Positions 1-64,000 of a stretch of DNA of 64,000 nucleotides are shown here, piece by piece (positions within the stretch are counted from its first letter, which is position 1; each line of letters starts with the position of its first letter). A model generated the notes under the pieces. That model saw only the letters and a program-made list of their open reading frames with translations, did no database searches and had not been told where the DNA came from. The position numbers and the translations under genes are program-made. Source of the stretch: Hondaea fermentalgiana (taxonomy: Eukaryota > Sar > Bigyra > Thraustochytrida > Thraustochytriidae). Location: the NCBI GenBank assembly GCA_014084085.1, contig NPFB01000174.1:8607-72606 (forward strand), read 5' to 3'.

Positions 1-470
1 CGGGCGGCGCTGCTGCGCGTCGCGGCGCATCGCGGCTTGGCTTCCAGCAGCGGCCGCGAGGACGGGACGGCCACTGGATGTGAGGCGGGAGGCGGGTGCG
101 AGAAGGCGGGTGCCGGTGCTGGCGCGCTCTCGCGCAAATAGACGCACTGACGCAAACAGACGGAGGCGGCAGGCGGAGGGAGGGAAGGGGGAAGAAGGGC
201 GAGCAGGGAGGGAGACACAAGGAGGGAGGGAGGAGGGAGGCCGGGCCGGGTTCAGACCGCCTGCGCGGCGCGCCCGGCAAAGCAAACCCGCAACCCCGAG
301 CACCGCACCGCACCGCACCGCACCGAGCCAATCAGCAAGCTAGACAGCTACACGCACGCGCGCACGCTCGCTCGCTCGCACGCACGCACGCACGCACGCT
401 CGCTCGCGCGTTAGAAAGCAAACAAACGGAGGTTGTCTGACCGAGACCGGGAAACACAAAAAAAGACAAG
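1..470. other. 5' flank of cytochrome b5 gene, repeat-rich
   Basis: No gene is seen. The stretch is purine-rich at 160-240. It carries five tandem CACCG units at 301-325 and an ACGC/TCGC tetranucleotide tract at about 358-405. The last 60 bases before the b5 ATG are A-rich and are probably leader. Overlapping Arg-rich frames here look like composition artefacts. Confidence 0.6.
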
Positions 471-926
471 ATGCCTACGTTCACGCAAGAGGAGGTCGCC
501 AAGCACACCAGCGAGAAGGACTGCTGGGTCATCTTCAAGGGCAAGGTCTACGACGTCTCCGAGTACCTCGACGACCACCCAGGTGGCGTAGAGATCATCA
601 CCGATCTCGCCGGCATGGACTGCACCGAGGACTTTGAGGATACTGGTCACTCCGAGGAGGCCTACGATATGTTTGACGAGTACTACATTGGCGACTTGGA
701 GGGCTCCACATCCGATGTCGTCGCCCCGGCACCCTCTGGTGATGCGGCAGCCATCAAGACCACCGTCACAGCTTCTAACAACGCATCCGTCGAGATCAAG
801 TACGACACTGGCAAACCAAAGACCCCCAACTCAGGCAACGATAACGGTAGCGTCATGATCATGGCTGGAGCCGCCGTCGCTGTTGGTGCTGCAGCCGCCT
901 TCTTTCTGCTCCGCAAGAAGAAGTAA
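471..926 (+). CDS. Cytochrome b5, tail-anchored
   Basis: The 151-residue product is a small haem electron carrier of the ER type, which passes electrons to desaturases, P450s and other oxygenases. The haem domain (about 3-77) has the H-P-G-G motif with H36 as first axial ligand and H60 in the TGHS segment as second. A low-complexity linker follows (about 80-120). A C-terminal hydrophobic anchor (about 126-146) ends in Arg-Lys-Lys-Lys, as in tail-anchored ER proteins. The ATG follows an A-rich leader and no upstream in-frame Met fits. It converges with the MpaB-type oxygenase gene 435 bases away, which is a plausible electron client, but that link is inference. Confidence 0.95.
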   Translation: MPTFTQEEVAKHTSEKDCWVIFKGKVYDVSEYLDDHPGGVEIITDLAGMDCTEDFEDTGHSEEAYDMFDEYYIGDLEGSTSDVVAPAPSGDAAAIKTTVTASNNASVEIKYDTGKPKTPNSGNDNGSVMIMAGAAVAVGAAAAFFLLRKKK

Positions 927-1361
927 ATCTTAGAATCCGTCTAGCACCCACTCACACACTCACACAGCTCTACTTTTTCGCCTCTTTGTCTGATCTGGCG
1001 ATTCTTTTTTTCCCGTGAACACAACACCAACAACAAAAGAATCGAATCCAATCCAATCCCGTCCTGTACGTATTCGCTTGTGCGTCCCAATTGCCATTAA
1101 CGAATTCAGTAACCCATCTTTGAAAATTGCACCCAATTCTTCGTCAAACTTGCTTGCTTGCTTGCTCGCAACGAAATGTCTTTTCCCCTCCCTTTTTTTT
1201 TTGAAAATTTTAAAAAATGCAAGTAAAGTGTATAGTGTTGCTTTCCTTTGCTGCATCTCTTCGCTCTCTCTCCACCTCTCTACCTCTCTACCTCTCTCTC
1301 GCAATCTCTCTCTCCACCTCTCTCTCTCTCTGGAAGCATCACGAAAACAATAAACAAAATC
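927..1361. other. Convergent spacer between b5 and oxygenase genes
   Basis: This is a shared 3' region with T-rich runs and an imperfect pyrimidine tract of CTCTCTAC-type units at about 1255-1335. AATAAA-like sequence lies near 1350. No gene is supported. Confidence 0.6.
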
Positions 1362-2534
1362 TTAAAGTTGACCCTGAGCGCGCGGAGGCATTAAGGCGTC
1401 AAGTCCTAGATTGGCAACACGTGCAGAAACCTGCGAGAGATACTTTGCGGCCGGAGATTGCGTCTTGCCATAACGCTCCTCTTGCGCAAGGTACGCCGTC
1501 AGCCAGCGAAACGAGGGCGGCATCAGTCGGTACGTGAATCGAACGTAGCCAAGGACCAAAGCAGCGCGCATGCGCTCCATCCGACCAATTTTACGCCCGC
1601 CAAATGCCTCTCCGAGCCGAGGCGGAAGTTGGCACAAAGATACCCAGCGTGTCAAAGCCATGAGGGGCCAGAACCGGGCTTTGGGTGGAGCCCAGAGAAA
1701 CGAGTCAATGCGACTCGCCGTGCCGCCAACCGCCAAGACCCTGGAATGTACCATTGCGTTCACCATTGCGTCAAGCGCTGCCGCATTCACCGGCAGCAAC
1801 GTCTCTGGAACCGCAAAGAAACGCGCCGCAAATCGATTGTTCGACGCCACAAAGGCGTCCTTGGCTTCCTCGCTCAGTCGCTCCACCAAGAGCTCGTAAA
1901 TGTAAATCGAACTCTCCGCTAGCGTCAAATACACCCACAAGAGCGCGTGCGCGTGCGCCGCGTCATACTTGTGGCCCTTGGAAAAGAGCCCCACGTCCTC
2001 TTCGAGCTCGCCGCGCACGCCATTGTGTAGCTTGCGCACAACGCGCGATGCGCGCGCCGCCTCTTCAGGCGTCCCGTATTGCATGGCAAACATGTACTTG
2101 AATGTGCGAAAGAAGCGCTCCTGCACGCCGTTCTTTAGATTCGAGTGCTGCGAAATCCCCTGCGCCACATACGGATGGGCCAGCTGCATCATGGCAGCCC
2201 GGCCTCCGGCCGCAAAAATGACGCTCTCACGGAGAATCTTGTACAGGGCTTCGTCGTGTTCCTCGTCGGCACGCGCTTGAGTCGCTTCTGCCTGCGCCTC
2301 GTGCGTCGCATTGTCCACCAGCTGCTCTTCGAGCGAAGCCTCCATGTAAAACATTTCCACCGCCGCCACCTCTTTCGGATCGCATGGCTTTTCGCTCGCT
2401 TCGGAGCGCTCCTGCATCACATCGTACGCATGTTTGCAGTCGAGCAAGAACACTACGGCCCCGCCGGCAGCCACGATTCCGAGTGCCCTTCGCCACGTCT
2501 CGCGTGTTGGGAGCGCCATCCTCAGGCTTGGCAT
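1362..2534 (-). CDS. MpaB/latex-clearing-type oxygenase (DUF2236 family), membrane-anchored
   Basis: The 390-residue product matches the ER-bound oxygenase MpaB/rubber-oxygenase catalytic family. Visible signatures are R-E-S-x-I-F-x-x-G-G-R-A, then Q-L-A-H-P-x-V-A-x-G with a downstream Q-H-S, then R-K-L-H-N-x-V-R-G. These His are the usual haem ligand or active-site positions of the family. One hydrophobic segment near residues 17-31 would anchor it in a membrane. The ATG at 2534 is chosen because the frame upstream stays open but is a lysine tract encoded by a (GAA)n repeat and lacks a convincing ATG. Members cleave C=C bonds in terpenoid chains or polymers; the substrate here is unknown. 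It is divergent from the LRR gene. Confidence 0.8.
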   Translation of the reverse strand: MPSLRMALPTRETWRRALGIVAAGGAVVFLLDCKHAYDVMQERSEASEKPCDPKEVAAVEMFYMEASLEEQLVDNATHEAQAEATQARADEEHDEALYKILRESVIFAAGGRAAMMQLAHPYVAQGISQHSNLKNGVQERFFRTFKYMFAMQYGTPEEAARASRVVRKLHNGVRGELEEDVGLFSKGHKYDAAHAHALLWVYLTLAESSIYIYELLVERLSEEAKDAFVASNNRFAARFFAVPETLLPVNAAALDAMVNAMVHSRVLAVGGTASRIDSFLWAPPKARFWPLMALTRWVSLCQLPPRLGEAFGGRKIGRMERMRAALVLGYVRFTYRLMPPSFRWLTAYLAQEERYGKTQSPAAKYLSQVSARVANLGLDALMPPRAQGQL

Positions 2535-3390
2535 CTTCCTCTTCCCTCGTCTCTTCTTCTTCTTCTTCTTCTTCTTCTTCTTCTTCTTCGTCTTCTGCTC
2601 GTTCTGGTTTTGGCAACGACCAAAGCTCTTCGCGCGGCCGGGGCTCACAGTCGCCGACGGATTGCTCCGGCGCGGGCCTGCGCCTCGCCTCGCCGCGGGC
2701 TGGCGCGCGAGTAAGAGACACGCGCTTTGCTGCGCCGTCACCGCTCGCCAGCGCCGAGTCGCTCGCCTCGCAAGGCCCGCGCGAACTGACGAAGCGGGCT
2801 CTCTCGGCCCAAATCTCGAACTGGCCTAATCGCCCCCGGGACGCGGCCTATTGATCCGTTACGCACGGCTCACACTCGAACTCGGAGCGCCCAGCTGTCA
2901 GGCTCACGCTGTCAGAAAAAGTCAGTCGCTGCGCCTATTTTGCTTGGAGGCCCGCAGAAACAACGTCGACTGCTGCTGCTTGCAGTGCAGCACAGACTGC
3001 TTGCTCTGTGCTTGCTGCGACTTGGAAGTTGTGCACGCACACCTCTCCGCGGCGCCGGCGCCGTCGCGGGACCTGCTGCACGCTGAGAGGGCGCGAGCAG
3101 CGGAGCAAAGCTACGCACAGCTAGCTACACATCGCTAGTCTACGCAGTGGCCGCATGGGGGCCAAAAATAAAAATATTTATTAAAATCCAAGTGACAGTG
3201 AGGGGGCACTTCTCGCGTCCGCGCCGAGTCCACTCTCTTTTCCTGCCCTCACCAATCCTATTTTGCAAAACCAGGTCACGGGCGGGCATGACAAAAGCCC
3301 GTCAATGCCAACAACAAAGCCTTATCGTTTCAAGCCCCAGACTCGTGCGCTGATCCAAAGGCTGGACCGTCTGCAACGACAAACAACACC
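2535..3390. promoter_or_regulatory. Divergent spacer between oxygenase and LRR genes
   Basis: This 856-base region must hold the start signals of both flanking genes. Apart from the TTC tract nothing specific stands out. A short A/T-rich patch (about 3160-3190) interrupts the GC-rich background and may mark the LRR-side core promoter. Confidence 0.45.
2552..2590. repeat. (TTC)n microsatellite at the oxygenase 5' end
   Basis: About 13 uninterrupted TTC units, read as (GAA)n on the coding strand, lie just upstream of the chosen ATG. If translation began farther upstream this would be a run of 12-13 lysines. Confidence 0.9.
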
Positions 3391-4755
3391 ATGGGCAATG
3401 GAGCGAGCGGAGCGGCAGAGCTCCTCGAGGACACCGAAGACCCCGCGGTGCTGCAGACCCTGTGCGGCAAGCTTTCGGACCTCATCGAGGAAGATCCAGC
3501 CTGCGAAAGATGGTGCAAACCCATCCTCGAAAAGGCTCTTCCCGACGACCTCGATGCGCAAGCTTGGAAAGCAAGACGCAAAGCTTTGCACGATGCCGCG
3601 TGCGCTTTCGTCGCAATTGTAGAGGCTGCCGGCGGTGCCGCACCCACCGACACGGACGAGCTCGTAACTGCTCAGACGGCTGTTGGAACCACACTGAACC
3701 TTAGCCTCGCCGACCGCGACTCGAACGAGGTCGTTGGTGCGCTGTACGCGTTCCGGCTCCCGGCGCTCGCCGAGCTGCCCAGCCCCGTCTTGGCGCTCGG
3801 TTCCAAAATTACCGAGCTTTCGCTGAAAAAGAATGGCCTCAAGGAAATCCCTGCCGCCATTGGCACGCTGACGGGTCTCACCTCGCTCGACCTGAGCGAA
3901 AACGCCCTCGAGACCCTTCCTGACGAGATTTGCGCGCTGTCGGCACTCGAAACGCTCGACGCCTCGGAGAATTGCCTCACGGCACTTCCAGAGAATCTGG
4001 GCAATCTGACGTCGCTACAGACTTTTTTTCTCTTCAAGAATGCGCTCACCAAGCTTCCCGATTCCATTGGGGGCTGCGCCCAGCTGTCCGAGCTCAACCT
4101 CTTCAACAACAAGCTCATCAAGATTCCCGCGACTCTCGCTGAAATCGAGGCGCTCGTCGACCTGAACCTCGGCGGCAACAAGCTCAAGACGCTGCCCAGC
4201 ACCAAGCGTTGGATCAACCTCGAGCGCTTAGCGCTCTCCTGGAATACCATCGTCATGCTCAATGATTTTGGGGGCATGCCCAAGCTGCGTCAATTGCAAC
4301 TCAACCGCAATCAGCTCGCCGAGATTCCCGACGACGCTCTCGTCGGCTGCGACGATCTCGAGTCCGTCGATCTGTCGACCAACAGGTTGACAGCTTTGCC
4401 TCTTTCGTTGCTCCAGTGCTCGGGGATCCAGACGCTCGATGCAACCTCCAACGAGCTGTCGGCACTCGCAGACTGTTCCGCGTTGCGGAGTCTCAAGATC
4501 CTCAAACTTGGCTCCAACAAGCTCGTTGATATTACCGAGAGTAACTTGGGCAAGTGCGTTGCGCTAGAGACGCTCTTTCTTCCTTCCAACCAGCTCGCCA
4601 AGCTCCCGGCCGATCTCACCGACCTCGTCAATCTTTCCCGGGCCAACGTGTCTGGGAACGCACAGACGCTTGATCGCGCTGACCCCGAGACGGCACGCGT
4701 GGTCTCGACGCTTTCGGAGCAGTGTGCGCAAAAAGGAGGTCGCTGGATCGAATAA
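3391..4755 (+). CDS. Leucine-rich-repeat protein with N-myristoylation signal
   Basis: The 454-residue product begins Met-Gly-Asn-Gly-Ala-Ser, a good N-myristoylation signal (Gly2, Ser6), so it is probably membrane-associated on the cytosolic side. A short helical N-terminal region (about 10-95) precedes about 13 LRRs (about 130-440). They have the roughly 23-residue LxxLxLxxNxLxxLPxxI pattern of the SHOC2/RSU1/plant intracellular Ras-group class. No kinase or other catalytic domain follows, so it is probably a scaffold; the partner cannot be told from sequence. The stop codon overlaps an AATAAA hexamer (4751-4756), a possible polyadenylation signal. Confidence 0.9.
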   Translation: MGNGASGAAELLEDTEDPAVLQTLCGKLSDLIEEDPACERWCKPILEKALPDDLDAQAWKARRKALHDAACAFVAIVEAAGGAAPTDTDELVTAQTAVGTTLNLSLADRDSNEVVGALYAFRLPALAELPSPVLALGSKITELSLKKNGLKEIPAAIGTLTGLTSLDLSENALETLPDEICALSALETLDASENCLTALPENLGNLTSLQTFFLFKNALTKLPDSIGGCAQLSELNLFNNKLIKIPATLAEIEALVDLNLGGNKLKTLPSTKRWINLERLALSWNTIVMLNDFGGMPKLRQLQLNRNQLAEIPDDALVGCDDLESVDLSTNRLTALPLSLLQCSGIQTLDATSNELSALADCSALRSLKILKLGSNKLVDITESNLGKCVALETLFLPSNQLAKLPADLTDLVNLSRANVSGNAQTLDRADPETARVVSTLSEQCAQKGGRWIE

Positions 4756-5275
4756 AACGGTCTGACAGTGAAACAGACATTCGAGAAAGGGAAACAACTT
4801 TTGTCTTTTCCACAGAAGAGGAATGCCACGTCATCTTGCCTTGCACGCTGGGGCAGTGCAGTGCGCAACAACGGGTCGACTTTGACATTGTTTTTATTGT
4901 TTGTAGAATCTGACCACGAAACGCAAGTTTTGGTGCTGATTGTGAGTACTATGCACAGAACTATCAGAAGCTTGATCTCATTTCCTTTTCGCTCCTACTA
5001 CAATCCACGGCGGCTTTGACTCTTGTCCTTGGAGATTCCAATTCCTACAAAGGTACGTTACTCTTCCAATGTCCCTCTTCATCGAAAAAAAAGAGTGCGA
5101 TCCGAGAGAGAAAGGGCAGCAAACAAACGTAGCGTTTTCTTCGTTGAAATCAAAAAGAGAAAAGCCAACAAAGCATTGCAACAAAGATGGAAAAAACATA
5201 AAACATCGATTGAAGGAGATTACGAGCACACTAGGCGCTCGCTCACAAACTAGGCACAGGCGCTTGCATTCCATT
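4756..5275. other. Convergent spacer, no gene seen
   Basis: This is the 3' region shared by the LRR gene and the five-pass membrane protein gene. It is less GC-rich than neighbouring coding DNA, with A-rich runs at 5085-5215. The short frames here have no recognisable features. Confidence 0.5.
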
Positions 5276-6748
5276 CTAAGCGCTCACATCCTTTGGCGGC
5301 GGGCCGTCAGCGTTGCCAACAGCCACAGCCTCAGCCATGACGTACTCGCCGTTCTCAAAGCGGTCGAACTCAAAGCACCGGTACACAATAATGGCAGCCA
5401 TGAGTGAGACAGAGCCAAGTGTCAATGTGACCCACATGATAGCAAAGCCAGCAGTAACCCCGTTGCACGTGCCCTCCGCAAGCAGATCAACGTACATGGG
5501 GTTGATGTTCGAGCAATCGGCAACGTCGACAACCGAGTCAATCGCCCCGGGAATCTCGCCAATGCTCGTCTGAATGTCCTCCACAGCAGCAATGCACTCC
5601 GTGCCGTTCTCCACGGGGTATCCATACTCCGTGGCGTTGTTGATCGTCTCGTTCAGCGTCGTCAGCAACTCATCGATGCTCGCCTCAAATACATCGGTAA
5701 TGTTGCTTGTGTCGCCAACAGCCTCCGTGAGCGGGTTGGTGCCCTCGCAAGTCTGGTAGTAGCACAGGTAGCTGTAAGGGTCCGTAGAGCAGAGATCGGC
5801 ACCCGGGTCGTCCTGCAAGAGCATATCGGACAGCAAACGGTTCAGGTTGCTCGTGGGCGACGGCACGCAAAAGTCAGCGCCGGCTGTCGAAATGATGGCG
5901 AGAACAACAATCACAATCCACAAAAGGAGCAGCATGATCACACTCAGCACAATGAAAAAGGTGCCCGAGCATCCGGCGAGTGCCTTCGCGGGGCGCGTGC
6001 CGCTACCAGGTGCGTTCGTGTACAGACGGTACAGCGTCGCGATCGTAAACACTGCACTGATCACAATGATAAGCGCCACGGTGACCTTGTAGCCGACGCG
6101 GACCTTTTCCAAGTACGGGTCGATGGTTTCCACAACGTCGTTGAACTGCTGGACAACCTCGTCCATCTCTCCGGTCACACCGTCCAGGGAATCGTCAATA
6201 CTGTCCGCGAAATCGTCCCAGTCCGTTTCAGGAAAGGTAATGTTGGCGGTCTCCGTGAGGTTCTGGCACGTGACCGCGGCGACCTCGATGGTATCGAGCA
6301 CGCCCGTGGCGGTATCGGCTGCGGCAGCGAGGGTGGTATCGGTTTCGTCCACAAAGTCCTGCAGGCTCTTGCCCGTGCCCAGCACCGTGTCCAGACCGTT
6401 CAGGGCTTGCGTGTTGGCGCCCAGCGAGTAGAACCAGCCAAAGCAGCTCAGCACCATGAATCCCACAAAAAAGATGGCGCCGACCTTGTTGCTCCTTCCG
6501 CGGTTGCAGCACTTTTCGCGGCAGCACCCGATGCAGCACAGAGCAAACACCCAGATGATGAACACAATGAACGCGGCAATGGGGCCCGCCGAAATGCCAA
6601 TCACGTACTCCACCGTCGGGTCGTCCTGGCTGAGCGCAAAGCCGGCCGTGGGGAAGTTGAACTCGCTCGAGCCCCTCACACGCGGCGAGTTATGCAGCAT
6701 CTCCAGCACGCTCGGCGCCACATACGTCGGCGCCGTGTAGTCGCCCAT
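5276..6748 (-). CDS. Five-pass membrane protein of tweety/prominin-like topology
   Basis: The 490-residue product has five predicted membrane segments at about 49-71, 89-109, 220-240, 262-287 and 433-456. The N-terminus would be outside. A short Cys- and Arg/Lys-rich inner loop (about 71-88, C-C-x-G-C-C then C-C-N-R-G-R) is likely palmitoylated. Two large outer loops (110-219 and 288-432) carry N-x-T/S sequons, and the second has paired cysteines. The tail is short and inside. This is the layout of the tweety and prominin families, but identity is low by eye, so only the fold type is claimed. The ATG at 6748 begins the conserved-looking part; upstream frame is repeats. Confidence 0.75.
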   Translation of the reverse strand: MGDYTAPTYVAPSVLEMLHNSPRVRGSSEFNFPTAGFALSQDDPTVEYVIGISAGPIAAFIVFIIWVFALCCIGCCREKCCNRGRSNKVGAIFFVGFMVLSCFGWFYSLGANTQALNGLDTVLGTGKSLQDFVDETDTTLAAAADTATGVLDTIEVAAVTCQNLTETANITFPETDWDDFADSIDDSLDGVTGEMDEVVQQFNDVVETIDPYLEKVRVGYKVTVALIIVISAVFTIATLYRLYTNAPGSGTRPAKALAGCSGTFFIVLSVIMLLLLWIVIVVLAIISTAGADFCVPSPTSNLNRLLSDMLLQDDPGADLCSTDPYSYLCYYQTCEGTNPLTEAVGDTSNITDVFEASIDELLTTLNETINNATEYGYPVENGTECIAAVEDIQTSIGEIPGAIDSVVDVADCSNINPMYVDLLAEGTCNGVTAGFAIMWVTLTLGSVSLMAAIIVYRCFEFDRFENGEYVMAEAVAVGNADGPPPKDVSA

Positions 6749-8105
6749 GGTCTCTCTCCCTCTGCTTGCCAACCTGCCTGCCTGCCTGCCTGCCTGCCCG
6801 TGCCCTCCCGCCCTGCTCGACGCGCGCCGTGCCTCTGGCTCCCTCGTCGTTTCCGATTTGTTGGTTTGCTTGCTTGCTTGCTTGCTTGCTTGTCCTTGTT
6901 TGCTTGTCCTTGTTTGCTTGTCCTTGTTTGTTTGTTCGCAACAGACACTAATAACCGGCCGCTCAGCTTTTCCAGCGCGGCGCGTGTCCCTCTCTCTCTC
7001 CCCCCTCTCTGGCGGCGCCCGATCCACGCGGCAATAACAAAAAGCAGCAGCCAGTGCAGCCAAAGAGGAAGCGCGCGAGGGGTGTGTACAACAAGGTGTG
7101 TGTCCGTGTGTTGGCCGGCCCGGACACAGGCTGGCGATAAAACAGTGACTGGAAAATACACACCTGGTACTAACAATGTAAGCCCCCGCAGCACGATGTA
7201 CGGTCACCACTCTCACCTTCGCCTTCGGGGACCGGTCTTCCTCGCGGGCGGGGGAACCCTTCGCATCGCGCCGCTGCCGCGACGCGGCGCGTCGCACGCG
7301 CCCAGGAAGGCTCTGCGTCCCCGTCTCCGTCTCCGTCTCCGGCATGCATTCCATTATCTACGCGAGTCTGGCAGCGGCCACCAGCGGCCCTCGCGTCGAG
7401 CATACATGCGCGCTAGCACCTCCTACCGCAGATCCGGCAGGATGCTACGCGCGCCGCGCCCTCTCGAATCCCGCTCTGCCTGCCTCCGCTCCGCGCCAGT
7501 CGGGACGCAGACCGCGGTCGAGCGCTCTCCCTCGCGCTCTCCCTCGCGCTCTCCGTGGCCGCTGCCGAGCATGTAACGGCCGGCCGTGCGCCCATCTGCC
7601 TGGATCCTGAGAGCGTGGCGAGCGAAGAGGCAGGCCCTGCTCGGAATCAGCACGACACGACTTGCGCATTGCTAGGCAGGCAGGCAGGCAGGCGAGGTGG
7701 CGCCGGTGGAGACCACGCCAATCTCGAGCACTGCGCCGATCTCGTGCAAGCCCTGGGCCGTCCTACGTAGGCTGGCCATTGAGCAAACCGCGGTGCGGCT
7801 GCGCAAACTGGCTGCAGCTGCTGCACTGCTGCTGCAGCTGCTGCTGCTCGGCCCGAGTCGGCCCACGGCGATGTCTTCGTGGCGAGTGCAGCCAGCTGCA
7901 GATGGGAGGCGCGGGCTCCTTCACTCTACTTTACTTTGGACAGGAGCCAGCTAGCAAGCAAAGCCGAAAGGAGAGCGCAGGGGACGCGAAGGCGCGCATG
8001 GGCCGCGGCGCAGGAGCGCCTGCGCCCCCGACTGCGCCCGCACGCGCCGCTGCTCGCGCGGGCCCGCCGGCGCGTCGTCGTCGCGCGCGCGCGAGCAGCG
8101 CCGTG
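6749..8105. promoter_or_regulatory. Divergent spacer between five-pass protein and first redox fusion gene
   Basis: No gene is supported. It contains CTGC repeats at about 6773-6797, GCTT repeats at 6866-6892, and three copies of a 14-base CCTTGTTTGCTTGT-type unit up to about 6930. CTCTCCCTCGCG units lie at about 7526-7556. Closer to the redox gene are one ACTTGCG heptamer (7660-7666) and three AGCTGC palindromic elements (7814-7821, 7834-7841, 7893-7901). An Ala/Arg-rich open frame runs into the redox gene but looks like leader. Confidence 0.5.
6866..6930. repeat. GCTT and CCTTGTTTGCTTGT tandem repeats
   Basis: About seven GCTT units are followed by three copies of a related 14-base unit. 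They lie in the leader or promoter of the five-pass protein gene. Confidence 0.85.
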
Positions 8106-10676
8106 ATGCGGAACAAAGCGGTGCTGCTGCTGCTCCTGATGCAGGTGCTGCTGGTCTTTGCACTCGCCGTCTCGCTCGGCACGGCGCTGCGGTCGCCCCC
8201 GCAAAGCGAATGGGCAGCCCTCGTGGCCGACATCGAGCGACAGCACGCCCTCGTGCCCTTCGTGCAGGCCTATGGCCAAAATGACACCTGGTTCAGCGCC
8301 TCGAACCCGCCCTTGAGCCCTGACGCCGCCGAAGAGGTCGAGAAGCACGTGCCCAGAATGTGGCAGCGGTCCGGAACGCAAGTCAACATCCGCGTCAGCC
8401 ATGAAATGATCTGGACACCCAACGACGTCGTCGACTTTGCCCACTATATTCACTACGTCTTCGTGCGCAACAGCTCCTCGAGTGAAATCGTCTACGTCGG
8501 CATTCTCGAACCCGGCGACACCTCCGTCGACATTGATACAACCGTCCTCGGCGGCCTCGGGGGCCAAGGTTTCCTCGTTCCCTACGAATTCTGCAATGTG
8601 CACGGTCTCTGGAGAGGCGAGGCCCTCCAAACCGTCGACCCCGTCTCTTGGAACCTCACCACCGCCTCGCTCAAACTTTTTGGCCAAGTCGAAGAAGAGT
8701 GTCAGGGAAATATCTACCTTCTTGACGACTCGCACTCGCTTCAGCTCAGTCTCATCAACAGATATGATGAGGTCGTCGTCGACGTGGCCGACGCAGTGAG
8801 CCTTCAGGCCACCTTTGTCTTTCCACGCGGACAATTCTTTGGCCTCGGCTTTGGTGACTCCATGCTCGGCGCCGACATGATGATTGCCGCCGAGCGCGAC
8901 GGGACCGCGCTCTGCGCCGACTTCCATACCACAGGAAACAGCAATCGATACAGTGGTCCTGACATTGATGCCCAACAAGACGTTCAAGTCGTCGCAGCTA
9001 CGCTTCAAGATGGCGTCGCCACGCTTGTCTGTACCAAGTCGTTGCGCAGCGCTGACCCCGACGACAAGGCCGTGCTCAACCAACGCGAAAACCTCATTTG
9101 GTCCTTTCAAGAGGTGGATGGCGAGCCTTCGACAACTTCCAACGCCTTTCTCAAACGTCATGGCGCAACCAATCGAGGTTACATTCTCAACGCAGATCTT
9201 GGCGGAAGCGGCGGTGAGCTGGCAATTGCCAATAGTCGCGACAAGCGCGATTTACAGGTTGCTCACGGCATGCTCATGTACATGATTTGGGGCATCAACA
9301 TTTGCGTCGGTGCCATGATTGCCAGATACGCTCATGACAGGGCCTGGGGCATTGGTGCGCATCGAATCATTCAGAGTATCAACACCATGCTGACGCTGCC
9401 CGGTTACTATCTGTCGCAGCGCTTCGTCGATGTGCACTTTCAATCAGCCCATGCATTCATCGGCACAACGCTCGTATACACTTCAATTCTGCAGGCGGGT
9501 CTCGGGACCGCCGCGTATCTCTGCTCCAAGTACTCGAAAAAGGTTGCCCGCGAGTATCCCAAGAGCGACGCACTTTCCGATGAAAACAAACTCTTTATCG
9601 CCGGCATCGAGGACGAACACGGCCAGCGCGAGCTCCTGCACGAGGTTTACCACAAGCTCGACACCCTTTCGACGCCACGCGCGTTCGAGATCACCGCGTA
9701 CGTCGAAAACACAATTAGTCAGGGCATCCCATCGTGCATGCCGCCAGCCATTGCCGTGTATATTCTCACACGGATGCGTCAAACAGTGATTCGTCCCATT
9801 CACAGGGTCGTCGGACGACTCTTGCCCATCATCGCATATGTGCAAATCTACCTTGGTCTCGATCGACTTCAGGCCAACAATGTCATTTCCGCCATCATCA
9901 ACATGTGGACCATTCTCGTTGTCCTCATTCTCATCTACAAAGAGTCAGAGCTTCAATTGAATCTTCCTCACGGGGTAGCCCCCAAGCTCTTTCTCTTGAA
10001 AGACAGGCTACAGCGTCTCTTTTGCTCATGCTGCCCACGAACGCAAGACCCGAAACCAGACGCGAATGACGGTGACGACGATGATGATGGTGATATTGAT
10101 GGTGCCGCCACCGGTGGCGGTGAGGCAGGGAACAGGAGCTCGCGAAACCTTTTGGAAAAAGGGTCTATCCGAGATCACGATCTGGAGCGTTCGCATTCTA
10201 GTATTCATAATGATCACCCTCAAGGGGGCGCGCACGGATCTCCATTTTCCCAAGCAAAGACACCCATGCAGTCCTTTCAAAGCGCGGAATCCGTCGATAG
10301 TCAATATGCTTTGCCTCCCGCTCCGTGCTCCTCACCCAAGACGAGCAAAGAATCACCACTAGCTTCATCTTCTCTCGAGTTCGTCCCCCTCGATGACTTT
10401 ACCAATACAGCTGTAGCAGAAGAAGGTGAAGACGATGAAGAAGAACAAGCGGCCGGGAAACTGCAGTCTTCGTCGTCTATTGAGGGAGCTCCGCCCCGCA
10501 TTATTGTCGACACCAAGCCCTCCTTTGCCTTTGACCCCAGCCCTAACTCAGGAGAACAATCGAGCGATACGGAGGGCCTTGCTTCACGACCTACAGACAA
10601 TACGCAAGAAACTGACCAAGAGCCTGGACCTGACTCGACCACCTCTCTCGAATTGAGATCCATATCCACCGTCTAG
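8106..10676 (+). CDS. Superoxide reductase-like / DOMON / cytochrome b561 fusion, copy 1
   Basis: The 856-residue product starts with a signal peptide (about 1-27). Residues 79-170 carry the full iron-ligand pattern of superoxide reductase: E79-K80-H81-V-P, H99, H113 in H-Y-I, an L-x-P-G-D turn at 134-138, and C163-N-x-H166-G-L-W. A DOMON domain follows (about 210-340), with G-L-G-F-G and candidate haem Met M253 or M258. A b561 core follows with four His: H387, H419, H449 and H566. H449 and H566 are 117 apart, so the core has a roughly 80-residue loop absent from typical b561. The tail (about 625-856) is acidic, Ser/Pro-rich and probably cytosolic. Inferred role: electrons from a cytosolic donor cross the membrane to reduce superoxide on the outer or luminal face. 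ATG 8106 is chosen because the signal peptide starts there. Confidence 0.85.
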   Translation: MRNKAVLLLLLMQVLLVFALAVSLGTALRSPPQSEWAALVADIERQHALVPFVQAYGQNDTWFSASNPPLSPDAAEEVEKHVPRMWQRSGTQVNIRVSHEMIWTPNDVVDFAHYIHYVFVRNSSSSEIVYVGILEPGDTSVDIDTTVLGGLGGQGFLVPYEFCNVHGLWRGEALQTVDPVSWNLTTASLKLFGQVEEECQGNIYLLDDSHSLQLSLINRYDEVVVDVADAVSLQATFVFPRGQFFGLGFGDSMLGADMMIAAERDGTALCADFHTTGNSNRYSGPDIDAQQDVQVVAATLQDGVATLVCTKSLRSADPDDKAVLNQRENLIWSFQEVDGEPSTTSNAFLKRHGATNRGYILNADLGGSGGELAIANSRDKRDLQVAHGMLMYMIWGINICVGAMIARYAHDRAWGIGAHRIIQSINTMLTLPGYYLSQRFVDVHFQSAHAFIGTTLVYTSILQAGLGTAAYLCSKYSKKVAREYPKSDALSDENKLFIAGIEDEHGQRELLHEVYHKLDTLSTPRAFEITAYVENTISQGIPSCMPPAIAVYILTRMRQTVIRPIHRVVGRLLPIIAYVQIYLGLDRLQANNVISAIINMWTILVVLILIYKESELQLNLPHGVAPKLFLLKDRLQRLFCSCCPRTQDPKPDANDGDDDDDGDIDGAATGGGEAGNRSSRNLLEKGSIRDHDLERSHSSIHNDHPQGGAHGSPFSQAKTPMQSFQSAESVDSQYALPPAPCSSPKTSKESPLASSSLEFVPLDDFTNTAVAEEGEDDEEEQAAGKLQSSSSIEGAPPRIIVDTKPSFAFDPSPNSGEQSSDTEGLASRPTDNTQETDQEPGPDSTTSLELRSISTV

Positions 10677-10751
10677 GCTGAAATTTAGGTGGACACCGCG
10701 AACATGCACAATTTGCTACAATTTTCCTTATTATTATTTTCCTTATAAAGT

Positions 10752-11060
10752 ATCCAACGTCGTACTCAACTCAACGCTCGTGTCAAAGTTCGGGTACTTA
10801 TGGGCCGGCAGCTTAATGGTAAGGTTTGGACATCCATTCTGTCGCCGAGACCAAACCCAGACAGCCAGCACTCTGGGGGCTTCCAAAATCAGTGTTCCAA
10901 CTGGTCCGCGACCATCACGAGAGCATACAGCCCAATGAGGGCTTCCAAAAAAGTGTCCTGCCTTGTCTGCGACCCATGCAGGCACATTTCTAGAGCCTCT
11001 CGCATTACAAAGAGAGCTGGTGCCAGGAAGGGGACGAGGACCTCGTCGCCGCTCAGGTTA
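10752..11060. repeat. Direct repeat, copy A
   Basis: Shared blocks with copy B, in the same order, include AACGT(C/T)GTACTC, CAGCTTAAT, GTAAGGT, CATTCT, GAGACCAAAC, CTTCCAAA, CCTGCCTTGTCTGCGAC, GCCTCTCGCAT, GGTGCCAGGAA and ACGAGGACC. Copy A also has a short internal repeat of the GGGCTTCCAAAA block. Confidence 0.8.
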
Positions 11061-11202
11061 CATGATCAAACCTGTCGTCCAGAAGGCCCTACAGAGAAAT
11101 TACCCGAGAGTGTTGATCGGACATGGTCACGTCTCTCGGAAGAAGATTCGAAACCGCCGTCTAGGTAGACCTTGTCTGCGGACGACAATGACTTCCCTTA
11201 GA

Positions 11203-11475
11203 AACCAACGTTGTACTCGGCTGGGAGTTTGTAGCAACGTACTATCAGCAATCGTGGGTCAGCAACTTAATCGTGGGTCAGCAGCTTAATTCATCGTAAG
11301 GTACAGACATTCATTCTATCGCCCGAGGCCGAGACCGAGACCAAACAGCTGAGCCTTCTGGGGCCTTCCAAATCAGTGCCCTGCCTTGTCTGCGACGCAT
11401 CCAGGCCCAAGTTTCGATCGAGCCTGTCTCGCATAACGAAGAGAGACGGTGCCAGGAATGAAACGAGGACCGCCC
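11203..11475. repeat. Direct repeat, copy B
   Basis: This is the counterpart of the 10752-11060 block, displaced by about 450 bases. It contains its own small duplication of a CAATCGTGGGTCAGCA-type unit at about 11249-11290. Confidence 0.8.
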
Positions 11476-11980
11476 AGGCTGCACAGCCGCCCTGACGTTC
11501 GGGAGGCAGTGCGCTGGCCACAGCCACTCCCCCCGCTACCTCCCCCTTTTCTCCTCCTTTGCCCCTCTCGCTCGCGCTCTCCAACACGCCGGCGGGGTCC
11601 TCGACCGACGCGCGCGAGACGGGGCACTCGTTTCGCCTTTTTGATCGGCATCCTGATGGTTGCCCGTCGAGAGCACGGTCGGAAGGCCGCGGCCCCGTCC
11701 GCTGGCTCCTGTTCACGAACCCGCGCGACCAACGCGGCAGCGGGCGAACAGCGCTTCTGCAGGACGTCTCGGGGTCGCTCGCAGAGCCACAATGCCCGCA
11801 CGCGACTGTGATTCGCAGCATCGCCGCCGCGCCCTCGAACCGCTCAGCGCACAAGGGCGAAGAGAAGGAGACGCCAGAGGCACGCGCGAGAGGTCTCTGC
11901 GCAATGACAAGCCTACGATACGCCGTCGACGCACGCGGCAGCCGCTTGGCGAGGATGGCGCTGCGAAACGAGGCGAGATC

Positions 11981-14650
11981 ATGACGCTGGTGCTCGCGCT
12001 CGCGCTCTGGGTCTCGCTCGCTTCCGCGCTCAGGGTGCCTCCGCAGAGCGAGTGGGCAGCTCTCGTGGCCGACATCGAGCGGCAGCACGCGCTCGTGCCC
12101 TTTGTACAGACTTTTGGCCAAAACGATACTTGGTTCAGCGCCTCGAATCCGCCCTCGGCCCCGGACTCTCTCGAGGTGGTCGGCAAGCATGTGCCGCAAA
12201 TGTGGCAACGCTCCGACACGCAAGTCAATATTCGCGTCAGCCACGAAATGAATTGGAACCCGGAAAACGGCCAAGACTTGCACTATATTCACGCCGTCTT
12301 CATTCGCAATAACGCCACGATGGACATTGTCTTTGTCGGGATTCTTGAACCCGGCGATACCTCCGTCGACGTCGATGCATCCGTTTTCGGTGGTCTTGGG
12401 GGCCAAGGTTTTCTTGTTCCCTACGAATTCTGTAACATACACGGGCTCTGGCAAGGCGACGCGCTTCAGACGTTTGACGCGGCCTCCTGGAACCTCATTG
12501 CGGAATCGCTCAGACTCTTTGACAAAGTGGAGGAAGAATGCCAGGGTAATATCTATCTCCTCGATGACACGCACTCGCTCCAGCTCAGTCTCATCAACAG
12601 AAAGGGCGAGGTCGTCGTCGACGTGGCCGACGCGACAAGTCTTCAAGTCACCTTTGTCTTTCCGCGTGGACACTTTCTCGGTCTCGGGTTTGGCGACTCC
12701 ATGCTCGGCACCGACATGATCATTGCTGCCGAGCGTGATGGAACCGCGCTCTGCGCCGACTTCCATACTTCGGGGAGCACGAGTCGATCCAGCGGTCCTG
12801 ACATTGATGCCCAGCAAGACGTCCAAGTCGTCTCCGTAACGCTCGAAGACAAGCTCGTCACGCTTGTCTGCACCAAGTCCTTGTATAGCTCTGACCCCGA
12901 CGACAAGGCCGTGCTCAATCAACGCGAAAACCTCATTTGGTCCTTTCAAGAGGTTGACGGCGAACCCTCGACAACCTCCAACGCCTTCCTCAAACGTCAT
13001 GCCGCAACCAACCGAGGCTACATCCTCGACGCGGATCTTGGCGGAAGCGGTGGCGAGCTTGCGATTGCCAACAGTCGCGACAAGCGCGATTTACAAGTTG
13101 CTCACGGCATGCTCATGTACATGATTTGGGGCATCAATATTTGCGTCGGAGCCATGATTGCCAGATACGCCCATGACAGAGCCTGGGGCATTGGTGCGCA
13201 TCGCATTATCCAGGGCATCAACACCATGCTGACGATGCCAGGGTACTATCTGTCGCAGCGCTTCGTCGAAGTGCACTTTCTTTCTGCCCATGCCATCATT
13301 GGCACAATACTCGTATACAGCTCGATTCTGCAGGCCGGTCTTGGAACCATAGCATATCTCTGCTCCAAGTACTCGAAAAAAGTTGCAAAAGAGTTCCTTC
13401 AAAGCGAGATGCTTTCGCAGGAAAACAAGGACTTTATTGCAAAGATCGAGGCAGAGCACGGACAGCGCGAGCTCTTGCACGAGATCTACCACAAGCTCGA
13501 CACCTTGTCGACACCGCGCGCGTTTGAAATTACTGCCTTCATCGAAAAGACAGTCAATCGAGGCATTCCATCGTGTGTGCCACCAGGGATCGCCATCTAT
13601 GTGCTCACTCGTTTGCGTCAGACGGTAATTCGCCCCATTCACAGGATCGTGGGACGTATCATGCCCGTTTTTGCCTACGCACAAATCTACCTTGGTCTCG
13701 ATCGCCTCCAAGCAAATACGGTAATTATCGCCATCATTAACATGTGGACAATCCTCGTGGCCATCATCCTTATATACAAAGAGTCCGAGCGCCAATTCGG
13801 TCTTCCACACGGTGTCCTCTCCAAGCTTCTTTACTTTAAGCGCCTGATTCGCTCGTTGTTGTGTCGCCAAAAGAAGCATGATGGGAAACGAGATTCGTTT
13901 TCTGGGAGCGACCAAGCCCGTGCAAACGTCAACTCTGGCGACCTTGAGCGCGCAAGCATTCAGGAAACGGGACGCTCCATTGCTGGGGAAGACTCCGTAC
14001 GCCATTCTTACCCTGCATCAAGAGATTCCCGGGTAGCATTTCCGAGACGTCACTCATCTCCTCACGAAGTCTCTTCGCAAGTGCGACGTTCTCATGGAAA
14101 GTTATGTGTGCAGACCTTTCCGAGCACGGGATCCGAGGAAAGCAGCTCCTTTGTGCCTTCAGCCCCGTGTTCCACCCCAAGAGCGGGAAGTGAGCACCTT
14201 GTCCTGGATCGCATACCCACTGAATTGAGTCTCACGAAAGCCTCGCACGCAGAGCTTGACCATGACGGAACGGAGGTCGAGATGTCAACTCCAAAACTCC
14301 CACCCAGGATCACGTTCACGACAATGATCGCCACTGGTGCTAGCTCCAGCGTTTATGCCGAGGATGCACAGCCAAGGCATGTTGATGCTGACAACGCGGA
14401 AGCGGCACCAAGTTTCTCGCACACCTCTCAACCAGAGCCCGACAATGACATTGAAGATATCGATATGCCACCTCCAGAACTCCCACCCAGAAAGAGGGTT
14501 TATAGTAAAGAGTTGTCGTCCCCTGGTGCCGAAGCTAGCGCGGATGGGGAAGACTCTGCACCAAGTACCGATCAGCGTGCAAAAGAGGCTAAAGACGACG
14601 CAAATTCTGCATCAGGGACTTTGAAAACAGACCCTTCATCCTCGACATAG
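11981..14650 (+). CDS. Superoxide reductase-like / DOMON / cytochrome b561 fusion, copy 2
   Basis: This 889-residue tandem paralogue of the 8106-10676 gene is very close from residue 18 to about 600. It has a signal peptide (1-17). The iron ligands are K69-H70-V-P, H88, H101 and C151-N-x-H154-G-L-W. A DOMON domain follows (about 200-330), then b561 His H375, H407, H437 and H554 with the same 117-residue spacing between the last two. The Glu that precedes Lys-His in copy 1 is Gly68 here; in studied superoxide reductases that Glu is the mobile sixth iron ligand. The C-terminal tail (about 610-889) is longer and differs from copy 1. It keeps a P-x-A-P-C-S-x-P block and has two P-x-L-P-P-R motifs. 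Expected location and role are as for copy 1. Confidence 0.85.
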   Translation: MTLVLALALWVSLASALRVPPQSEWAALVADIERQHALVPFVQTFGQNDTWFSASNPPSAPDSLEVVGKHVPQMWQRSDTQVNIRVSHEMNWNPENGQDLHYIHAVFIRNNATMDIVFVGILEPGDTSVDVDASVFGGLGGQGFLVPYEFCNIHGLWQGDALQTFDAASWNLIAESLRLFDKVEEECQGNIYLLDDTHSLQLSLINRKGEVVVDVADATSLQVTFVFPRGHFLGLGFGDSMLGTDMIIAAERDGTALCADFHTSGSTSRSSGPDIDAQQDVQVVSVTLEDKLVTLVCTKSLYSSDPDDKAVLNQRENLIWSFQEVDGEPSTTSNAFLKRHAATNRGYILDADLGGSGGELAIANSRDKRDLQVAHGMLMYMIWGINICVGAMIARYAHDRAWGIGAHRIIQGINTMLTMPGYYLSQRFVEVHFLSAHAIIGTILVYSSILQAGLGTIAYLCSKYSKKVAKEFLQSEMLSQENKDFIAKIEAEHGQRELLHEIYHKLDTLSTPRAFEITAFIEKTVNRGIPSCVPPGIAIYVLTRLRQTVIRPIHRIVGRIMPVFAYAQIYLGLDRLQANTVIIAIINMWTILVAIILIYKESERQFGLPHGVLSKLLYFKRLIRSLLCRQKKHDGKRDSFSGSDQARANVNSGDLERASIQETGRSIAGEDSVRHSYPASRDSRVAFPRRHSSPHEVSSQVRRSHGKLCVQTFPSTGSEESSSFVPSAPCSTPRAGSEHLVLDRIPTELSLTKASHAELDHDGTEVEMSTPKLPPRITFTTMIATGASSSVYAEDAQPRHVDADNAEAAPSFSHTSQPEPDNDIEDIDMPPPELPPRKRVYSKELSSPGAEASADGEDSAPSTDQRAKEAKDDANSASGTLKTDPSSST

Positions 14651-15583
14651 CGCCCATTTCTTCTTTTTGTAGTATAAGAAAAGCAACGCATCTGCCTCGT
14701 AGCGTCAGCAAAGCTCAGGAATCGAAGCAAAGTATTTTTGGTGGGAAGTTCTCCAACCAAAATCTTTCAATCCCTTGATCGAATCAGCTGGTGCGTTTCA
14801 ACATAAGAGAGACTAGGCATTGGGTCGCGCCATCAACTTGCTTTCCTCCTTCGCTGCGCACTCGCTGCCCAAATCTTGTCGCATTGCTACCGTCGCGACT
14901 CTAAGGAATTTGCTGTGCTGTGCTCAAGCTGGCAGTCGCTCATAAAGATCGTTTCGTGCAGTCTTTGAAATTGTGACGATTCAAGATGAGGCCAGTTTGA
15001 AAAAGCGTGTCGATATCCGCAAAGGCGATGATTTTGGGCTCGAGGACTGATTACTTCGTGTGCGCCTTGAAGATCGACCCAACGAGAGCGGCAATTTTCT
15101 CGACCGTCACACGGTGTTGCACCAGGACGGAGTCTTTCTTCAACTCGCCGAAGCTCAAACCTTCTTCTTCCATCTCCTCTGCCCGCTCGTCAAAGCGCTT
15201 GTGCCAGCTAGCCAGGCATATTCGCGCGCCCCTTTCCATCCCTGCCCCTTTCGCCCAACTTGAAAGCCATGGTCTCCGCGAGCTCACTTCTTTTCTGTGA
15301 GTTTTTTACATCTGACAGTGCTGAGGCTCCCCAAAAGATATTACCACACTAGGCCTCCCAACGATTAGCAATGCAATCAAGCCACCCAACCCGGAAACAA
15401 ACCGACAGCAATTCTTTCTCGTGGCTGGCATAACCGCTTCTCCTCGCCGACGCGCGTCCAAGCGAGCCTTCTCCCGCCACCGCTGCGTGCCCACCCCTCC
15501 TTCACGCGTACACGCAGCTCCGCTCCGTCCCCGTACTTGCGCGCGCAGCCGCGTCTGAAAGCAACAGGAGCACTCCCAACGGC
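14651..15583. other. Spacer between redox copy 2 and GH27 gene
   Basis: It holds one short minus-strand reading frame (listed separately) and otherwise no recognised element. The last 200 bases before the GH27 ATG are the likely promoter and leader. Confidence 0.5.
15051..15239 (-). CDS. Possible small charged protein or terminal exon, unrecognised
   Basis: The 62-residue frame from the ATG at 15239 is hydrophilic and helical (E-E-M-E-E-E-G-L, then V-x-V-E-K-I-A-A-L), with amino-acid usage more like protein than the surrounding shadow frames. The frame stays open upstream of the ATG, and another ATG about 30 bases upstream in a different frame could be a spliced first exon. No family is recognised. 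It may be a short gene, a last exon, or chance. Confidence 0.3.
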   Translation of the reverse strand: MERGARICLASWHKRFDERAEEMEEEGLSFGELKKDSVLVQHRVTVEKIAALVGSIFKAHTK

Positions 15584-16888
15584 ATGGGGCTCCTTGCGGT
15601 CGCGGTCGCTGTTACAGCGACCCTTTTGACCCGCGCGCAAGCTGCAGAAGATGGTCTCGCGAGAACGCCGCCCATGGGATGGCGGTCCTGGAATGCGTAC
15701 CAGGGGCGTGTGAACCAGGACATCATCATCGCCGCTGCCAAGGCTATGGTCAAGCGTTACGATGCCAACGGCAAGCCTGTTGAGACCGGTAGCGACGAGG
15801 AAGGGACCTCGCTCCTCGACCTCGGCTACGATGACGTCGGACTGGACGACAACTGGCAGCTCTGTGGAGCTGGCTTTAACAACTCCTTTCATAACGAAGA
15901 CGGCTACCCCATCGTCAATCTCGAACGATTTCCAGACATGAAGGCCATGACGAACGAAATCCACAGTCTTGGCCTCAAGGCCGGCTGGTACGGAAATAAT
16001 TGCATATGCAGGGAGAAGAATAACATTTGGAAAAACGAGTCTCATTATGTCGGTGACGTCCAGGCAACCTTTGACTTTGGCTTTGACTCGACCAAACTCG
16101 ACGGATGCGGAGCCTTCTTGGATCTCGACCTCTTTTACGAACTCTTTAACAAGGGTTCGCGATCGGGAACCATCATGATTGAAAATTGTCACTGGGGGAA
16201 GACAGTGCCGACGCTTGACTCGTGCCCTTTTCATTTTTACCGCACGAGCGGCGACATTCGGGCCAAATGGAAGTCTATGTTTGCAAACTTGCAGTCCACC
16301 CGCAAATTCCAGGGTGAAAAGCCCCTCTCGAGACCGGGTTGCTGGGCCTATCCTGACATGCTCGAGGTCGGCCTCCTGGCCAACGAGGCAGAGGACCGCA
16401 CGCATTTCGCCGCGTGGGTAATCACCAGCTCTCCGCTCATTCTTGGTCACCGCATTACGGATGAGAAGGTGACGACCAGAATTTGGCCCATCATTTCTAA
16501 TAAGCTCGCAATTTCCATCAACCAAGAATGGGCTGGACACCCGGGTCGCGTCGTCCAGGAGGTCGATGGTGCGGGCATGCGTAAAATCCAGGCTTGGGCC
16601 AAGCCTCTTCCGGATAACCGTGTTGCCGTTCTCTTCATCAACGATAACGATCCGAGCCTCGAGCCGGATGAGGTGAGCCTCTCGCTTTCGCTCCTTGGCA
16701 TTCAGGCGGCCAACCAGGTCACTTCAGCCATCGATGTCTGGTCCGGCGAAGATCGTCTTCGCGAGGTTGTCATTTCGTCTTCCAAGGGTGACCAAGACCC
16801 GCATCTGCTCGTCAAGGTTGCCGGTCACGACTCTGTCTTCTTGCGCCTGTCCTATACCGATTCTCTGGAGCCTGTATCCATCATCTAA
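15584..16888 (+). CDS. GH27 family glycosidase (alpha-galactosidase-like), secreted
   Basis: The 434-residue product has a signal peptide (about 1-20) followed by the GH27 opening P-P-M-G-W-R-S-W-N. Catalytic nucleophile D173 lies in K-L-D-G-C-G, and the acid/base D224 lies in R-T-S-G-D-I. The barrel (about 26-320) is followed by a beta-sandwich domain to 434. Family enzymes hydrolyse terminal alpha-galactose or alpha-N-acetylgalactosamine. Between the two Asp the usual C-E/S-W-P loop, which reads the sugar C2 substituent, is replaced by E200-N-C202-H-W-G205, so the exact sugar is uncertain. Several N-x-S/T sequons fit secretion or a vacuolar enzyme. Confidence 0.9.
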   Translation: MGLLAVAVAVTATLLTRAQAAEDGLARTPPMGWRSWNAYQGRVNQDIIIAAAKAMVKRYDANGKPVETGSDEEGTSLLDLGYDDVGLDDNWQLCGAGFNNSFHNEDGYPIVNLERFPDMKAMTNEIHSLGLKAGWYGNNCICREKNNIWKNESHYVGDVQATFDFGFDSTKLDGCGAFLDLDLFYELFNKGSRSGTIMIENCHWGKTVPTLDSCPFHFYRTSGDIRAKWKSMFANLQSTRKFQGEKPLSRPGCWAYPDMLEVGLLANEAEDRTHFAAWVITSSPLILGHRITDEKVTTRIWPIISNKLAISINQEWAGHPGRVVQEVDGAGMRKIQAWAKPLPDNRVAVLFINDNDPSLEPDEVSLSLSLLGIQAANQVTSAIDVWSGEDRLREVVISSSKGDQDPHLLVKVAGHDSVFLRLSYTDSLEPVSII

Positions 16889-17108
16889 ACCATCTGCGGT
16901 CAGTGCAGAGGGCAAAAGCTCTCTTCTAGGATGGACATTCACGTCGGCCGTCAAACATCACCAATTCGAATGAGTTTTTTAGAGAGTGCGACCACGCGCG
17001 CACCAGAATCTGACGCGTGGATCTATATATATTTCGATTGCCCAACGTAGACATCTTCAATTATCGTTGATCGTCAAGAAAAGAGCCTTGACCTTGGACC
17101 TCGTTTTG

Positions 17109-17146
<38 letters not shown>

Positions 17147-17513
17147 TCTTGCTTTCTTCGCGACAGCACCTCTTCCTCTTCCTTTTTCTTGTTCGCGCAC
17201 CTGCCGGTCGGCATCTCACCCGCCCCAGCTAGGCCTAACACTGTAAGTGTGAGAGTACTTTCACTACTGCCAGTTTAGCCTACTATACACAGAGGAGAGG
17301 GAAAGCGGCCTATTTGGGCCTCCAGCCTGGATGGATTAGGCCTCTTCGCCGCGCCGTCTCTGGAGCCGCAAAAAACAAGCTCGAGCAAAGTCAATCCGCG
17401 CCGCAGCTCTGCACGCCTCGCACGCTTTGCCGCCGCCGCCGCCGCCGCCGGAGCAGAGGAAGAGCAGCACAGCGCGCGCGCGCAGACACAGCAGGCGCAG
17501 TAGCCAGCAAACG
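16889..17513. other. Spacer before Sec61 beta gene
   Basis: It contains a pure CT dinucleotide run (17109-17137), then GC-rich leader sequence with GCC repeats at 17428-17450. No gene is seen. Confidence 0.55.
17109..17137. repeat. (CT)n microsatellite
   Basis: An uninterrupted CT run of about 14 units upstream of the Sec61 beta gene. Pyrimidine tracts of this kind can act as core-promoter or leader elements. Confidence 0.9.
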
Positions 17514-17837
17514 ATGTCGTCGACCAACGCGCCCCCCGGCGGCACGCGTGCCGCGGCCTCGGGCCGGCCAGCTGTCGCAGGCGCAAGGAGGCGGCGCACG
17601 GGCGCCTCCACGGCGAGCGCCTCCGCTCAGGAGCCCAAGCAGTCGCAGCAGGAGCGCGCGCGCAGCGCCATGGATGCCATGTCGGCGCGCGAGACGCTCA
17701 GATTCTACACGGACGACGCCCCTGGCCTCAAGATCGGGCCTACCATGGTGCTCGTACTCAGCCTCTCCTTTATTGGCTTCGTCGTGGTGCTGCACATCTG
17801 GGGCAAGGTGACTGGCGCCTCGAGCCCTGCCAACTAG
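17514..17837 (+). CDS. Sec61 beta subunit of the ER protein translocon
   Basis: The 107-residue tail-anchored protein has a disordered Ala/Ser/Arg/Gln-rich N-terminus (1-60). The family signature [15 protein letters not shown] follows (about 63-77), then one membrane span (about 78-97) ending H-I-W-G-K. It belongs to the Sec61 heterotrimer in the ER membrane. Length and signature match the family well. ATG 17514 gives the usual short N-terminus; upstream in-frame sequence is repeat-like. Confidence 0.95.
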
Positions 17838-18398
17838 ACTACCGAGCCGCGCGCGCCTCATCTCTCCTCTTTTTAAAAACCCGAATCGAACGATTTCAAC
17901 GAATGAGGAAACGTACGAGCAAAAAACAAGAATGAAGGCAAGGTGGCTTCTTTTTTTCGTTTCCTTCCCCCTTTCCCGACACTGTCCTGCGCATCAAATT
18001 GGCCTTGCCTCTCTTCAAAAAACTAGCACTTGCGCTTTCTTACGTATACAATCATTCGTCTGCACGCTACTCTATTCATCCATTCGTTTCTTTCGAGGTT
18101 CGATCGATTGCTGTTGCAAAAAGCTTCGTTCCCACGCAAACCTCTTGTTCTTGTCTCCTACCATTTCACAACGCACCCAAAGTTACCTTCCTTTTTTCTC
18201 TTCTCCACAGAGTTATTGCATTGGCACATCCGCGAAGTTCGTTGTGGGGGACAATTCACCCAACGGTCGTAGGAAAGACCGCCACGCGCGCTCGCTCGCT
18301 CGCTCGCTCGTTCGTTGGGTGTGCTCACGCATTGCATCGTGCTCGACATAGATTCGCGCGTATCCAAAACTGAAATACAAATGGCGTGACTTTCGCGA
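17838..18398. other. Convergent spacer, no gene seen
   Basis: This is the 3' region of the Sec61 beta and DDX55-type genes. It is T-rich at 17940-18200 with a CGCT tetranucleotide tract at about 18289-18312. Confidence 0.55.
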
Positions 18399-20225
18399 TC
18401 ATGAGTCAACGAGCTCGTCAAACGCGGCCTGGGACAGTTTACCACGCTTGAGTTTCTTGTACAGGCGCTCCTCGCGACCAAGAGACTCCCACTCGTCATG
18501 CATGGCCTTCTTGTCGCGTTTGGCCTTGCTGCGACGAGGCTCCTTGGCCTTCTTGGCAGCCGCCTTCTTTTGCTGTATCGCGGCCTCTTTGCGTGCCTGC
18601 GCAGTCTCAGCTGCCGTCGCCTGGATCTTCTTATACTTGGCCTGCCGCTGACGTTCGCGCACTTTGTCCTTGTAGGGGATCGCCGCAACGACAGAAGCGG
18701 GAGTCTCGGGAAATCCCTTGAGCCCCTTCGACTCGCGGAATTCCTTCATGCTGGGCAGTCGCAGCAACACAAAGGCCTCCGCGACCTTTTGCAGATTCAG
18801 CTCCCGCATACGAAAGATAAAGTTGCACTTGTGCTCTCGATACGATCGCACAAAGGCCATAAATGCGCGCGTTCCACGTTCCAGCAAATCGCGGTCCTTC
18901 ATCACCAGTTCTCGCACCTTCTCCAAAGCATTGCCATGCCGCTCTTCGCTCGCACGCGCGAGCGCATCGCCGGTGGCCAGCGGCACAATGGGCACCTTTT
19001 GATTCTCGAGATAGTTCACGTACGCTGTCTCCTTGGGAAGTAAAAACACCAATGCCCGACCTTGACGACCTGCGCGCGCCGTGCGGCCGACACGATGCAC
19101 GAAAAAACTGGGGTCTTGAGGAGGATCGAATTGGACAATCCAATCCACGTCCGGAACATCGAGTCCGCGCGCCGCAACGTCCGTGCACAGCAGTGCACCG
19201 CTCGACTGCTCTACAAAGGCTTCAAACGTCTTGACGCGCTTCTTTTGCGGAAGCTTGCCATGCAGAGCCAATACTTGCTTGCCCACCTCGCTTGGCAAAA
19301 GACTTGGAATAATGCGCTCGTAAAAGGCCACGCTTGCGCATGTGGCAAAGAACACCACGGCTTTGCGGTCGCGCTCCTGCTCAAGAAACTCGAGCAGAAG
19401 CCGCAGCTTTTCATTCTGGTGACAAACCAAGTAGTTGTTTTCCAGCGAGTTGGGCGTGCGCTGCGCGTCACCAGCCTTGACTCCCGTCGACCCGCTCGAG
19501 GCCCCATCGCCGACCGCGGCCCGATGCACCTTGACAGAAATAATGGCAGGATTCCGCAGACCTGCGCGCACAAGAGCCTTGACCTCTCGCGTCTGGGTCG
19601 CAGAAAACAGACCGGTTCGTCGCTGCTTGGGCAGCTTTGACAGAATTTTGGTTACGGCACGCTCAAACCCGAGATCCAGGAGGACGTCGGCCTCGTCGAG
19701 CACGAGAACCTCAAAGTCACGCCACGAGAGCAGGCTCTCTGCGCGTTGCAAGAGATCTTCGAGGCGTCCGGGCGTACCCACCACGACATCGAGACTCGAG
19801 CGCTCAATCTTGTCCATGTCCTCGCCCACGTTCGAACCGCCCTGGAAGAGCGCGAGTTCCAGGCCAACAGCCTTGACAAAGGGAGTCGCCACCTTGGCGA
19901 TTTGCGCGGCAAGTTCTCGCGTCGGTGACACAATCATTGCGCCCCACATGCCAGGTCTCCGCCGCTTCTTTCTTGTCTCCACGCGACCCTTGCCTTCCTC
20001 GCCATTTGCGTCTTCGTCGCCGTCTTCGTCGGCGTCGCGCTGCAGCAGGAGCTCGACAATCGGCAGCACAAAAGCCAGGGTTTTACCAGATCCTGTGCAC
20101 GCTTCTACGGCTACGTCGCAGTTCCCGAGGAATTTGGGCAGCGTCGCATTCTGCACGGGCGTGAGCCGCGTGAACCCGAGCTCCTCCTCGAGCACGCCGC
20201 GGACCTTTGCCGAGAGGAGCTCCAT
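18399..20225 (-). CDS. DEAD-box RNA helicase, DDX55/Spb4 type
   Basis: The 608-residue product is a nucleolar ATP-dependent RNA helicase; relatives act in 60S ribosomal subunit maturation. Motifs in order: Q-motif (about 19-30), motif I A-C-T-G-S-G-K-T (42-49), P-T-R-E-L (101-105), T-P-G-R (151-154), D-E-A-D (177-180), S-A-T (208-210), A-R-G-L-D and H-R-V-G-R-T-A-R-A-G-R. After the core comes the Spb4/DDX55 C-terminal domain (F-V-R-S-Y-R-E-H-x-C, then L-L-R-L-P-x-M) and a Lys/Ala-rich tail. An acidic insert (65-90) sits between motifs I and Ia. The codon three before ATG 20225 is GTG, so 20225 is taken as the start. Confidence 0.92.
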   Translation of the reverse strand: MELLSAKVRGVLEEELGFTRLTPVQNATLPKFLGNCDVAVEACTGSGKTLAFVLPIVELLLQRDADEDGDEDANGEEGKGRVETRKKRRRPGMWGAMIVSPTRELAAQIAKVATPFVKAVGLELALFQGGSNVGEDMDKIERSSLDVVVGTPGRLEDLLQRAESLLSWRDFEVLVLDEADVLLDLGFERAVTKILSKLPKQRRTGLFSATQTREVKALVRAGLRNPAIISVKVHRAAVGDGASSGSTGVKAGDAQRTPNSLENNYLVCHQNEKLRLLLEFLEQERDRKAVVFFATCASVAFYERIIPSLLPSEVGKQVLALHGKLPQKKRVKTFEAFVEQSSGALLCTDVAARGLDVPDVDWIVQFDPPQDPSFFVHRVGRTARAGRQGRALVFLLPKETAYVNYLENQKVPIVPLATGDALARASEERHGNALEKVRELVMKDRDLLERGTRAFMAFVRSYREHKCNFIFRMRELNLQKVAEAFVLLRLPSMKEFRESKGLKGFPETPASVVAAIPYKDKVRERQRQAKYKKIQATAAETAQARKEAAIQQKKAAAKKAKEPRRSKAKRDKKAMHDEWESLGREERLYKKLKRGKLSQAAFDELVDS

Positions 20226-20664
20226 CGCGCCCACTCACTCACTCACTCACTCACTCACTCGCCGTGCCGTGCAGGCTCGGCGAACTTGGTCTGTCTTGTT
20301 CCAGAGACCGAAGCCTTTTCCGTTTCCGTCCACGCGTGCGTCCGCGCGCTCGCCGTCGCACGCTCCCGTGCGCACAACAACCTTCGGGGTCTGTCTGCCC
20401 TGCCCGCCTGTGCTCGCGAGGAAACAGACGTGGAGGACCCGGAGTCGGTGGCGCCGGCCACTGCGCCCTCACGGCTCTCTCAAGTGTCAGGAAAAAAGGG
20501 CGGCCTCTCCGCGGAGCCAGGCTGCGCGAGGGGATAGCGGTCAAGAGCAGAGAGCAGATCGATCGAGGGGGGCAGAAAAAAGAAGATTGAAATAGGGATA
20601 ATGCGCATCTGCGACCGGGTTGAACGGACTACATGCAAGTGGTCAAGGCGTAGGAAAGCTTGGA
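20226..20664. other. Spacer between helicase and mediator-like genes
   Basis: It begins with an ACTC tetranucleotide tract (20232-20260) directly upstream of the helicase ATG. The rest is leader or promoter of the helicase and the 3' end of the mediator-like gene. No gene is seen. Confidence 0.55.
20232..20260. repeat. (ACTC)n microsatellite
   Basis: About seven ACTC units within ten bases of the helicase start codon. Confidence 0.9.
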
Positions 20665-23619
20665 TCAACGGATCGGACCAAGCCAGGTGGATAGACGTGA
20701 ACACACTTCGAGATGAAAGGGCACAATCGAGTCCTGCTGACCAAAGATATGCACAGCCGCAAGGGCCTGCATGTCACGAAGCACTGTTGCCACGTCGAGC
20801 GAGCCATGACAATGCTCCACTTCAAGCAGAGGAAGAAGCGAATGGTTGCTCACCAATGGGCGACGACCCACCAGCAAGTGCGATGCCTGCGATCCATCCG
20901 AACACACCACATCACAGGTTCGGAAGCCTTGAAGCACCTCGTCTGGAACCCGCACGTAGCCACCACCAACACGACATATCGCAAACTCAACGCCAGAAGC
21001 TCCAAGACGGCCTTGCGGAAGCCCTTCGACCGCAGTTTTCCAGGTGCTAAGATCCGCCTGAAGCGGGGTCCCTGCCGCGGCTATGACAGAGACGCAGAGG
21101 CGAACAGGTTCGTTCATAGGCAGCGCGCCCCGTTGCTCCAAGAGCAAAGCCTGCGTTCGCTCCACTAATGTCTCGCGTAAAGACTCTTCACGGGACTTTG
21201 CGCTAGAGACGCGATGCACGCTTGTGCGGACACTCATACCCTGTTTGTCGGTCCAGCACGCTGCAAGCCACCCAGAAGTAGAGTCGATAACATAACCCAG
21301 GTGCACGCATGGATTGCCCGCATTTTGTGCAATCACAATCGGTGCGGATCTCGGACCGCGCTGCAAAAGCGCAGCCTTTGTGTACAGCCCAGTGCAGAGA
21401 TTCAGCATGGTCCGCCGCTGCAATGAAGCAAGCGGCAGATGGAAAGGGACCACCTGAAAGACGACCTTGGGGGACTGCGTTTCGCGCGCCGCCGCATCAA
21501 GCGTGCTTGGGAGCGAGGAGGAAGGCAACGATGATGTCCCAGACATGGAAGAATCGTCCGCACCCAGTCCAGTCCCCCCGGAACCGCTGCCACTGCCACG
21601 GCCACCACCACCTCCTCCTCCGCCGCCGCCGCCGCCGCCACCGCCGGAGCTGCCAGACCTCATCAAAGTAGCGCCCTCGCTATTGATATTGACACTCGAG
21701 CGCCCCGAGCCGCCGCTCAGCCGCGACGTTGCCGAAGAGGACAATGCATTCACCTCCCGTGAAATCTGCGACCTGACGTCCTCTGCTTCGAGCTTGCGGA
21801 GAACCTTTGACAACGTATCCATCACGAGAAGAGAGTACGTTGCGCTGCGCGGAGGCATCACCACAAAGACAACGAGAAAACCGCGAGACGTTTGGGAAAA
21901 GGATTGCAAGGTCTCCACCATTGCATCGACGTTACGCTCTAGCAATTTGTCGAGACTCAGTTCCACAGAGGGCCCCGTTTGGCCAGCTTTGGGGGACAGC
22001 ATCCCCAGACTGCAAACATCAAAGAGCGCAGCCAGTTGCTTAAAGAAGAGCTCGTTGCGGCGATATGGTCCAAGCGCTGGCTCGAGGCGAACCTCGCGCG
22101 TCGCTGCCGAAGGGCTTTCGCGTGCACCTCGCCGGCCCAAACGACGATTCATTGGAGCCCCTGGCCCGGGACGACCGCGCGCCTGTACACGCGATGCTCC
22201 GAGCGCAACCATTCGCGGCCCCCCGCCTACGCTGCCGGGTCCTCCTGCGCCATTGCGCGAGTTCATGATGGGCGATCGTTCCGCTTTGACGGCAGCATCA
22301 GCGCTCGGTGTGTTCCCGCCCGAACCAGAGGATGCAGCAGATTTTCGCGGCGCGCTGCCAGGTCTGCTCCCTGGGGTCGGCGATGTCGATGCGCCTTCTC
22401 GCATTTGCCGCCCGCCCCCTGCGGCCTGCTTCTTGTCTCGAGCAGCCTGTGCTGCCCTCTTTTGTTGAGCCGCACCTGCTTCCACAGCGGCGCGGTCGTT
22501 GATGTTAACCACAGCATACTCGCACATGGCTGAAAAGTCTGTCAAGGGTCGCAACTGGGCAAACTCCCATTGCGGAACTACATTCGCAGGTACAGAGATC
22601 CAGTCCGTGTCATAGCCCACGATGAGCCGCACGGCCTCCTCCTCGGTCAGGTCGTCTTCCTCCCTGCGAGCAGCCGCCGCGGCCTCCGCGTTCTCACGCC
22701 CTGGCGTCGCTGGCGTGTTGGGCGTAGCCATACTTTGCTGCTGCATTCGTCCTGGCGAAGGTGGCTCGGCCGGCGTCGCCGCTCCGTCTCGTGGCGGCGT
22801 GCGTCCATCGTCCGTGTCATCGTCCATGTCCTGCGTTCCGTTCGTACCCGAGGCTGTGCCGCTACTGGATCGCGCCTCGTGCAAAACAACAGTATGCCGC
22901 CTCGAGCGCATGGGCGGGTCTACGCCTTGATGGCTGCCATCTGCGAGGCTTGCGAGCGCCGTGGCAGGCGTTGCGGAACGGGCCTTGAAGCCCGCCCAGC
23001 CGCCAATGTCCATGCTATTGAGCCCACCTCTAGCAATCGCCACAGCTTCGTGCTCAAGGAGTCGTAGCAAGCGTTCGGTGCGCTGGATCGTCTCATTTTC
23101 AAAGTATCCAGAGTGTGCAGCCCTAGAGGCTTGGTCTTTTGCAGTCGAGCCTTTCGGCCCACTTGCGCTGTTGGCACCATTTGCGTTGTCTGAGCCGCCT
23201 TGATGTGAACTTAGCATCGAACTTGCCAGCGAGCGGCGCGGCATCGAACCTGTACAAGTTGGCGCGTACTTGGTGCTCTGAACGTCTCCACTGTCCAATA
23301 GTGGAGACATGGACGGGCCCACTTGCACAGAGCGTCCTCGCGTGTACGCAGCAGCCAGACGCTGGTCTTCCCAAGAAAAGAGACTTTCTGGCGCTGCAGG
23401 GACCTCTTGAAGCCCCACAGAGCGCGTTGGACTCGTCACTCGCCGCGCAACGCCCCGATTCATTCGTGCTCGTGCAAGGCGTGCTTCAATATGCGCCGGC
23501 ACCACGCCCTGTGGTTTCCCGGAGCTTTGTGCGCCGCTTTGCCCCCGGAAACTACTTTGCCCTTGCCCTTGTCCTTGTAGTTGCCCTTGGGTTTGCTGCG
23601 ATTGTTGTTGCGATTGTGA

Positions 23620-23653
<34 letters not shown>

Positions 23654-24464
23654 ACGTTTGCCTTGGCCATTTGCTGCTGTTGTTGGTGGTGCTGTTGCTG
23701 TGAAGAGGGCTCGCGGCCGGGCGTGGGCGTTGATACTGAAGGTGGTGTTGCTAGCAAGGTTTGATCAGTGGGAGAGGGTGACTTGATGCTGCTGCGCTGC
23801 GGCGTTGCATGCGGTCCTGCCGATCTGGGCGTGGGCAGATCCGAGTCGGCATCCGGTCGCTGCCGCTTGCGCGGGATGCCGCGCTGGCCAGCGCTCCGCA
23901 AAAGGCTCGTGAACATTTTCGTGCCCTTGTCGATATACACCGCCTCGGAGTGGCGCTCTAACGCACGCGACAGCTCTCTGAGCGCCTTGCGCGACCTCTC
24001 CCCGTGCAAGAAGGCGTCGTCGCCAAGAGGGGCCCTGGCCTTTAGCTGTTTTTGCTTCTTCTTGTTCGCGCGTCGCGGCCCCTCTGCCGTCGTTGCCGCC
24101 GCAGCAGAAGCATTAGCAGCATTAGCAGCATTAGCAGCATTAGCAGCATTAGCAGCAGCAGCAGCAGCGGCCTCCTTGCGCCTCAGCAGCGGCAGCGCGA
24201 GCCCTGCCGCCGCCGCCGCCGCCTCCGCGCTGTACCGCGCCCTGGGCTCGCGGCCCTCGCGGGCCTCGCCGCCATCGCGCGCGGGGCCCTCGCCTCCGCC
24301 GCCACCTCCGCCGCCGCCGCCCTCGNNNNNNNNNNNNNNNNNNNNNNNNNNNNNNNNNNNNNNNNNNNNNNNNNNNNNNNNNNNNNNNNNNNNNNNNNNN
24401 NNNNNNNNNNNNNNNNNNNNNNNNNTCCGCCGCCGCCGCCCTCGCCGCCGCGCGTCTCCGCCAT
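20665..24464 (-). CDS. MED13-like subunit of the mediator kinase module (crosses an assembly gap)
   Basis: The C-terminal third resembles the MED13 C-terminal domain. A conserved block reads V-I-D-S-T-S-G-W-L-A-A-C-W-T-D-K-Q-G, followed by a W-K-T-A-V segment and a final P-F-H-L-x-V stretch. MED13 links the CDK8-cyclin C module to core mediator in the nucleus. The N-terminal half is low-complexity: poly-Gln from the CAG tract, Asn-Ala-Ala repeats, and poly-Gly. The first ATG free of the N run is 23916 (1083 residues). The frame stays open to the gap. If the 19-base overlap at the gap is merged, it continues in frame to an ATG at 24464, giving 1226 residues. That is short for MED13, and no MED13 N-terminal domain is visible. 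Confidence 0.7.
21601..21645. repeat. CCA/CCT/CCG triplet tract encoding poly-Gly
   Basis: A run of NCC-type triplets read on the minus strand as about 14 glycines inside the mediator-like protein. Confidence 0.85.
23622..23653. repeat. (CTG)n tract encoding poly-Gln
   Basis: About ten triplets; on the minus strand (CAG)n gives the Gln run typical of mediator tail and kinase-module subunits. Confidence 0.9.
24112..24156. repeat. Five 9-base ATTAGCAGC units
   Basis: Exact tandem units in frame with the mediator-like gene, giving Ala-Ala-Asn repeats. The frame of these repeats is that of the downstream protein, which supports translation upstream of 23916. Confidence 0.9.
24326..24425. other. 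100-N scaffold gap, probably an unmerged overlap
   Basis: Exactly 100 N, the conventional size for an unknown gap. The 19 bases before it (24307-24325) are identical to the 19 after it (24426-24444). Confidence 0.95.
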
Positions 24465-25103
24465 CCCGCGCGCCGCGCCTCCTCCGCCGCCTCGCGCCGC
24501 GCTCTCGCCCGGCCTCCCGGGGCCCGGGATCGGATCTGCGCTCGCCGCGTCGCCGTCGCGGTCGTTGTGCGCCTCCTCCGCGATCATCCCGCCTCGGCCG
24601 ATCCGTCGCCGCCTCTCCTCCCCCCTCTCACTAACCCCGCCCGTCCTGCGCCAGCCTATCGGCCTCCAGCCAGGGCAAGTCGCCCTGGCGCGCATAGCGC
24701 ACTTGCGCCGCGTATAGCGCACTTGCGCGCCGGCCTGCCTTGCGTGCTGCCTAGCTTGCCATGCTTGCTGCCTTGCTGCGCTGCCGAGCCCGCGCAAGTG
24801 GGCTATAGCCGGGCCGCAAGTGCGCCAAACGCGCGCGCGCAAGTCGGACGCGGCGGCCGCGCAAGTAGGGCAGCTGGGTGATGAGACTGTCTATACTGGC
24901 ACGGTATGACATCATGTAAGGGGAGCGCGGTGTTCTCGACAGAACACCGGGCAAACCAACGGCTACTACGCGCGTGCGCGCGAGGTGAGCGAGGGAGGGA
25001 GGCCGAGAGCGAGGTCGCCGCGCGTGCAGCGGCGCCGGGCGCCAGACGAGATGGAAGAGGCGGAGGCGGGCGCGGGGAAGGAGCGGGCCGTCGCGCGGGG
25101 ACC
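24465..25103. promoter_or_regulatory. Divergent promoter between mediator-like and EF-hand/WD40 genes
   Basis: No gene is supported. It contains a dense cluster of one heptamer (ACTTGCG or its complement), listed separately, and GC-rich leader on both sides. Confidence 0.55.
24690..24866. promoter_or_regulatory. Cluster of six ACTTGCG/CGCAAGT elements
   Basis: Exact heptamers at 24701-24707 and 24721-24727 on the plus strand. Reverse complements lie at 24793-24799, 24815-24821, 24838-24844 and 24860-24866. The first two sit in a 20-base direct repeat with core TAGCGCACTTGCGC. The second of these forms an inverted pair with GCGCAAGTGGGCTATA at about 24792-24807. It is probably a factor-binding array; the factor is unknown. 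Confidence 0.55.
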
Positions 25104-28100
25104 ATGGCGGACCTCCTCATGCGCATAGACAACAGGTCCGGGAGGCGTCTGCAGCGAGCCTTTCGAAGAGAGAATGTCATCAAGGTTGATCGCTTCGTGG
25201 AGATCATTTGCGCCAACATCAACCCGGGGGAACTCACGCGCGAGGAAGTTGTCGAGATGGCGGTCGAGCTCTTTGACCAGATCGACGCCAACGGGGACGG
25301 GACGCTGCACTGGAGTGAGTTCGCAGCCTTTATTATCGAGCTCAACCATGCGCACGAAATCCAGCTTGCAGACCGCGATATCATGCACATCTGCCCCGTA
25401 CGCGATGCAAGCATGCGCATCAATGTGCAACGCAAAGCAGTGTCCGCTCTGGTCTGCGCGTTCTCCGGCGCGGTCTGCATTGTCGAGAAAAAGTCTGATC
25501 AGCTCAGGATACATCGGCTGCGCAAGGAAAACAACAGTCTCCGCCCGTTGCTCTCTGTCCGCGTGACCAGTAACTTTATCTCGCACGAGGTGGTCGCCGG
25601 GTGCCATTTGGAAAGTATCGACATGGCCGTGGTGGCTTCGCGGCTCGGAGAAAAGTTCTTTCTCACGAGCTTCTTACTCGATAAGGTCATTGGGCAACAC
25701 GAGCAAATCGCGACGCTGAGCGGACAGCGCATCTTGCGTTGGCACCCAAACTCCGAAACCCTCTGCACGGTAGGAACAGGTCGTGGCGATGCCAAGGGCC
25801 ACGTCGTTTCCGTCTTTCACAGAAATGAACGCTCACGTGCCCTTCTCGACACCAAGGTGGGCCGCCTCATCTGGCATCACAAACGCATCACCGAAATGCT
25901 TTTCATCACACACAAGCATTTGGCTACAGCTTCCGAGGACGGTAGCCTCGCAATCTGGGACCTGGCCAATTTCGAGCAGTTGAGCGCGGTTGTGGCGCAC
26001 TCTGTAGGTGTGCTCTCGTTCAGTCTCCAGTCTTTCGTCCCTGACATAACAGGGTTCTCCTCCTTTTGGACACGCGTCAAGACGGAGACGGTGTTGGCTA
26101 CATTCGTTACTGCGCCATGCACGCAGTTTGGAGGCCACATTTCCAAGCCCAAGGAAGCATGTGCGCAAGTGTGGGAAGTCGCAGACTCCTTCAACGTGTT
26201 TCGCCCGCTGGCTCACTTGTTGGGCCACGAACACCCGACAACATACTGTACTTTGATCATGCAAGGTACCTACGTGCTCACGTGTGATCTCTCTGGCGAG
26301 GCTCGCTTGTGGAGTGCAAATCACGCATACTCGTGCATACAGAGGCTAGACTTGGGATGCTCGCAAATGCTTTGTTTGCACGACACCCTCATTACCCTTG
26401 CCGCCATGCATGGGACTGACGCCATATACGCGCTCCGCCCTGCTGAAAAGGATCGCTCACCGGTAGTCATGGCTGTCTTTAACCAGACCATGGGCTGTCT
26501 CGTCACAGTCACCAAGCAAGAGGTGGTCTTGTGGGACATTCGATCTGGCGAACACACACCCGTGGTGAGTATGCCTGAGCACGCCAAGCGCGACATCACT
26601 GCGGCTTGTCTCGATGATCGCGAGCGCAAGCTTATCGTGGGCGATGAGTCCGGCCGTCTCTTTGTCTTCAACCTCATGAATGGCGCCCTGATCAAGGAGC
26701 TTGATCCGCACCCGCATAATGCGCCCATCACTTCTGTTCATTTTTGTGCCTCTGCCAAGGATCGCCTCGTCGTGACCACGTCCTGGAATGGCGCTTTGCA
26801 CGTTTCGGACGAGTCAGATCGAACCGGATTTCAAGAGGATAAACATCATGTCAAGTTGCGCTCTATTCTTGTCGGTGACACAACGCAGGCCAATGTCGAC
26901 GATGCTGATGCAGACGAGAGCTGTCACGATTTGCTCGTCTCTGCCGTGAGTTTTCACCTCAAGCAAATTGCTACTTTTGCAGAAAAACGAGCGAGCGGCA
27001 GGCTTGCCTCAGAGTCAAGTGCAGCAGAAGCAAACGTGATCTGCATTTGGGACCTTGAATTCGCGCGTCTGGTGGGCGTGTGTCGCGCAGATCAAGGCAG
27101 TCAGATTGTCGGCATCGAGTATGTTAACGACGGCACAGTGCCTTTACTCATTGGTCTTGATGCCGTACACAGGACGGTTCTCATTTGGGTGGTGGGCGGC
27201 GCTGACCGCAATCGCAGATTTGGCCGCATTGCCAAAGTCCCCCTTCCCTATGGCATGATTCCGACCGCGCTCAGGGTGCACGATGCAAACGCGGTCCTTA
27301 TTGGCTGCGAGTCCGGCGCGGTTGTACGCATGGAGCTCTCCACAGCGATCCGGCGCGTTTCCCAACCCGTGCGAGCCATTACATTTCGCGGGAACCGTCT
27401 TGTCCGTCAGGCGACGCGATCCCACGATATCCAGCGCATTCTTGCAACCACACCATTTGACAAATTTGCTGACGCGACACTGCGCCAACTCTGGCTGGCA
27501 CAGGCCGGAGATCAGGACGATACTTTAACGGCAACGACATCGGGGCCGTCTGCGTCCAATAACGTGGCTTCGGCGGCGTGGCCAGATCCGGGCGCAAAAG
27601 CGGTTTCCTCTCTCGCGGTTGTGACGGAGGAAGGCATTATCCTTGTCGGCAGCGATGATGGACTTGTGCACCTCCTTGCGCTAGAGGATGGCGCCAGGCT
27701 TGGTTTTCTTGACGCCATCTCAGGCAATGTAGAGCCACCTCTTTCGACTCTGATTGATCTTTCTCACGCGCAGGCCGAAAAAACGCAAAAGGTCAAGGAC
27801 TTGCTGCATGAGTTTCCTTCGCCACGAAACACTACGCTTGGCAAACCACAACGGCTCATGGACGCTGCCAGTGTTCGAAGTCGGAGCACCGCCAGCACCG
27901 ATGTCTCTTCGCCCCGAGATGCCGAGCCCCAAACAGAGCACCAGCGATTCGATCGGGCTGCCTCTGTCCTTTTTGCACGTCTCCAGGCTTTGCGCAAACT
28001 TCAAGAGCCCGAAGCATTGCTTCAGGACGGCGTCGCTCAAGAAGGAGAACAATCCGGCGACACTGTCCCGGACGTTTCGGAGCTCGAGTCCCGTGAAGAG

Positions 28101-28229
28101 ATTCACCACGCCAACACGCGCTCAAGGTCAACGATGACCCTGGTCAAGAGCACTTCGAGCAAGCGTGAGATTGCATCCTTGCGTGCAGCCGGTCAGCAGT
28201 CGACTTCGTCGTTGCCGCCTCTTACTTGA
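25104..28229 (+). CDS. EF-hand and WD40-repeat protein (WDR49/WDR64-like)
   Basis: The 1041-residue product has one canonical EF-hand near the N-terminus. Its loop is 61-72, D-A-N-G-D-G-T-L-H-W-S-E, after a degenerate helix-loop region. WD40-type beta-propeller repeats run from about 110 to 900, with recognisable W-D, I-W-D-L-A and L-W-D-I-R blade endings, probably forming two propellers. A Ser-rich disordered tail follows. EF-hand plus double-propeller proteins of this type are often ciliary or cytoskeletal in other protists, but nothing here proves that. ATG 25104 is preferred because the open frame upstream is Arg/Glu/Gly-rich leader-like sequence. Confidence 0.82.
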   Translation: MADLLMRIDNRSGRRLQRAFRRENVIKVDRFVEIICANINPGELTREEVVEMAVELFDQIDANGDGTLHWSEFAAFIIELNHAHEIQLADRDIMHICPVRDASMRINVQRKAVSALVCAFSGAVCIVEKKSDQLRIHRLRKENNSLRPLLSVRVTSNFISHEVVAGCHLESIDMAVVASRLGEKFFLTSFLLDKVIGQHEQIATLSGQRILRWHPNSETLCTVGTGRGDAKGHVVSVFHRNERSRALLDTKVGRLIWHHKRITEMLFITHKHLATASEDGSLAIWDLANFEQLSAVVAHSVGVLSFSLQSFVPDITGFSSFWTRVKTETVLATFVTAPCTQFGGHISKPKEACAQVWEVADSFNVFRPLAHLLGHEHPTTYCTLIMQGTYVLTCDLSGEARLWSANHAYSCIQRLDLGCSQMLCLHDTLITLAAMHGTDAIYALRPAEKDRSPVVMAVFNQTMGCLVTVTKQEVVLWDIRSGEHTPVVSMPEHAKRDITAACLDDRERKLIVGDESGRLFVFNLMNGALIKELDPHPHNAPITSVHFCASAKDRLVVTTSWNGALHVSDESDRTGFQEDKHHVKLRSILVGDTTQANVDDADADESCHDLLVSAVSFHLKQIATFAEKRASGRLASESSAAEANVICIWDLEFARLVGVCRADQGSQIVGIEYVNDGTVPLLIGLDAVHRTVLIWVVGGADRNRRFGRIAKVPLPYGMIPTALRVHDANAVLIGCESGAVVRMELSTAIRRVSQPVRAITFRGNRLVRQATRSHDIQRILATTPFDKFADATLRQLWLAQAGDQDDTLTATTSGPSASNNVASAAWPDPGAKAVSSLAVVTEEGIILVGSDDGLVHLLALEDGARLGFLDAISGNVEPPLSTLIDLSHAQAEKTQKVKDLLHEFPSPRNTTLGKPQRLMDAASVRSRSTASTDVSSPRDAEPQTEHQRFDRAASVLFARLQALRKLQEPEALLQDGVAQEGEQSGDTVPDVSELESREEIHHANTRSRSTMTLVKSTSSKREIASLRAAGQQSTSSLPPLT

Positions 28230-29020
28230 ATGATATGCAACCTCCGATTTTGTTGATTGCACGGCGTCAACCTCAAGAGTTCGAGGCTTTGCTGCAGGGC
28301 CAATCTTGAACAAAAAGGAAAGTAGCCCCGCCCCTCTAGTATGTCTCGGAGTTTGATTCTCTGCCACAAGGTTCACCACGCGAACGCGCGTTGACTTTGG
28401 CCGAAGTCATGCGCGTGCGAGACTACTTGTTTCCGTGCATTCGGTCAGCAGCGGTCGACTTGCCTCCTTCTCAAAGGGAGGCAAAAAGGAGGCTCCCCAT
28501 TGTAAAAACAAGTGAGTTGAGTTTTGAAGCATCTGACGACAATTTTCCCCCAAAACAAAAAGAGCGACCTCCCCATGTCATCCCGGCTTGATCCCATGCT
28601 TGATCCCACGCCCGCCCCTGCCACTGCCACTGCCACTGCCACTCGCAGAGCACCACCACCCATGAGCTGCGTTCTCTCCCGCGCTTCCCCCGTTGCCGGG
28701 GTCCAAAAGGGGGCACCCCCGACCGGTCCCCGAAACCGCCGCCAACGCCCAGCCAGCCTCGGCCGGCGCCAAACCGTTCAACCGCCGCAGGGACTCCGCC
28801 GATGCCCCCGTGGACGAATGGCTGGTTCCTGGGGAATGGCTGGTTCCAGCGCGCCGCGGCCAACATGCACGAGGCGCGCCTTCGATGCGTGCAGAACAGG
28901 AACAGACCAACGGAGGGAGGCTGCTCACGCCGCCGCGCCCGCCCGCACGCCCGCACGCACGCACGCCCGCCCGCCCGCTCGCCCGCAAGCAAGCCCGCCG
29001 CGCCGCCCGCGGAGCCGCAG
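28230..29020. other. Spacer with a diverged copy of the upstream gene's 3' end
   Basis: 28348-28467 resembles 28077-28221, the last coding bases and stop region of the EF-hand/WD40 gene. CACTGC hexamer repeats lie at about 28618-28644, and a CCCGCACGCACG-type tract leads to the helicase ATG. No gene is supported. Confidence 0.5.
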
Positions 29021-31165
29021 ATGAGCCCGCCGCGCGAGGCAGAGCCGGAGATGGAGGTGGAGAAGATGGAGACGGAGGAGGCCAAGGCGCTGCGCAAGAA
29101 GGAGAAGAAGGAGAAGAAGGAGAAGAAGAAGGAGAAGAAGGAGAAGAAGGAAAAGAAGGAGAAGAAGGAGAACAAGCGCAAGCGGGAGGCCTCGCCCGCG
29201 CCCGAGGGCGGCAGCGATGACGACGTCGACACCGAGGACAACGCCTCGACGGCCGGCGCCGGCGCCGCGGCCAAAAAGGTCAAGCTGAACAACGGCGAGG
29301 GCAGCGCCAAGCGCTCCAAGAAGCCGCCCCTCCGCAAGACCAAGGAGATGCTCGAGGCCGAGGAGGCCGCCAACAACAAGACCTCCATCGAGACCTTTCC
29401 CCTCGAGAACTTTGACCTCTCGTCGCGCACGCTCGGCGCCCTCGCCAAGCGCGGCGTCTCGTCTCTCTTTGAGATTCAGGCCAAGAGCTTTCCGCTCATC
29501 ATCGAGGGCAAGGACGTTATCGGCCGCGCGCACACTGGCTGCGGCAAGACCCTCGCCTTTGCGCTCCCCGTGATCGAGCTTCTCGACCGCAACAACGTCG
29601 ACTGCACCTCGCGCGGCCGCGGCCCCGCCGTTCTCATCATGGCCCCCACCCGCGAGCTCGCCATCCAGGTTTCCCGCGAGTTCGAGACCACCGGCCCGCA
29701 CTTGGCCACGTGCACCGTCTACGGTGGTGCCCCCATCGGCTCGCAGGCCCGCGCCATGTACCAGGGTCTCGACTGCGTCGTCGGCACACCCGGCCGCATC
29801 TGCGACCACATTGAACGCGGCAACCTCAAGCTCGACCGCGTCCAGTTCCTTATTCTCGACGAGGCTGACCAGATGCTCGACATGGGTTTCCAGGACGAGA
29901 TGCAAAAGGTCTTTGGCGGCATTGAGGAGCAGCGCGCGCAATCTGGTATCGAGGCACCGCTCCAGACGCTTCTGTTCTCCGCCACTCTTCCCTCGTGGGT
30001 CGCCGAGGTGGCCCGCACCAAGATGAAGTCCCCCGCTACTGTGGATCTTATCGGCAACGAGGACAAGAAGGCCTCTTCGGACGTCGAGCACCTCTGCCTC
30101 ATGTGCCCCTGGCACGTGCGCGGCAAGGTCGTCGACGACATTATTCGCGTCTACGGCAACGTGCAGAACAACGGCCGCACCATTATCTTTTGCCAAACCA
30201 AAAAGGAGTGCAACGAGCTTGTCGTTGACAAGGATCTCTCCATGGAGGCCAAGGTGCTTCACGGCGACATCGCCCAGGGCCAGCGTGAAATCACCCTGTC
30301 TGGCTTCCGGAACAACCGCTTCCATGTTCTCATCGCCACCGATGTGGCCGCCCGTGGTCTCGATATCAAGGGTGTCGATCTTGTCATTCAGCTTCAGCCG
30401 CCTGCCGGCTCCTTTTCCGGCAAGGCCGATGTTGAGACTTATGTGCACCGCTCGGGCCGTACTGGCCGTGCCGGCCGCAAGGGCCACTGTATTACCCTCT
30501 TCAAGCACCAGGAAACTGCTCTTATTGAGCAGCTTGAGCGCGGCACGGGTAACTCGCTGCGTCGCATTGGTGCGCCCCAGCCCATTGACCTGCTCAAATC
30601 TGCCGCACGCCAGGCCGCTGAGCGCATCGCCAACCTTGACCTCGACGTCCTCGAGCACTTTGACGAAACCGCACAGGACCTGATTGACGAAATCGGCGCC
30701 AAGGAGGCCCTCGCAGCGGCGCTCGCCGACATTACCGGCTTCAAGGAGGCCGCGTCGTTGAAGCCGCGCTCGCTTCTTCAGAGCGCAGAAGGCTACGTCA
30801 CTGTCGAGTTCACCGCTGATACAGAGCTCTACGGTCTCGGCTACGTGTGGACCGCCCTTCGCCGTCTGCTGCCGCCCCAGGCCGTTGAGAACCTCCGCGG
30901 CATGCAGCTCCGCGCCGACAAGCGGGGTGCTCTCTTTGATCTCGAGGACAAGTACCAAAAGGACGTCGAAAAGGTCATCAAGCAGGGCAACTCCAACCTC
31001 GAGTTTGTCACCGAGCTCCCCGAGTTGCAGTCCAAGCCTTCGCGCGGCGGCTTTGGAGGCGGCGGCGGTGGCCGTGGCGGATTCCGCCCGGGTCGTGGCG
31101 GTGGCCGTGGTCGCGGCGGCGGTGGTCGCGGTCGCGGCGGTGGCCGTGGCCGGGGCCGCTGGTAA
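29021..31165 (+). CDS. DEAD-box RNA helicase, DDX21/DDX50 (nucleolar RNA helicase 2) type
   Basis: The 714-residue product is a nucleolar helicase; relatives act in rRNA transcription and processing. It has a Lys/Glu-rich N-terminus with K-E-K-K repeats (26-54) and a nuclear-localisation-like K-R-K-R. The helicase core follows with A-H-T-G-C-G-K-T (170-177), P-T-R-E-L (about 209-213), D-E-A-D (280-283), S-A-T, A-R-G-L-D and H-R-S-G-R-T-G-R-A-G-R. Next is a GUCT domain (about 565-660, with G-Y-V-T-V-E-F) and a C-terminal RGG/GRG tail. GUCT plus RGG after the core is diagnostic for this subfamily. ATG 29021 is the first that precedes the acidic/basic region. Confidence 0.93.
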   Translation: MSPPREAEPEMEVEKMETEEAKALRKKEKKEKKEKKKEKKEKKEKKEKKENKRKREASPAPEGGSDDDVDTEDNASTAGAGAAAKKVKLNNGEGSAKRSKKPPLRKTKEMLEAEEAANNKTSIETFPLENFDLSSRTLGALAKRGVSSLFEIQAKSFPLIIEGKDVIGRAHTGCGKTLAFALPVIELLDRNNVDCTSRGRGPAVLIMAPTRELAIQVSREFETTGPHLATCTVYGGAPIGSQARAMYQGLDCVVGTPGRICDHIERGNLKLDRVQFLILDEADQMLDMGFQDEMQKVFGGIEEQRAQSGIEAPLQTLLFSATLPSWVAEVARTKMKSPATVDLIGNEDKKASSDVEHLCLMCPWHVRGKVVDDIIRVYGNVQNNGRTIIFCQTKKECNELVVDKDLSMEAKVLHGDIAQGQREITLSGFRNNRFHVLIATDVAARGLDIKGVDLVIQLQPPAGSFSGKADVETYVHRSGRTGRAGRKGHCITLFKHQETALIEQLERGTGNSLRRIGAPQPIDLLKSAARQAAERIANLDLDVLEHFDETAQDLIDEIGAKEALAAALADITGFKEAASLKPRSLLQSAEGYVTVEFTADTELYGLGYVWTALRRLLPPQAVENLRGMQLRADKRGALFDLEDKYQKDVEKVIKQGNSNLEFVTELPELQSKPSRGGFGGGGGGRGGFRPGRGGGRGRGGGGRGRGGGRGRGRW
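29095..29170. repeat. GAGAAGAAG tandem repeats encoding Lys/Glu tract
   Basis: Imperfect 9-12-base units inside the DDX21-type gene; they encode the K-E-K-K-rich N-terminal segment. Confidence 0.85.
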
Positions 31166-31486
31166 GCTAATCCCTTGCCCTGTGAATGAACGCGGCTCGT
31201 CACTTTTTACCCCTTTCCTGCCCATGTGGCGACCGCGAGTGTGTGCAGTGTGCTGTTGAATTGATCAATCGAGTGAGTGATTTTTGCGTCGATCGAAGGC
31301 GAGGCCCTCTTTCAAGTTAGCACATGAAATGCTCGGCCTCGACCACTTATTCCTAGTCTTGTCTCTACCATGCATAGTTGCATTTTGCAAACAACTATGA
31401 TGATGATCTCATTCATCAAATTCGAAAGAAAAAAAAGCAATGTTTAAAAATCATCAAACTGAGAACAAAATAAATTTTCACAAATC
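31166..31486. other. Convergent spacer, no gene seen
   Basis: This is an A/T-richer 3' region shared by the helicase and lipase genes. No specific element is recognised. Confidence 0.55.
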
Positions 31487-34400
31487 TTACGGAGGAACCT
31501 CGCTCTCCTTTAAAAGCCGATGCGACGCGCCACACAGTTCCGCGAGCGTGTTCACCGTGCGCACAATACTGTGACACTCGATTGGTCGCAAAAGCGACTC
31601 GTCCGTGCACTCGATTTTCTGGGCATAAAAGGCAGAGCGATCAACTTGAGGAACCAAATCACCATCCGGGATCACATTGATGGTATTGCGTCGGAGCTCG
31701 TCAAGCTTGTCCTCGGCCAACAGACCAATGCTCAACTCGCTGCCAGGCGCCGAGAACACGGCATTGGGTACGTCCTCCCGCGCTCCCAAAAGACTTGCAA
31801 GTCCACCACCCAGAGAGTGGCCCGTCAGGTAAAGACGGCTGTTGCGAGCTGTGGCATTGCTCTTAAGCTCGCGAACACAGTCCATGAGCTCATTTGCGTA
31901 GCTCCCAGCATTGAGAATCCGGGTTGCGCGAAGGAAATCGGGAATCACTGCTCCCCAGGAAGTTCCAAAGGGAAGAATCTGAGTGGCAATGTCTGCAATC
32001 ATGACTGGGCCCCATAGCGCAATGTCCTCGAACCAGTCCTTGAAGTCGACGGTGCCCCGTATGCTAAGCACTGTTCGCGGTGGCCCACCGGACGAAGGCG
32101 TTACATCAAACAGACGTGTGGTAGCTCCCGGTCGTCCACATGCCTCCGGGTATGCTGAAGACTCCCACATCGTGACACGTGAAGATGAGTCACTGAACCA
32201 GGCCGTGAGCACATCTTTCGTGTCATCAGACTGTGGCTCGTATGCGAGCGCCGCGAGAACCCCAAAGTCCACGAGAGAAAGACCAACATCTTCGCTTGCG
32301 TTCCAAACGGTCTGCACGTTGCAGTAGCCGAGGACTTCGCGACCGCCCTCTGCGCCGATGGACTGCACACGGAGATTCGTAGTCTCTGCATTGATTGACT
32401 CCATATTCTCGTACATTGTGTACATCGCGAAACCATAGCACACCGAAACAAAAACCATGAGCGCATAGATGAGGCGTTGTTTCCGCATCCAGCTGAGAGA
32501 TTCAAGCCTATGATGAGCCTTCGCCCGAACGGAAGTCATTGCTGAAGTCTGAGTTCCGTCGCTATCCCTTCTCACCAGCAAGGTTTTCTCGAAATGGTCT
32601 CGTCTGGACAAGTACACCCACCCCTCCGGATCGAGAACAAAAAAGACGAACGAAAAAAAACCGATTCCGACTGAGAGCCAGACCCAATTTCGCCATTCAT
32701 CTCCTTCGATTTCAGAGTTGATCTTCTGGATAAAGGCGACTGTAAAACTGATGCTGACCAAAATGCAAACCCAGAATACTGTCCAGAGAACCTTTCCTTT
32801 AGGCTTTGCCATCCACGTGCGTCGGACAACCGTGGATGCTGGTGGTGAATGCCGGCCGCATCGATCACTTATTTGGAAGCCTACAATGTCAAAGAGGCCA
32901 GAATCACGAACAACCGCACCAGTGTCCACTGGGCTCAGGATCCAGCAGAGATGACTCATCACCGACTTGGGATTCCTCGAAATTTTTTTTGCGCATGACT
33001 CCACGATGCCAAGCTTGGAAACCGTCTTATACACTGCAACTAGTGTGAAAAGTACGGGTACAGCGGAAAGCCCGAGACTTTTATACATTGCACCGAGAAG
33101 CATGAGGAAAGACCCAATGATACAAAACAAAATCAACACTTCCAGAACAAGTGTAAGATCGGAAATGCACCTCGCGCGGGACCCAAAGTGGTTTGACGTG
33201 CTTGCTCCACCAGCCCGATTCGCTTCCTCCTCGTCGTGATCATCGAGGGAGGTAGCGTTGCTGAAAGTAGAGACCATATCCGCGCGCCCACCATGGTCTA
33301 CGATCTGGGTCAAGTGGCGCCTGGGTCGTGTTGGAATGACCTCGGCGTACGTCATTTCTGTCACGGTCGTGATCTTATGAAATTCCGGTTCTACACACAG
33401 GAGCTTTACGAAGTACGGAAAAGACTCGAAGTCTACATGAGCTTCGTTTTGCTGTTCACTGTTCTCGGCTTCTGTGTGAATGGACGACAGACTATATGTG
33501 AGCCTTTGCTTGATAATCAGGACCACCGAAGTTAATATGCGATGACAGCAATTTCTTCTCGCAACGGAACCATTCACGTCTTCGTTTCGGATTTTCCGTA
33601 ACTTCCGAATGATGAACCAGGTTGTCCAGATATGCTCGATAAAGTAAACGAAGCAGATGAGTCCTGCACCGAGAATGCTCACCAGTTGAGTATATAAGAC
33701 AGCATCACTCCAACCTAATTCCCAAACCACTTTCGCACCTAAAGTCAACACCGGGCACCAAACGAGTGTAAGTGCAAAAAGTCGATCACAGAGAACCTCC
33801 TTGTCATGTTGCGAGCCTGTGCCTATGCTTGGGAGCAAGTACTGAATGTACTGAAAGTTGGAAAAAATATCCAGGAAAACCCGAGTGATGATACAGAACA
33901 GATGTGACACAACGTGGATCACCTGTATAAAGAGTGGAATCTTCAGTATCTCCGTCGGTTTGCCAAGTATGGTTCCCGCGGCAATTTGATGCAGTAGTGA
34001 AAGGGTGAAGATCACGATAAACACGCACAGCTGAAAGATGCTGTACACGTACAAAAGGCGCATGAAGAAGTGCAGCGGTCGGAAATTCGACACGCTCTGC
34101 ACTTCGAGAGTGGTTACGTTGGGATTTACGCTCTCGTCTGGCGACTGAACTTTCCGAACACGCAGTTGCTGGTCGCCATTGTTAGCGACCCAAATAAATC
34201 CTCTGTCCGCAACACCTGGAATATATTCCAGCTGCATTGATTTTGGCGACCTCGCGCCATCACAGAAATGAATTGTATGCCCTCTGTCTCGGTCACTCGA
34301 TGCCGATTGTCCAGTCGAAGGCGCGGTTGGAGGTGCAGTCGTGTCACCAAGGGTACCACTCTGGCCAGCGTCTGTTGAGGGATACAAGCTTCTGGTTGGC

Positions 34401-35701
34401 ATCTGCTGGCGGGTACTGTTAACGGCACGTGAAGAAACAGACTCGTAGGATGATTCTGAGGAAGTGCTGTCATGGGATTCTGAGGAACCCTGACGTTGAA
34501 ACGAAGACACATGCTCCGTACCTTGGGCGGTACTTCTGGTGGGAGGCCTTGAGGTGAAAGGTGGAGTCGCAATGTTCGGTTCAGCACGTCTTCGTGGAAC
34601 TTGCGGCGGCCGTCTTGGGCTGCATATATCCTCCAGGCGAGTGTCTGAGGAGATCGTTCCTGTCGTCGTGTTGCTTGTTGCTCTTTGAGCAGGATTGACT
34701 GCGTTCGGAGAATCGTTGTCCAAAGCACGAGGCCCATTTTGCATGCTACCTGCAGCGGTGATCTGCAGCGTTTGATCTGATCTTGGAGTGCCTGTACTCA
34801 GTCTGGGTGGAATCGTAGAGGACGTCTGGCTTCGAGCCTGCGCACTTACCTGCGAGCCGAGTGGCGCAGAGCTTTGCTGTGCTCGACCCGATGCCAGAGT
34901 GCCTGTACTCGGTTTGGGTGGAGTCGTAGACGACGTCTGGTTTCGAGTCTGCGCACTTGCCTGCGAGCCGAGTGGCGCAGTGCTTTGCTGCGTTTGACCC
35001 GATGCCAGAGTGCCTATACTCGGTTTGGGTGGAGTCGTAGACGACGTCTCGTTTCGAGTCTGCGCACTTGCCTGCGAGCCGAGTGGCGCAATGCTTTGCT
35101 GTGCTCGATCCAATGCCAGAGTGCCTGTACTCGGTTTGGGTGGAGTCGTAGACGACGTCTGGTATCGAGTCTGCGCACTTGCCTGCGAGTCGAGTGGCGC
35201 AGTGCTTTGCTGCGTTCGACCCGATGTTGGAGTGCCTGTCCTCGGTCTAGGTGGTATCGTAGAAGACATCTGGCCTCGAGCCTGCGCACCTGTCCGCGAG
35301 CCGGATGACGCGGTGCCTTGCTGCACTTGATCTAATGTCGAAGTACTAGTTGTTGGTCTGCGTGGTACGGTTCTGGAGGACGTCTGGCCTCGAGCCTGCG
35401 CACCTGTCTGCAAGCGGGATGACGCGGTGCTTTGCTGCGTTTGCCCCGATGTTGGAGTGCCTGTCCTCGGTCTGGGTGGTATCGTAGAAGACATCTGGCC
35501 TCGAGCCTGCGCACCTGTCCGCGAGCCGGATGACGCGGTGCCTTGCTGCACTTGATCTAATGTCGAAGTGCTGGTTGTTGGTCTACGTGGTATGGTTCTG
35601 GAGGGCGTCTGTCCCTGAGGGTAAAATCCCGTGGTGCCTTGCTGCGCTCGACTTGGATTTGTCGTTCGCGCAGGCTGGTTTCCTGGAGGACCTTGCGACA
35701 T
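31487..35701 (-). CDS. Giant multi-pass membrane protein with C-terminal class 3 lipase domain
   Basis: The 1404-residue product has three parts. The N-terminal 480 residues are disordered and Thr/Ser/Pro/Gln-rich, with about seven 37-residue repeats encoded by 111-base DNA repeats. The middle (about 550-1130) has roughly ten hydrophobic segments. The C-terminal part (about 1150-1390) is an alpha/beta lipase: G-H-S-L-G-G with nucleophile S1296, an acidic residue in I-P-D-G-D-L-V-P, and a C-H-S-I-x-R-T His. That His environment resembles Atg15-like lipases. It is probably a membrane-embedded acylglycerol or phospholipid lipase; membrane and substrate are unknown. ATG 35701 begins the disordered region and no intron is needed. 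Confidence 0.85.
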   Translation of the reverse strand: MSQGPPGNQPARTTNPSRAQQGTTGFYPQGQTPSRTIPRRPTTSTSTLDQVQQGTASSGSRTGAQARGQMSSTIPPRPRTGTPTSGQTQQSTASSRLQTGAQARGQTSSRTVPRRPTTSTSTLDQVQQGTASSGSRTGAQARGQMSSTIPPRPRTGTPTSGRTQQSTAPLDSQASAQTRYQTSSTTPPKPSTGTLALDRAQQSIAPLGSQASAQTRNETSSTTPPKPSIGTLASGQTQQSTAPLGSQASAQTRNQTSSTTPPKPSTGTLASGRAQQSSAPLGSQVSAQARSQTSSTIPPRLSTGTPRSDQTLQITAAGSMQNGPRALDNDSPNAVNPAQRATSNTTTGTISSDTRLEDICSPRRPPQVPRRRAEPNIATPPFTSRPPTRSTAQGTEHVSSFQRQGSSESHDSTSSESSYESVSSRAVNSTRQQMPTRSLYPSTDAGQSGTLGDTTAPPTAPSTGQSASSDRDRGHTIHFCDGARSPKSMQLEYIPGVADRGFIWVANNGDQQLRVRKVQSPDESVNPNVTTLEVQSVSNFRPLHFFMRLLYVYSIFQLCVFIVIFTLSLLHQIAAGTILGKPTEILKIPLFIQVIHVVSHLFCIITRVFLDIFSNFQYIQYLLPSIGTGSQHDKEVLCDRLFALTLVWCPVLTLGAKVVWELGWSDAVLYTQLVSILGAGLICFVYFIEHIWTTWFIIRKLRKIRNEDVNGSVARRNCCHRILTSVVLIIKQRLTYSLSSIHTEAENSEQQNEAHVDFESFPYFVKLLCVEPEFHKITTVTEMTYAEVIPTRPRRHLTQIVDHGGRADMVSTFSNATSLDDHDEEEANRAGGASTSNHFGSRARCISDLTLVLEVLILFCIIGSFLMLLGAMYKSLGLSAVPVLFTLVAVYKTVSKLGIVESCAKKISRNPKSVMSHLCWILSPVDTGAVVRDSGLFDIVGFQISDRCGRHSPPASTVVRRTWMAKPKGKVLWTVFWVCILVSISFTVAFIQKINSEIEGDEWRNWVWLSVGIGFFSFVFFVLDPEGWVYLSRRDHFEKTLLVRRDSDGTQTSAMTSVRAKAHHRLESLSWMRKQRLIYALMVFVSVCYGFAMYTMYENMESINAETTNLRVQSIGAEGGREVLGYCNVQTVWNASEDVGLSLVDFGVLAALAYEPQSDDTKDVLTAWFSDSSSRVTMWESSAYPEACGRPGATTRLFDVTPSSGGPPRTVLSIRGTVDFKDWFEDIALWGPVMIADIATQILPFGTSWGAVIPDFLRATRILNAGSYANELMDCVRELKSNATARNSRLYLTGHSLGGGLASLLGAREDVPNAVFSAPGSELSIGLLAEDKLDELRRNTINVIPDGDLVPQVDRSAFYAQKIECTDESLLRPIECHSIVRTVNTLAELCGASHRLLKESEVPP
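34780..35610. repeat. 111-base coding tandem repeats
   Basis: The period is exact: the ATGCCAGAGTGCC block recurs at 34891, 35002 and 35113. More diverged copies extend to about 35600. Units translate to 37 residues with core S-S-T-x-P-P-x-P-S-T-G-T-x and A-Q-x-R-x-Q-T. Two unit types alternate at the 5' end of the gene. Confidence 0.92.
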
Positions 35702-38176
35702 CGTGACGAACGAGCGTAGGAGCAGCAGCTAGCTCTCTTTCCTCTTCGCCTTGATTTGCCTTGTCTCGACTTATCGCCTCGCCCCCGTCCACCCACCCAC
35801 CCACCCCCGTCTTTCGCCGCGTTCGCCTTTAGACTGCCCGAACTTCGCGCCCGTCTCAACACGCGCGCCTCGATGCGCTCGGTCGCGCTCGCGGGGTGTG
35901 CAGTTCAGTTTCTGCCATTATTGCTGCAGCCTGCGCAAGTAAAGAATCAGGGCCGCAACTCGGCCAATCAGCCGCGTGGCGCGTGCACGCGACAGCGACT
36001 GTTCGTCGTATGAGTACGTGCTATCATGCAACACAAGCGCTCCCAGCGGAACCCCAAATCTTCAAATTTCCCCGATTACTCCGGTGAACATGGTCTTCTC
36101 GAATGACACGTATTGAAGAGAGCGCGACGATCATGAAGTCTGGTTGTGCATGCCAGGGGGGTGGCGTTGCGACAGACGATGTCAATCTGCAGTCCCCATA
36201 CTCTGTCATGATCAGACAAATTAATAGAGAATAGGCAGAAGAAGGAAGAGAAATTTGATTCGGAGCAACCGGCGAAAGTACGAGCAAAGTTCTCTTTTGT
36301 TGCGAGAAAGAGAATCAAGGCATTTCCAAGCGACTTCGCAATCTGAAGAGCATTTCGAAACCTGGTAGGGCACACTTGCAGCCCGTTACCGTGAGAGCTC
36401 CCAGAAAAAACTTTCGAGAACTCCGGGTGCGTTCACCTCCCAAAAGATAGAAGGCAAGATGCAAGGTCAGAAATCTTGTGCAAAAAAGGTGCGTGCTGAA
36501 GTTAGTTTTCGTCCGGTGTCCTCACATTTCATCAGCAGACTTTTTACTATAATTTTCAACCAACTTGTATGACAGGCAGGCCTACGTTAGTCTACTGTGA
36601 GTCCGATGCATTGCAGCAAATAATAAGCAGGTAAAAACAAGCATTGACAAAAAGCGAGTGACAAAAAGGGTGAACTGAGATGCTCCGGGCGTCGCAACAA
36701 AGCCAAACTGCGCCAGCGTGATGAGGGCTCCATCAAGAACATAAAGAAATCTTGAACTTTGGTTCTGCGTCTCCTGCGGGACATTCGCCTCTTCGTTGGC
36801 TTTGACAAAATCAAACTCAAGCTCGAGCTCAGTTTCTCTTTCCTTGGCCGTCGGAAGTTATTTTTTTTAAATTAATCTCTTCACCTTCTTTAGCTCTTTT
36901 GCGCTCGAGGGATAATGATGAGGGTGTTGAGAGGGATGAGAGGGAATCTTGCTCTCGCTGCTGCTTCTTTGCGCTCGATAGTTGATTGAATTGGATGAAG
37001 CTGTAGCTACGAACACAAGAATTGGACTTCGAAGACTCTTGCTCTTTCTTCTCAAACACCTTCTTCTTGGAACGAACAGCCTCGCTCTCGAAGCCGACTG
37101 TAGACGATTCGCACGTGAAGACGGAGGAGAAAGTCGTCCTCCGCTGCTGCACAATCTCACGCGCGCAAAGGGACAGCGCGATGATTATGTTCGTTGGACG
37201 CAATTGTGGCCTTAGCAAGATTTTTTTCCAACTTGATCACGTCCAAACTAAGCCGCACGGTTCACGCAACGGTAAGAGTGCCTAAAGCTGGACTTTCTGA
37301 CTGTGAGTCTCCTACGAATCGCATTCGCTCGCGCAATGATTCAGATGACGAAGCGTTGATCTTCGCTGCAAAAACTTGCATTCCTCAGGGGTAGAAAGTG
37401 ACAATCTCAGAATTCTTGCAAAAGAACATAAACAGACAAGTAAATAGTTGTACTGCTCCTTGGTGAAGTTGACTTACTCTCGTGGTCATCTCCTCTCCTC
37501 TGCAATCGAATTCAAATTCGAAATAGACGGCAGGTTGGTTTGCATCATAGGGCTCAGATCGAGCATGCACAGCAGCGTGAAGTATTTTGAGGAAAAGGAG
37601 AAGTCGACGTGAAAGTTCTGGAAAAAGAGTGACACGGAGTGTGCCTTTTCGCTGTCCATCATTTCGACACCATTTGATGCGTCCAATAATTATGGTTCAT
37701 TTGCACGCCGGATCAAGGTCGTCTTGCAGTAGCGTTGAATCGCCAGGAAATCATTCAAGGCGTACCCGCGCCAACGGTTGCGGAGCGTACCCGAAAGCAT
37801 CATTTTCAGGCTCGACTTTGACGATCATTTGGGTCCCATCTATAGTGAGACGACCAGGATCGCCAGGCATCTAGTATACCAAATTCCCGGCCAGCGCGTG
37901 TATTCCTCCGTTCCTCACTGTCAAGACGCTAGACCTTGCCACTGTAAGGATGGCCCGATGAACGACTTTGAGGCAAGCCTGAGGAATCCTGAGCAAAACC
38001 AAGTCACACCGACGCGCCTTGCCTTCCGGTGCGCAGACGAGACGGGCGAGCGGAGGCGCAGACGGGGCGTTCTCCGGGGCCCGCTGCGCCGCGTGCGCCA
38101 CCGAGCGCTAGGAACTCTACCCAGAGAAGACGTCTGCAAGAAGGAGAGAGTGAGACAGGGACTGGGCGAGAGAAAG
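35702..38176. promoter_or_regulatory. Long divergent spacer between lipase and MFS genes
   Basis: In 2.5 kb no gene is recognised. One CGCAAGT heptamer lies at 35934-35940, near the lipase start. The centre (36000-37700) is clearly less GC-rich than coding DNA. A Ser/Lys-rich minus-strand frame near 36829-37218 lacks an ATG. An open frame running into the MFS gene from upstream has no transporter-like content. Confidence 0.45.
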
Positions 38177-39814
38177 ATGGCTCGGGTGGAGCAACTGGCA
38201 AGTATCGGTCTGGTGGGTAGCGACGGGGCCTTGCGGCCGCGATGGCTATACTTTGTCGGGATGCTCATGCTTTCGGGCCAGGGACGCTTCTTGTCGTTGA
38301 TGCTGGAAAGTTTTAATCTCTCCGATGCGGAAATTGGTATTATCTCATCCTTGCCGCGGTCGTTGAATGCTGTCGCGCCGCTAATCTGGGGTCTGCTCGC
38401 GGATAGAGCCTTGGGCAGGGAAGCTGCAATGTGCGCTTCGGCCGGATCGGCAGCCTTGGCCTTTGGACTGCTTTATTATCCGCATCTCCAGTCCTTTGAG
38501 AATGTACTCGTGATCCGAACAACACATGGGGTGCTCTTGTCTGGGTTCGCTTCCCTCGCGGACAGCTATTGCCTGGCGCATGTTCTCCCAGCGCTTCCCC
38601 CGGGCGCTCAGGATGATTCCATGGACCGTAAAAAGCTTTACGGCCGAGAGCGACTTTGGGGTGCAATATCTTGGGCCCTCGGCAGTCTCTTGCTAGGCTA
38701 CCTTTTTGATGTCTTTGACACGTACTTGCTCATGATCCCCTTTTACATAATCACGAGCATTGTTACCATTGTCGCTATCATGGCGAGTGTACTTTCGCAA
38801 TATCTCGTATCGAATGCCGGAACGTACGCCAAGGTCGACGTGGAAGACCCAGGCTCGCCGGACGTCGGGATCGAGCTGGCCGGGTTGTCGCATGATGAAA
38901 TCAAAAGCGAGAACCACCTCGCTTCTCGTGTCGAAGACGAAAGAACCTCGACTCGAGAAGAGACGGGGTCCTTGGCATCCGGATATGCGTCCCATCATCC
39001 AGTTCTTCCCCAGATTCTCGCCACGGACGAGGCCGAGGAGATCCCAGCAGTCGTCTTTTCGGCTTCAGAAACGCCCGATGACGCGGGCACCATCGCAGAC
39101 GCTGCGCCGATCGATGATAATGGCATCGAAAAGGAAAGGGCTGTAACGCTCGAGGGTGTCGCACAGACTACACTTGAGGACCTTTCGACGCGAGAAAAGG
39201 TGCGTGCTTTCGGTCACGTTGCTTGTTGCAACGTTCCAAATCTCACGTTCTTTCTCACCCTCGCGGTAGCGAGCGCGGGCGTGAGTCTTGTCGAGAATCT
39301 CTCGTTTATTTTTTTCAAGGATGACATTGGAACCTCAAACTTTGTCATGGGGATTTCAGTCTGCGTGACGGTTTCCTTTGAGATTCCGCTCTTTGCACTT
39401 GGGAACTCGCTTATTTCGCGCTTCGCGCCGCAGACGTTGCTGTTCTGGGGCCTCCTTGCGTATTCGCTGCGTGTCTTTGCGTATACGCTCGTCCCGAAAG
39501 ACCACGGATATCTCATTCTCCTCTGTGAACCTCTTCACGGCGTGACATATGCGCTCATCCAGCTCGCGTCTGTACTTATCGTCAGTGACATGGCACCTGC
39601 TGGACTTGAGAGCTTTGCTCAAAGTTCCATCATGGCCTGTCGCAGTATCGGGACGAGTCTTGGTCTGGTCGTTGGCTCGGCCGTCATGGAGTCGTACGGC
39701 GCTGCTGTCATGTACCGCGGCGCATCTGTTGTCGTTCTGCTCATGGCTTTTATTTACTACGTTCTTGCTGTCTCTACCGTCCGCGAGCGGTCTCACGAGG
39801 GGCTCCAGAACTAG
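38177..39814 (+). CDS. MFS transporter, MFSD6/MFS_1-like, copy 1
   Basis: The 545-residue product has about 12 membrane segments. A long acidic inner loop (about 211-345) splits the two six-helix halves. Family signatures are W-G-x-L-A-D-R in loop 2-3, Y-G-R-E-R-L-W-G-A-I-S-W before helix 5, and E-P-L-H-G-V-T in the second half, as in the MFSD6/nucleoside-symporter-like group. Substrate is unknown. It is a tandem paralogue of the next gene, with matching helices but an unrelated central loop. ATG 38177 gives a short cytosolic N-terminus before helix 1; upstream frame is Arg-rich leader. Confidence 0.85.
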   Translation: MARVEQLASIGLVGSDGALRPRWLYFVGMLMLSGQGRFLSLMLESFNLSDAEIGIISSLPRSLNAVAPLIWGLLADRALGREAAMCASAGSAALAFGLLYYPHLQSFENVLVIRTTHGVLLSGFASLADSYCLAHVLPALPPGAQDDSMDRKKLYGRERLWGAISWALGSLLLGYLFDVFDTYLLMIPFYIITSIVTIVAIMASVLSQYLVSNAGTYAKVDVEDPGSPDVGIELAGLSHDEIKSENHLASRVEDERTSTREETGSLASGYASHHPVLPQILATDEAEEIPAVVFSASETPDDAGTIADAAPIDDNGIEKERAVTLEGVAQTTLEDLSTREKVRAFGHVACCNVPNLTFFLTLAVASAGVSLVENLSFIFFKDDIGTSNFVMGISVCVTVSFEIPLFALGNSLISRFAPQTLLFWGLLAYSLRVFAYTLVPKDHGYLILLCEPLHGVTYALIQLASVLIVSDMAPAGLESFAQSSIMACRSIGTSLGLVVGSAVMESYGAAVMYRGASVVVLLMAFIYYVLAVSTVRERSHEGLQN

Positions 39815-40367
39815 CTGCATTTTTTATTTGCTCCGCGTCCGATCGACCGTGTCACGTTGCGAGTCAATCACTTTATGATCATCATCAGTCATGGCATCAT
39901 CGATCGTCATCAACTTTAGCTTGCGAAGATGCCCGAGCCGGCGCTGCCAGGAATTCAGCTGGTGAGCGCAAGTGGGATCGTCACCTTGGCTAGCCCATTC
40001 CGGCCACGAGCTCAAGCTCTGCAGAGACCTCGCGCTGCGCGCAGCTGTGACTGCGAGCGCCGGGTTTTCGCGCGTACAAAGTCACGAGCACCGGCCGGTT
40101 CGCGAGAGCCCTCCCTCTCTTTCCCTTCTTCTCGTAGAGTACAAGCAAGGCACAGACAGAGTCGGGCGGCTCTGCACCCAGACCAAACGCAAGTCCAGGT
40201 TCTCGCCGCGCCGCGGGGCAGACCAAGACGCCGGGCTCGTCCGGCCGGCAAAGACGCATGCACGCCAGGAAGCGGCCCCCGTCGCGAGCGACAACGTGAG
40301 CGAGTCCACGTCGCAGAGCTCCACCTAGCGTGGGAGTCCCGCGCAGGTCGCGTGGGAGAGGAGAAAG
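39815..40367. other. Spacer between tandem MFS genes
   Basis: It carries two CGCAAGT heptamers (39967-39973 and about 40187-40193) and GC-rich leader. No gene is seen. Confidence 0.5.
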
Positions 40368-41822
40368 ATGCGCTCCATCAAGGACGTCCTCTTGGCTCGT
40401 GACGAGGCGTTACGACCGCGCTGGGTGTATCTGATGGGCTACTGGCTGCTCGCAGCGCAGGGGAGGTTTTTTGTGCTCCTACTGTCAGAGCTTGGGCTCG
40501 AGGAGCCCGAAATTGGCGTGGTGTTGTCGGTATCACGCTTGCTCAACGTCCTTGCGCCCATGGCTTGGGGCATTCTCGCAGATCGTGTGCTTGGGCTCGA
40601 GGTAACAATGATGCTCTCGGTAGGCACTGCACTTTGCGCGTTTTCCATGTATGCAGTTCCTCGCTTTGAGCATTTCCTTGCCGTCATGATGGTTCGCTCG
40701 GCTCATTCGGTCTTTCTTTCCGGGCTCGAGTCGAATCTGAACGCCTATTGCTTGGCTCACGTTGACGCACCTTTAGGCACGGCCAAAGAAGATCTACCTA
40801 TGGCGCGCAAAAAATTGTATGGGCGAGAGCGCGCCTTTGGCGCCGTCGCTCGCGCCCTGAGCAATCTTCTATTAGGTGTTCTCTTCGATGTCACAGGCTC
40901 ATACAAAGTGATGGTCCTTTATTACGCATGTATCAGCGTAATTTTTATTGGTATTCTTGGCCTCAGTGTAGCACGCCGGGTTTGGTCAGACGCCCGCGGA
41001 TACGAGCCAATCCAAGACGACAATATTGAAATAGAGATGACCGAGGCGGTCACGCTTGACGGCGAGGCCAACAAAGATCAGGACTTTGTAGCCGGCGCAA
41101 AGGCGTTCCAGCAACCGGATGCCCATTCGCAAGATGTCGAGGAAAAGGCCGGACTTGAAAGCGCCGCAAGTTCGAGCTCCACGCCTGGCGGCTCCAGCGA
41201 TTCTCTGATGCAAAAGTTAAGAGCTTTCGCATCGGTTGTTTGTTGCGATTTGTCGCACGCAGTATTCTTCTTAACCTGGCTCGTATCAAGAGCGTGCATT
41301 GGTTTGGTGCAAAATTTGTCATTTCTCTTTTTTCGCGATACGATTGGCTCGTCGAATCTGATTTTGGCGCTCTCCATTTGCACGACGGTGCTCTTTGAAA
41401 TTCCAATCTTTGCCTTTGCCAAGTCGCTTCTCGAGCATTTCTCTCCAGCTGCGCTGTTCTTTATCGCTCTCGTGTCGTACACTGTACGAGTTGTGGCGTA
41501 CACGCTCATTCCGGAGGGCGATGGGGCATTCATTCTTCTCTGCGAGCCGCTTCATGGCGTCACTGTGGCCCTTGGACAGCTCTCTGCAGTGCTCATTGTG
41601 AGTGACATTGCGCCTGAAGGCCTCGAGAGCTTTGCGCAGGGATCCCTCTTGGCCTTTAAGTACCTCGGTGCCAGTCTTGGACTGCTGATTGGCTCAGATG
41701 CCATGAAAGCCTACGGCACCGTACTTACGTATCGTGGCGCCGCCTTGATCGTGGCTTTCTTCGCTTTCCTCTTTATCATCGGTTTTCGACCGCATCGCCG
41801 ATCCGCGTCTCCTTCACCGTAA
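40368..41822 (+). CDS. MFS transporter, MFSD6/MFS_1-like, copy 2
   Basis: The 484-residue tandem paralogue of the preceding gene shares L-R-P-R-W at the N-terminus, W-G-I-L-A-D-R, Y-G-R-E-R-A-F-G-A-V, and C-E-P-L-H-G-V-T. About 12 membrane segments are visible. The inner loop (about 205-280) is shorter than in copy 1, so the length difference is mainly there. The start at 40368 aligns with copy 1 residues 4-20. It is probably a plasma- or organelle-membrane solute carrier of unknown substrate. Confidence 0.85.
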   Translation: MRSIKDVLLARDEALRPRWVYLMGYWLLAAQGRFFVLLLSELGLEEPEIGVVLSVSRLLNVLAPMAWGILADRVLGLEVTMMLSVGTALCAFSMYAVPRFEHFLAVMMVRSAHSVFLSGLESNLNAYCLAHVDAPLGTAKEDLPMARKKLYGRERAFGAVARALSNLLLGVLFDVTGSYKVMVLYYACISVIFIGILGLSVARRVWSDARGYEPIQDDNIEIEMTEAVTLDGEANKDQDFVAGAKAFQQPDAHSQDVEEKAGLESAASSSSTPGGSSDSLMQKLRAFASVVCCDLSHAVFFLTWLVSRACIGLVQNLSFLFFRDTIGSSNLILALSICTTVLFEIPIFAFAKSLLEHFSPAALFFIALVSYTVRVVAYTLIPEGDGAFILLCEPLHGVTVALGQLSAVLIVSDIAPEGLESFAQGSLLAFKYLGASLGLLIGSDAMKAYGTVLTYRGAALIVAFFAFLFIIGFRPHRRSASPSP

Positions 41823-41970
41823 ACATGTAGATTTCTGAAGGTGAAGAATGTTGGCGCAATTTTTGTTTGCATTTACTGGGCGACCTTTTCCTCCAAGCGC
41901 ACATCGCTGCAGTGCATTTAGCCGCAAGCCTTGCGAGAGGTGATATATTTTTTTTTCCGATTTTTGTTTG

Positions 41971-42020
41971 CAAAACTCGGCAAAACACGACAAAACGCAA
42001 CAAAACGCGACAAAACGCTA
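41971..42020. repeat. Five 10-base CAAAACGCGA-type units
   Basis: Imperfect tandem decamers just upstream of the methyltransferase-like gene; the period of about one helical turn would place each copy on the same DNA face. Confidence 0.85.
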
Positions 42021-42065
42021 AAAGAAGAAAACCACGCCGTGCGCGTTGAGCTGTGCGCAAAGACA

Positions 42066-43097
42066 ATGTCCCGCGCGCTGGCCTCGTTGGGCGCTGCCGC
42101 CATCCGGACGGGTGCGCCGAGGCTGTTGCTGCGCACGTCGCCGCTGCTGACAGTGCAGAGAGGACTGCACGCCCGGCCGAAGCATGACGGCTGGCCACGA
42201 GCAGCGCTGGCGGCCTCGACGCTTGCGGTGCTCCTGGGCGCGGCCGCCACAAGCACGCTGGCCAAGACCGAAGAGCAGCCGCAGGAGCAGCAACAGCAAA
42301 AGCAGCAGAACAGCGGATCCGACGAGGAGGAAGGGGAGGACGCAACGCAAAAGAGCCCCTTCATGTACCCAGAGCTGGAAAAGGGCATCAAGGTGCGCGA
42401 GGCCCGAGAGCGTGAGCTGTTGGACTTGCGCGCAAGAGCAAGAAACCGCATTTTCCTCTTGCAAGAACGCGTTGGCCGAGGAGAGCTGTCCGAGCGCGAG
42501 TATCGCATGGAGATCCACAAGCTCAAGGAGGCGGTGAACCGCGATGCACAGCGTCTCATCTTTGGCGTCTCGCCCGAGCAAGCGCACGCCCGTGACGAAT
42601 ACCTGCAGGCGTACGGATGCGTGAAATGGTCAGAACAAGCCATGCAAAAGATTGCCGCTCTCGGGCCCATTGTTGAATTGGGCGCGGGCTATGGTCAGTG
42701 GCGTCAAGAACTCGCACAGCAGCACAAGGTAGACATCATCGCCTACGATGACTACTCGCAGCTTTACCTTCCTTCTGAGAAAGCTCGCGAGGAGACGGGC
42801 GTCCTGGAAGGCAACGAAACGGTTCTGCGCAAACACAGAGACCGCACCCTCCTTTTAGTCTGCCCGCCACCAAACGAGATGGCCTCCAAGTGCATGTCAG
42901 CCTATCGCGGCGATCGGCTCGTTTACGTAGGCGAGGGGCGCGGGGGCGCGCACGCCGACTCGGACTTTTTCAACACGCTCGAATCAAAGTGGGAAGTTGA
43001 AGAGATTATCGACGTCTTGCCGTTCTCTGAATGCTATGAAAAGTGTTTTATTCTCAAGCGCAAGCCACGAGGCTGGTTTGGTTTCCTGTGGGGATGA
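42066..43097 (+). CDS. Methyltransferase-like protein, probably mitochondrial and membrane-anchored
   Basis: The 343-residue product starts with an Arg/Ser/Leu/Ala-rich, acid-free presequence (about 1-40), followed by one hydrophobic segment (about 45-65) and a Gln/Glu-rich linker. Residues about 95-160 are helical and charged. From about 197 a Rossmann-like region begins with V-E-L-G-A-G-Y-G-Q-W, matching motif I of SAM-dependent methyltransferases. Later L-L-L-V-C-P-P-P-N-E resembles motif IV. Target is unknown, and it could be a non-catalytic relative. ATG 42066 is chosen because the presequence starts there. Confidence 0.65.
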   Translation: MSRALASLGAAAIRTGAPRLLLRTSPLLTVQRGLHARPKHDGWPRAALAASTLAVLLGAAATSTLAKTEEQPQEQQQQKQQNSGSDEEEGEDATQKSPFMYPELEKGIKVREARERELLDLRARARNRIFLLQERVGRGELSEREYRMEIHKLKEAVNRDAQRLIFGVSPEQAHARDEYLQAYGCVKWSEQAMQKIAALGPIVELGAGYGQWRQELAQQHKVDIIAYDDYSQLYLPSEKAREETGVLEGNETVLRKHRDRTLLLVCPPPNEMASKCMSAYRGDRLVYVGEGRGGAHADSDFFNTLESKWEVEEIIDVLPFSECYEKCFILKRKPRGWFGFLWG

Positions 43098-43325
43098 CCA
43101 AGCAAGAGTTTTTTTATATAAAAACACAAGCTCTGCAATCGCGGCAGACAACCCGCATAGAGCAACTTTTCATCTCTGGTGTTCGGAAAATCCGCGAGAC
43201 TCTTTTGGCTTTGTCTCAATGGGAAATGATCGAGCAAGAGTTCGGAGGAGGTATCGCGCCCAAGCGCTGCAAGCGCGACAGACAACTCGCGCAGAGTATA
43301 GTTTTTGCTCTGGTATTCGAAATAA
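43093..43325. repeat. Diverged direct repeat, two copies about 129 bases apart
   Basis: Shared blocks in order: ATGA(C/T)C(A/G)AGCAAGAGTT, AAGC(T/G)CTGCAA, GCG(G/A)CAGACAAC(C/T)CGC, AGAG and TCTGGT(G/A)TTCG(G/A)AA. Copy 1 overlaps the methyltransferase-like stop codon. Confidence 0.7.
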
Positions 43326-43670
43326 TGATTCTTGACAATGATAATATCCTTTTCGCTTTTCTTCGGTGACGGCCGCCAATCACCAATGACAATGAAAAGA
43401 AAAGAATAGACACAGTATTCTTGGTTGTCTGAAGGAACGCACACGAGCCTGTACGTATAAATGGAGGTAGATGCACGTGATAATTTCAGTCGCTGGTCGT
43501 CTGCTTTCTGTTTCCAATCGTCTGATCTCTCACGCTGTTCTTCTGATTTCTGACCCAGGCTCGTCCCACTTTTGACCTCGTCACTCCACAACTTTCTTGC
43601 AAAAGCCGCGAGATGTGACAAGTTTTGGGGAAACCGACACACGCAGCACGATTCGAGGCACACAAATGCA
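43098..43670. other. Convergent spacer with diverged direct repeat
   Basis: No gene is supported. Blocks at about 43093-43193 recur at about 43222-43325, listed as a repeat. The rest shows nothing recognisable. Confidence 0.5.
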
Positions 43671-45116
43671 TCACTCCGCGCCCGTTGCGTTCGCAGGCAC
43701 TGCAGGGGCTCCTGCATCAACGGGCAGGGTGGACGCGGTGGCCGTGGCCTTTCCAACACCGACGGAGACGTTGTCGCTGTTGGGAAGTTCAGCATCCTGA
43801 GCTGGCACTTTGGACTGCCACGTATACACTCTGTACGAGACGGACTTGGAGCGGAAGCGGCTATGCTTGTTGCTTACTTCGATCGTGAGAAGACCATTGG
43901 TCGACGCAACGTAACTCATGTGCAAACGAACATCGCTCGACTGATGCTTCTTTTCCGGTTCATCAATGACCTCAATCTCTTGACTATCAGAAGGCTTAAA
44001 GAAGACGCGGAGACCAATGTCGTGCGCGTCGACGGTCAACTGCCACTCGATCGTCTCTCCGGCGGAAACCTCGCTCGTGATTGTCTCCACAGCCTTGGCA
44101 GCGACGGTGAGCTGCTTGAGCGGGGCGCAGCGCTGCGCAATGTCGAAGCCGTTCTTTTGGGCGTTCGCGAGACAAATGTCATCGATTCGGTCAAAGATCA
44201 CCGTGTCTGGCGTATTGACGGTGGTCACGTGCGCGCCCGGCAGCGTGCCCCCAAGAAAGTCGGGACGTTTGTCCTTGGACAGCACAGCCTCGAGGGGCGG
44301 GAGATATTGCGAAGGTCCACCGAGAATGAAAATCTTGCGCACCGTATCGCCGTCAAGGAAACTGGAGATCAGTTTCCAAGGAGCGCGGAAGAGCGCCGAG
44401 CTGTTGATGATCATGAACATGCTCATCATCTCGGGGTAGAGCAGCTGATCAATGTAGGCCGTCTTCTTAAAGTAACCAATGGTCTTGTAGACGCCAGCGA
44501 TGCCGTGCAGGCTGAGGCCCTTGAGATCGTCAATGACGAGGTACTTGTTAATGAGGCGTCCCGCCTTGGCGGTGGCCTCTGCGCACAAGACTCTCGTTAG
44601 GTACTCTTGCATGACAATGTGCCAGTGCATGAAGGCGTCCTCGAGGGCCTGCGAAGACCACTCTCCCGTGTACTCGTGGGGCTTTTTCAGGATCTCGTGG
44701 ATGCCTTCGTTGCTTAGGCCTCCACGCAGCATGTACACGGGGCGGCCAAAGTTATCAAAGGAGGAAAGGATGCCATCGTAGACGCCCAGACGCACGTGTC
44801 TGAGAAGCTCCTTGCTCATGGGTTTGTTCAAGAGGTTGTCCACATCGTGGCGTTTCCGAAAGGTGAGAGCCTCGTCCATCATGGTCGCTGCCTTGGTGAC
44901 GTCGCCATTTCGCGCACGCAGGAAGCGAACGAGCGTCGTCTCGAGGTACTCTTCCCCAGGCGGAATCGTCAGCGACGCCACCACGTTGTCGCGCGTCCAC
45001 GCGGTGGTCGACGTCAGCGTCTCCAGCACCTTTTCCGCCTTGGCCTTTTCCTCTGGCCCCGACGCCTCGGTCGCCACGTCGCCGTGCTTGGCGCGCTCCA
45101 CGGCTGCGCTACTCAT
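43671..45116 (-). CDS. Sec14-GOLD lipid-transfer protein, copy 1
   Basis: The 481-residue product has a CRAL-TRIO N-terminal helical region (about 35-85, with L-V-R-F-L-R-A-R). A Sec14 lipid-binding domain follows (about 100-290, with Y-L-V-I-D-D-L-K-G-L-S-L-H and the L-Y-P-E-M gate region). A C-terminal GOLD domain lies at about 330-440, and a Ser/Ala-rich tail ends it. The order matches SEC14L and patellin proteins, which move or present phosphoinositides and other lipids at membranes. The first ATG is 45116; the codon farther upstream is GTG. It is a tandem paralogue of the next minus-strand gene. Confidence 0.9.
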   Translation of the reverse strand: MSSAAVERAKHGDVATEASGPEEKAKAEKVLETLTSTTAWTRDNVVASLTIPPGEEYLETTLVRFLRARNGDVTKAATMMDEALTFRKRHDVDNLLNKPMSKELLRHVRLGVYDGILSSFDNFGRPVYMLRGGLSNEGIHEILKKPHEYTGEWSSQALEDAFMHWHIVMQEYLTRVLCAEATAKAGRLINKYLVIDDLKGLSLHGIAGVYKTIGYFKKTAYIDQLLYPEMMSMFMIINSSALFRAPWKLISSFLDGDTVRKIFILGGPSQYLPPLEAVLSKDKRPDFLGGTLPGAHVTTVNTPDTVIFDRIDDICLANAQKNGFDIAQRCAPLKQLTVAAKAVETITSEVSAGETIEWQLTVDAHDIGLRVFFKPSDSQEIEVIDEPEKKHQSSDVRLHMSYVASTNGLLTIEVSNKHSRFRSKSVSYRVYTWQSKVPAQDAELPNSDNVSVGVGKATATASTLPVDAGAPAVPANATGAE

Positions 45117-45716
45117 TCTCCGCGACGCCAACGACGCCAACGACGCCACGCCCGCTGTCAGTCAGTCGGTCCAGCTGCACGCCGACAGCCACCTTCCTCC
45201 GGCGGCCGGGAGGCTGCGCTGGCTGCCGAAGCCTCTGCGCGTCGTGCCGTCTCGTGTCGTGTCGTGTCGTGTTGTGTCGTCTTGCGTCTCGCGTGCGTGT
45301 GCGTGCGTGCGTTCAGGTTTGCCGTCTCACGTCGCCGCTGCGAGGGAGGAAAAGGCGCAGGGCAGGGGAGGGAGGGGGGGGGTCCTCGCACGTGCAAGTT
45401 AAAGTTATAAGTATGGGTATAGCAGCAGTACAAGCTGCAGCTGGCTGGTAAAAAGAAGATGTTCCTGCGTCATTGCCGTGACCACCTCGCTCCGTGCAGT
45501 ACACGTGCTTGCGCGATCTCTTCTCACTTCTCTCAATAAAGGGGAACGTGCAAACTTTTTTGTGGGTGTGCACTCTGGGTTTGTTCCCAAACGTTTCGTT
45601 TCGAGCTGGACAAGGTGGAACAGATCATTGTGCAAGTTTAATCGTTTCGAGCTGGAGGAAAAAGAGCGAGAGAAAGAGAGAGACTAGTAAAGTTTAAGTA
45701 GGTCGAGGATGGTTAT
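45117..45716. other. Spacer between tandem Sec14-GOLD genes
   Basis: It has GTGTC-type repeats at about 45253-45280, a G-rich run (45370-45381) and an AGCTGCAGCT element at 45433-45443. No gene is seen. Confidence 0.5.
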
Positions 45717-47204
45717 TTAGGCGGTTGCGCTCGAATTGGCTTGAAGGCTGTCTTGCTCGAGTTGCGATGCAACGAGCCCCTCGGGCCCGCATTTGGCTGG
45801 AATGCTCTCGGTGGCTGACGCCGTTGCAGGCAGCTCACTCGCCGTGGGATCCTCCGTTTCGGTCGTAGCGGCAGCGGTGGACTTGGCAGGGCGCCATGTG
45901 TACAATCTGTAAAGCACCGTCTTGGACCGCATGCGGCTGTGCTTGTTGCTAAGTTCAAGCGTCAGCACGCCATCGCATTCGGCGTGGAAACTGGCATGTG
46001 TGCGGACGTCGTTAGCGTGCGGGTTACGCTCGGGGTCGTGAACTGTGATGGTATCGTTGCTCTCCTTGGTACTTTCGTTGGGGCTGAAAACGGCGCGGTA
46101 CTCTACGTCATGGGCTTCGAGCATGATTTGCCACTCTGCGACATGACCAGCCTCAAGCTCGATGGAGGCCTTGTCCTCGCTGCGCGCAGGAATGTTGATG
46201 ACAGAAAAGGGCTGGCTTCGCTTCTGTACGTCAAAGCCTGCGCGCTTGCCATTGGCAGAGACAAAGTCGTCAATCTTGTCGAAAACTTCCGTGTCCGGGT
46301 TTTCGTACGTGGACACGTGGTTGCCCTTGAGCGAGCCGCCAAAGAACTCGGGAAGATCCTTCTTGTCGACAATGACCTCGAGAGGGGCCTCAAATTGGGA
46401 GGGTCCGCCGAGAACGAAAATCTTGCGCGCCGTGTCGCCCTCGAGGAAGCTAGAAATGAACTTCCACGGTCCCCGAAAGAGGGCCGGGCTGTTGCAAAAG
46501 ATGAGCATGCTGAGCAACTCGGGGTAGAGCAGCTGGTCGATGGCAGTCGTCTTTTTAAAGCAGCCAATCACCTTGTAAAAGGCCTTGACGCCGTGCAGAC
46601 TGAAGCCCTTGAGGTCGTCGAGCACAACGTACTTGTTGATGAGGCGGCCGGCCTTGGCCGTGGCCTCGGCAAAGAGTACCGTGGTGAGATATTCGATCAT
46701 GATGAGGTGCCAGTGAACAAAGGCGTCTTCGAGGGTATGAAAGTCCCACTCGCCCTCGAAGCCCTCAGGCTTATCGCCGAGCAAGGTGTGCAGCGCATCG
46801 TTGCTAGCGCCTCCTCGCAGCATGTACACGGGCCGGCCGAACTTGTCTGTCTCGGGGAGGATGCCGTCGTAAACGCCCTTGTGAATGTGCCTGAGGATTT
46901 CCTTGGCAATGGGTTTCTCGAGGATGTGGTCCACGTCGTGCACCTTTCGGAATTCGAGCGCCTTATCCATCATCTCGGCCGCCTTGGCGGCGTCACCCTT
47001 GCGTGCGCGCAGGAAGCGCACCAGGGTGCTCTCGAGGTAGTCCTCTCCCCTCGGGATCGTCAATGATCTCACGACGTCCTCCCGCGTCCACGAGGTCGTC
47101 GCGGTGAGTTTGTCGAGCGCCTCCTGCGCGCTCTTGGCCTCCTCGGGGCTCGCCGCCTCCGTCGCCACGTCTCCCATCTTCGCGCGCTCCACTGCCGTCG
47201 CCAT
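45717..47204 (-). CDS. Sec14-GOLD lipid-transfer protein, copy 2
   Basis: The 495-residue paralogue of the neighbouring gene shares V-E-R-A-K, D-V-A-T-E-A, L-V-R-F-L-R-A-R, F-G-R-P-V-Y-M-L-R-G-G and A-E-A-T-A-K-A-G-R-L-I-N-K-Y. CRAL-TRIO spans about 100-295 and GOLD about 335-450, and the acidic tail is longer. The large open frame upstream crosses the N run and is low-complexity GC-rich DNA, so ATG 47204 is taken as the start; it aligns with the start of copy 1. Confidence 0.9.
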   Translation of the reverse strand: MATAVERAKMGDVATEAASPEEAKSAQEALDKLTATTSWTREDVVRSLTIPRGEDYLESTLVRFLRARKGDAAKAAEMMDKALEFRKVHDVDHILEKPIAKEILRHIHKGVYDGILPETDKFGRPVYMLRGGASNDALHTLLGDKPEGFEGEWDFHTLEDAFVHWHLIMIEYLTTVLFAEATAKAGRLINKYVVLDDLKGFSLHGVKAFYKVIGCFKKTTAIDQLLYPELLSMLIFCNSPALFRGPWKFISSFLEGDTARKIFVLGGPSQFEAPLEVIVDKKDLPEFFGGSLKGNHVSTYENPDTEVFDKIDDFVSANGKRAGFDVQKRSQPFSVINIPARSEDKASIELEAGHVAEWQIMLEAHDVEYRAVFSPNESTKESNDTITVHDPERNPHANDVRTHASFHAECDGVLTLELSNKHSRMRSKTVLYRLYTWRPAKSTAAATTETEDPTASELPATASATESIPAKCGPEGLVASQLEQDSLQANSSATA

Positions 47205-47857
47205 CGTCACGCTCGAAACCAAGCTAGCTTTTTCCGCGCTTGCCTGCTCGCTTGCTCGCTCGCTCGCTGTGCGCGCCTGTGCACGTTCCCTCGCGTCTGT
47301 TGCTCTTGCTCGGCCCTCGATCGCGCTCTGCTCGCTCTGCTCGCTCTGCTCTGCTCCGCCGCTCCGCTCTGCGCTGCTTGCTCTGCTCCTGCTCCGCGGC
47401 GTGCTGCTCCTGCCGCGGCTGCAAAGCCTCGGGTCTGCTGCTGCTTGCGTGCTCGCGGCCGCGCCCTCGTCGCGGTCCTGCCGAGCCCTGCCGCCTTTCA
47501 TAGGCCGGTTCCAGCCCCCGCCGCCCCGAATCGCGGGCCCCCGCGGCACCCAATCGCCGCCCAGAGCGTCGGGCTCAGCGCGGCCCCGCCCGCTGCTTCC
47601 GCCTTCTCCCGCCGCCGGGTCGAGCCCGGCCGCGCCGCGCAGGCGGCCAAGCACGCGGCCCTGTGCGCCCTCGGGAAGGCCGCGCGGCCAGAAGACACCC
47701 GCGAGAACGAAGACGCCGAGCGGGCGCGGTCCGGCGCGGGGCCAGGGCCGGGTGAGCGACGGAGGCGGCGGGCATCGCGAGGCTTGCGATGGGCGCGACG
47801 CCGTGCCGCGCCAAGCCGCGCCGAGCCGCGCCAAGCCGAGCCGTGCTGAGCCGCCGT

Positions 47858-47957
47858 NNNNNNNNNNNNNNNNNNNNNNNNNNNNNNNNNNNNNNNNNNN
47901 NNNNNNNNNNNNNNNNNNNNNNNNNNNNNNNNNNNNNNNNNNNNNNNNNNNNNNNNN
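47858..47957. other. 100-N scaffold gap, probably an unmerged overlap
   Basis: Exactly 100 N. The 53 bases before it (47805-47857) are identical to the 53 after it (47958-48010). Confidence 0.97.
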
Positions 47958-48209
47958 GCCGCGCCAAGCCGCGCCGAGCCGCGCCAAGCCGAGCCGTGCT
48001 GAGCCGCCGTGCTGAGCCGCTGCGCTGAGCAGGGTCAGCAACGCAGGCGACGAAAGGCGAAGCGAGGCGCGCTCGGGAAGGCGAGAGCTGCAGCTGCCGC
48101 CGCGGGCTGAAAGCGCGAGGAGGCTGGGCGTCCTGGGCGATGGAGATGCAAATGCGTGCACACGTTGCAGCGCAGCGCAGCGGGCGACGCGCAACGACGC
48201 GTGTCGAAC

Positions 48210-48210
<1 letters not shown>

Positions 48211-48256
<46 letters not shown>
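48211..48256. repeat. (ACAG)n microsatellite
   Basis: An uninterrupted tetranucleotide tract of about 11 units upstream of the Sec14-GOLD copy 2 gene. Confidence 0.93.
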
Positions 48257-48528
48257 TCACTGTCAAGTCAGCTGCAGCTGCAGCTGCTGCTGGCTGGTGG
48301 AGACGGAGCGCAAGTAGAGCCTGGCAGCAGGAGGAGGAGGACGCAGACGCTGACTGACCGACAGATGTGAGTCTGGGCTTGGAAGATTCGATCCATGGAC
48401 AACGTGCAACCTGCCAAAAGTCAGTGCTGATTAACCTGCCAAAAGTCAGTTCTCAAAAGGAACGAATGAATGCCAAAAGATCGCACGTCGATGGCGAGGC
48501 AAATAAACAAGGCTGGCAAAAAGATCAT

Positions 48529-51219
48529 TCATTTTCGTTTGTTAGACAGGTTGAGCGAGCGGTGGCGCGCGCCACGCTGCGAGGCACGCTGCGCCTCCGC
48601 AACGCTAGTGTAATCGCTGCTACTGGTGTTGCTAGTGACACCAGACCCAGCGGCAGATGAAGAAGCGCCAGCAGCACCAGCAGGAGTGGAGGAGGCCAAG
48701 GCGGCGCGCGAACGTGCGGATGACGAGGAAAAGGGCCACCAGCGACGCTTGCTGCGCTGTGAGCTCGACTGCTTCCCCGAAGCAGTTGATCGGGACTTGC
48801 CGCTCTCTTGACGCCCGCTCGCGCCGTTGTTGCCCTCGTCCCTGGAAAGGTCAATAAAGTGCGCAAACTTGGCCGAAGAAGAGCCCTGTGCGCCCTGAAA
48901 GTCGCCGTCGGCACCAGCATCAAGACCACTGAGACCATTGCGCCCATTCGCCGCGCTCCCCGCGCTGTCGTGGGCCGAAATGCCCTTGCGCTTCATGGCC
49001 ATTTCATACGGCGTCGAAGGCGCGGCTGCGGCTCCGGAGGGTGACGCAAGTGCGTCTTTGGACTCGCCAGCGGGATGGCCCGCAAAAGGCTGAAGCGAAT
49101 GTGAAGGCCCCGCCGCGGGAGTACTAGCGCTGCCGCTGGCGCCGGCCACGCCGCGTCCCGTGTCGCTCTGTGCAGAGGCCTTGGCAGCAGACAGGTAATG
49201 CTTGACCTGATCCGGATCCATGATCTGCCGGTCGACCCGCGTCGTGAGTTTTGCCATGAGTTGGTCGAGATCATGGCGCGCGTGCTTGTCGCGGGCCGCG
49301 AGGCGCGACCTCGCATAGTATTTCACGGCGCGACGCAGCTCGCGACGTGCTTGCTCCATGAGAGACTCTGCCTGTGTTTCGGCGTCCTCCATTTCCTTGC
49401 GCATCAATGCAAAACTTGAAACAGCGTTGTCTGTCTGCCGCTTGATGACCATGTAGTGGTCGTTCGTAGACCTGCCGGCAGCCGCGACGGTCTTGGAGTG
49501 TTTGCGAATCGACAAGAGGAGATCGCGTTCCGTCTCTGCGTCGCTCGTCAGCTCCCGGAGCTGGAGCGCTACCTTTTCCGCAGCCACGGCTGCACGACAG
49601 GCCACATCGGCAGCCTGGATCTGCTGCTTGGCGAGCTGCTCGACATCCTCGAGGTCCGGCTCACGCCCGGGCGCAACATTGCCCTCAGTCGCCCGCTGCA
49701 GCCGCTGCACTTGGAGCGCCAAACTCTTGTACGTGCCCAGCAGCTTGGTCAGCTCGGTCGCCACAGCCTTTACGCGTGCATCATCGGCGCCCCGAATGTA
49801 AAAAGGCGGTGGCCCGCCACGTGCTGCCGCGCCACCGCGGCCCCCGCTGCCATTGCCGCCACGGCCACCGCTGCCATTTCCAGCTGCGAGCTGACCGCTC
49901 TGAAAGTAGATCATTGTCCACCACTTGCCCTTGACGATGCTACAATGTTTTGTCGATGCCGTCACAAGCGTAACCAAGAGGTACAGGCCACTCGAGGCCA
50001 TGGTGAGCGCCGCAGGGCTCGTGGCGTGCCGAGACAAGACGCGCCAGTCCCAAGCCGAGGTATAGGCCCAGGCCAAGGTGCCTGCAAGTCCGCAGGCAAG
50101 AATGGCGACTGTCCACTTGAATCGAGATCTTCGCCAGGTCGCCTTGGGGGAAAACAGTCTGCGCAGAATCATCGTCGATGCGAAAAAGACGCAGAATGGC
50201 GGTGCGAGCGCCACGAGGTTAGGATACGTCAGGATCTCCGCCCACGGTGCTGACACGCGCAGTCTTCCCATGCGCTCGAGGGAGTCCGCCCAACGCATCT
50301 GCAAAACCTTTGTGGCAGCCGGACCACGGTGCGCGGAGACAAGATTCTGCGGAATCCAGCGCTCGATGACGGGAAGCAAGTGTCCAGACGCGAGCTCCAG
50401 CGCCGCGTCCACGTTAAAGAGGGTTGCGAGCAGCACATAGCAAAGGTGGGCCGCATCCACTGCGGGCTCGAGCAGAAAAAATGCCGTCAGATCATGCGCC
50501 AGACAGGCGCCCAGGCCAACAGTGAGGCAAAGACTGACGCCCGAGGGACCGAGCACCTCTTGAACCTCGAGGCCGCCACCGCCTCCGTGCGCATCGCTAC
50601 CACTTGAAGAAGATGATGACGAGGACTGCGACCACTCACTCATGACCAGCATGCAGGCACAGAAGCAAGCCGCTGCAATGTGCAAGCGGAGCACGTGATT
50701 ACTCTTTAACGAGAGCGCACACATGCTCGCGACGATTGTGGCCATGACGGGCTGGGCGTCCGCAGCACGGTCGCGCAATACCGTGCTGAGGCACGCACAG
50801 TAAAGAATGACGCAGGCCGCTGGCGAGTAGCGTTGCAGCGTGCGGCGCGCCAGCAGCAAGATGGCGAGTGCAGTCAAGACCCAGCCCACGGAAAATAATA
50901 TGGCCTCGGTGTCGGTCGAAAGGTCGATGCCAGCCTCGCGCTCGAGCGCAGCCATGATATCTGTTCGGTGTTCTGGTGCGCCAGCGTCGCGCAATGTGGT
51001 TTCTACATGGAGTGCAGGGAGCTTACAGGTCACAAGGATGCCAAAGAGAAGTGAAATCGCCCCGAACAGGAGCATTTCGTCGCACTGGCCGGACGCCATG
51101 CAGACGCAGGCCACCGTCACGCCGATGCCCAACACCATGGCATCCTCCTCCTGGTACTCTGTCCACTTGCGCACCAAGCTCGCGCCGAGCTTGGCGCCGG
51201 GCACGGCCGACGAGCCCAT
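48529..51219 (-). CDS. Unrecognised multi-pass membrane protein with cytosolic coiled-coil half
   Basis: The 896-residue product is not recognised. The first 420 residues contain about nine or ten hydrophobic segments. Residues about 430-470 are a Gly-rich linker. Residues about 480-660 are charged and helical with heptad-like spacing, likely a coiled coil. The rest is Ser/Ala/Gly-rich and ends in basic residues. Composition of the membrane half is Leu/Ala/Cys-rich without transporter motifs. ATG 51219 is preferred; the open frame before it is Arg-rich and leader-like. Confidence 0.7.
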   Translation of the reverse strand: MGSSAVPGAKLGASLVRKWTEYQEEDAMVLGIGVTVACVCMASGQCDEMLLFGAISLLFGILVTCKLPALHVETTLRDAGAPEHRTDIMAALEREAGIDLSTDTEAILFSVGWVLTALAILLLARRTLQRYSPAACVILYCACLSTVLRDRAADAQPVMATIVASMCALSLKSNHVLRLHIAAACFCACMLVMSEWSQSSSSSSSSGSDAHGGGGGLEVQEVLGPSGVSLCLTVGLGACLAHDLTAFFLLEPAVDAAHLCYVLLATLFNVDAALELASGHLLPVIERWIPQNLVSAHRGPAATKVLQMRWADSLERMGRLRVSAPWAEILTYPNLVALAPPFCVFFASTMILRRLFSPKATWRRSRFKWTVAILACGLAGTLAWAYTSAWDWRVLSRHATSPAALTMASSGLYLLVTLVTASTKHCSIVKGKWWTMIYFQSGQLAAGNGSGGRGGNGSGGRGGAAARGGPPPFYIRGADDARVKAVATELTKLLGTYKSLALQVQRLQRATEGNVAPGREPDLEDVEQLAKQQIQAADVACRAAVAAEKVALQLRELTSDAETERDLLLSIRKHSKTVAAAGRSTNDHYMVIKRQTDNAVSSFALMRKEMEDAETQAESLMEQARRELRRAVKYYARSRLAARDKHARHDLDQLMAKLTTRVDRQIMDPDQVKHYLSAAKASAQSDTGRGVAGASGSASTPAAGPSHSLQPFAGHPAGESKDALASPSGAAAAPSTPYEMAMKRKGISAHDSAGSAANGRNGLSGLDAGADGDFQGAQGSSSAKFAHFIDLSRDEGNNGASGRQESGKSRSTASGKQSSSQRSKRRWWPFSSSSARSRAALASSTPAGAAGASSSAAGSGVTSNTSSSDYTSVAEAQRASQRGARHRSLNLSNKRK

Positions 51220-54200
51220 GCTGTCGCGCTCCACTCGCTCTCGCGCGCTGCCGCAGCGGCTTCCCGTCGTTCTGCACCTCGCCGGCGCCTTCGTTCGTGC
51301 CTCGTTTCGCCAGCGACCGCGACCGCGACGAGCCGCGGCGCGACCGGGACCGCGCCTCCTTCGAGCGCTGCGCTGCCTGCGGCTCTGCGCCGCGCTGCGC
51401 CGCGCTGCGCCCCGCCGCACGAGCTCGGTCGCTCGCGCGCGCGTCGCGCCCGACTGGATCTATAGTTGCTTTGTTTTCCTTGCTTGCTTTCGAGCCTCCT
51501 CAACATTCGATGGTACTAGTACGCCGCGCGCGGCTCCTCGGAATTGCCAGGAACTTGCTGAGGCTGCACTGCACGCTTCGTTCATCCAGCTGGCGGATCG
51601 TGCGCGACGCCGGACGCGCATATCGGACACGCACGCTTTCGCCGTGTACGCGCATCATTTGCGAGTCCATCGAAATAAGATCTTGCCCTCCCACCATTGA
51701 AGGAAAAGGTTTGTAGTCATTGCTGGCGGGCCAATGATGAGGTTCTTTTTTGGAGCTGCTCACTCTCGGTCCATGGGCGCACTCTCAGTCCATGGGCGCA
51801 CTGTCAGCCTAGGCTAGAGCTGTTGATCTGTTTCTGCATTGCGAAGATGATCGGGTGCGAGCGAGCCTTGCCACTGGATTCCAAGATGATGATTTCGCCA
51901 AACCACCACCTTCAACTCATTTCCAGTTCACTCGTACTCACACTGACTGATGTCCAAAGTGTAGTAGGGCCACAGGTTTAAGCTCGAGCTGAGTAAACTA
52001 TTTTTGGCATGATCAACAACGATTACTACGTGCTCGAGCCTCAATTCATTTACAGAACCTCAGGCGGAAATTTGTCGATCGGCTCCTGGTCTGTATACTC
52101 GAGCAGCAGATTTTTCTTTCTTAAATGGTTTCATGCAAAGCGACCAATGGTGTTTCTTTGGTTTTTCATTTTCGAACGAGACAAACAGCGGCTGCGGACC
52201 GCACGCAAATGGTACCGTTTCAACAGTGGAAGTTCTCGTGCAGACTTCCCAGGTCGCGCGGGTGACTGTTTCATTCCGTAACAGCTGTGTGTTATAGCGA
52301 ACGGTAGGTCAAAGCAATTCCGCGACCATCACAGAGTAAACTCACCAAAACGCGAAACCTTCGGCTTTCAGGTCACTCTACAATCACGCAGAAGGCTTTG
52401 AACCACAGTTTCCCTTCCTTTCGCCTTGATCGAACAAGCACCCCTGCCCCCATTTCCAGAGGCCCGCGAGCCAAATGTTGACCAAATGGCCCCACCGAAA
52501 CGGTCACAATCTATTCTTGCACCCTTCCCCGGCCCCGTCCCCGTCCTCCTCCCGACGAAACGCCCACCGAAGCATGCACGCGTAGTCGTGTGGGCTCATC
52601 TCTACTATCCCCGTCCCTCCTCCAGACGTCCATGATGGAGGCCCATGCTCACGTTTGGCCGCCATCACCGACAGCTTCTCTATCTCGAATGGCGCCCTCT
52701 ACACAGGAACGCTTTGCTCTTTTCTTTTTCTTTCCTTTTTCTTTTACTTTTTCCCGCCTCGTACCGACTGACTGCACTAAGCGCGATTGACTTGACTCGG
52801 CTCGATCTCGGCCAACCCGCTTCCGGCCTACGCCCCGCCGTCTTCCCGCCATGACCAACCCGGGCGCCCTCGCACGTGGAGGCATGATTAGTGGGAGACG
52901 CACGCCGCCGCGTGCAGCCGTGCTGCGTTGCCTAGGAGCCTCCAGGACTCGCCGCAACAACAACAATATGTGGGTGGCGTCCTCTCTAAACACCGACCCA
53001 TCGGGACCACTCGAGCTGGCGCATAAAGTGCCTCCCGGTCCGGTGTGGCACGCCCCCTCATGAAAACCCCTCAACAGTGCGTGGGGCGGCAGCTACAAGT
53101 TCTGCTAGACCAGGCGCTAGCACTCGGTTGAGCGCACGTCGAACCCGAAGAGAGCAGCTGCAGCTGCTGCGCGTAGCCACCACCATCGCGGTGCAGCAGC
53201 GGACATTTTGTACGTGGTATAATCAATAGCGCGCCGCGCGCGTTGGCCAGAGCGAGACAACGCCGTCAAAGGCAAATGAAAGGAAAGTAGCGCACGTGCA
53301 ATAAAACAAGCTCGCAGTCGCGCGTGCGGAGGAGGGACGCTGCGAGCCTCAGCGTCTGTCGCCGCAGCCGTCCGTATATCATATCCCCGTCGGTCGTCCT
53401 GTGGCTAGGACGCGGTGGCCACTCGTCCAGTCTCGATCGATCAAACGCTCGTTCACGACATGCGAACAGCTGCAGCTGCAGCTCACAGGCGCTCCGCTTG
53501 GTTGAGCTCGCCTGACTGACAGAGCCTGGCATCGGCCGGAAGCAGCTAGCTATTCAGCCAGCGAGCTAGCGAGCTACAGCTAGCTAGCTACTAGATGGCT
53601 ATGTACGGCATACTGTCGGTTCCAACTCTGCGGCGCGCCAACTTGACGTCGCCGCGGCCGGGCTTCCGCGTTGGCCTGCAGCGCAGCCTCGCGACAGCCG
53701 CAGCCAGCCAGCTCAGCGGCGCGCTGCAGACCTGAGCGACACCTGCGGACTGCGACTTGCTGAGCAGACCGGTCGCGCCGCCGGGCCGCGCAGCTCGAGC
53801 TCGCAGCGGCAGTGGCCATGAGCCTAACGCGCAGCGCAGGAAGCGCCGATGGAGCAGTATGACGGCAGTCACAGTCGAAAAAAAGTGAAAAGCCCGCTAC
53901 CGCCAGCACTACTGCTGCTTGGAAGCAAAGGGAAGAGAGGGGAAAAGCCGGGTTGGTCCGGTGGGGTTAGGCCCACGTAGACGTGCCTAGCCGTTACTCT
54001 TCCTCTCCGGCCCACGTGCAGACTGACTCTCGAGGGAAGTGATCTCAGCGGAGATGACGCCTCGCATCGCCACGCCTCGCATCGCATCGCCACGCCTCGC
54101 CTCGCATCGCCACGCCTTACATCGCACCACCACGCATCGCATCACCACGCCTCGCATCGGGGCGTGCGCGGCAGGTGGCCTGGCCTGATAGGCCTGGCGA

Positions 54201-54500
54201 CGCATGGGCTGCAGCCAACGCGCTGCTACGCTTGGCGGGACGCAGAGGGGCGACCATCAACGCATGTGCGCACGAGCTTAGCATTGCGGCTAGCTAGCCT
54301 GCCACGAGTAGAAAGCTAGTCAAAAAGAAAGTGGAAGCAGTGGCGACCGACCCAGGCACAGAGTGGGTTGAGCAGTGTGCTGCTCCATGCGAAGTCCATC
54401 CAAGCAAACTTAAAACTGCATACTGCACACACCTCCGCCAGCGACGGTAGTAGCAATAGCAATAGCAGCAGCACTTGCACAAGACGTGGTCTTGCGCAGG
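51220..54500. other. Long gene-poor region, no gene seen
   Basis: Longest spacer in the window (3.3 kb). It contains 19-base repeats with core TCCATGGGCGCACT at about 51767-51810 and AGCTGCAGCT elements at 53154-53170 and 53467-53483. An AGCTAGCT-rich patch (53545-53592) and a 15-base repeat block (54055-54160) follow. Small frames here lack recognisable content. It could hide a non-coding RNA or a spliced gene. Confidence 0.45.
54055..54160. repeat. CGCATCGCCACGCCT-type tandem repeats
   Basis: About seven imperfect 15-base (with 5-base variants) units; not in any supported gene. Confidence 0.85.
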
Positions 54501-55670
54501 ATGGCTGGGAGTGATCCCGTGCGCGGCCGCGGTCACAACCATGGCGCATCTATGCTTGCCCTCTCGCCAGTGACGAGACGCGCATTTCTGCTAGGGTTCG
54601 TCTTGACGCTGGTCCTGGTCGGGTACATCTCAATGGCGGACGTAGGAGGAACGCTCAACGAAAACCTCGAGGTCGAAAGGCCCGAGACCGAGGAGGACCC
54701 CTACCACGAGGATGATGTCGGCTCGGAGACCGACGATACGATCGCTCTCGAGAAGGGCTTGTCAGAGGCGGCCAAGACCACCGACACGAATTGGGGAGAC
54801 GACATCCTCGATCCCGAACTCGATTGCGTCGCACTCACAACGCCGCCAGACGCGACCGACGCGGTGAGCACCCCGCGCAACCTTGGACGCAACCTTCGAC
54901 GAAGTCGGCGAAAGAAGGCAGCTGGAGCCCTCTGCAGCAAGACGCTGCGCCGCACGCCCTCGTGGTTTATCGCCGCGGACAAAGGTAATCGCGAAATCTG
55001 CAAGTGGTTCAACCACTTCCACTGCGCCTTCAACTCGTGCTCGTCGTGGAACTACTTTCAAGTGCACTACGTGCAAAACTACTTGTACCTTCATGACGAA
55101 GAAACCCGCAACGCGATCGACGCGCTTGGCGAGCTTCCTGCGGACGCAAGAAAACCCGGACCCCAGGTGGGTAGACTCTCCTACAAGGACGGCGTGCCCG
55201 TCTACAAGCGCCCGCACCGTCTCAAAACCAAACAATACCTTTCCTACATCCACAAGAAGGCTGCCGGCTTGGAACGCGACTTGGAGAAGCAACCCGAGAT
55301 GCCCATGCCACGTAACCTTTGGCTACTCTGGCTTCAGGGCGAAGAGCACATGCGCAAACACAGCAAACTCAACTCCGCAGCCATTGACGGATGGCGCAAG
55401 CTCCATCCCGACTGGAACATCACCGTTGTCGATGCTAGTACCCTCGCCAAGTTTGCTCCGCTCACGGCGGCCTCGTGGCCCAAGGACCATCGTGGCATCT
55501 GGCATCTTTCGGACCTTTTACGCCTCGAGCTGGTGTGCAGATATGGCGGCGTTTGGGCCGATGCCTCGCTCGTGCCTGTCTTGACGCTTGACGAGTGGCT
55601 CCCCGACGCTTTTGCCAAGCCCGGACGCAAGTTTGTTTCGTTCCATTTCACAGAGCCTTTCACACGCTAA
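54501..55670 (+). CDS. Type II membrane glycosyltransferase-like protein, apparently C-terminally short
   Basis: The 389-residue product has a short cytosolic N-terminus, one signal-anchor (about 28-47), an acidic stem and a luminal domain. From about 272 the sequence P-R-N-L-W-L-L-W-L-Q-G, then D-L-L-R-L-E-L-V-C-R-Y-G-G-V-W-A-D-A-S, matches the nucleotide-sugar region of capsular-polysaccharide-synthesis/GT32-type transferases. In the family the catalytic domain continues well past this point; here a stop comes about 35 residues after the Y-G-G-V-W motif. The next 300 bases show no continuation in any frame. It may be a decayed gene, or one with an unseen intron. ATG 54501 is used; the codon upstream at 54486 is GTG. 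Confidence 0.7.
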   Translation: MAGSDPVRGRGHNHGASMLALSPVTRRAFLLGFVLTLVLVGYISMADVGGTLNENLEVERPETEEDPYHEDDVGSETDDTIALEKGLSEAAKTTDTNWGDDILDPELDCVALTTPPDATDAVSTPRNLGRNLRRSRRKKAAGALCSKTLRRTPSWFIAADKGNREICKWFNHFHCAFNSCSSWNYFQVHYVQNYLYLHDEETRNAIDALGELPADARKPGPQVGRLSYKDGVPVYKRPHRLKTKQYLSYIHKKAAGLERDLEKQPEMPMPRNLWLLWLQGEEHMRKHSKLNSAAIDGWRKLHPDWNITVVDASTLAKFAPLTAASWPKDHRGIWHLSDLLRLELVCRYGGVWADASLVPVLTLDEWLPDAFAKPGRKFVSFHFTEPFTR

Positions 55671-56384
55671 TTATAGTGCCTTGCGCAAAACTTTAGCAAC
55701 GACGACATTGTACAATTCCTTTGAACCCTCACTTATTGTAGCCCCCACGAAAATTAGATTTTCGCAGAGACCGTGATTCTACTTGCTTTACATGCCGTTC
55801 CAGCAAAGACCGAACTCTTGCCTCGCTCTTAGTCAGCTCCTTGATCGTATCCCCTCTCTTGCTACTTCTCGTTGTTCACAAGCATTTGATGGGCGAGCAA
55901 AAGCGAGAACGTCGCACGGTTACGTACCTCTCTTACTCGCGCGGCAGCTAAATTCGAGCTTCAAAATCGATGAAAACAATGTGGTCTATAAAGATAAATA
56001 GGGCAGTTAGATCCGTTGTTGGTCTGGGACTTCAAGTTCAGGCAGCTTGAATTCACAGTCAGCTTCGGCAATGCACCTCGAGACCCATGCACGTAGTACA
56101 TGCATTGGCGAAACATGGAAACTGCCTCTGCGGTGTGCAAAAAAAAGGAGTAGACGTTTGCTACATACAGTGTCGGAGCGCGACGAACGCGCGTGCGCGC
56201 GCGCGCAAGGTTTCCTTTGAGCAGGTCGAGGTCAATCAGCCAGAAGTGAAGAGGCTCGAGCTACGTTCGTGGTTGGGTGCGCTCCTACTGCTAGCCGCCG
56301 ACAGCCCGCTGGTCCTTGCGGATATAAATATTGTGCCGCTGATCAAGCAAATCTCTCGTGTCGGAGGCACACCAGAGCGCCACA
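55671..56384. other. Spacer after the short glycosyltransferase
   Basis: No gene is supported, and no glycosyltransferase-like sequence continues here. GCGC-rich dinucleotide run at about 56190-56206. The TATAAATATT at about 56321-56330, some 55 bases upstream of the next ATG, is a plausible core-promoter element. Confidence 0.5.
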
Positions 56385-57053
56385 ATGGCACGGCGCATCG
56401 TCTTTGGCTACGAGGAGCCTGACTGGACGACGACCACGGGGAGCTGCATGGAAGCGACCAAAGACAGCGTGCGACAACACGGCCCCGAACACTTTACGGA
56501 AAAAGTCAACCCAGACAACAAGACTGTGCACTGGGGATTCGGCACGGAGCGCCTCGAATACACGACCAGCAACGGGCTGCCAGATCCGCGCACCTCGGGC
56601 AATGCCGTCGTCAAGGTGAACAGGGGCGAAGAACTGAAAAAGACTAATTTTGTGCTCGGGTATGAGAAGCCCGATTATCAGCGCGGGACAGGGCCATCTT
56701 TTGACGAGATGGCTCATCACACAGCGCGCTTCATTGAGGAAAACAAAAAGGTCAAGAGGACGGCAACCTCAAATATTACCTGGGGCTACGAGAACAGCGT
56801 AGCGCAGTCACAGGCGCAGTCTGCATTCGTAAACCCTGGCACCGATTCTGTCTCTCGCAAACAGGAGAAGCGCCGCATCAAGGAGTTTGTCGACACGCTC
56901 AAGACCACAGCCGTCACGTTTGGTGTCGAGCCCGCATCGTACTCTACGTCAAGCCAATTGCCTGGCCATGATGTCACGAAACGGCCGCCTCCTGGCTTGC
57001 TCAGCACCAAGCAGGCACAACAAAAGACCAACATCGTCTTTGGCTATGACTAG
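56385..57053 (+). CDS. Small protein of six degenerate 42-residue repeats, possibly axonemal
   Basis: The 222-residue product repeats a short aromatic-Gly motif: V-F-G-Y-E, H-W-G-F-G, V-L-G-Y-E-K-P-D-Y, T-W-G-Y-E, T-F-G-V-E-P-x-S-Y and V-F-G-Y-D. The central Gly are at 8, 51, 92, 134, 180 and 220, spacings 43, 41, 42, 46 and 40. Between motifs the sequence is polar with Thr/Ser/Lys. No family is named with confidence. Small Tyr/Pro/Gly-motif repeat proteins of this look occur among flagellar microtubule inner proteins, which would suit a zoospore-forming protist; that is inference. Confidence 0.75.
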   Translation: MARRIVFGYEEPDWTTTTGSCMEATKDSVRQHGPEHFTEKVNPDNKTVHWGFGTERLEYTTSNGLPDPRTSGNAVVKVNRGEELKKTNFVLGYEKPDYQRGTGPSFDEMAHHTARFIEENKKVKRTATSNITWGYENSVAQSQAQSAFVNPGTDSVSRKQEKRRIKEFVDTLKTTAVTFGVEPASYSTSSQLPGHDVTKRPPPGLLSTKQAQQKTNIVFGYD

Positions 57054-57604
57054 CATGTGGACATGATTCCACTTATCTTTAGGCTTTCTTGCTTGTTGCA
57101 TTTCTTTGCTTTGCTTTGCTTTTGCCTTGCTCTTGTTTGCTTCATACAGCCCTGTCTCCTTTTTTTCAACACGCGCCGCCCATGAGCACCAACGCTGCAA
57201 TCTGTCACCTTGCTTCACATGTCAAGCTTGCACAAGCCAGCACGGGAACCCCGATGGCCACCAAGATGTTGCGGAACGCATTGTGTCCGGAGGAATCCAG
57301 CGTCGCTATTGAGCTATCGATTTGTCCTTTGCCTCGTCACGCGTATCGCTCTGGCAAAAGGGAAACTGTCTGCCTTCTAGCTCTCCCGTTGCCGCTGGCT
57401 TACGCGCTTACCCGCGGAGCTGCTGGCCGCCTGGCTGCTGCTGACTGGAGAGTCAGGCCTGCGGTTCTTCGTCTCTCTCGCAGTGGAGAGAAAGAGAAGA
57501 AGAAGGCCTGGCAAAAAAGGAGAGCGTAGCAAAGCGAGATCGGCAGCATCGACAGAAACTCTCGGTGCCGCGCGACGAAAGACTAGTTCGCTCTCGACGC
57601 AAGC
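57054..57604. other. Spacer, no gene seen
   Basis: TTTGCTTTGC-type repeats lie at about 57100-57140. No supported frame; the last 100 bases are leader of the Ddi1-type gene. Confidence 0.5.
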
Positions 57605-58897
57605 ATGCAGCTAACCTTTAGCGCGGATGGGCGCGTGGAGTCGCTTGAGCTGGGGGACTCCATGGCCCTATCCGAGGTTCGCGGCTTCGTGGAGGCACTC
57701 TTAGGCGTGCCCCAGACCGACATGGTCCTCGTCGTCAACGGCAGGGTCTTGCCCACCGAAGGCTCGCTGTCCTCGGCGGGGCTGCAGAACAATGACTTTG
57801 TGCTGGTGACGAACAATAATGCTCTCCACTCACAGCAGCAGCAACAAGGCCGGCAAGGCCAGCAACAGTCGTCATCGTCGGCGGCGGCCTTGCCCCAACG
57901 TCAGGGACTATCTTTGCCGGCAGGCGCTTCGCCGCCGACCTCCTCGGGCGCACGTGGCGCAAGCGCGGGCCTTGGCGCTAGTCTCGGGCAAGCTGGTGCC
58001 CAGGCCTCCGGGCCTGTTTTCTGGGAAGGCATGTCCGTCGACGAGGTCATGGCGCACAATACCAATCCGGCGCATATTGTCGATATCCTCCAGGCGAACC
58101 CCAAGGTGCTGCAAGAGCTCAACTTTCACAACGAAGAACTTGCCGCGCACATGCGCAAGGATCGCGCAACAGCTGTGCGGGAACTTCGCACTTTCATGAT
58201 GATGAACGCAACCGAGTCCACCATTGCAAAGCTCACATCGGATCGCAAGGATCGCGAGATGGAGGCTCGACTTCGCACGAACCCTATGGACGAGGAAGCG
58301 AACAAATATTTCGGTGAAAAGATTCAAAAGGAACGCATTCAGGAGCAGTACATGCAAATGATGCAATATTACCCAGAGTCCCTCTCGCGCGTTCTCATGC
58401 TTTACATCGAGGTGGAAATTAACGGCGTCGCTCTTCAGGCCTTCGTGGACAGCGGCGCGCAATCGTCAGTCATGAGCGGCAAGTGCGCCGAGAAATGTAA
58501 CCTGTACAAGGACATTGACAAGCGCTTTGCTGGTCAGGTAGTCGGCGTCGGCACGGGTCGGACGCTCGGACGCGTCCATCTGGCCATGTGTAAAATCGGG
58601 ACCGATAACTTTACCATTACCCTCACCGTCATGGACGATTCACAGGGGCTTGGTGACTCCAACATGGAAATGCTTCTTGGCCTCGATATGCTCAAGCGCC
58701 ATCGCTGCAGCATCGATCTCGCCGACGGTAAACTCTACTTTGAGGGCGCCTCAGGTCGCGTCTCGACGCCCTTTTTGCATGAAAAAGACCTTCCCGAAAC
58801 CAAGGGCGGGACGCTCGGGTATAATCCTAACAAGCAGCCCAACTCTGACGAAGCCGGAGAAGGCGAGCCGAAGAGCTCTGCAGAGAAAAGTTCCTAA
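57605..58897 (+). CDS. Ddi1-type ubiquitin-like/aspartic protease
   Basis: The 430-residue product is a cellular proteasome-shuttle protease. It has an N-terminal ubiquitin-like domain (about 1-72), a Gln/Ser/Ala-rich linker (about 75-140) and a helical segment (about 150-260). A retropepsin-fold domain follows (about 264-395) with catalytic D282 in F-V-D-S-G-A and a downstream M-L-L-G-L-D-M-L-K-R-H flap-region signature. The C-terminal UBA domain of some Ddi1 proteins is not visible. Relatives cleave heavily ubiquitinated substrates such as Nrf1-type factors in the cytosol and nucleus. This is a host gene, not a retroelement fragment. Confidence 0.95.
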   Translation: MQLTFSADGRVESLELGDSMALSEVRGFVEALLGVPQTDMVLVVNGRVLPTEGSLSSAGLQNNDFVLVTNNNALHSQQQQQGRQGQQQSSSSAAALPQRQGLSLPAGASPPTSSGARGASAGLGASLGQAGAQASGPVFWEGMSVDEVMAHNTNPAHIVDILQANPKVLQELNFHNEELAAHMRKDRATAVRELRTFMMMNATESTIAKLTSDRKDREMEARLRTNPMDEEANKYFGEKIQKERIQEQYMQMMQYYPESLSRVLMLYIEVEINGVALQAFVDSGAQSSVMSGKCAEKCNLYKDIDKRFAGQVVGVGTGRTLGRVHLAMCKIGTDNFTITLTVMDDSQGLGDSNMEMLLGLDMLKRHRCSIDLADGKLYFEGASGRVSTPFLHEKDLPETKGGTLGYNPNKQPNSDEAGEGEPKSSAEKSS

Positions 58898-59248
58898 TCG
58901 TGGTACTGCACGTTGAGCTCATGGCAAAAGAGGGAAAAAGGGCACACTAGCAAAATTCTTTTGCACAAGGAAGAAAACTATTATTTACGCTTTTCCATGA
59001 TGGTTACCTCTGTGTTTGTTCCGGATATTCAAAGTTTCATAATCAACGCATGCTTTCTTCAGGATCAGAGAATGATGTGCTTGCTCGCTTGTGCTAATTC
59101 GAAAAACCCATTTTTACAAAAAGGCGGATTGGCAATCTTGGAAGGGGCTCATGACACCCTTCTCTTCCCTTTTTTTCTGATGTTGCGCCTGCCTGCCTGC
59201 CTGCCTGACTGCCTGCCTGCGTGCCCTGCCTGCGTCAAAATTTAGAGA
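58898..59248. other. Convergent spacer, no gene seen
   Basis: A/T-rich 3' sequence with a CCTGCCTG-type tract at about 59189-59232. Confidence 0.55.
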
Positions 59249-60331
59249 TCAAAGCTTGGCGCTGGATGCAGAAGAGGTCTCGTCGCAAATCACACAGACG
59301 CGACCAACGACCTGGCGGTCCATGAGAGCCTTGTATGCCCCGCGAACGCCCTCGGTTGTGAGGGGAAACTTGTGCGAGACGTGAGGCTTGAGCCAGCCAC
59401 GCTCCGCGTACTGGTTCAGGCGCGTCCTGCGCGGGCCAGCAATTGCGTTCGCTGCGTCGGGAAGACGCTGCAAAACCTCGCCTGCGCGGCATCCAAATAC
59501 TGCAAGGCACTTGATGAGCACGTAGTTGGCAGGAATCTTGGGTCGCTCGCCGCTGGTGAATCCCACGATCAAGACGCGGGCAGCAAAGGCTGTCGATCGC
59601 AAACCCTGTTGGAAAATCTCGCCGCCAACCGTATCAAAGTACAAGCTCACGCCATTGCCTCCCGTCAGCGACTTAACAGTCTTACTAAACTGAGGATCCG
59701 TGTTGTAGTTGACGATGTGGTCGGCGCCACCCACGCGCTGCACCTCGGCCAGCTTTTCGTCCGATCCTCCGGCCGCAATCACCGTGCATCCAAACACTTT
59801 CTTCGCCACCTGGACCGCAGCAAGACCCATGCCTCCGGTGGCTCCAGTCACGAGAACGACGTCGTCGCTGTGGATGTTACCCCGCTCAAAGAGGCAATGC
59901 CAGGCCGTTTCGTATCCAATCCGAAACGCCGCGGCCTCCGCAAAGCTCATGTTCGGGGGCATCGCAACACACTGCTTAGCATCAACTATGAGCTGGGTGG
60001 CCAATCCTTGGCCGCCGCACATGATCATGACCTGCGAACCTGGCTTGAGCTCGTCAACCTTGACACCCTCGCCAACACGGACAACTTCCCCAGATACCTC
60101 GAGACCCGGCGTGTACGGAAAGGTCTGCTTGTGCTGGTACCCGTTGGTCGTCTGCAAGAGATCAGGGTAGTTGATGCAGCACGCCTTGACGTTCAAGAGG
60201 ACCTCTTGCGGCCCGAGCGTCTTGGTCTCCAGCCCGCGGTCATCGTCCGCCACCTCCATGTGCTGCAAGGCATCCTCAAAGGACTCCGCGGGCTTGCGGA
60301 TCACCGCGCGCTGCTGCCTCGGGCCCGCCAT
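59249..60331 (-). CDS. Quinone oxidoreductase (zinc-independent MDR family) with peroxisomal-type C-terminus
   Basis: The 360-residue NADPH:quinone-reductase-like enzyme has a GroES-like N-terminal domain (about 35-140, with N-Y-P-D and P-G-L-E-V-S-G). The Rossmann domain (about 155-300) has V-T-G-A-T-G-G-M-G-L-A-A-V-Q-V-A for NADPH. The Cys/His zinc ligands of alcohol dehydrogenases are absent, as expected for quinone reductases. The protein ends Ser-Ala-Lys-Leu; the last three, A-K-L, are an accepted PTS1 variant, so it may be peroxisomal. Length is normal. ATG 60331 is the first good Met. Confidence 0.9.
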   Translation of the reverse strand: MAGPRQQRAVIRKPAESFEDALQHMEVADDDRGLETKTLGPQEVLLNVKACCINYPDLLQTTNGYQHKQTFPYTPGLEVSGEVVRVGEGVKVDELKPGSQVMIMCGGQGLATQLIVDAKQCVAMPPNMSFAEAAAFRIGYETAWHCLFERGNIHSDDVVLVTGATGGMGLAAVQVAKKVFGCTVIAAGGSDEKLAEVQRVGGADHIVNYNTDPQFSKTVKSLTGGNGVSLYFDTVGGEIFQQGLRSTAFAARVLIVGFTSGERPKIPANYVLIKCLAVFGCRAGEVLQRLPDAANAIAGPRRTRLNQYAERGWLKPHVSHKFPLTTEGVRGAYKALMDRQVVGRVCVICDETSSASSAKL

Positions 60332-60796
60332 CTTCTGCTTTCCGCTCCGCTCTGCCCTGCGCCTTCACCCTCGCCCACGCGCTTGCCCTTGCTTGCTTGC
60401 TTGCTCGCTTGCTCTCGCTCGCGCCAAAGATACGGGTATACGCCTCCTGCAAGAACGGGTCCAAGTCGAGTCGAGCGGGTCGAGTTGACCGCGCTCGCTC
60501 GAGTCCGACCCAACGTCCGACCTCGAGCCCTCGTCGCATGCAGAGCAACTCAAGGCGCGTGCAGAGCAGAGCAGAGCAGAGCAGAGTAGAGCAGAGCAGA
60601 GCGTGGAGCAAGCAGCTGCAGCGCGAGCTCATAACGCAAACGTGGGGCGACAGTCGTGCGCGGAGACGGACGCAGACCTGACTGTCCGCCAGAAACACGC
60701 GCCAGCGACACCCGGCGCCGAGCGTGGGCTAGCAGAGGTATCCGGCACGGGTCAAGGCAAGGCAAAGGACAAGCAAGTAGGCCCATACCAAGTACC
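60332..60796. promoter_or_regulatory. Divergent spacer between oxidoreductase and hydrolase 1
   Basis: It holds GCTTGCTTGC repeats (about 60388-60412), an AGAGC pentanucleotide tract (60561-60602) and a GCAGCTGCAG element (60612-60621). No gene is seen. Confidence 0.55.
60561..60602. repeat. (GCAGA)n repeat
   Basis: About eight pentanucleotide units, one with a single substitution, in the leader of hydrolase 1. Confidence 0.9.
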
Positions 60797-61975
60797 ATGA
60801 GCGGCGGCGGCGCCGACGAGGCCGACAAGGCGCGCATAGAAAAATTTCGCAAGCGGCTCTTCGAGCACCCGGAGGTGGACTCGAGGTACAAGAATGACAT
60901 GATGCGGGCCCTGCTCCCGGCCTTCGCCTTGATCATGAACTCCAATATTGATGTTTCCACACGCGAGGATCTTCTCGAGCGACGCATGCAGGATTTGGTC
61001 AAGCTGGCCAAGATCGTAAAGTCCATGGAGAAGCCCCCTAAGCCCCCTCAGGAGATCCGCGCGCTCTGGGCTGGCAACGACATCGAGCAATCTCAGGAGG
61101 AAATCGTCTCTCAACCGGATGGCAACTCCATCAAATTGTCGGTCATCAAACCTTCGGCTGCCTCTGCAAGCCAAGGTCCTTTGCCCTGCGTCATGTACAT
61201 TCATGGCGGCGGCATGGCGACTAACAGCGCCTTCAACCCGGAATACCAGGTTCTTGGGCGCATTTTGGCCAAGCAGGGCCTCGTTGTGGTTCTTCCCGAC
61301 TTTCGGAACTGCGAAATGCCGACACCGTCCAACCCCGAGGTTGCGCCTTTCCCTGCGGGTCTCAACGACTGCTATAGCGCCCTTCAATGGATTCATGACA
61401 ATAAAGCTGCGCTTGGAATCGACGATCGCATCATTGTTGCTGGCGAGAGCGGGGGCGGCAACCTTACCTTGGCCGTCACTCTCAAGGCCTTAAAGGAAGG
61501 CCGCCACGACCTTGTGCAGCACGGCATCTATGCCATGTGCCCTTACATTGCGGGCCGCTGGCCTCAGGACGTCACGAACAATGGTATTCTGGGAACTAGC
61601 CATCTCAACAGCGTCAACAACGGCATCTTTCTCGAGATGGCCGGCAACAACGTTCCGGCTCTCGGCTACGGCATCGAGGCACTGCGTCGCAAGGACCCGC
61701 TCGCGTGGCCTGCTTTTGCTGCCGACGAGGACCTCAAGGCTTTTCCGCGCACCGTCATTCAGGTCAACGAGTTCGATCCCTTGCGTGACGAAGGCATCGT
61801 CTTTTACCGTCGCCTTGTGAAAGCCGGCGTGCGCGCCACCTGCAAAGAGCTCCGTGGCACCATTCACGGCGCCAGCGTCATGGTCACGGCCGTTCCCGAG
61901 GTCACACTCGACACCTGTGCGTCTATCGCCGCCATGGCCAAAATGCGTCCCCTTGGGTCGACTCCTAAGCTCTAA
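60797..61975 (+). CDS. Alpha/beta hydrolase, HSL/Abhydrolase_3 type, copy 1
   Basis: The 392-residue esterase or lipase-like enzyme has a helical cap (about 1-100). The oxyanion motif H136-G-G-G follows, then nucleophile S218 in G-E-S-G-G-G, acid D327 in N-E-F-D-P-L, and H357 in T-I-H-G. No signal peptide; likely cytosolic. It ends Pro-Lys-Leu, only a weak PTS1-like tripeptide. Typical substrates of the family are short- or medium-chain esters, but the true substrate is unknown. ATG 60797 aligns with the paralogue start. Confidence 0.92.
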   Translation: MSGGGADEADKARIEKFRKRLFEHPEVDSRYKNDMMRALLPAFALIMNSNIDVSTREDLLERRMQDLVKLAKIVKSMEKPPKPPQEIRALWAGNDIEQSQEEIVSQPDGNSIKLSVIKPSAASASQGPLPCVMYIHGGGMATNSAFNPEYQVLGRILAKQGLVVVLPDFRNCEMPTPSNPEVAPFPAGLNDCYSALQWIHDNKAALGIDDRIIVAGESGGGNLTLAVTLKALKEGRHDLVQHGIYAMCPYIAGRWPQDVTNNGILGTSHLNSVNNGIFLEMAGNNVPALGYGIEALRRKDPLAWPAFAADEDLKAFPRTVIQVNEFDPLRDEGIVFYRRLVKAGVRATCKELRGTIHGASVMVTAVPEVTLDTCASIAAMAKMRPLGSTPKL

Positions 61976-62202
61976 GTCTTTCTGTCCTTTCGCCGCAGCC
62001 CACACCAGCCAAGGCCTGTAATCCTCTGGCCTCTCTGCCACGCGTAGCACTACCATACAACTTCATTTTATTCTAAGTTATACGAGTCGGCACCCATGTG
62101 CTCTCGCACCTCGACATCCGCCGCTGATGCGAGTGTTGCGTCCGTCGTCGACATGGCATGCCCAAGTTTGAGTTTCTATTGCGCGCCACAGCTCTTTAAT
62201 TT

Positions 62203-62490
62203 CTAAAGAAATTCCAAAGTATGCTCTGGCAGGCATGTAGTATAGGGTTCTGCACTCTTCTCTATCAGCTGCAGCAGCTCCATCGTACTCTCCAGCGATG
62301 CGAGCAGCGAAGTTGAAACAGGATGTTTTCCGTCTTCATTGAGCAACGAATCTGAAATTATCAAAGTATACGCTTGAATTCCGTCTTTTCCAATCCACCG
62401 CTCGCACGCCACGCTCTCGACTGCGCGACGCCCGAGCTCGTCTGTTTCTCCCGTCAATCGATCGCCCGGACCCGGCCCAGACTCCTCAAC
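62203..62490 (-). pseudogene. Possible exon or gene remnant, unrecognised
   Basis: The frame is open from 62490 to a stop at 62203 (95 residues) with protein-like composition: W-I-G-K-D-G, then L-L-A-S-L-E-S-T-M-E-L-L-Q-L-I-E-K. It has no ATG near its start; the only Met is internal. It could be a terminal exon of an unseen spliced gene, a decayed gene, or chance. Confidence 0.25.
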
Positions 62491-62510
62491 TCACACCCCC
62501 AAAACGAAGA

Positions 62511-62543
62511 CTTCCTTCCTTCCTTCCTTCCTTCTTTCCTTCC
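62511..62543. repeat. (TTCC)n microsatellite
   Basis: About seven units, one interrupted, in the spacer upstream of hydrolase 2. Confidence 0.9.
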
Positions 62544-63023
62544 CGCGGGCGCGTCTTCCTTTTCCATCACACGCACAGTCAAGGCAGTCACGTGTCAGTC
62601 CGTCGCGCCAGGGTCGAACGGACGCAGAAAGACGATCTCGTGGCACGATGGGGCCCAGTTCGTCGTCAGCCAGCGCCTGCGCGATGGCGACGCGGCGCGG
62701 ACTTCCCGGTCAGACGGCGACGGTGCGGCCGAACGGGACGCTGTTGTTCTGCAGCTCCCACGGCTGGCGCAGATTCCTGGACGGCGACGGGGTCGGATCC
62801 GGCGCGCTCCGTAGGACCGACCGGCGTCTGGCGGCGCCGCCTGGACGCGCGACCCTTATAAATTCTGCGCAAGATCTTGATGATTGATGTGGATCATGAG
62901 TAGTAGGATCAAGCAGGCGTTGGGAAGGCGAGAATGAACGATCGAACGAACGAAGACCGGGACTGATGTGAGATAATGCAAACCTGAATTGGAATCGACG
63001 AGGAGCGAGACAGATCGCAGACC

Positions 63024-63070
63024 AAGGCGAGGCGAGGCGAGGCGAGGCGAAGCGAGGCGAAGCGAGACGA
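63024..63070. repeat. (GAGGC)n repeat
   Basis: About nine pentanucleotide units ending 22 bases before the ATG of hydrolase 2. Confidence 0.9.
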
Positions 63071-63091
63071 GAATAGAGAGAGACAAGAATC

Positions 63092-64000
63092 ATGAGTCTG
63101 CGTCATGAGTCGAACCCCGAGGTGGATGAGCGTCTCTTGAAGGCTCTCGATGTGCTCATGGAGAACCCCAAGGTGCATCCGGGGTACAAGAAGGACACGA
63201 TGCGTCTTCCCGTGTTCGGAGCGAACTTGCTCCTCAGCTACAATCACGACGAGACCACGTACAAGGAGCTGGTCAAGTCGCGCTTGGAAAGAGATGTGCC
63301 CAAGTTTATGGCCATCGTTGCCAAGGAAAAGCCGATTGATCTGCCCGAAGAAGTCAAGGCCATGGCAAAGGAAGACGACTTGGAGATCTCCACAGATAAG
63401 ATTACCTCCGAACCGGACGGAAACACCGTCCCCATTTGCGTCATCAAGCCCAAAGACAGATCTGAATTCGGAGAAGGTCCCCTGCCCTGCGTCATGTACA
63501 TTCATGGTGGAGGAATGGCCTTCAACAGCATCTACAACCCAGAATACTTTACACTCTGCAAGGTTCTTGCGCGCCAAGGCGTGGTGGTCGTTATGGCCGA
63601 GTACCGCAACACCACGGTGCCCACAGAACACCAGAGCGAGACCGCACCCTTTCCTGCTGGTCTCAACGACTGCTACAGCGCGCTCAAGTGGATCCATGCA
63701 AGCAAGGAGTCCCTTGGCATTGACGAGCGCATCGTCGTCTCGGGCGACAGTGGCGGCGGCAACCTCACTCTCACCATTGCGCTCAAGGCCATCCGCGACG
63801 GTGAGCGCTACCTTGTCCAGCATGGCATCTACCCCCTCTGCCCGTACATTGCGGGTCAGTGGCCGCAGGATGTTCAAGACAATGGTATCCTTGGCACGAG
63901 CCACCTCAACAGTGAATGCAACCAGGTCTTTCTCAACTTGCCGGACAACGAGGTGGCTGCGATCGAGTACAGCATAGATGCATTTCGCAAGAAGGATCCG
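63092..64000 (+). CDS. Alpha/beta hydrolase, HSL/Abhydrolase_3 type, copy 2 (partial, runs off the window)
   Basis: 303 codons are present and the 3' end lies beyond the window. It is a close paralogue of hydrolase 1, sharing L-P-C-V-M-Y-I-H-G-G-G-M-A (H138), P-F-P-A-G-L-N-D-C-Y-S-A-L and nucleophile S220 in G-D-S-G-G-G. A D-N-G-I-L-G-T-S-H-L-N-S block is also shared. The first copy has G-E-S-G-G-G, so the nucleophile elbow differs by Glu to Asp. The Asp and His of the triad are expected just past the window end. Confidence 0.92.
   Translation, partial: MSLRHESNPEVDERLLKALDVLMENPKVHPGYKKDTMRLPVFGANLLLSYNHDETTYKELVKSRLERDVPKFMAIVAKEKPIDLPEEVKAMAKEDDLEISTDKITSEPDGNTVPICVIKPKDRSEFGEGPLPCVMYIHGGGMAFNSIYNPEYFTLCKVLARQGVVVVMAEYRNTTVPTEHQSETAPFPAGLNDCYSALKWIHASKESLGIDERIVVSGDSGGGNLTLTIALKAIRDGERYLVQHGIYPLCPYIAGQWPQDVQDNGILGTSHLNSECNQVFLNLPDNEVAAIEYSIDAFRKKDP

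Follow-up and report, generated by a model that had tools for sequence, protein, structure and literature searches.

Superoxide reductases (SORs) have mostly been described in anaerobes and microaerophiles, where they are small proteins with soluble carriers as electron donors. In another enzyme, cellobiose dehydrogenase, a DOMON-type cytochrome acts as the carrier for the redox domain joined to it. Known SORs measure about 110-180 amino acids (aa) according to the passage of PMC9916283 that deals with their size, and the relevant portions of PMC3116461 and PMC6397501 report seven SORs with predicted TAT secretion, along with a few from eukaryotes. A first-pass annotation of the DNA studied here was nearly right in describing known SORs as small, soluble and fed by rubredoxin-type carriers, but TAT-secreted and eukaryotic SORs had thus already been reported. 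For the CYBDOM protein HYP1 of Arabidopsis, an ascorbate-dependent current across the plasma membrane is described in the corresponding part of PMC10784544.

Two tandem genes for fusion proteins

The window (the whole 64,000-nucleotide stretch of Hondaea fermentalgiana DNA analysed, whose positions are used for all coordinates) contains two fusion genes, both on the + strand. The first is laid out as follows (residues are those of its product, P0001):

8106..10676, + strand: gene 1, SOR-DOMON-b561 protein; one open frame of 856 aa, with full-length relatives
8106..8189, + strand: signal-peptide-like segment, residues 1-28 (mean hydropathy 2.89 over residues 6-24)
8190..8330, + strand: Cys-free stretch ahead of the SOR domain, residues 29-75
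8331..8621, + strand: SOR-like (PF01880) domain, residues 76-172 (Pfam, genome search, hhalign, shuffles)
8826..9161, + strand: DOMON domain, residues 241-352 (Pfam, conservation in four proteins)
9246..9980, + strand: cytochrome b561 core, residues 381-625 (Pfam; H387, H419, H449, H566)
9540..9761, + strand: residues 479-552, inserted between helix 3 and helix 4, predicted to be cytosolic
9981..10673, + strand: acidic/Ser-rich, fast-evolving tail, residues 626-856, predicted to be cytosolic

The frame stays open upstream to 7662 and contains further in-frame ATGs at 7902 and 7998; the ATG at 8106 was taken as the start because a signal-peptide-like beginning results. As residues 29-75 lack Cys, this stretch holds no desulforedoxin-type iron site. 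In a Pfam scan, P0001 matches PF01880 over residues 76-171 (25.6 bits against a gathering score of 22.2), DOMON over residues 241-333 (46.2 bits) and Cytochrom_B561 over residues 393-484 (27.3 bits), and no other domain at E<=10. No RNA family or tRNA was found within the window.

The second gene, which is absent from the first-pass annotation, lies downstream of the first:

11981..14650, + strand: gene 2, tandem paralogue of gene 1; 889 aa from the ATG at 11981 (product P0002)
12185..12457, + strand: SOR-like domain (20.3 bits when the protein is scanned, under the cut-off of 22.2; 25.0 bits when the genome is searched, over it)
12668..12943, + strand: DOMON domain (Pfam)
13121..13393, + strand: cytochrome b561 helices 1-3 (Pfam)

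An additional in-frame ATG is present at 11792. Identity between the paralogues reaches 89% over residues 29-72, 73% in the SOR part, 86% in DOMON, and 92% and 78% in b561; the SOR part has a dN/dS of 0.20, i.e. it is under purifying selection.

Besides this paralogue, a search for other proteins with the same three-domain order returned two further proteins, P0003 (49% identity; transcript-derived, judging by its source name) and P0004 (35%). The two protein searches scored 8,000 candidates each, and more relatives may exist; among 31 stretches of viral contigs examined, none was confirmed. P0002, P0003 and P0004 likewise begin with a hydrophobic segment. An assembly or frame artefact is ruled out, as the full-length order recurs in the transcript-derived protein and in one more protein. 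The SOR-DOMON-b561 order with a four-His b561 core, which the first-pass annotation had proposed, is borne out by Pfam profiles and by conservation in the four proteins, and the predicted domain make-up of the fusion proteins is well supported.

Relationship of the N-terminal domain to SORs

The resemblance to SORs might in principle be a chance motif within an unrelated N-terminal domain. The profile search of this domain that the first-pass annotation had proposed places P0001 above the PF01880 cut-off; among the other fused proteins, P0004 (23.3 bits) is also above it, and P0002 (20.3) and P0003 (20.9) are below. In a six-frame search of the 36-Mb source genome, the same profile matches gene 1 (30.6 bits) and gene 2 (25.0 bits), both above the cut-off, and no SOR domain was found elsewhere in these six frames. 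With a profile derived from 17 members of a set of 37 bacterial SORs, P0001 reaches 41.6 bits and the other three fused domains 33.4, 25.6 and 24.9 bits, whereas no shuffled domain exceeds 8.5 bits (10,000 shuffles, 8,415 of them reported). Profile-profile comparison (hhalign) of the fused domains with the 17 bacterial SORs yields a probability of 99.0 and an E-value of 5.6e-18 (for one comparison). Searched against the PDB, a profile of the four fused domains matches 17 sequences at E<=10. The top 16 of them are NEQ011 and 15 entries named SOR or desulfoferrodoxin, and all 11 with E<=0.001 (best 6.5e-6) are named SOR or desulfoferrodoxin.

Two observations favour chance: with C-N-x-H-G-L-W masked, P0003 (5.8 bits) and P0004 (3.7 bits) fall to noise level, and the SOR piece alone has no relative at E<=0.001 among 518 candidates in a protein search. 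P0001 retains 20.0 bits after this masking, and drops to noise (8.1 bits) when K-H-V-P is masked too. Given the shuffles, the profile-profile comparison and the uniqueness across the genome, we rule out a chance motif, which is extremely improbable.

The domain is nevertheless atypical. P0001 scores far below the NCBIfam strict models (23.1 versus 61.9 bits for TIGR00332, 18.4 versus 146.9 bits for TIGR00320), and it lacks the N-terminal FeCys4 domain that defines 2Fe-SORs (desulfoferrodoxins), its first Cys being C163. Judged from these scores, the P0001 domain is a relative of neelaredoxin and desulfoferrodoxin, and not an orthodox member in NCBI's strict sense. In the SOR tree, the four fused domains lie together on one side of a branch with support 97/95. 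Because P0004 forms a very long branch, bootstrap values had yet to stabilise and similarity was the criterion for choosing the 37 bacterial rows, we do not claim any donor lineage. One bacterial match (L007) that seemed to extend beyond the SOR domain is an ordinary SOR of 126 residues.

The candidate iron site

The ligand alignment comprises 19 rows: 15 come from the set of 37 bacterial SORs, and the remaining four are the fused proteins. The relevant positions in gene 1 are:

8346..8348, + strand: H81, first ligand His (K-H-V-P); invariant in 19/19 rows
8400..8402, + strand: H99, proposed second ligand His (S-H-E-M); invariant in 19/19 rows, placement alignment-dependent
8409..8441, + strand: lengthened loop that separates ligand His 2 from ligand His 3, residues 102-112; W103 and P105 invariant in 4/4
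8442..8444, + strand: H113, third ligand His (H-Y-I); 19/19 rows
8592..8603, + strand: C163, axial Cys, and H166, fourth ligand His (C-N-V-H-G-L-W); 19/19 rows

The first-pass annotation had announced five SOR ligand positions, four of them His and one Cys; all are present in order, together with an L-E-P-G-D turn (residues 134-138), and the five positions are invariant in 4/4 fused proteins and 19/19 rows. We infer that these ligands converge on one iron, where superoxide would be reduced.

Ligand spacing differs from that of bacterial SORs. The second and third ligands are 13-14 residues apart in the fused proteins versus six in 37/37 bacterial hits (a trait of these hits and no published rule), and the distance from the third ligand to the Cys is 48-50 versus 39-45 residues. 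The 14 residues from H99 to H113 in P0001 do not appear in the first-pass annotation. Both hhalign and the multiple alignment set H-E-M on H-P-M; the bacterial profile does so for P0002, but not for the other three, and in some alignments it is W-x-P that pairs with the archaeal SOR motif H-P-N. Given the altered spacing, H99 may lie out of the metal's reach. Before the first His, the Glu is kept in 2/4 fused proteins and the Lys in 3/4, with an Arg in P0003; the N. equitans SOR is reportedly also devoid of that Glu.

The altered spacing and the partial loss of Glu and Lys would fit a changed job. The proteins could be CYBDOM metal reductases, in which the wire reduces outside Fe(III) or Cu(II) and the SOR-derived domain only holds or passes iron. 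Ascorbate-driven reduction of ferric and cupric substrates by HYP1 is reported in the pertinent part of PMC10784544, and the section of PMC10691727 on reeler-DOMON-b561 proteins credits CG8399 with ferric reductase activity, which is putative for human SDR2. We nonetheless consider a metal reductase unlikely: even where overall identity has fallen to 35%, the five ligand positions and C-N-x-H-G-L-W persist, and a site full of protein ligands would leave little room for metal exchange.

DOMON and cytochrome b561 parts

In the DOMON domain, M253 (8862-8864) and H352 (9159-9161) are invariant in 4/4 fused proteins, as is M258; from a pairing made by eye with a CYBDOM frame that the genome also contains, M253 and H352 are likely the DOMON haem ligands. 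The four b561 His (H387, H419, H449, H566) are also invariant in 4/4. The DOMON and b561 profiles exceed their cut-offs in P0001 and P0002, and all four proteins match both at E<=0.01, with b561 below its cut-off (23) in P0003 (21.1) and P0004 (18.7), and DOMON below its own (32.7) in P0004 (29.9). When the loop residues are omitted, the b561 profile is covered from position 6 to 131 of 137 (33.3 bits) and the fourth helix is then matched. A plain hydropathy scan of P0001 marks three of five expected helices, and a PDB search with the DOMON-b561 piece returned noise only.

The insertion between helices 3 and 4 (74 residues in gene 1) occurs in all four fused proteins, and not in the same-genome CYBDOM frame. 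Together with the long acidic/Ser-rich tail, it might point to a sensor or redox switch that detects external superoxide, peroxide, NO or sulfide and relays the signal through the cytosolic loop and tail. Such a role is quite unlikely, as the tail is poorly conserved (just 31% identity between the paralogues) and the Pfam scan of P0001 reveals no further domain.

Electron donors and superoxide metabolism in the source genome

Six-frame searches of the source genome yielded no match to rubredoxin and, introns not being modelled, none to an ALO-type ascorbate-synthesis enzyme. Because no ALO-type enzyme was found, ascorbate is not assured as the cytosolic donor. A genome search for b561 domains did not have the two fusion genes among its matches, and its counts are thus lower bounds. 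SOD-family matches occur at five places (six-frame search); by eye, three Cu/Zn-SOD frames show no clear signal peptide.

Among four NAD_binding_6 places, there are two long proteins combining Ferric_reduct, FAD_binding_8 and NAD_binding_6. These make it conceivable that H2O2 is a deliberate output, superoxide from NOX/ferric-reductase family enzymes being turned into H2O2 for wall or extracellular chemistry, with no O2 returned. The chemistry would be identical to that of a wired SOR, with purpose alone differing, but these family members may be either iron reducers or superoxide makers, and we regard this purpose as very unlikely.

Proposed mechanism

The reading that we favour, as moderately probable, is a membrane-anchored, electron-wired extracytoplasmic SOR. 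Guided by its putative signal peptide, the protein would enter the secretory pathway, with the SOR-like and DOMON domains facing outside or the lumen. The b561 core would hold two b-haems. A cytosolic reductant would deliver one electron to the inner haem (presumed ligands H419/H566), from which it would travel via the outer haem (H387/H449) and then the DOMON haem (M253/H352) until it reached an Fe(His)4Cys centre in the SOR domain, which would turn superoxide into H2O2. The DOMON-b561 part would thereby substitute for rubredoxin or a desulforedoxin centre.

A wired SOR appears supported by PF01880 scores above the cut-off (in P0001, P0004 and both genomic places), by the conserved ligands, by the lack of a rubredoxin match and by the three Cu/Zn-SOD frames having no clear signal peptide; the ligand spacings, the missed NCBIfam cut-off, the PF01880 scores of P0002 and P0003, the lack of an ALO match and the five SOD-family places already present count against it. 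On balance, we lean slightly towards the broader proposition that a eukaryote with ordinary SODs built a one-protein transmembrane SOR, with a prokaryote-type site, a longer ligand loop and three haems, driven from the cytosol and active outside the cell.

If the protein is active, a eukaryote equipped with ordinary SODs would have a SOR outside the cytosol, beyond the reach of soluble donors, and fusion to a haem wire would solve the donor problem. It would also provide a defined enzymatic handle on protist extracellular superoxide and the resulting H2O2, and DOMON-b561 modules could power iron enzymes, beyond metal reduction. No paper in the literature searched names both "superoxide reductase" and "DOMON", and, as far as our searches show, this would be, if true, the first SOR powered across a membrane.

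Comparison with known systems

The apparent novelty is the combination of two known kinds, SOR and CYBDOM, in one protein. Unlike the fused proteins, cellobiose dehydrogenase is soluble and in it the flavin enzyme donates electrons to the haem, and the E. coli b561 protein CybB (superoxide oxidase) oxidises superoxide to O2, reduces quinone and has no SOR iron site. The likenesses are a Met/His haem in a DOMON homologue for the former (in the relevant part of PMC10691727) and a membrane b-type protein handling superoxide for the latter (in that of PMC11869295). Diplomonad SORs (Giardia, Spironucleus) are likewise SORs of eukaryotes, but the portion of PMC6397501 devoted to them describes low-oxygen hosts, proposed soluble flavoprotein donors and lateral acquisition, and reports no b561 fusion.

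With HYP1, as depicted in the matching part of PMC10784544, the fused proteins share the DOMON Met/His, a four-His b561 and an outward DOMON (here a predicted orientation), and the ligands have comparable spacing when compared by eye; that part reports no iron-enzyme domain in front, and the large helix 3-4 loop is found here. The reeler-DOMON-b561 proteins (human SDR2/FRRS1, Drosophila CG8399) also have, according to the section of PMC10691727 concerned, an additional extracellular domain ahead of DOMON-b561, but this domain is a reeler, which has no known role in CYBDOMs, versus a SOR here. Finally, neelaredoxin (1Fe) and desulfoferrodoxin (2Fe) SORs of family PF01880 share with the fused proteins a homologous domain, five ligand positions, an L-x-P-G-D-like turn and C-N-x-H-G-L-W. 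The desulforedoxin domain of desulfoferrodoxin is lacking here and, in contrast to both SOR types, the domain is fused, is predicted to be extracytoplasmic and has a gap between the second and third ligands that is 7-8 residues longer.

Tandem genes for a three-domain protein

The first-pass annotation had placed a superoxide reductase (SOR)-like domain, a DOMON domain and cytochrome b561 in one open frame, and Pfam agrees: in the gene 1 product (P0001), PF01880, DOMON and Cytochrom_B561 follow in this order, all above cut-off, including the desulfoferrodoxin family singled out for a profile check.

Fusion genes (window coordinates) and domains of P0001 (residues)
8106-10676, + strand: gene 1 (P0001), open frame of 856 residues
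Residues 76-171: Desulfoferrodoxin, PF01880 (Pfam, 25.6 bits, cut-off 22.2)
Residues 241-333: DOMON (Pfam, 46.2 bits)
Residues 393-484: Cytochrom_B561 (Pfam, 27.3 bits)
11981-14650, + strand: gene 2 (P0002), tandem paralogue in which Pfam finds each of these domains again

The N-terminus of P0001 is hydrophobic enough for a putative signal peptide. Within 8139-8741, two stretches of about 300 bases match gene 2 at 76% and 78% identity. A six-frame search of the whole 36-Mb source genome located PF01880 at two sites only, genes 1 and 2 (30.6 and 25.0 bits, both above cut-off); in the protein scan, P0002 scored 20.3 bits, slightly below the cut-off of 22.2. Nei-Gojobori dN/dS between the genes is lowest in the two b561 parts (0.11 each), followed by DOMON (0.14) and the SOR part (0.20). 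In all of these dS lies at 0.4-1.2; the tail and the linker after the SOR domain are saturated. Selection maintains the three domains.

Between the genes lies a 58-base direct repeat (10929-10986 and 11352-11409, 81%), perhaps a remnant of duplication. Opposite them run long antisense open frames that resemble each other by eye (7926-9161, - strand, 411 aa; 11291-13000, - strand, 569 aa), probably a by-product of codon use rather than genes.

The proposed search for the same domain order recovered, besides P0002, at least two relatives from three protein searches, two of which scored at most 8,000 candidates each: P0003 (842 aa, MMETSP and JGI, 49% identity to P0001) and P0004 (738 aa, JGI, 35%). 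At E<=0.01 each of the four proteins matches PF01880, DOMON and Cytochrom_B561, with P0003 below the Pfam cut-off in b561 and PF01880, P0004 in DOMON and b561, and P0002 in PF01880. Conservation along the full length of these relatives establishes a genuine fusion, of an age that has allowed divergence to 35% identity.

Homology of the SOR domain

A profile built from 17 of 37 fetched bacterial SORs scored P0001 to P0004 at 41.6, 33.4, 25.6 and 24.9 bits, against at most 8.5 bits for shuffled domains (10,000 shuffles, 8,415 reported). Masking C-N-x-H-G-L-W lowered these scores to 20.0, 11.6, 5.8 and 3.7 bits, and masking the K/R-H-V/I-P stretch as well to 8.1, 3.1, -0.2 and -0.9 bits. Likeness beyond the C-terminal motif is thus plain for P0001 and modest for P0002; it cannot be seen in P0003 or P0004 taken alone, which are linked to P0001 by full-length homology.

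Comparison of the four fused domains with the 17 bacterial SORs by hhalign, one single comparison, gave a probability of 99.0 (E 5.6e-18). Against PDB, the four-domain profile matched 17 sequences at E up to 10, of which 11 reach E<=0.001 (best 6.5e-6). Fifteen of the 17 carry the name SOR or desulfoferrodoxin; the others are NEQ011, a Nanoarchaeum SOR, and one unrelated protein, ranked last. The best match of P0001 by itself was 0.0055. NCBIfam models match P0001 at the same place far under their cut-offs (23.1 vs 61.9), which makes its SOR domain a divergent relative and no orthodox neelaredoxin.

The five SOR ligand positions reported in order at first pass (H81, H99, H113, C163 and H166) are confirmed, being invariant in all four fused proteins and, with 15 of the 37 bacterial SORs included, in 19 of 19 rows. 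The 37 are a non-random sample gathered through patterns including C-N-x-H-G-L-W. Around the first ligand, Lys is replaced by Arg in P0003, and the Glu ahead of Lys/Arg-His is kept in P0001 and P0003 (Gly in P0002, Arg in P0004). Ligands 2 and 3 are 6 residues apart in all 37 bacterial SORs and 14, 13, 14 and 13 apart in P0001 to P0004, whose longer loop holds invariant W103 and P105; from ligand 3 to Cys the spacing is 48-50 (fused) vs 39-45 (bacterial). Both hhalign and MAFFT placed H-E-M on H-P-M; in the PDB alignments the later P of W-x-P falls on the P of H-P-N, and the bacterial profile aligned H-E-M for P0002 alone among the four. H99 is likely an iron ligand. As a guess, the extension of 7-8 residues could be a docking place for the DOMON haem.

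A Bacilli SOR (L005, 4881-5255) has V-N-H-V-M instead of V-G-S-V-x-H-P-M; its spacing from ligand 1 to 2 is 17. The fused proteins have 18 residues here, and 32 of the 37 bacterial hits have 20.

The DOMON-b561 part

All four fused proteins retain b561 H387, H419, H449 and H566 and DOMON M253, M258 and H352. With loop 479-552 removed, the b561 match of P0001 reaches into the fourth helix, spanning profile positions 6-131 of 137 (33.3 bits) instead of 6-107; a plain hydropathy scan of P0001 marked only three of five expected helices.

Another contig of the source genome (C160) carries, at 43-53 kb, a run of frames with five DOMON matches, among them a 427-aa frame with two and a 627-aa frame with DOMON and a b561 match but without SOR. 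The DOMON-b561 frame lacks a PF01880 match as well as any large loop. As MAFFT misaligned parts of it, we paired it with P0001 by eye: its S-M-I-G resembles S-M-L-G around M253, and its H-G-A the stretch at H352.

Genomic context

Profile search found three Cu/Zn-SOD and two Fe/Mn-SOD places in the source genome, which suggests an aerobe; the Cu/Zn-SOD frames are without clear signal peptides by eye, and one has a long low-complexity extension. Gene content, the size of the genome and the MMETSP source of P0003 suggest that the organism is a protist. Six-frame search of the unspliced genome gave no match to rubredoxin or to ALO, an ascorbate-synthesis enzyme. NAD_binding_6 occurs at four places; the two scanned are long proteins of the NOX/ferric-reductase family.

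Ten other window frames (an LRR protein, an alpha-galactosidase and others) gave no clue on function when scanned. A 1404-aa frame (31487-35701, - strand) combines several hydrophobic stretches with a class 3 lipase domain that follows a region of low-complexity repeats; another frame with several hydrophobic stretches (5276-7354, - strand) matched no Pfam family above cut-off. Look-alike pairs, recognised by eye with one member of each scanned, are the adjoining 37778-39814 and 40368-41822 (MFS-like transporters), the adjoining 43671-45149 and 45717-48266 (CRAL-TRIO/GOLD proteins), and 60656-61975 with the window end (perhaps alpha/beta hydrolases).

Proposed mechanism and known systems

Of the earlier interpretation, architecture and homology stand, while superoxide-reducing activity is still inferred from sequence. 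In the working scheme, which we consider most likely, electrons would pass from a cytosolic donor through the inner haem, the outer haem and the DOMON haem to a Fe(His)4Cys centre, which would reduce superoxide to H2O2 outside the cell or in a lumen. SOR iron has a potential equal to or higher than that of b561 haem or DOMON haem, which would allow electrons to flow toward the iron. The main rival to this wired SOR is a metal reductase carrying a borrowed iron-binding domain.

Literature searches, with subscription papers and preprints outside their scope, found no text pairing superoxide reductase with DOMON and, among the matches listed, no SOR/desulfoferrodoxin-DOMON-b561 fusion; that the architecture is undescribed so far is thereby supported, though not proven. 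In the excerpts available, PMC11869295, which pairs superoxide reductase and cytochrome b561 terms, concerns superoxide oxidase. SORGOdb counts 325 SORs, three from eukaryotes, and has classes for predicted TAT-secreted SORs and atypical fusions; excerpts of its account mention no SOR joined to haem domains (PMC3116461).

The DOMON-b561 protein HYP1 of Arabidopsis, according to excerpts of its description, has two His pairs, H211-H278 and H245-H314, with M90-H174 as ligands in DOMON. It is modelled with five helices and conducts electrons through the plasma membrane in a current that depends on ascorbate (PMC10784544). Compared by eye, ligand order and spacing in P0001 are alike, loop 479-552 excepted. 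From HYP1 and the C160 frame we infer that H387/H449 would bind the outside haem and H419/H566 the inside one. The DOMON-b561 wire would stand in for the soluble donor of canonical SORs.
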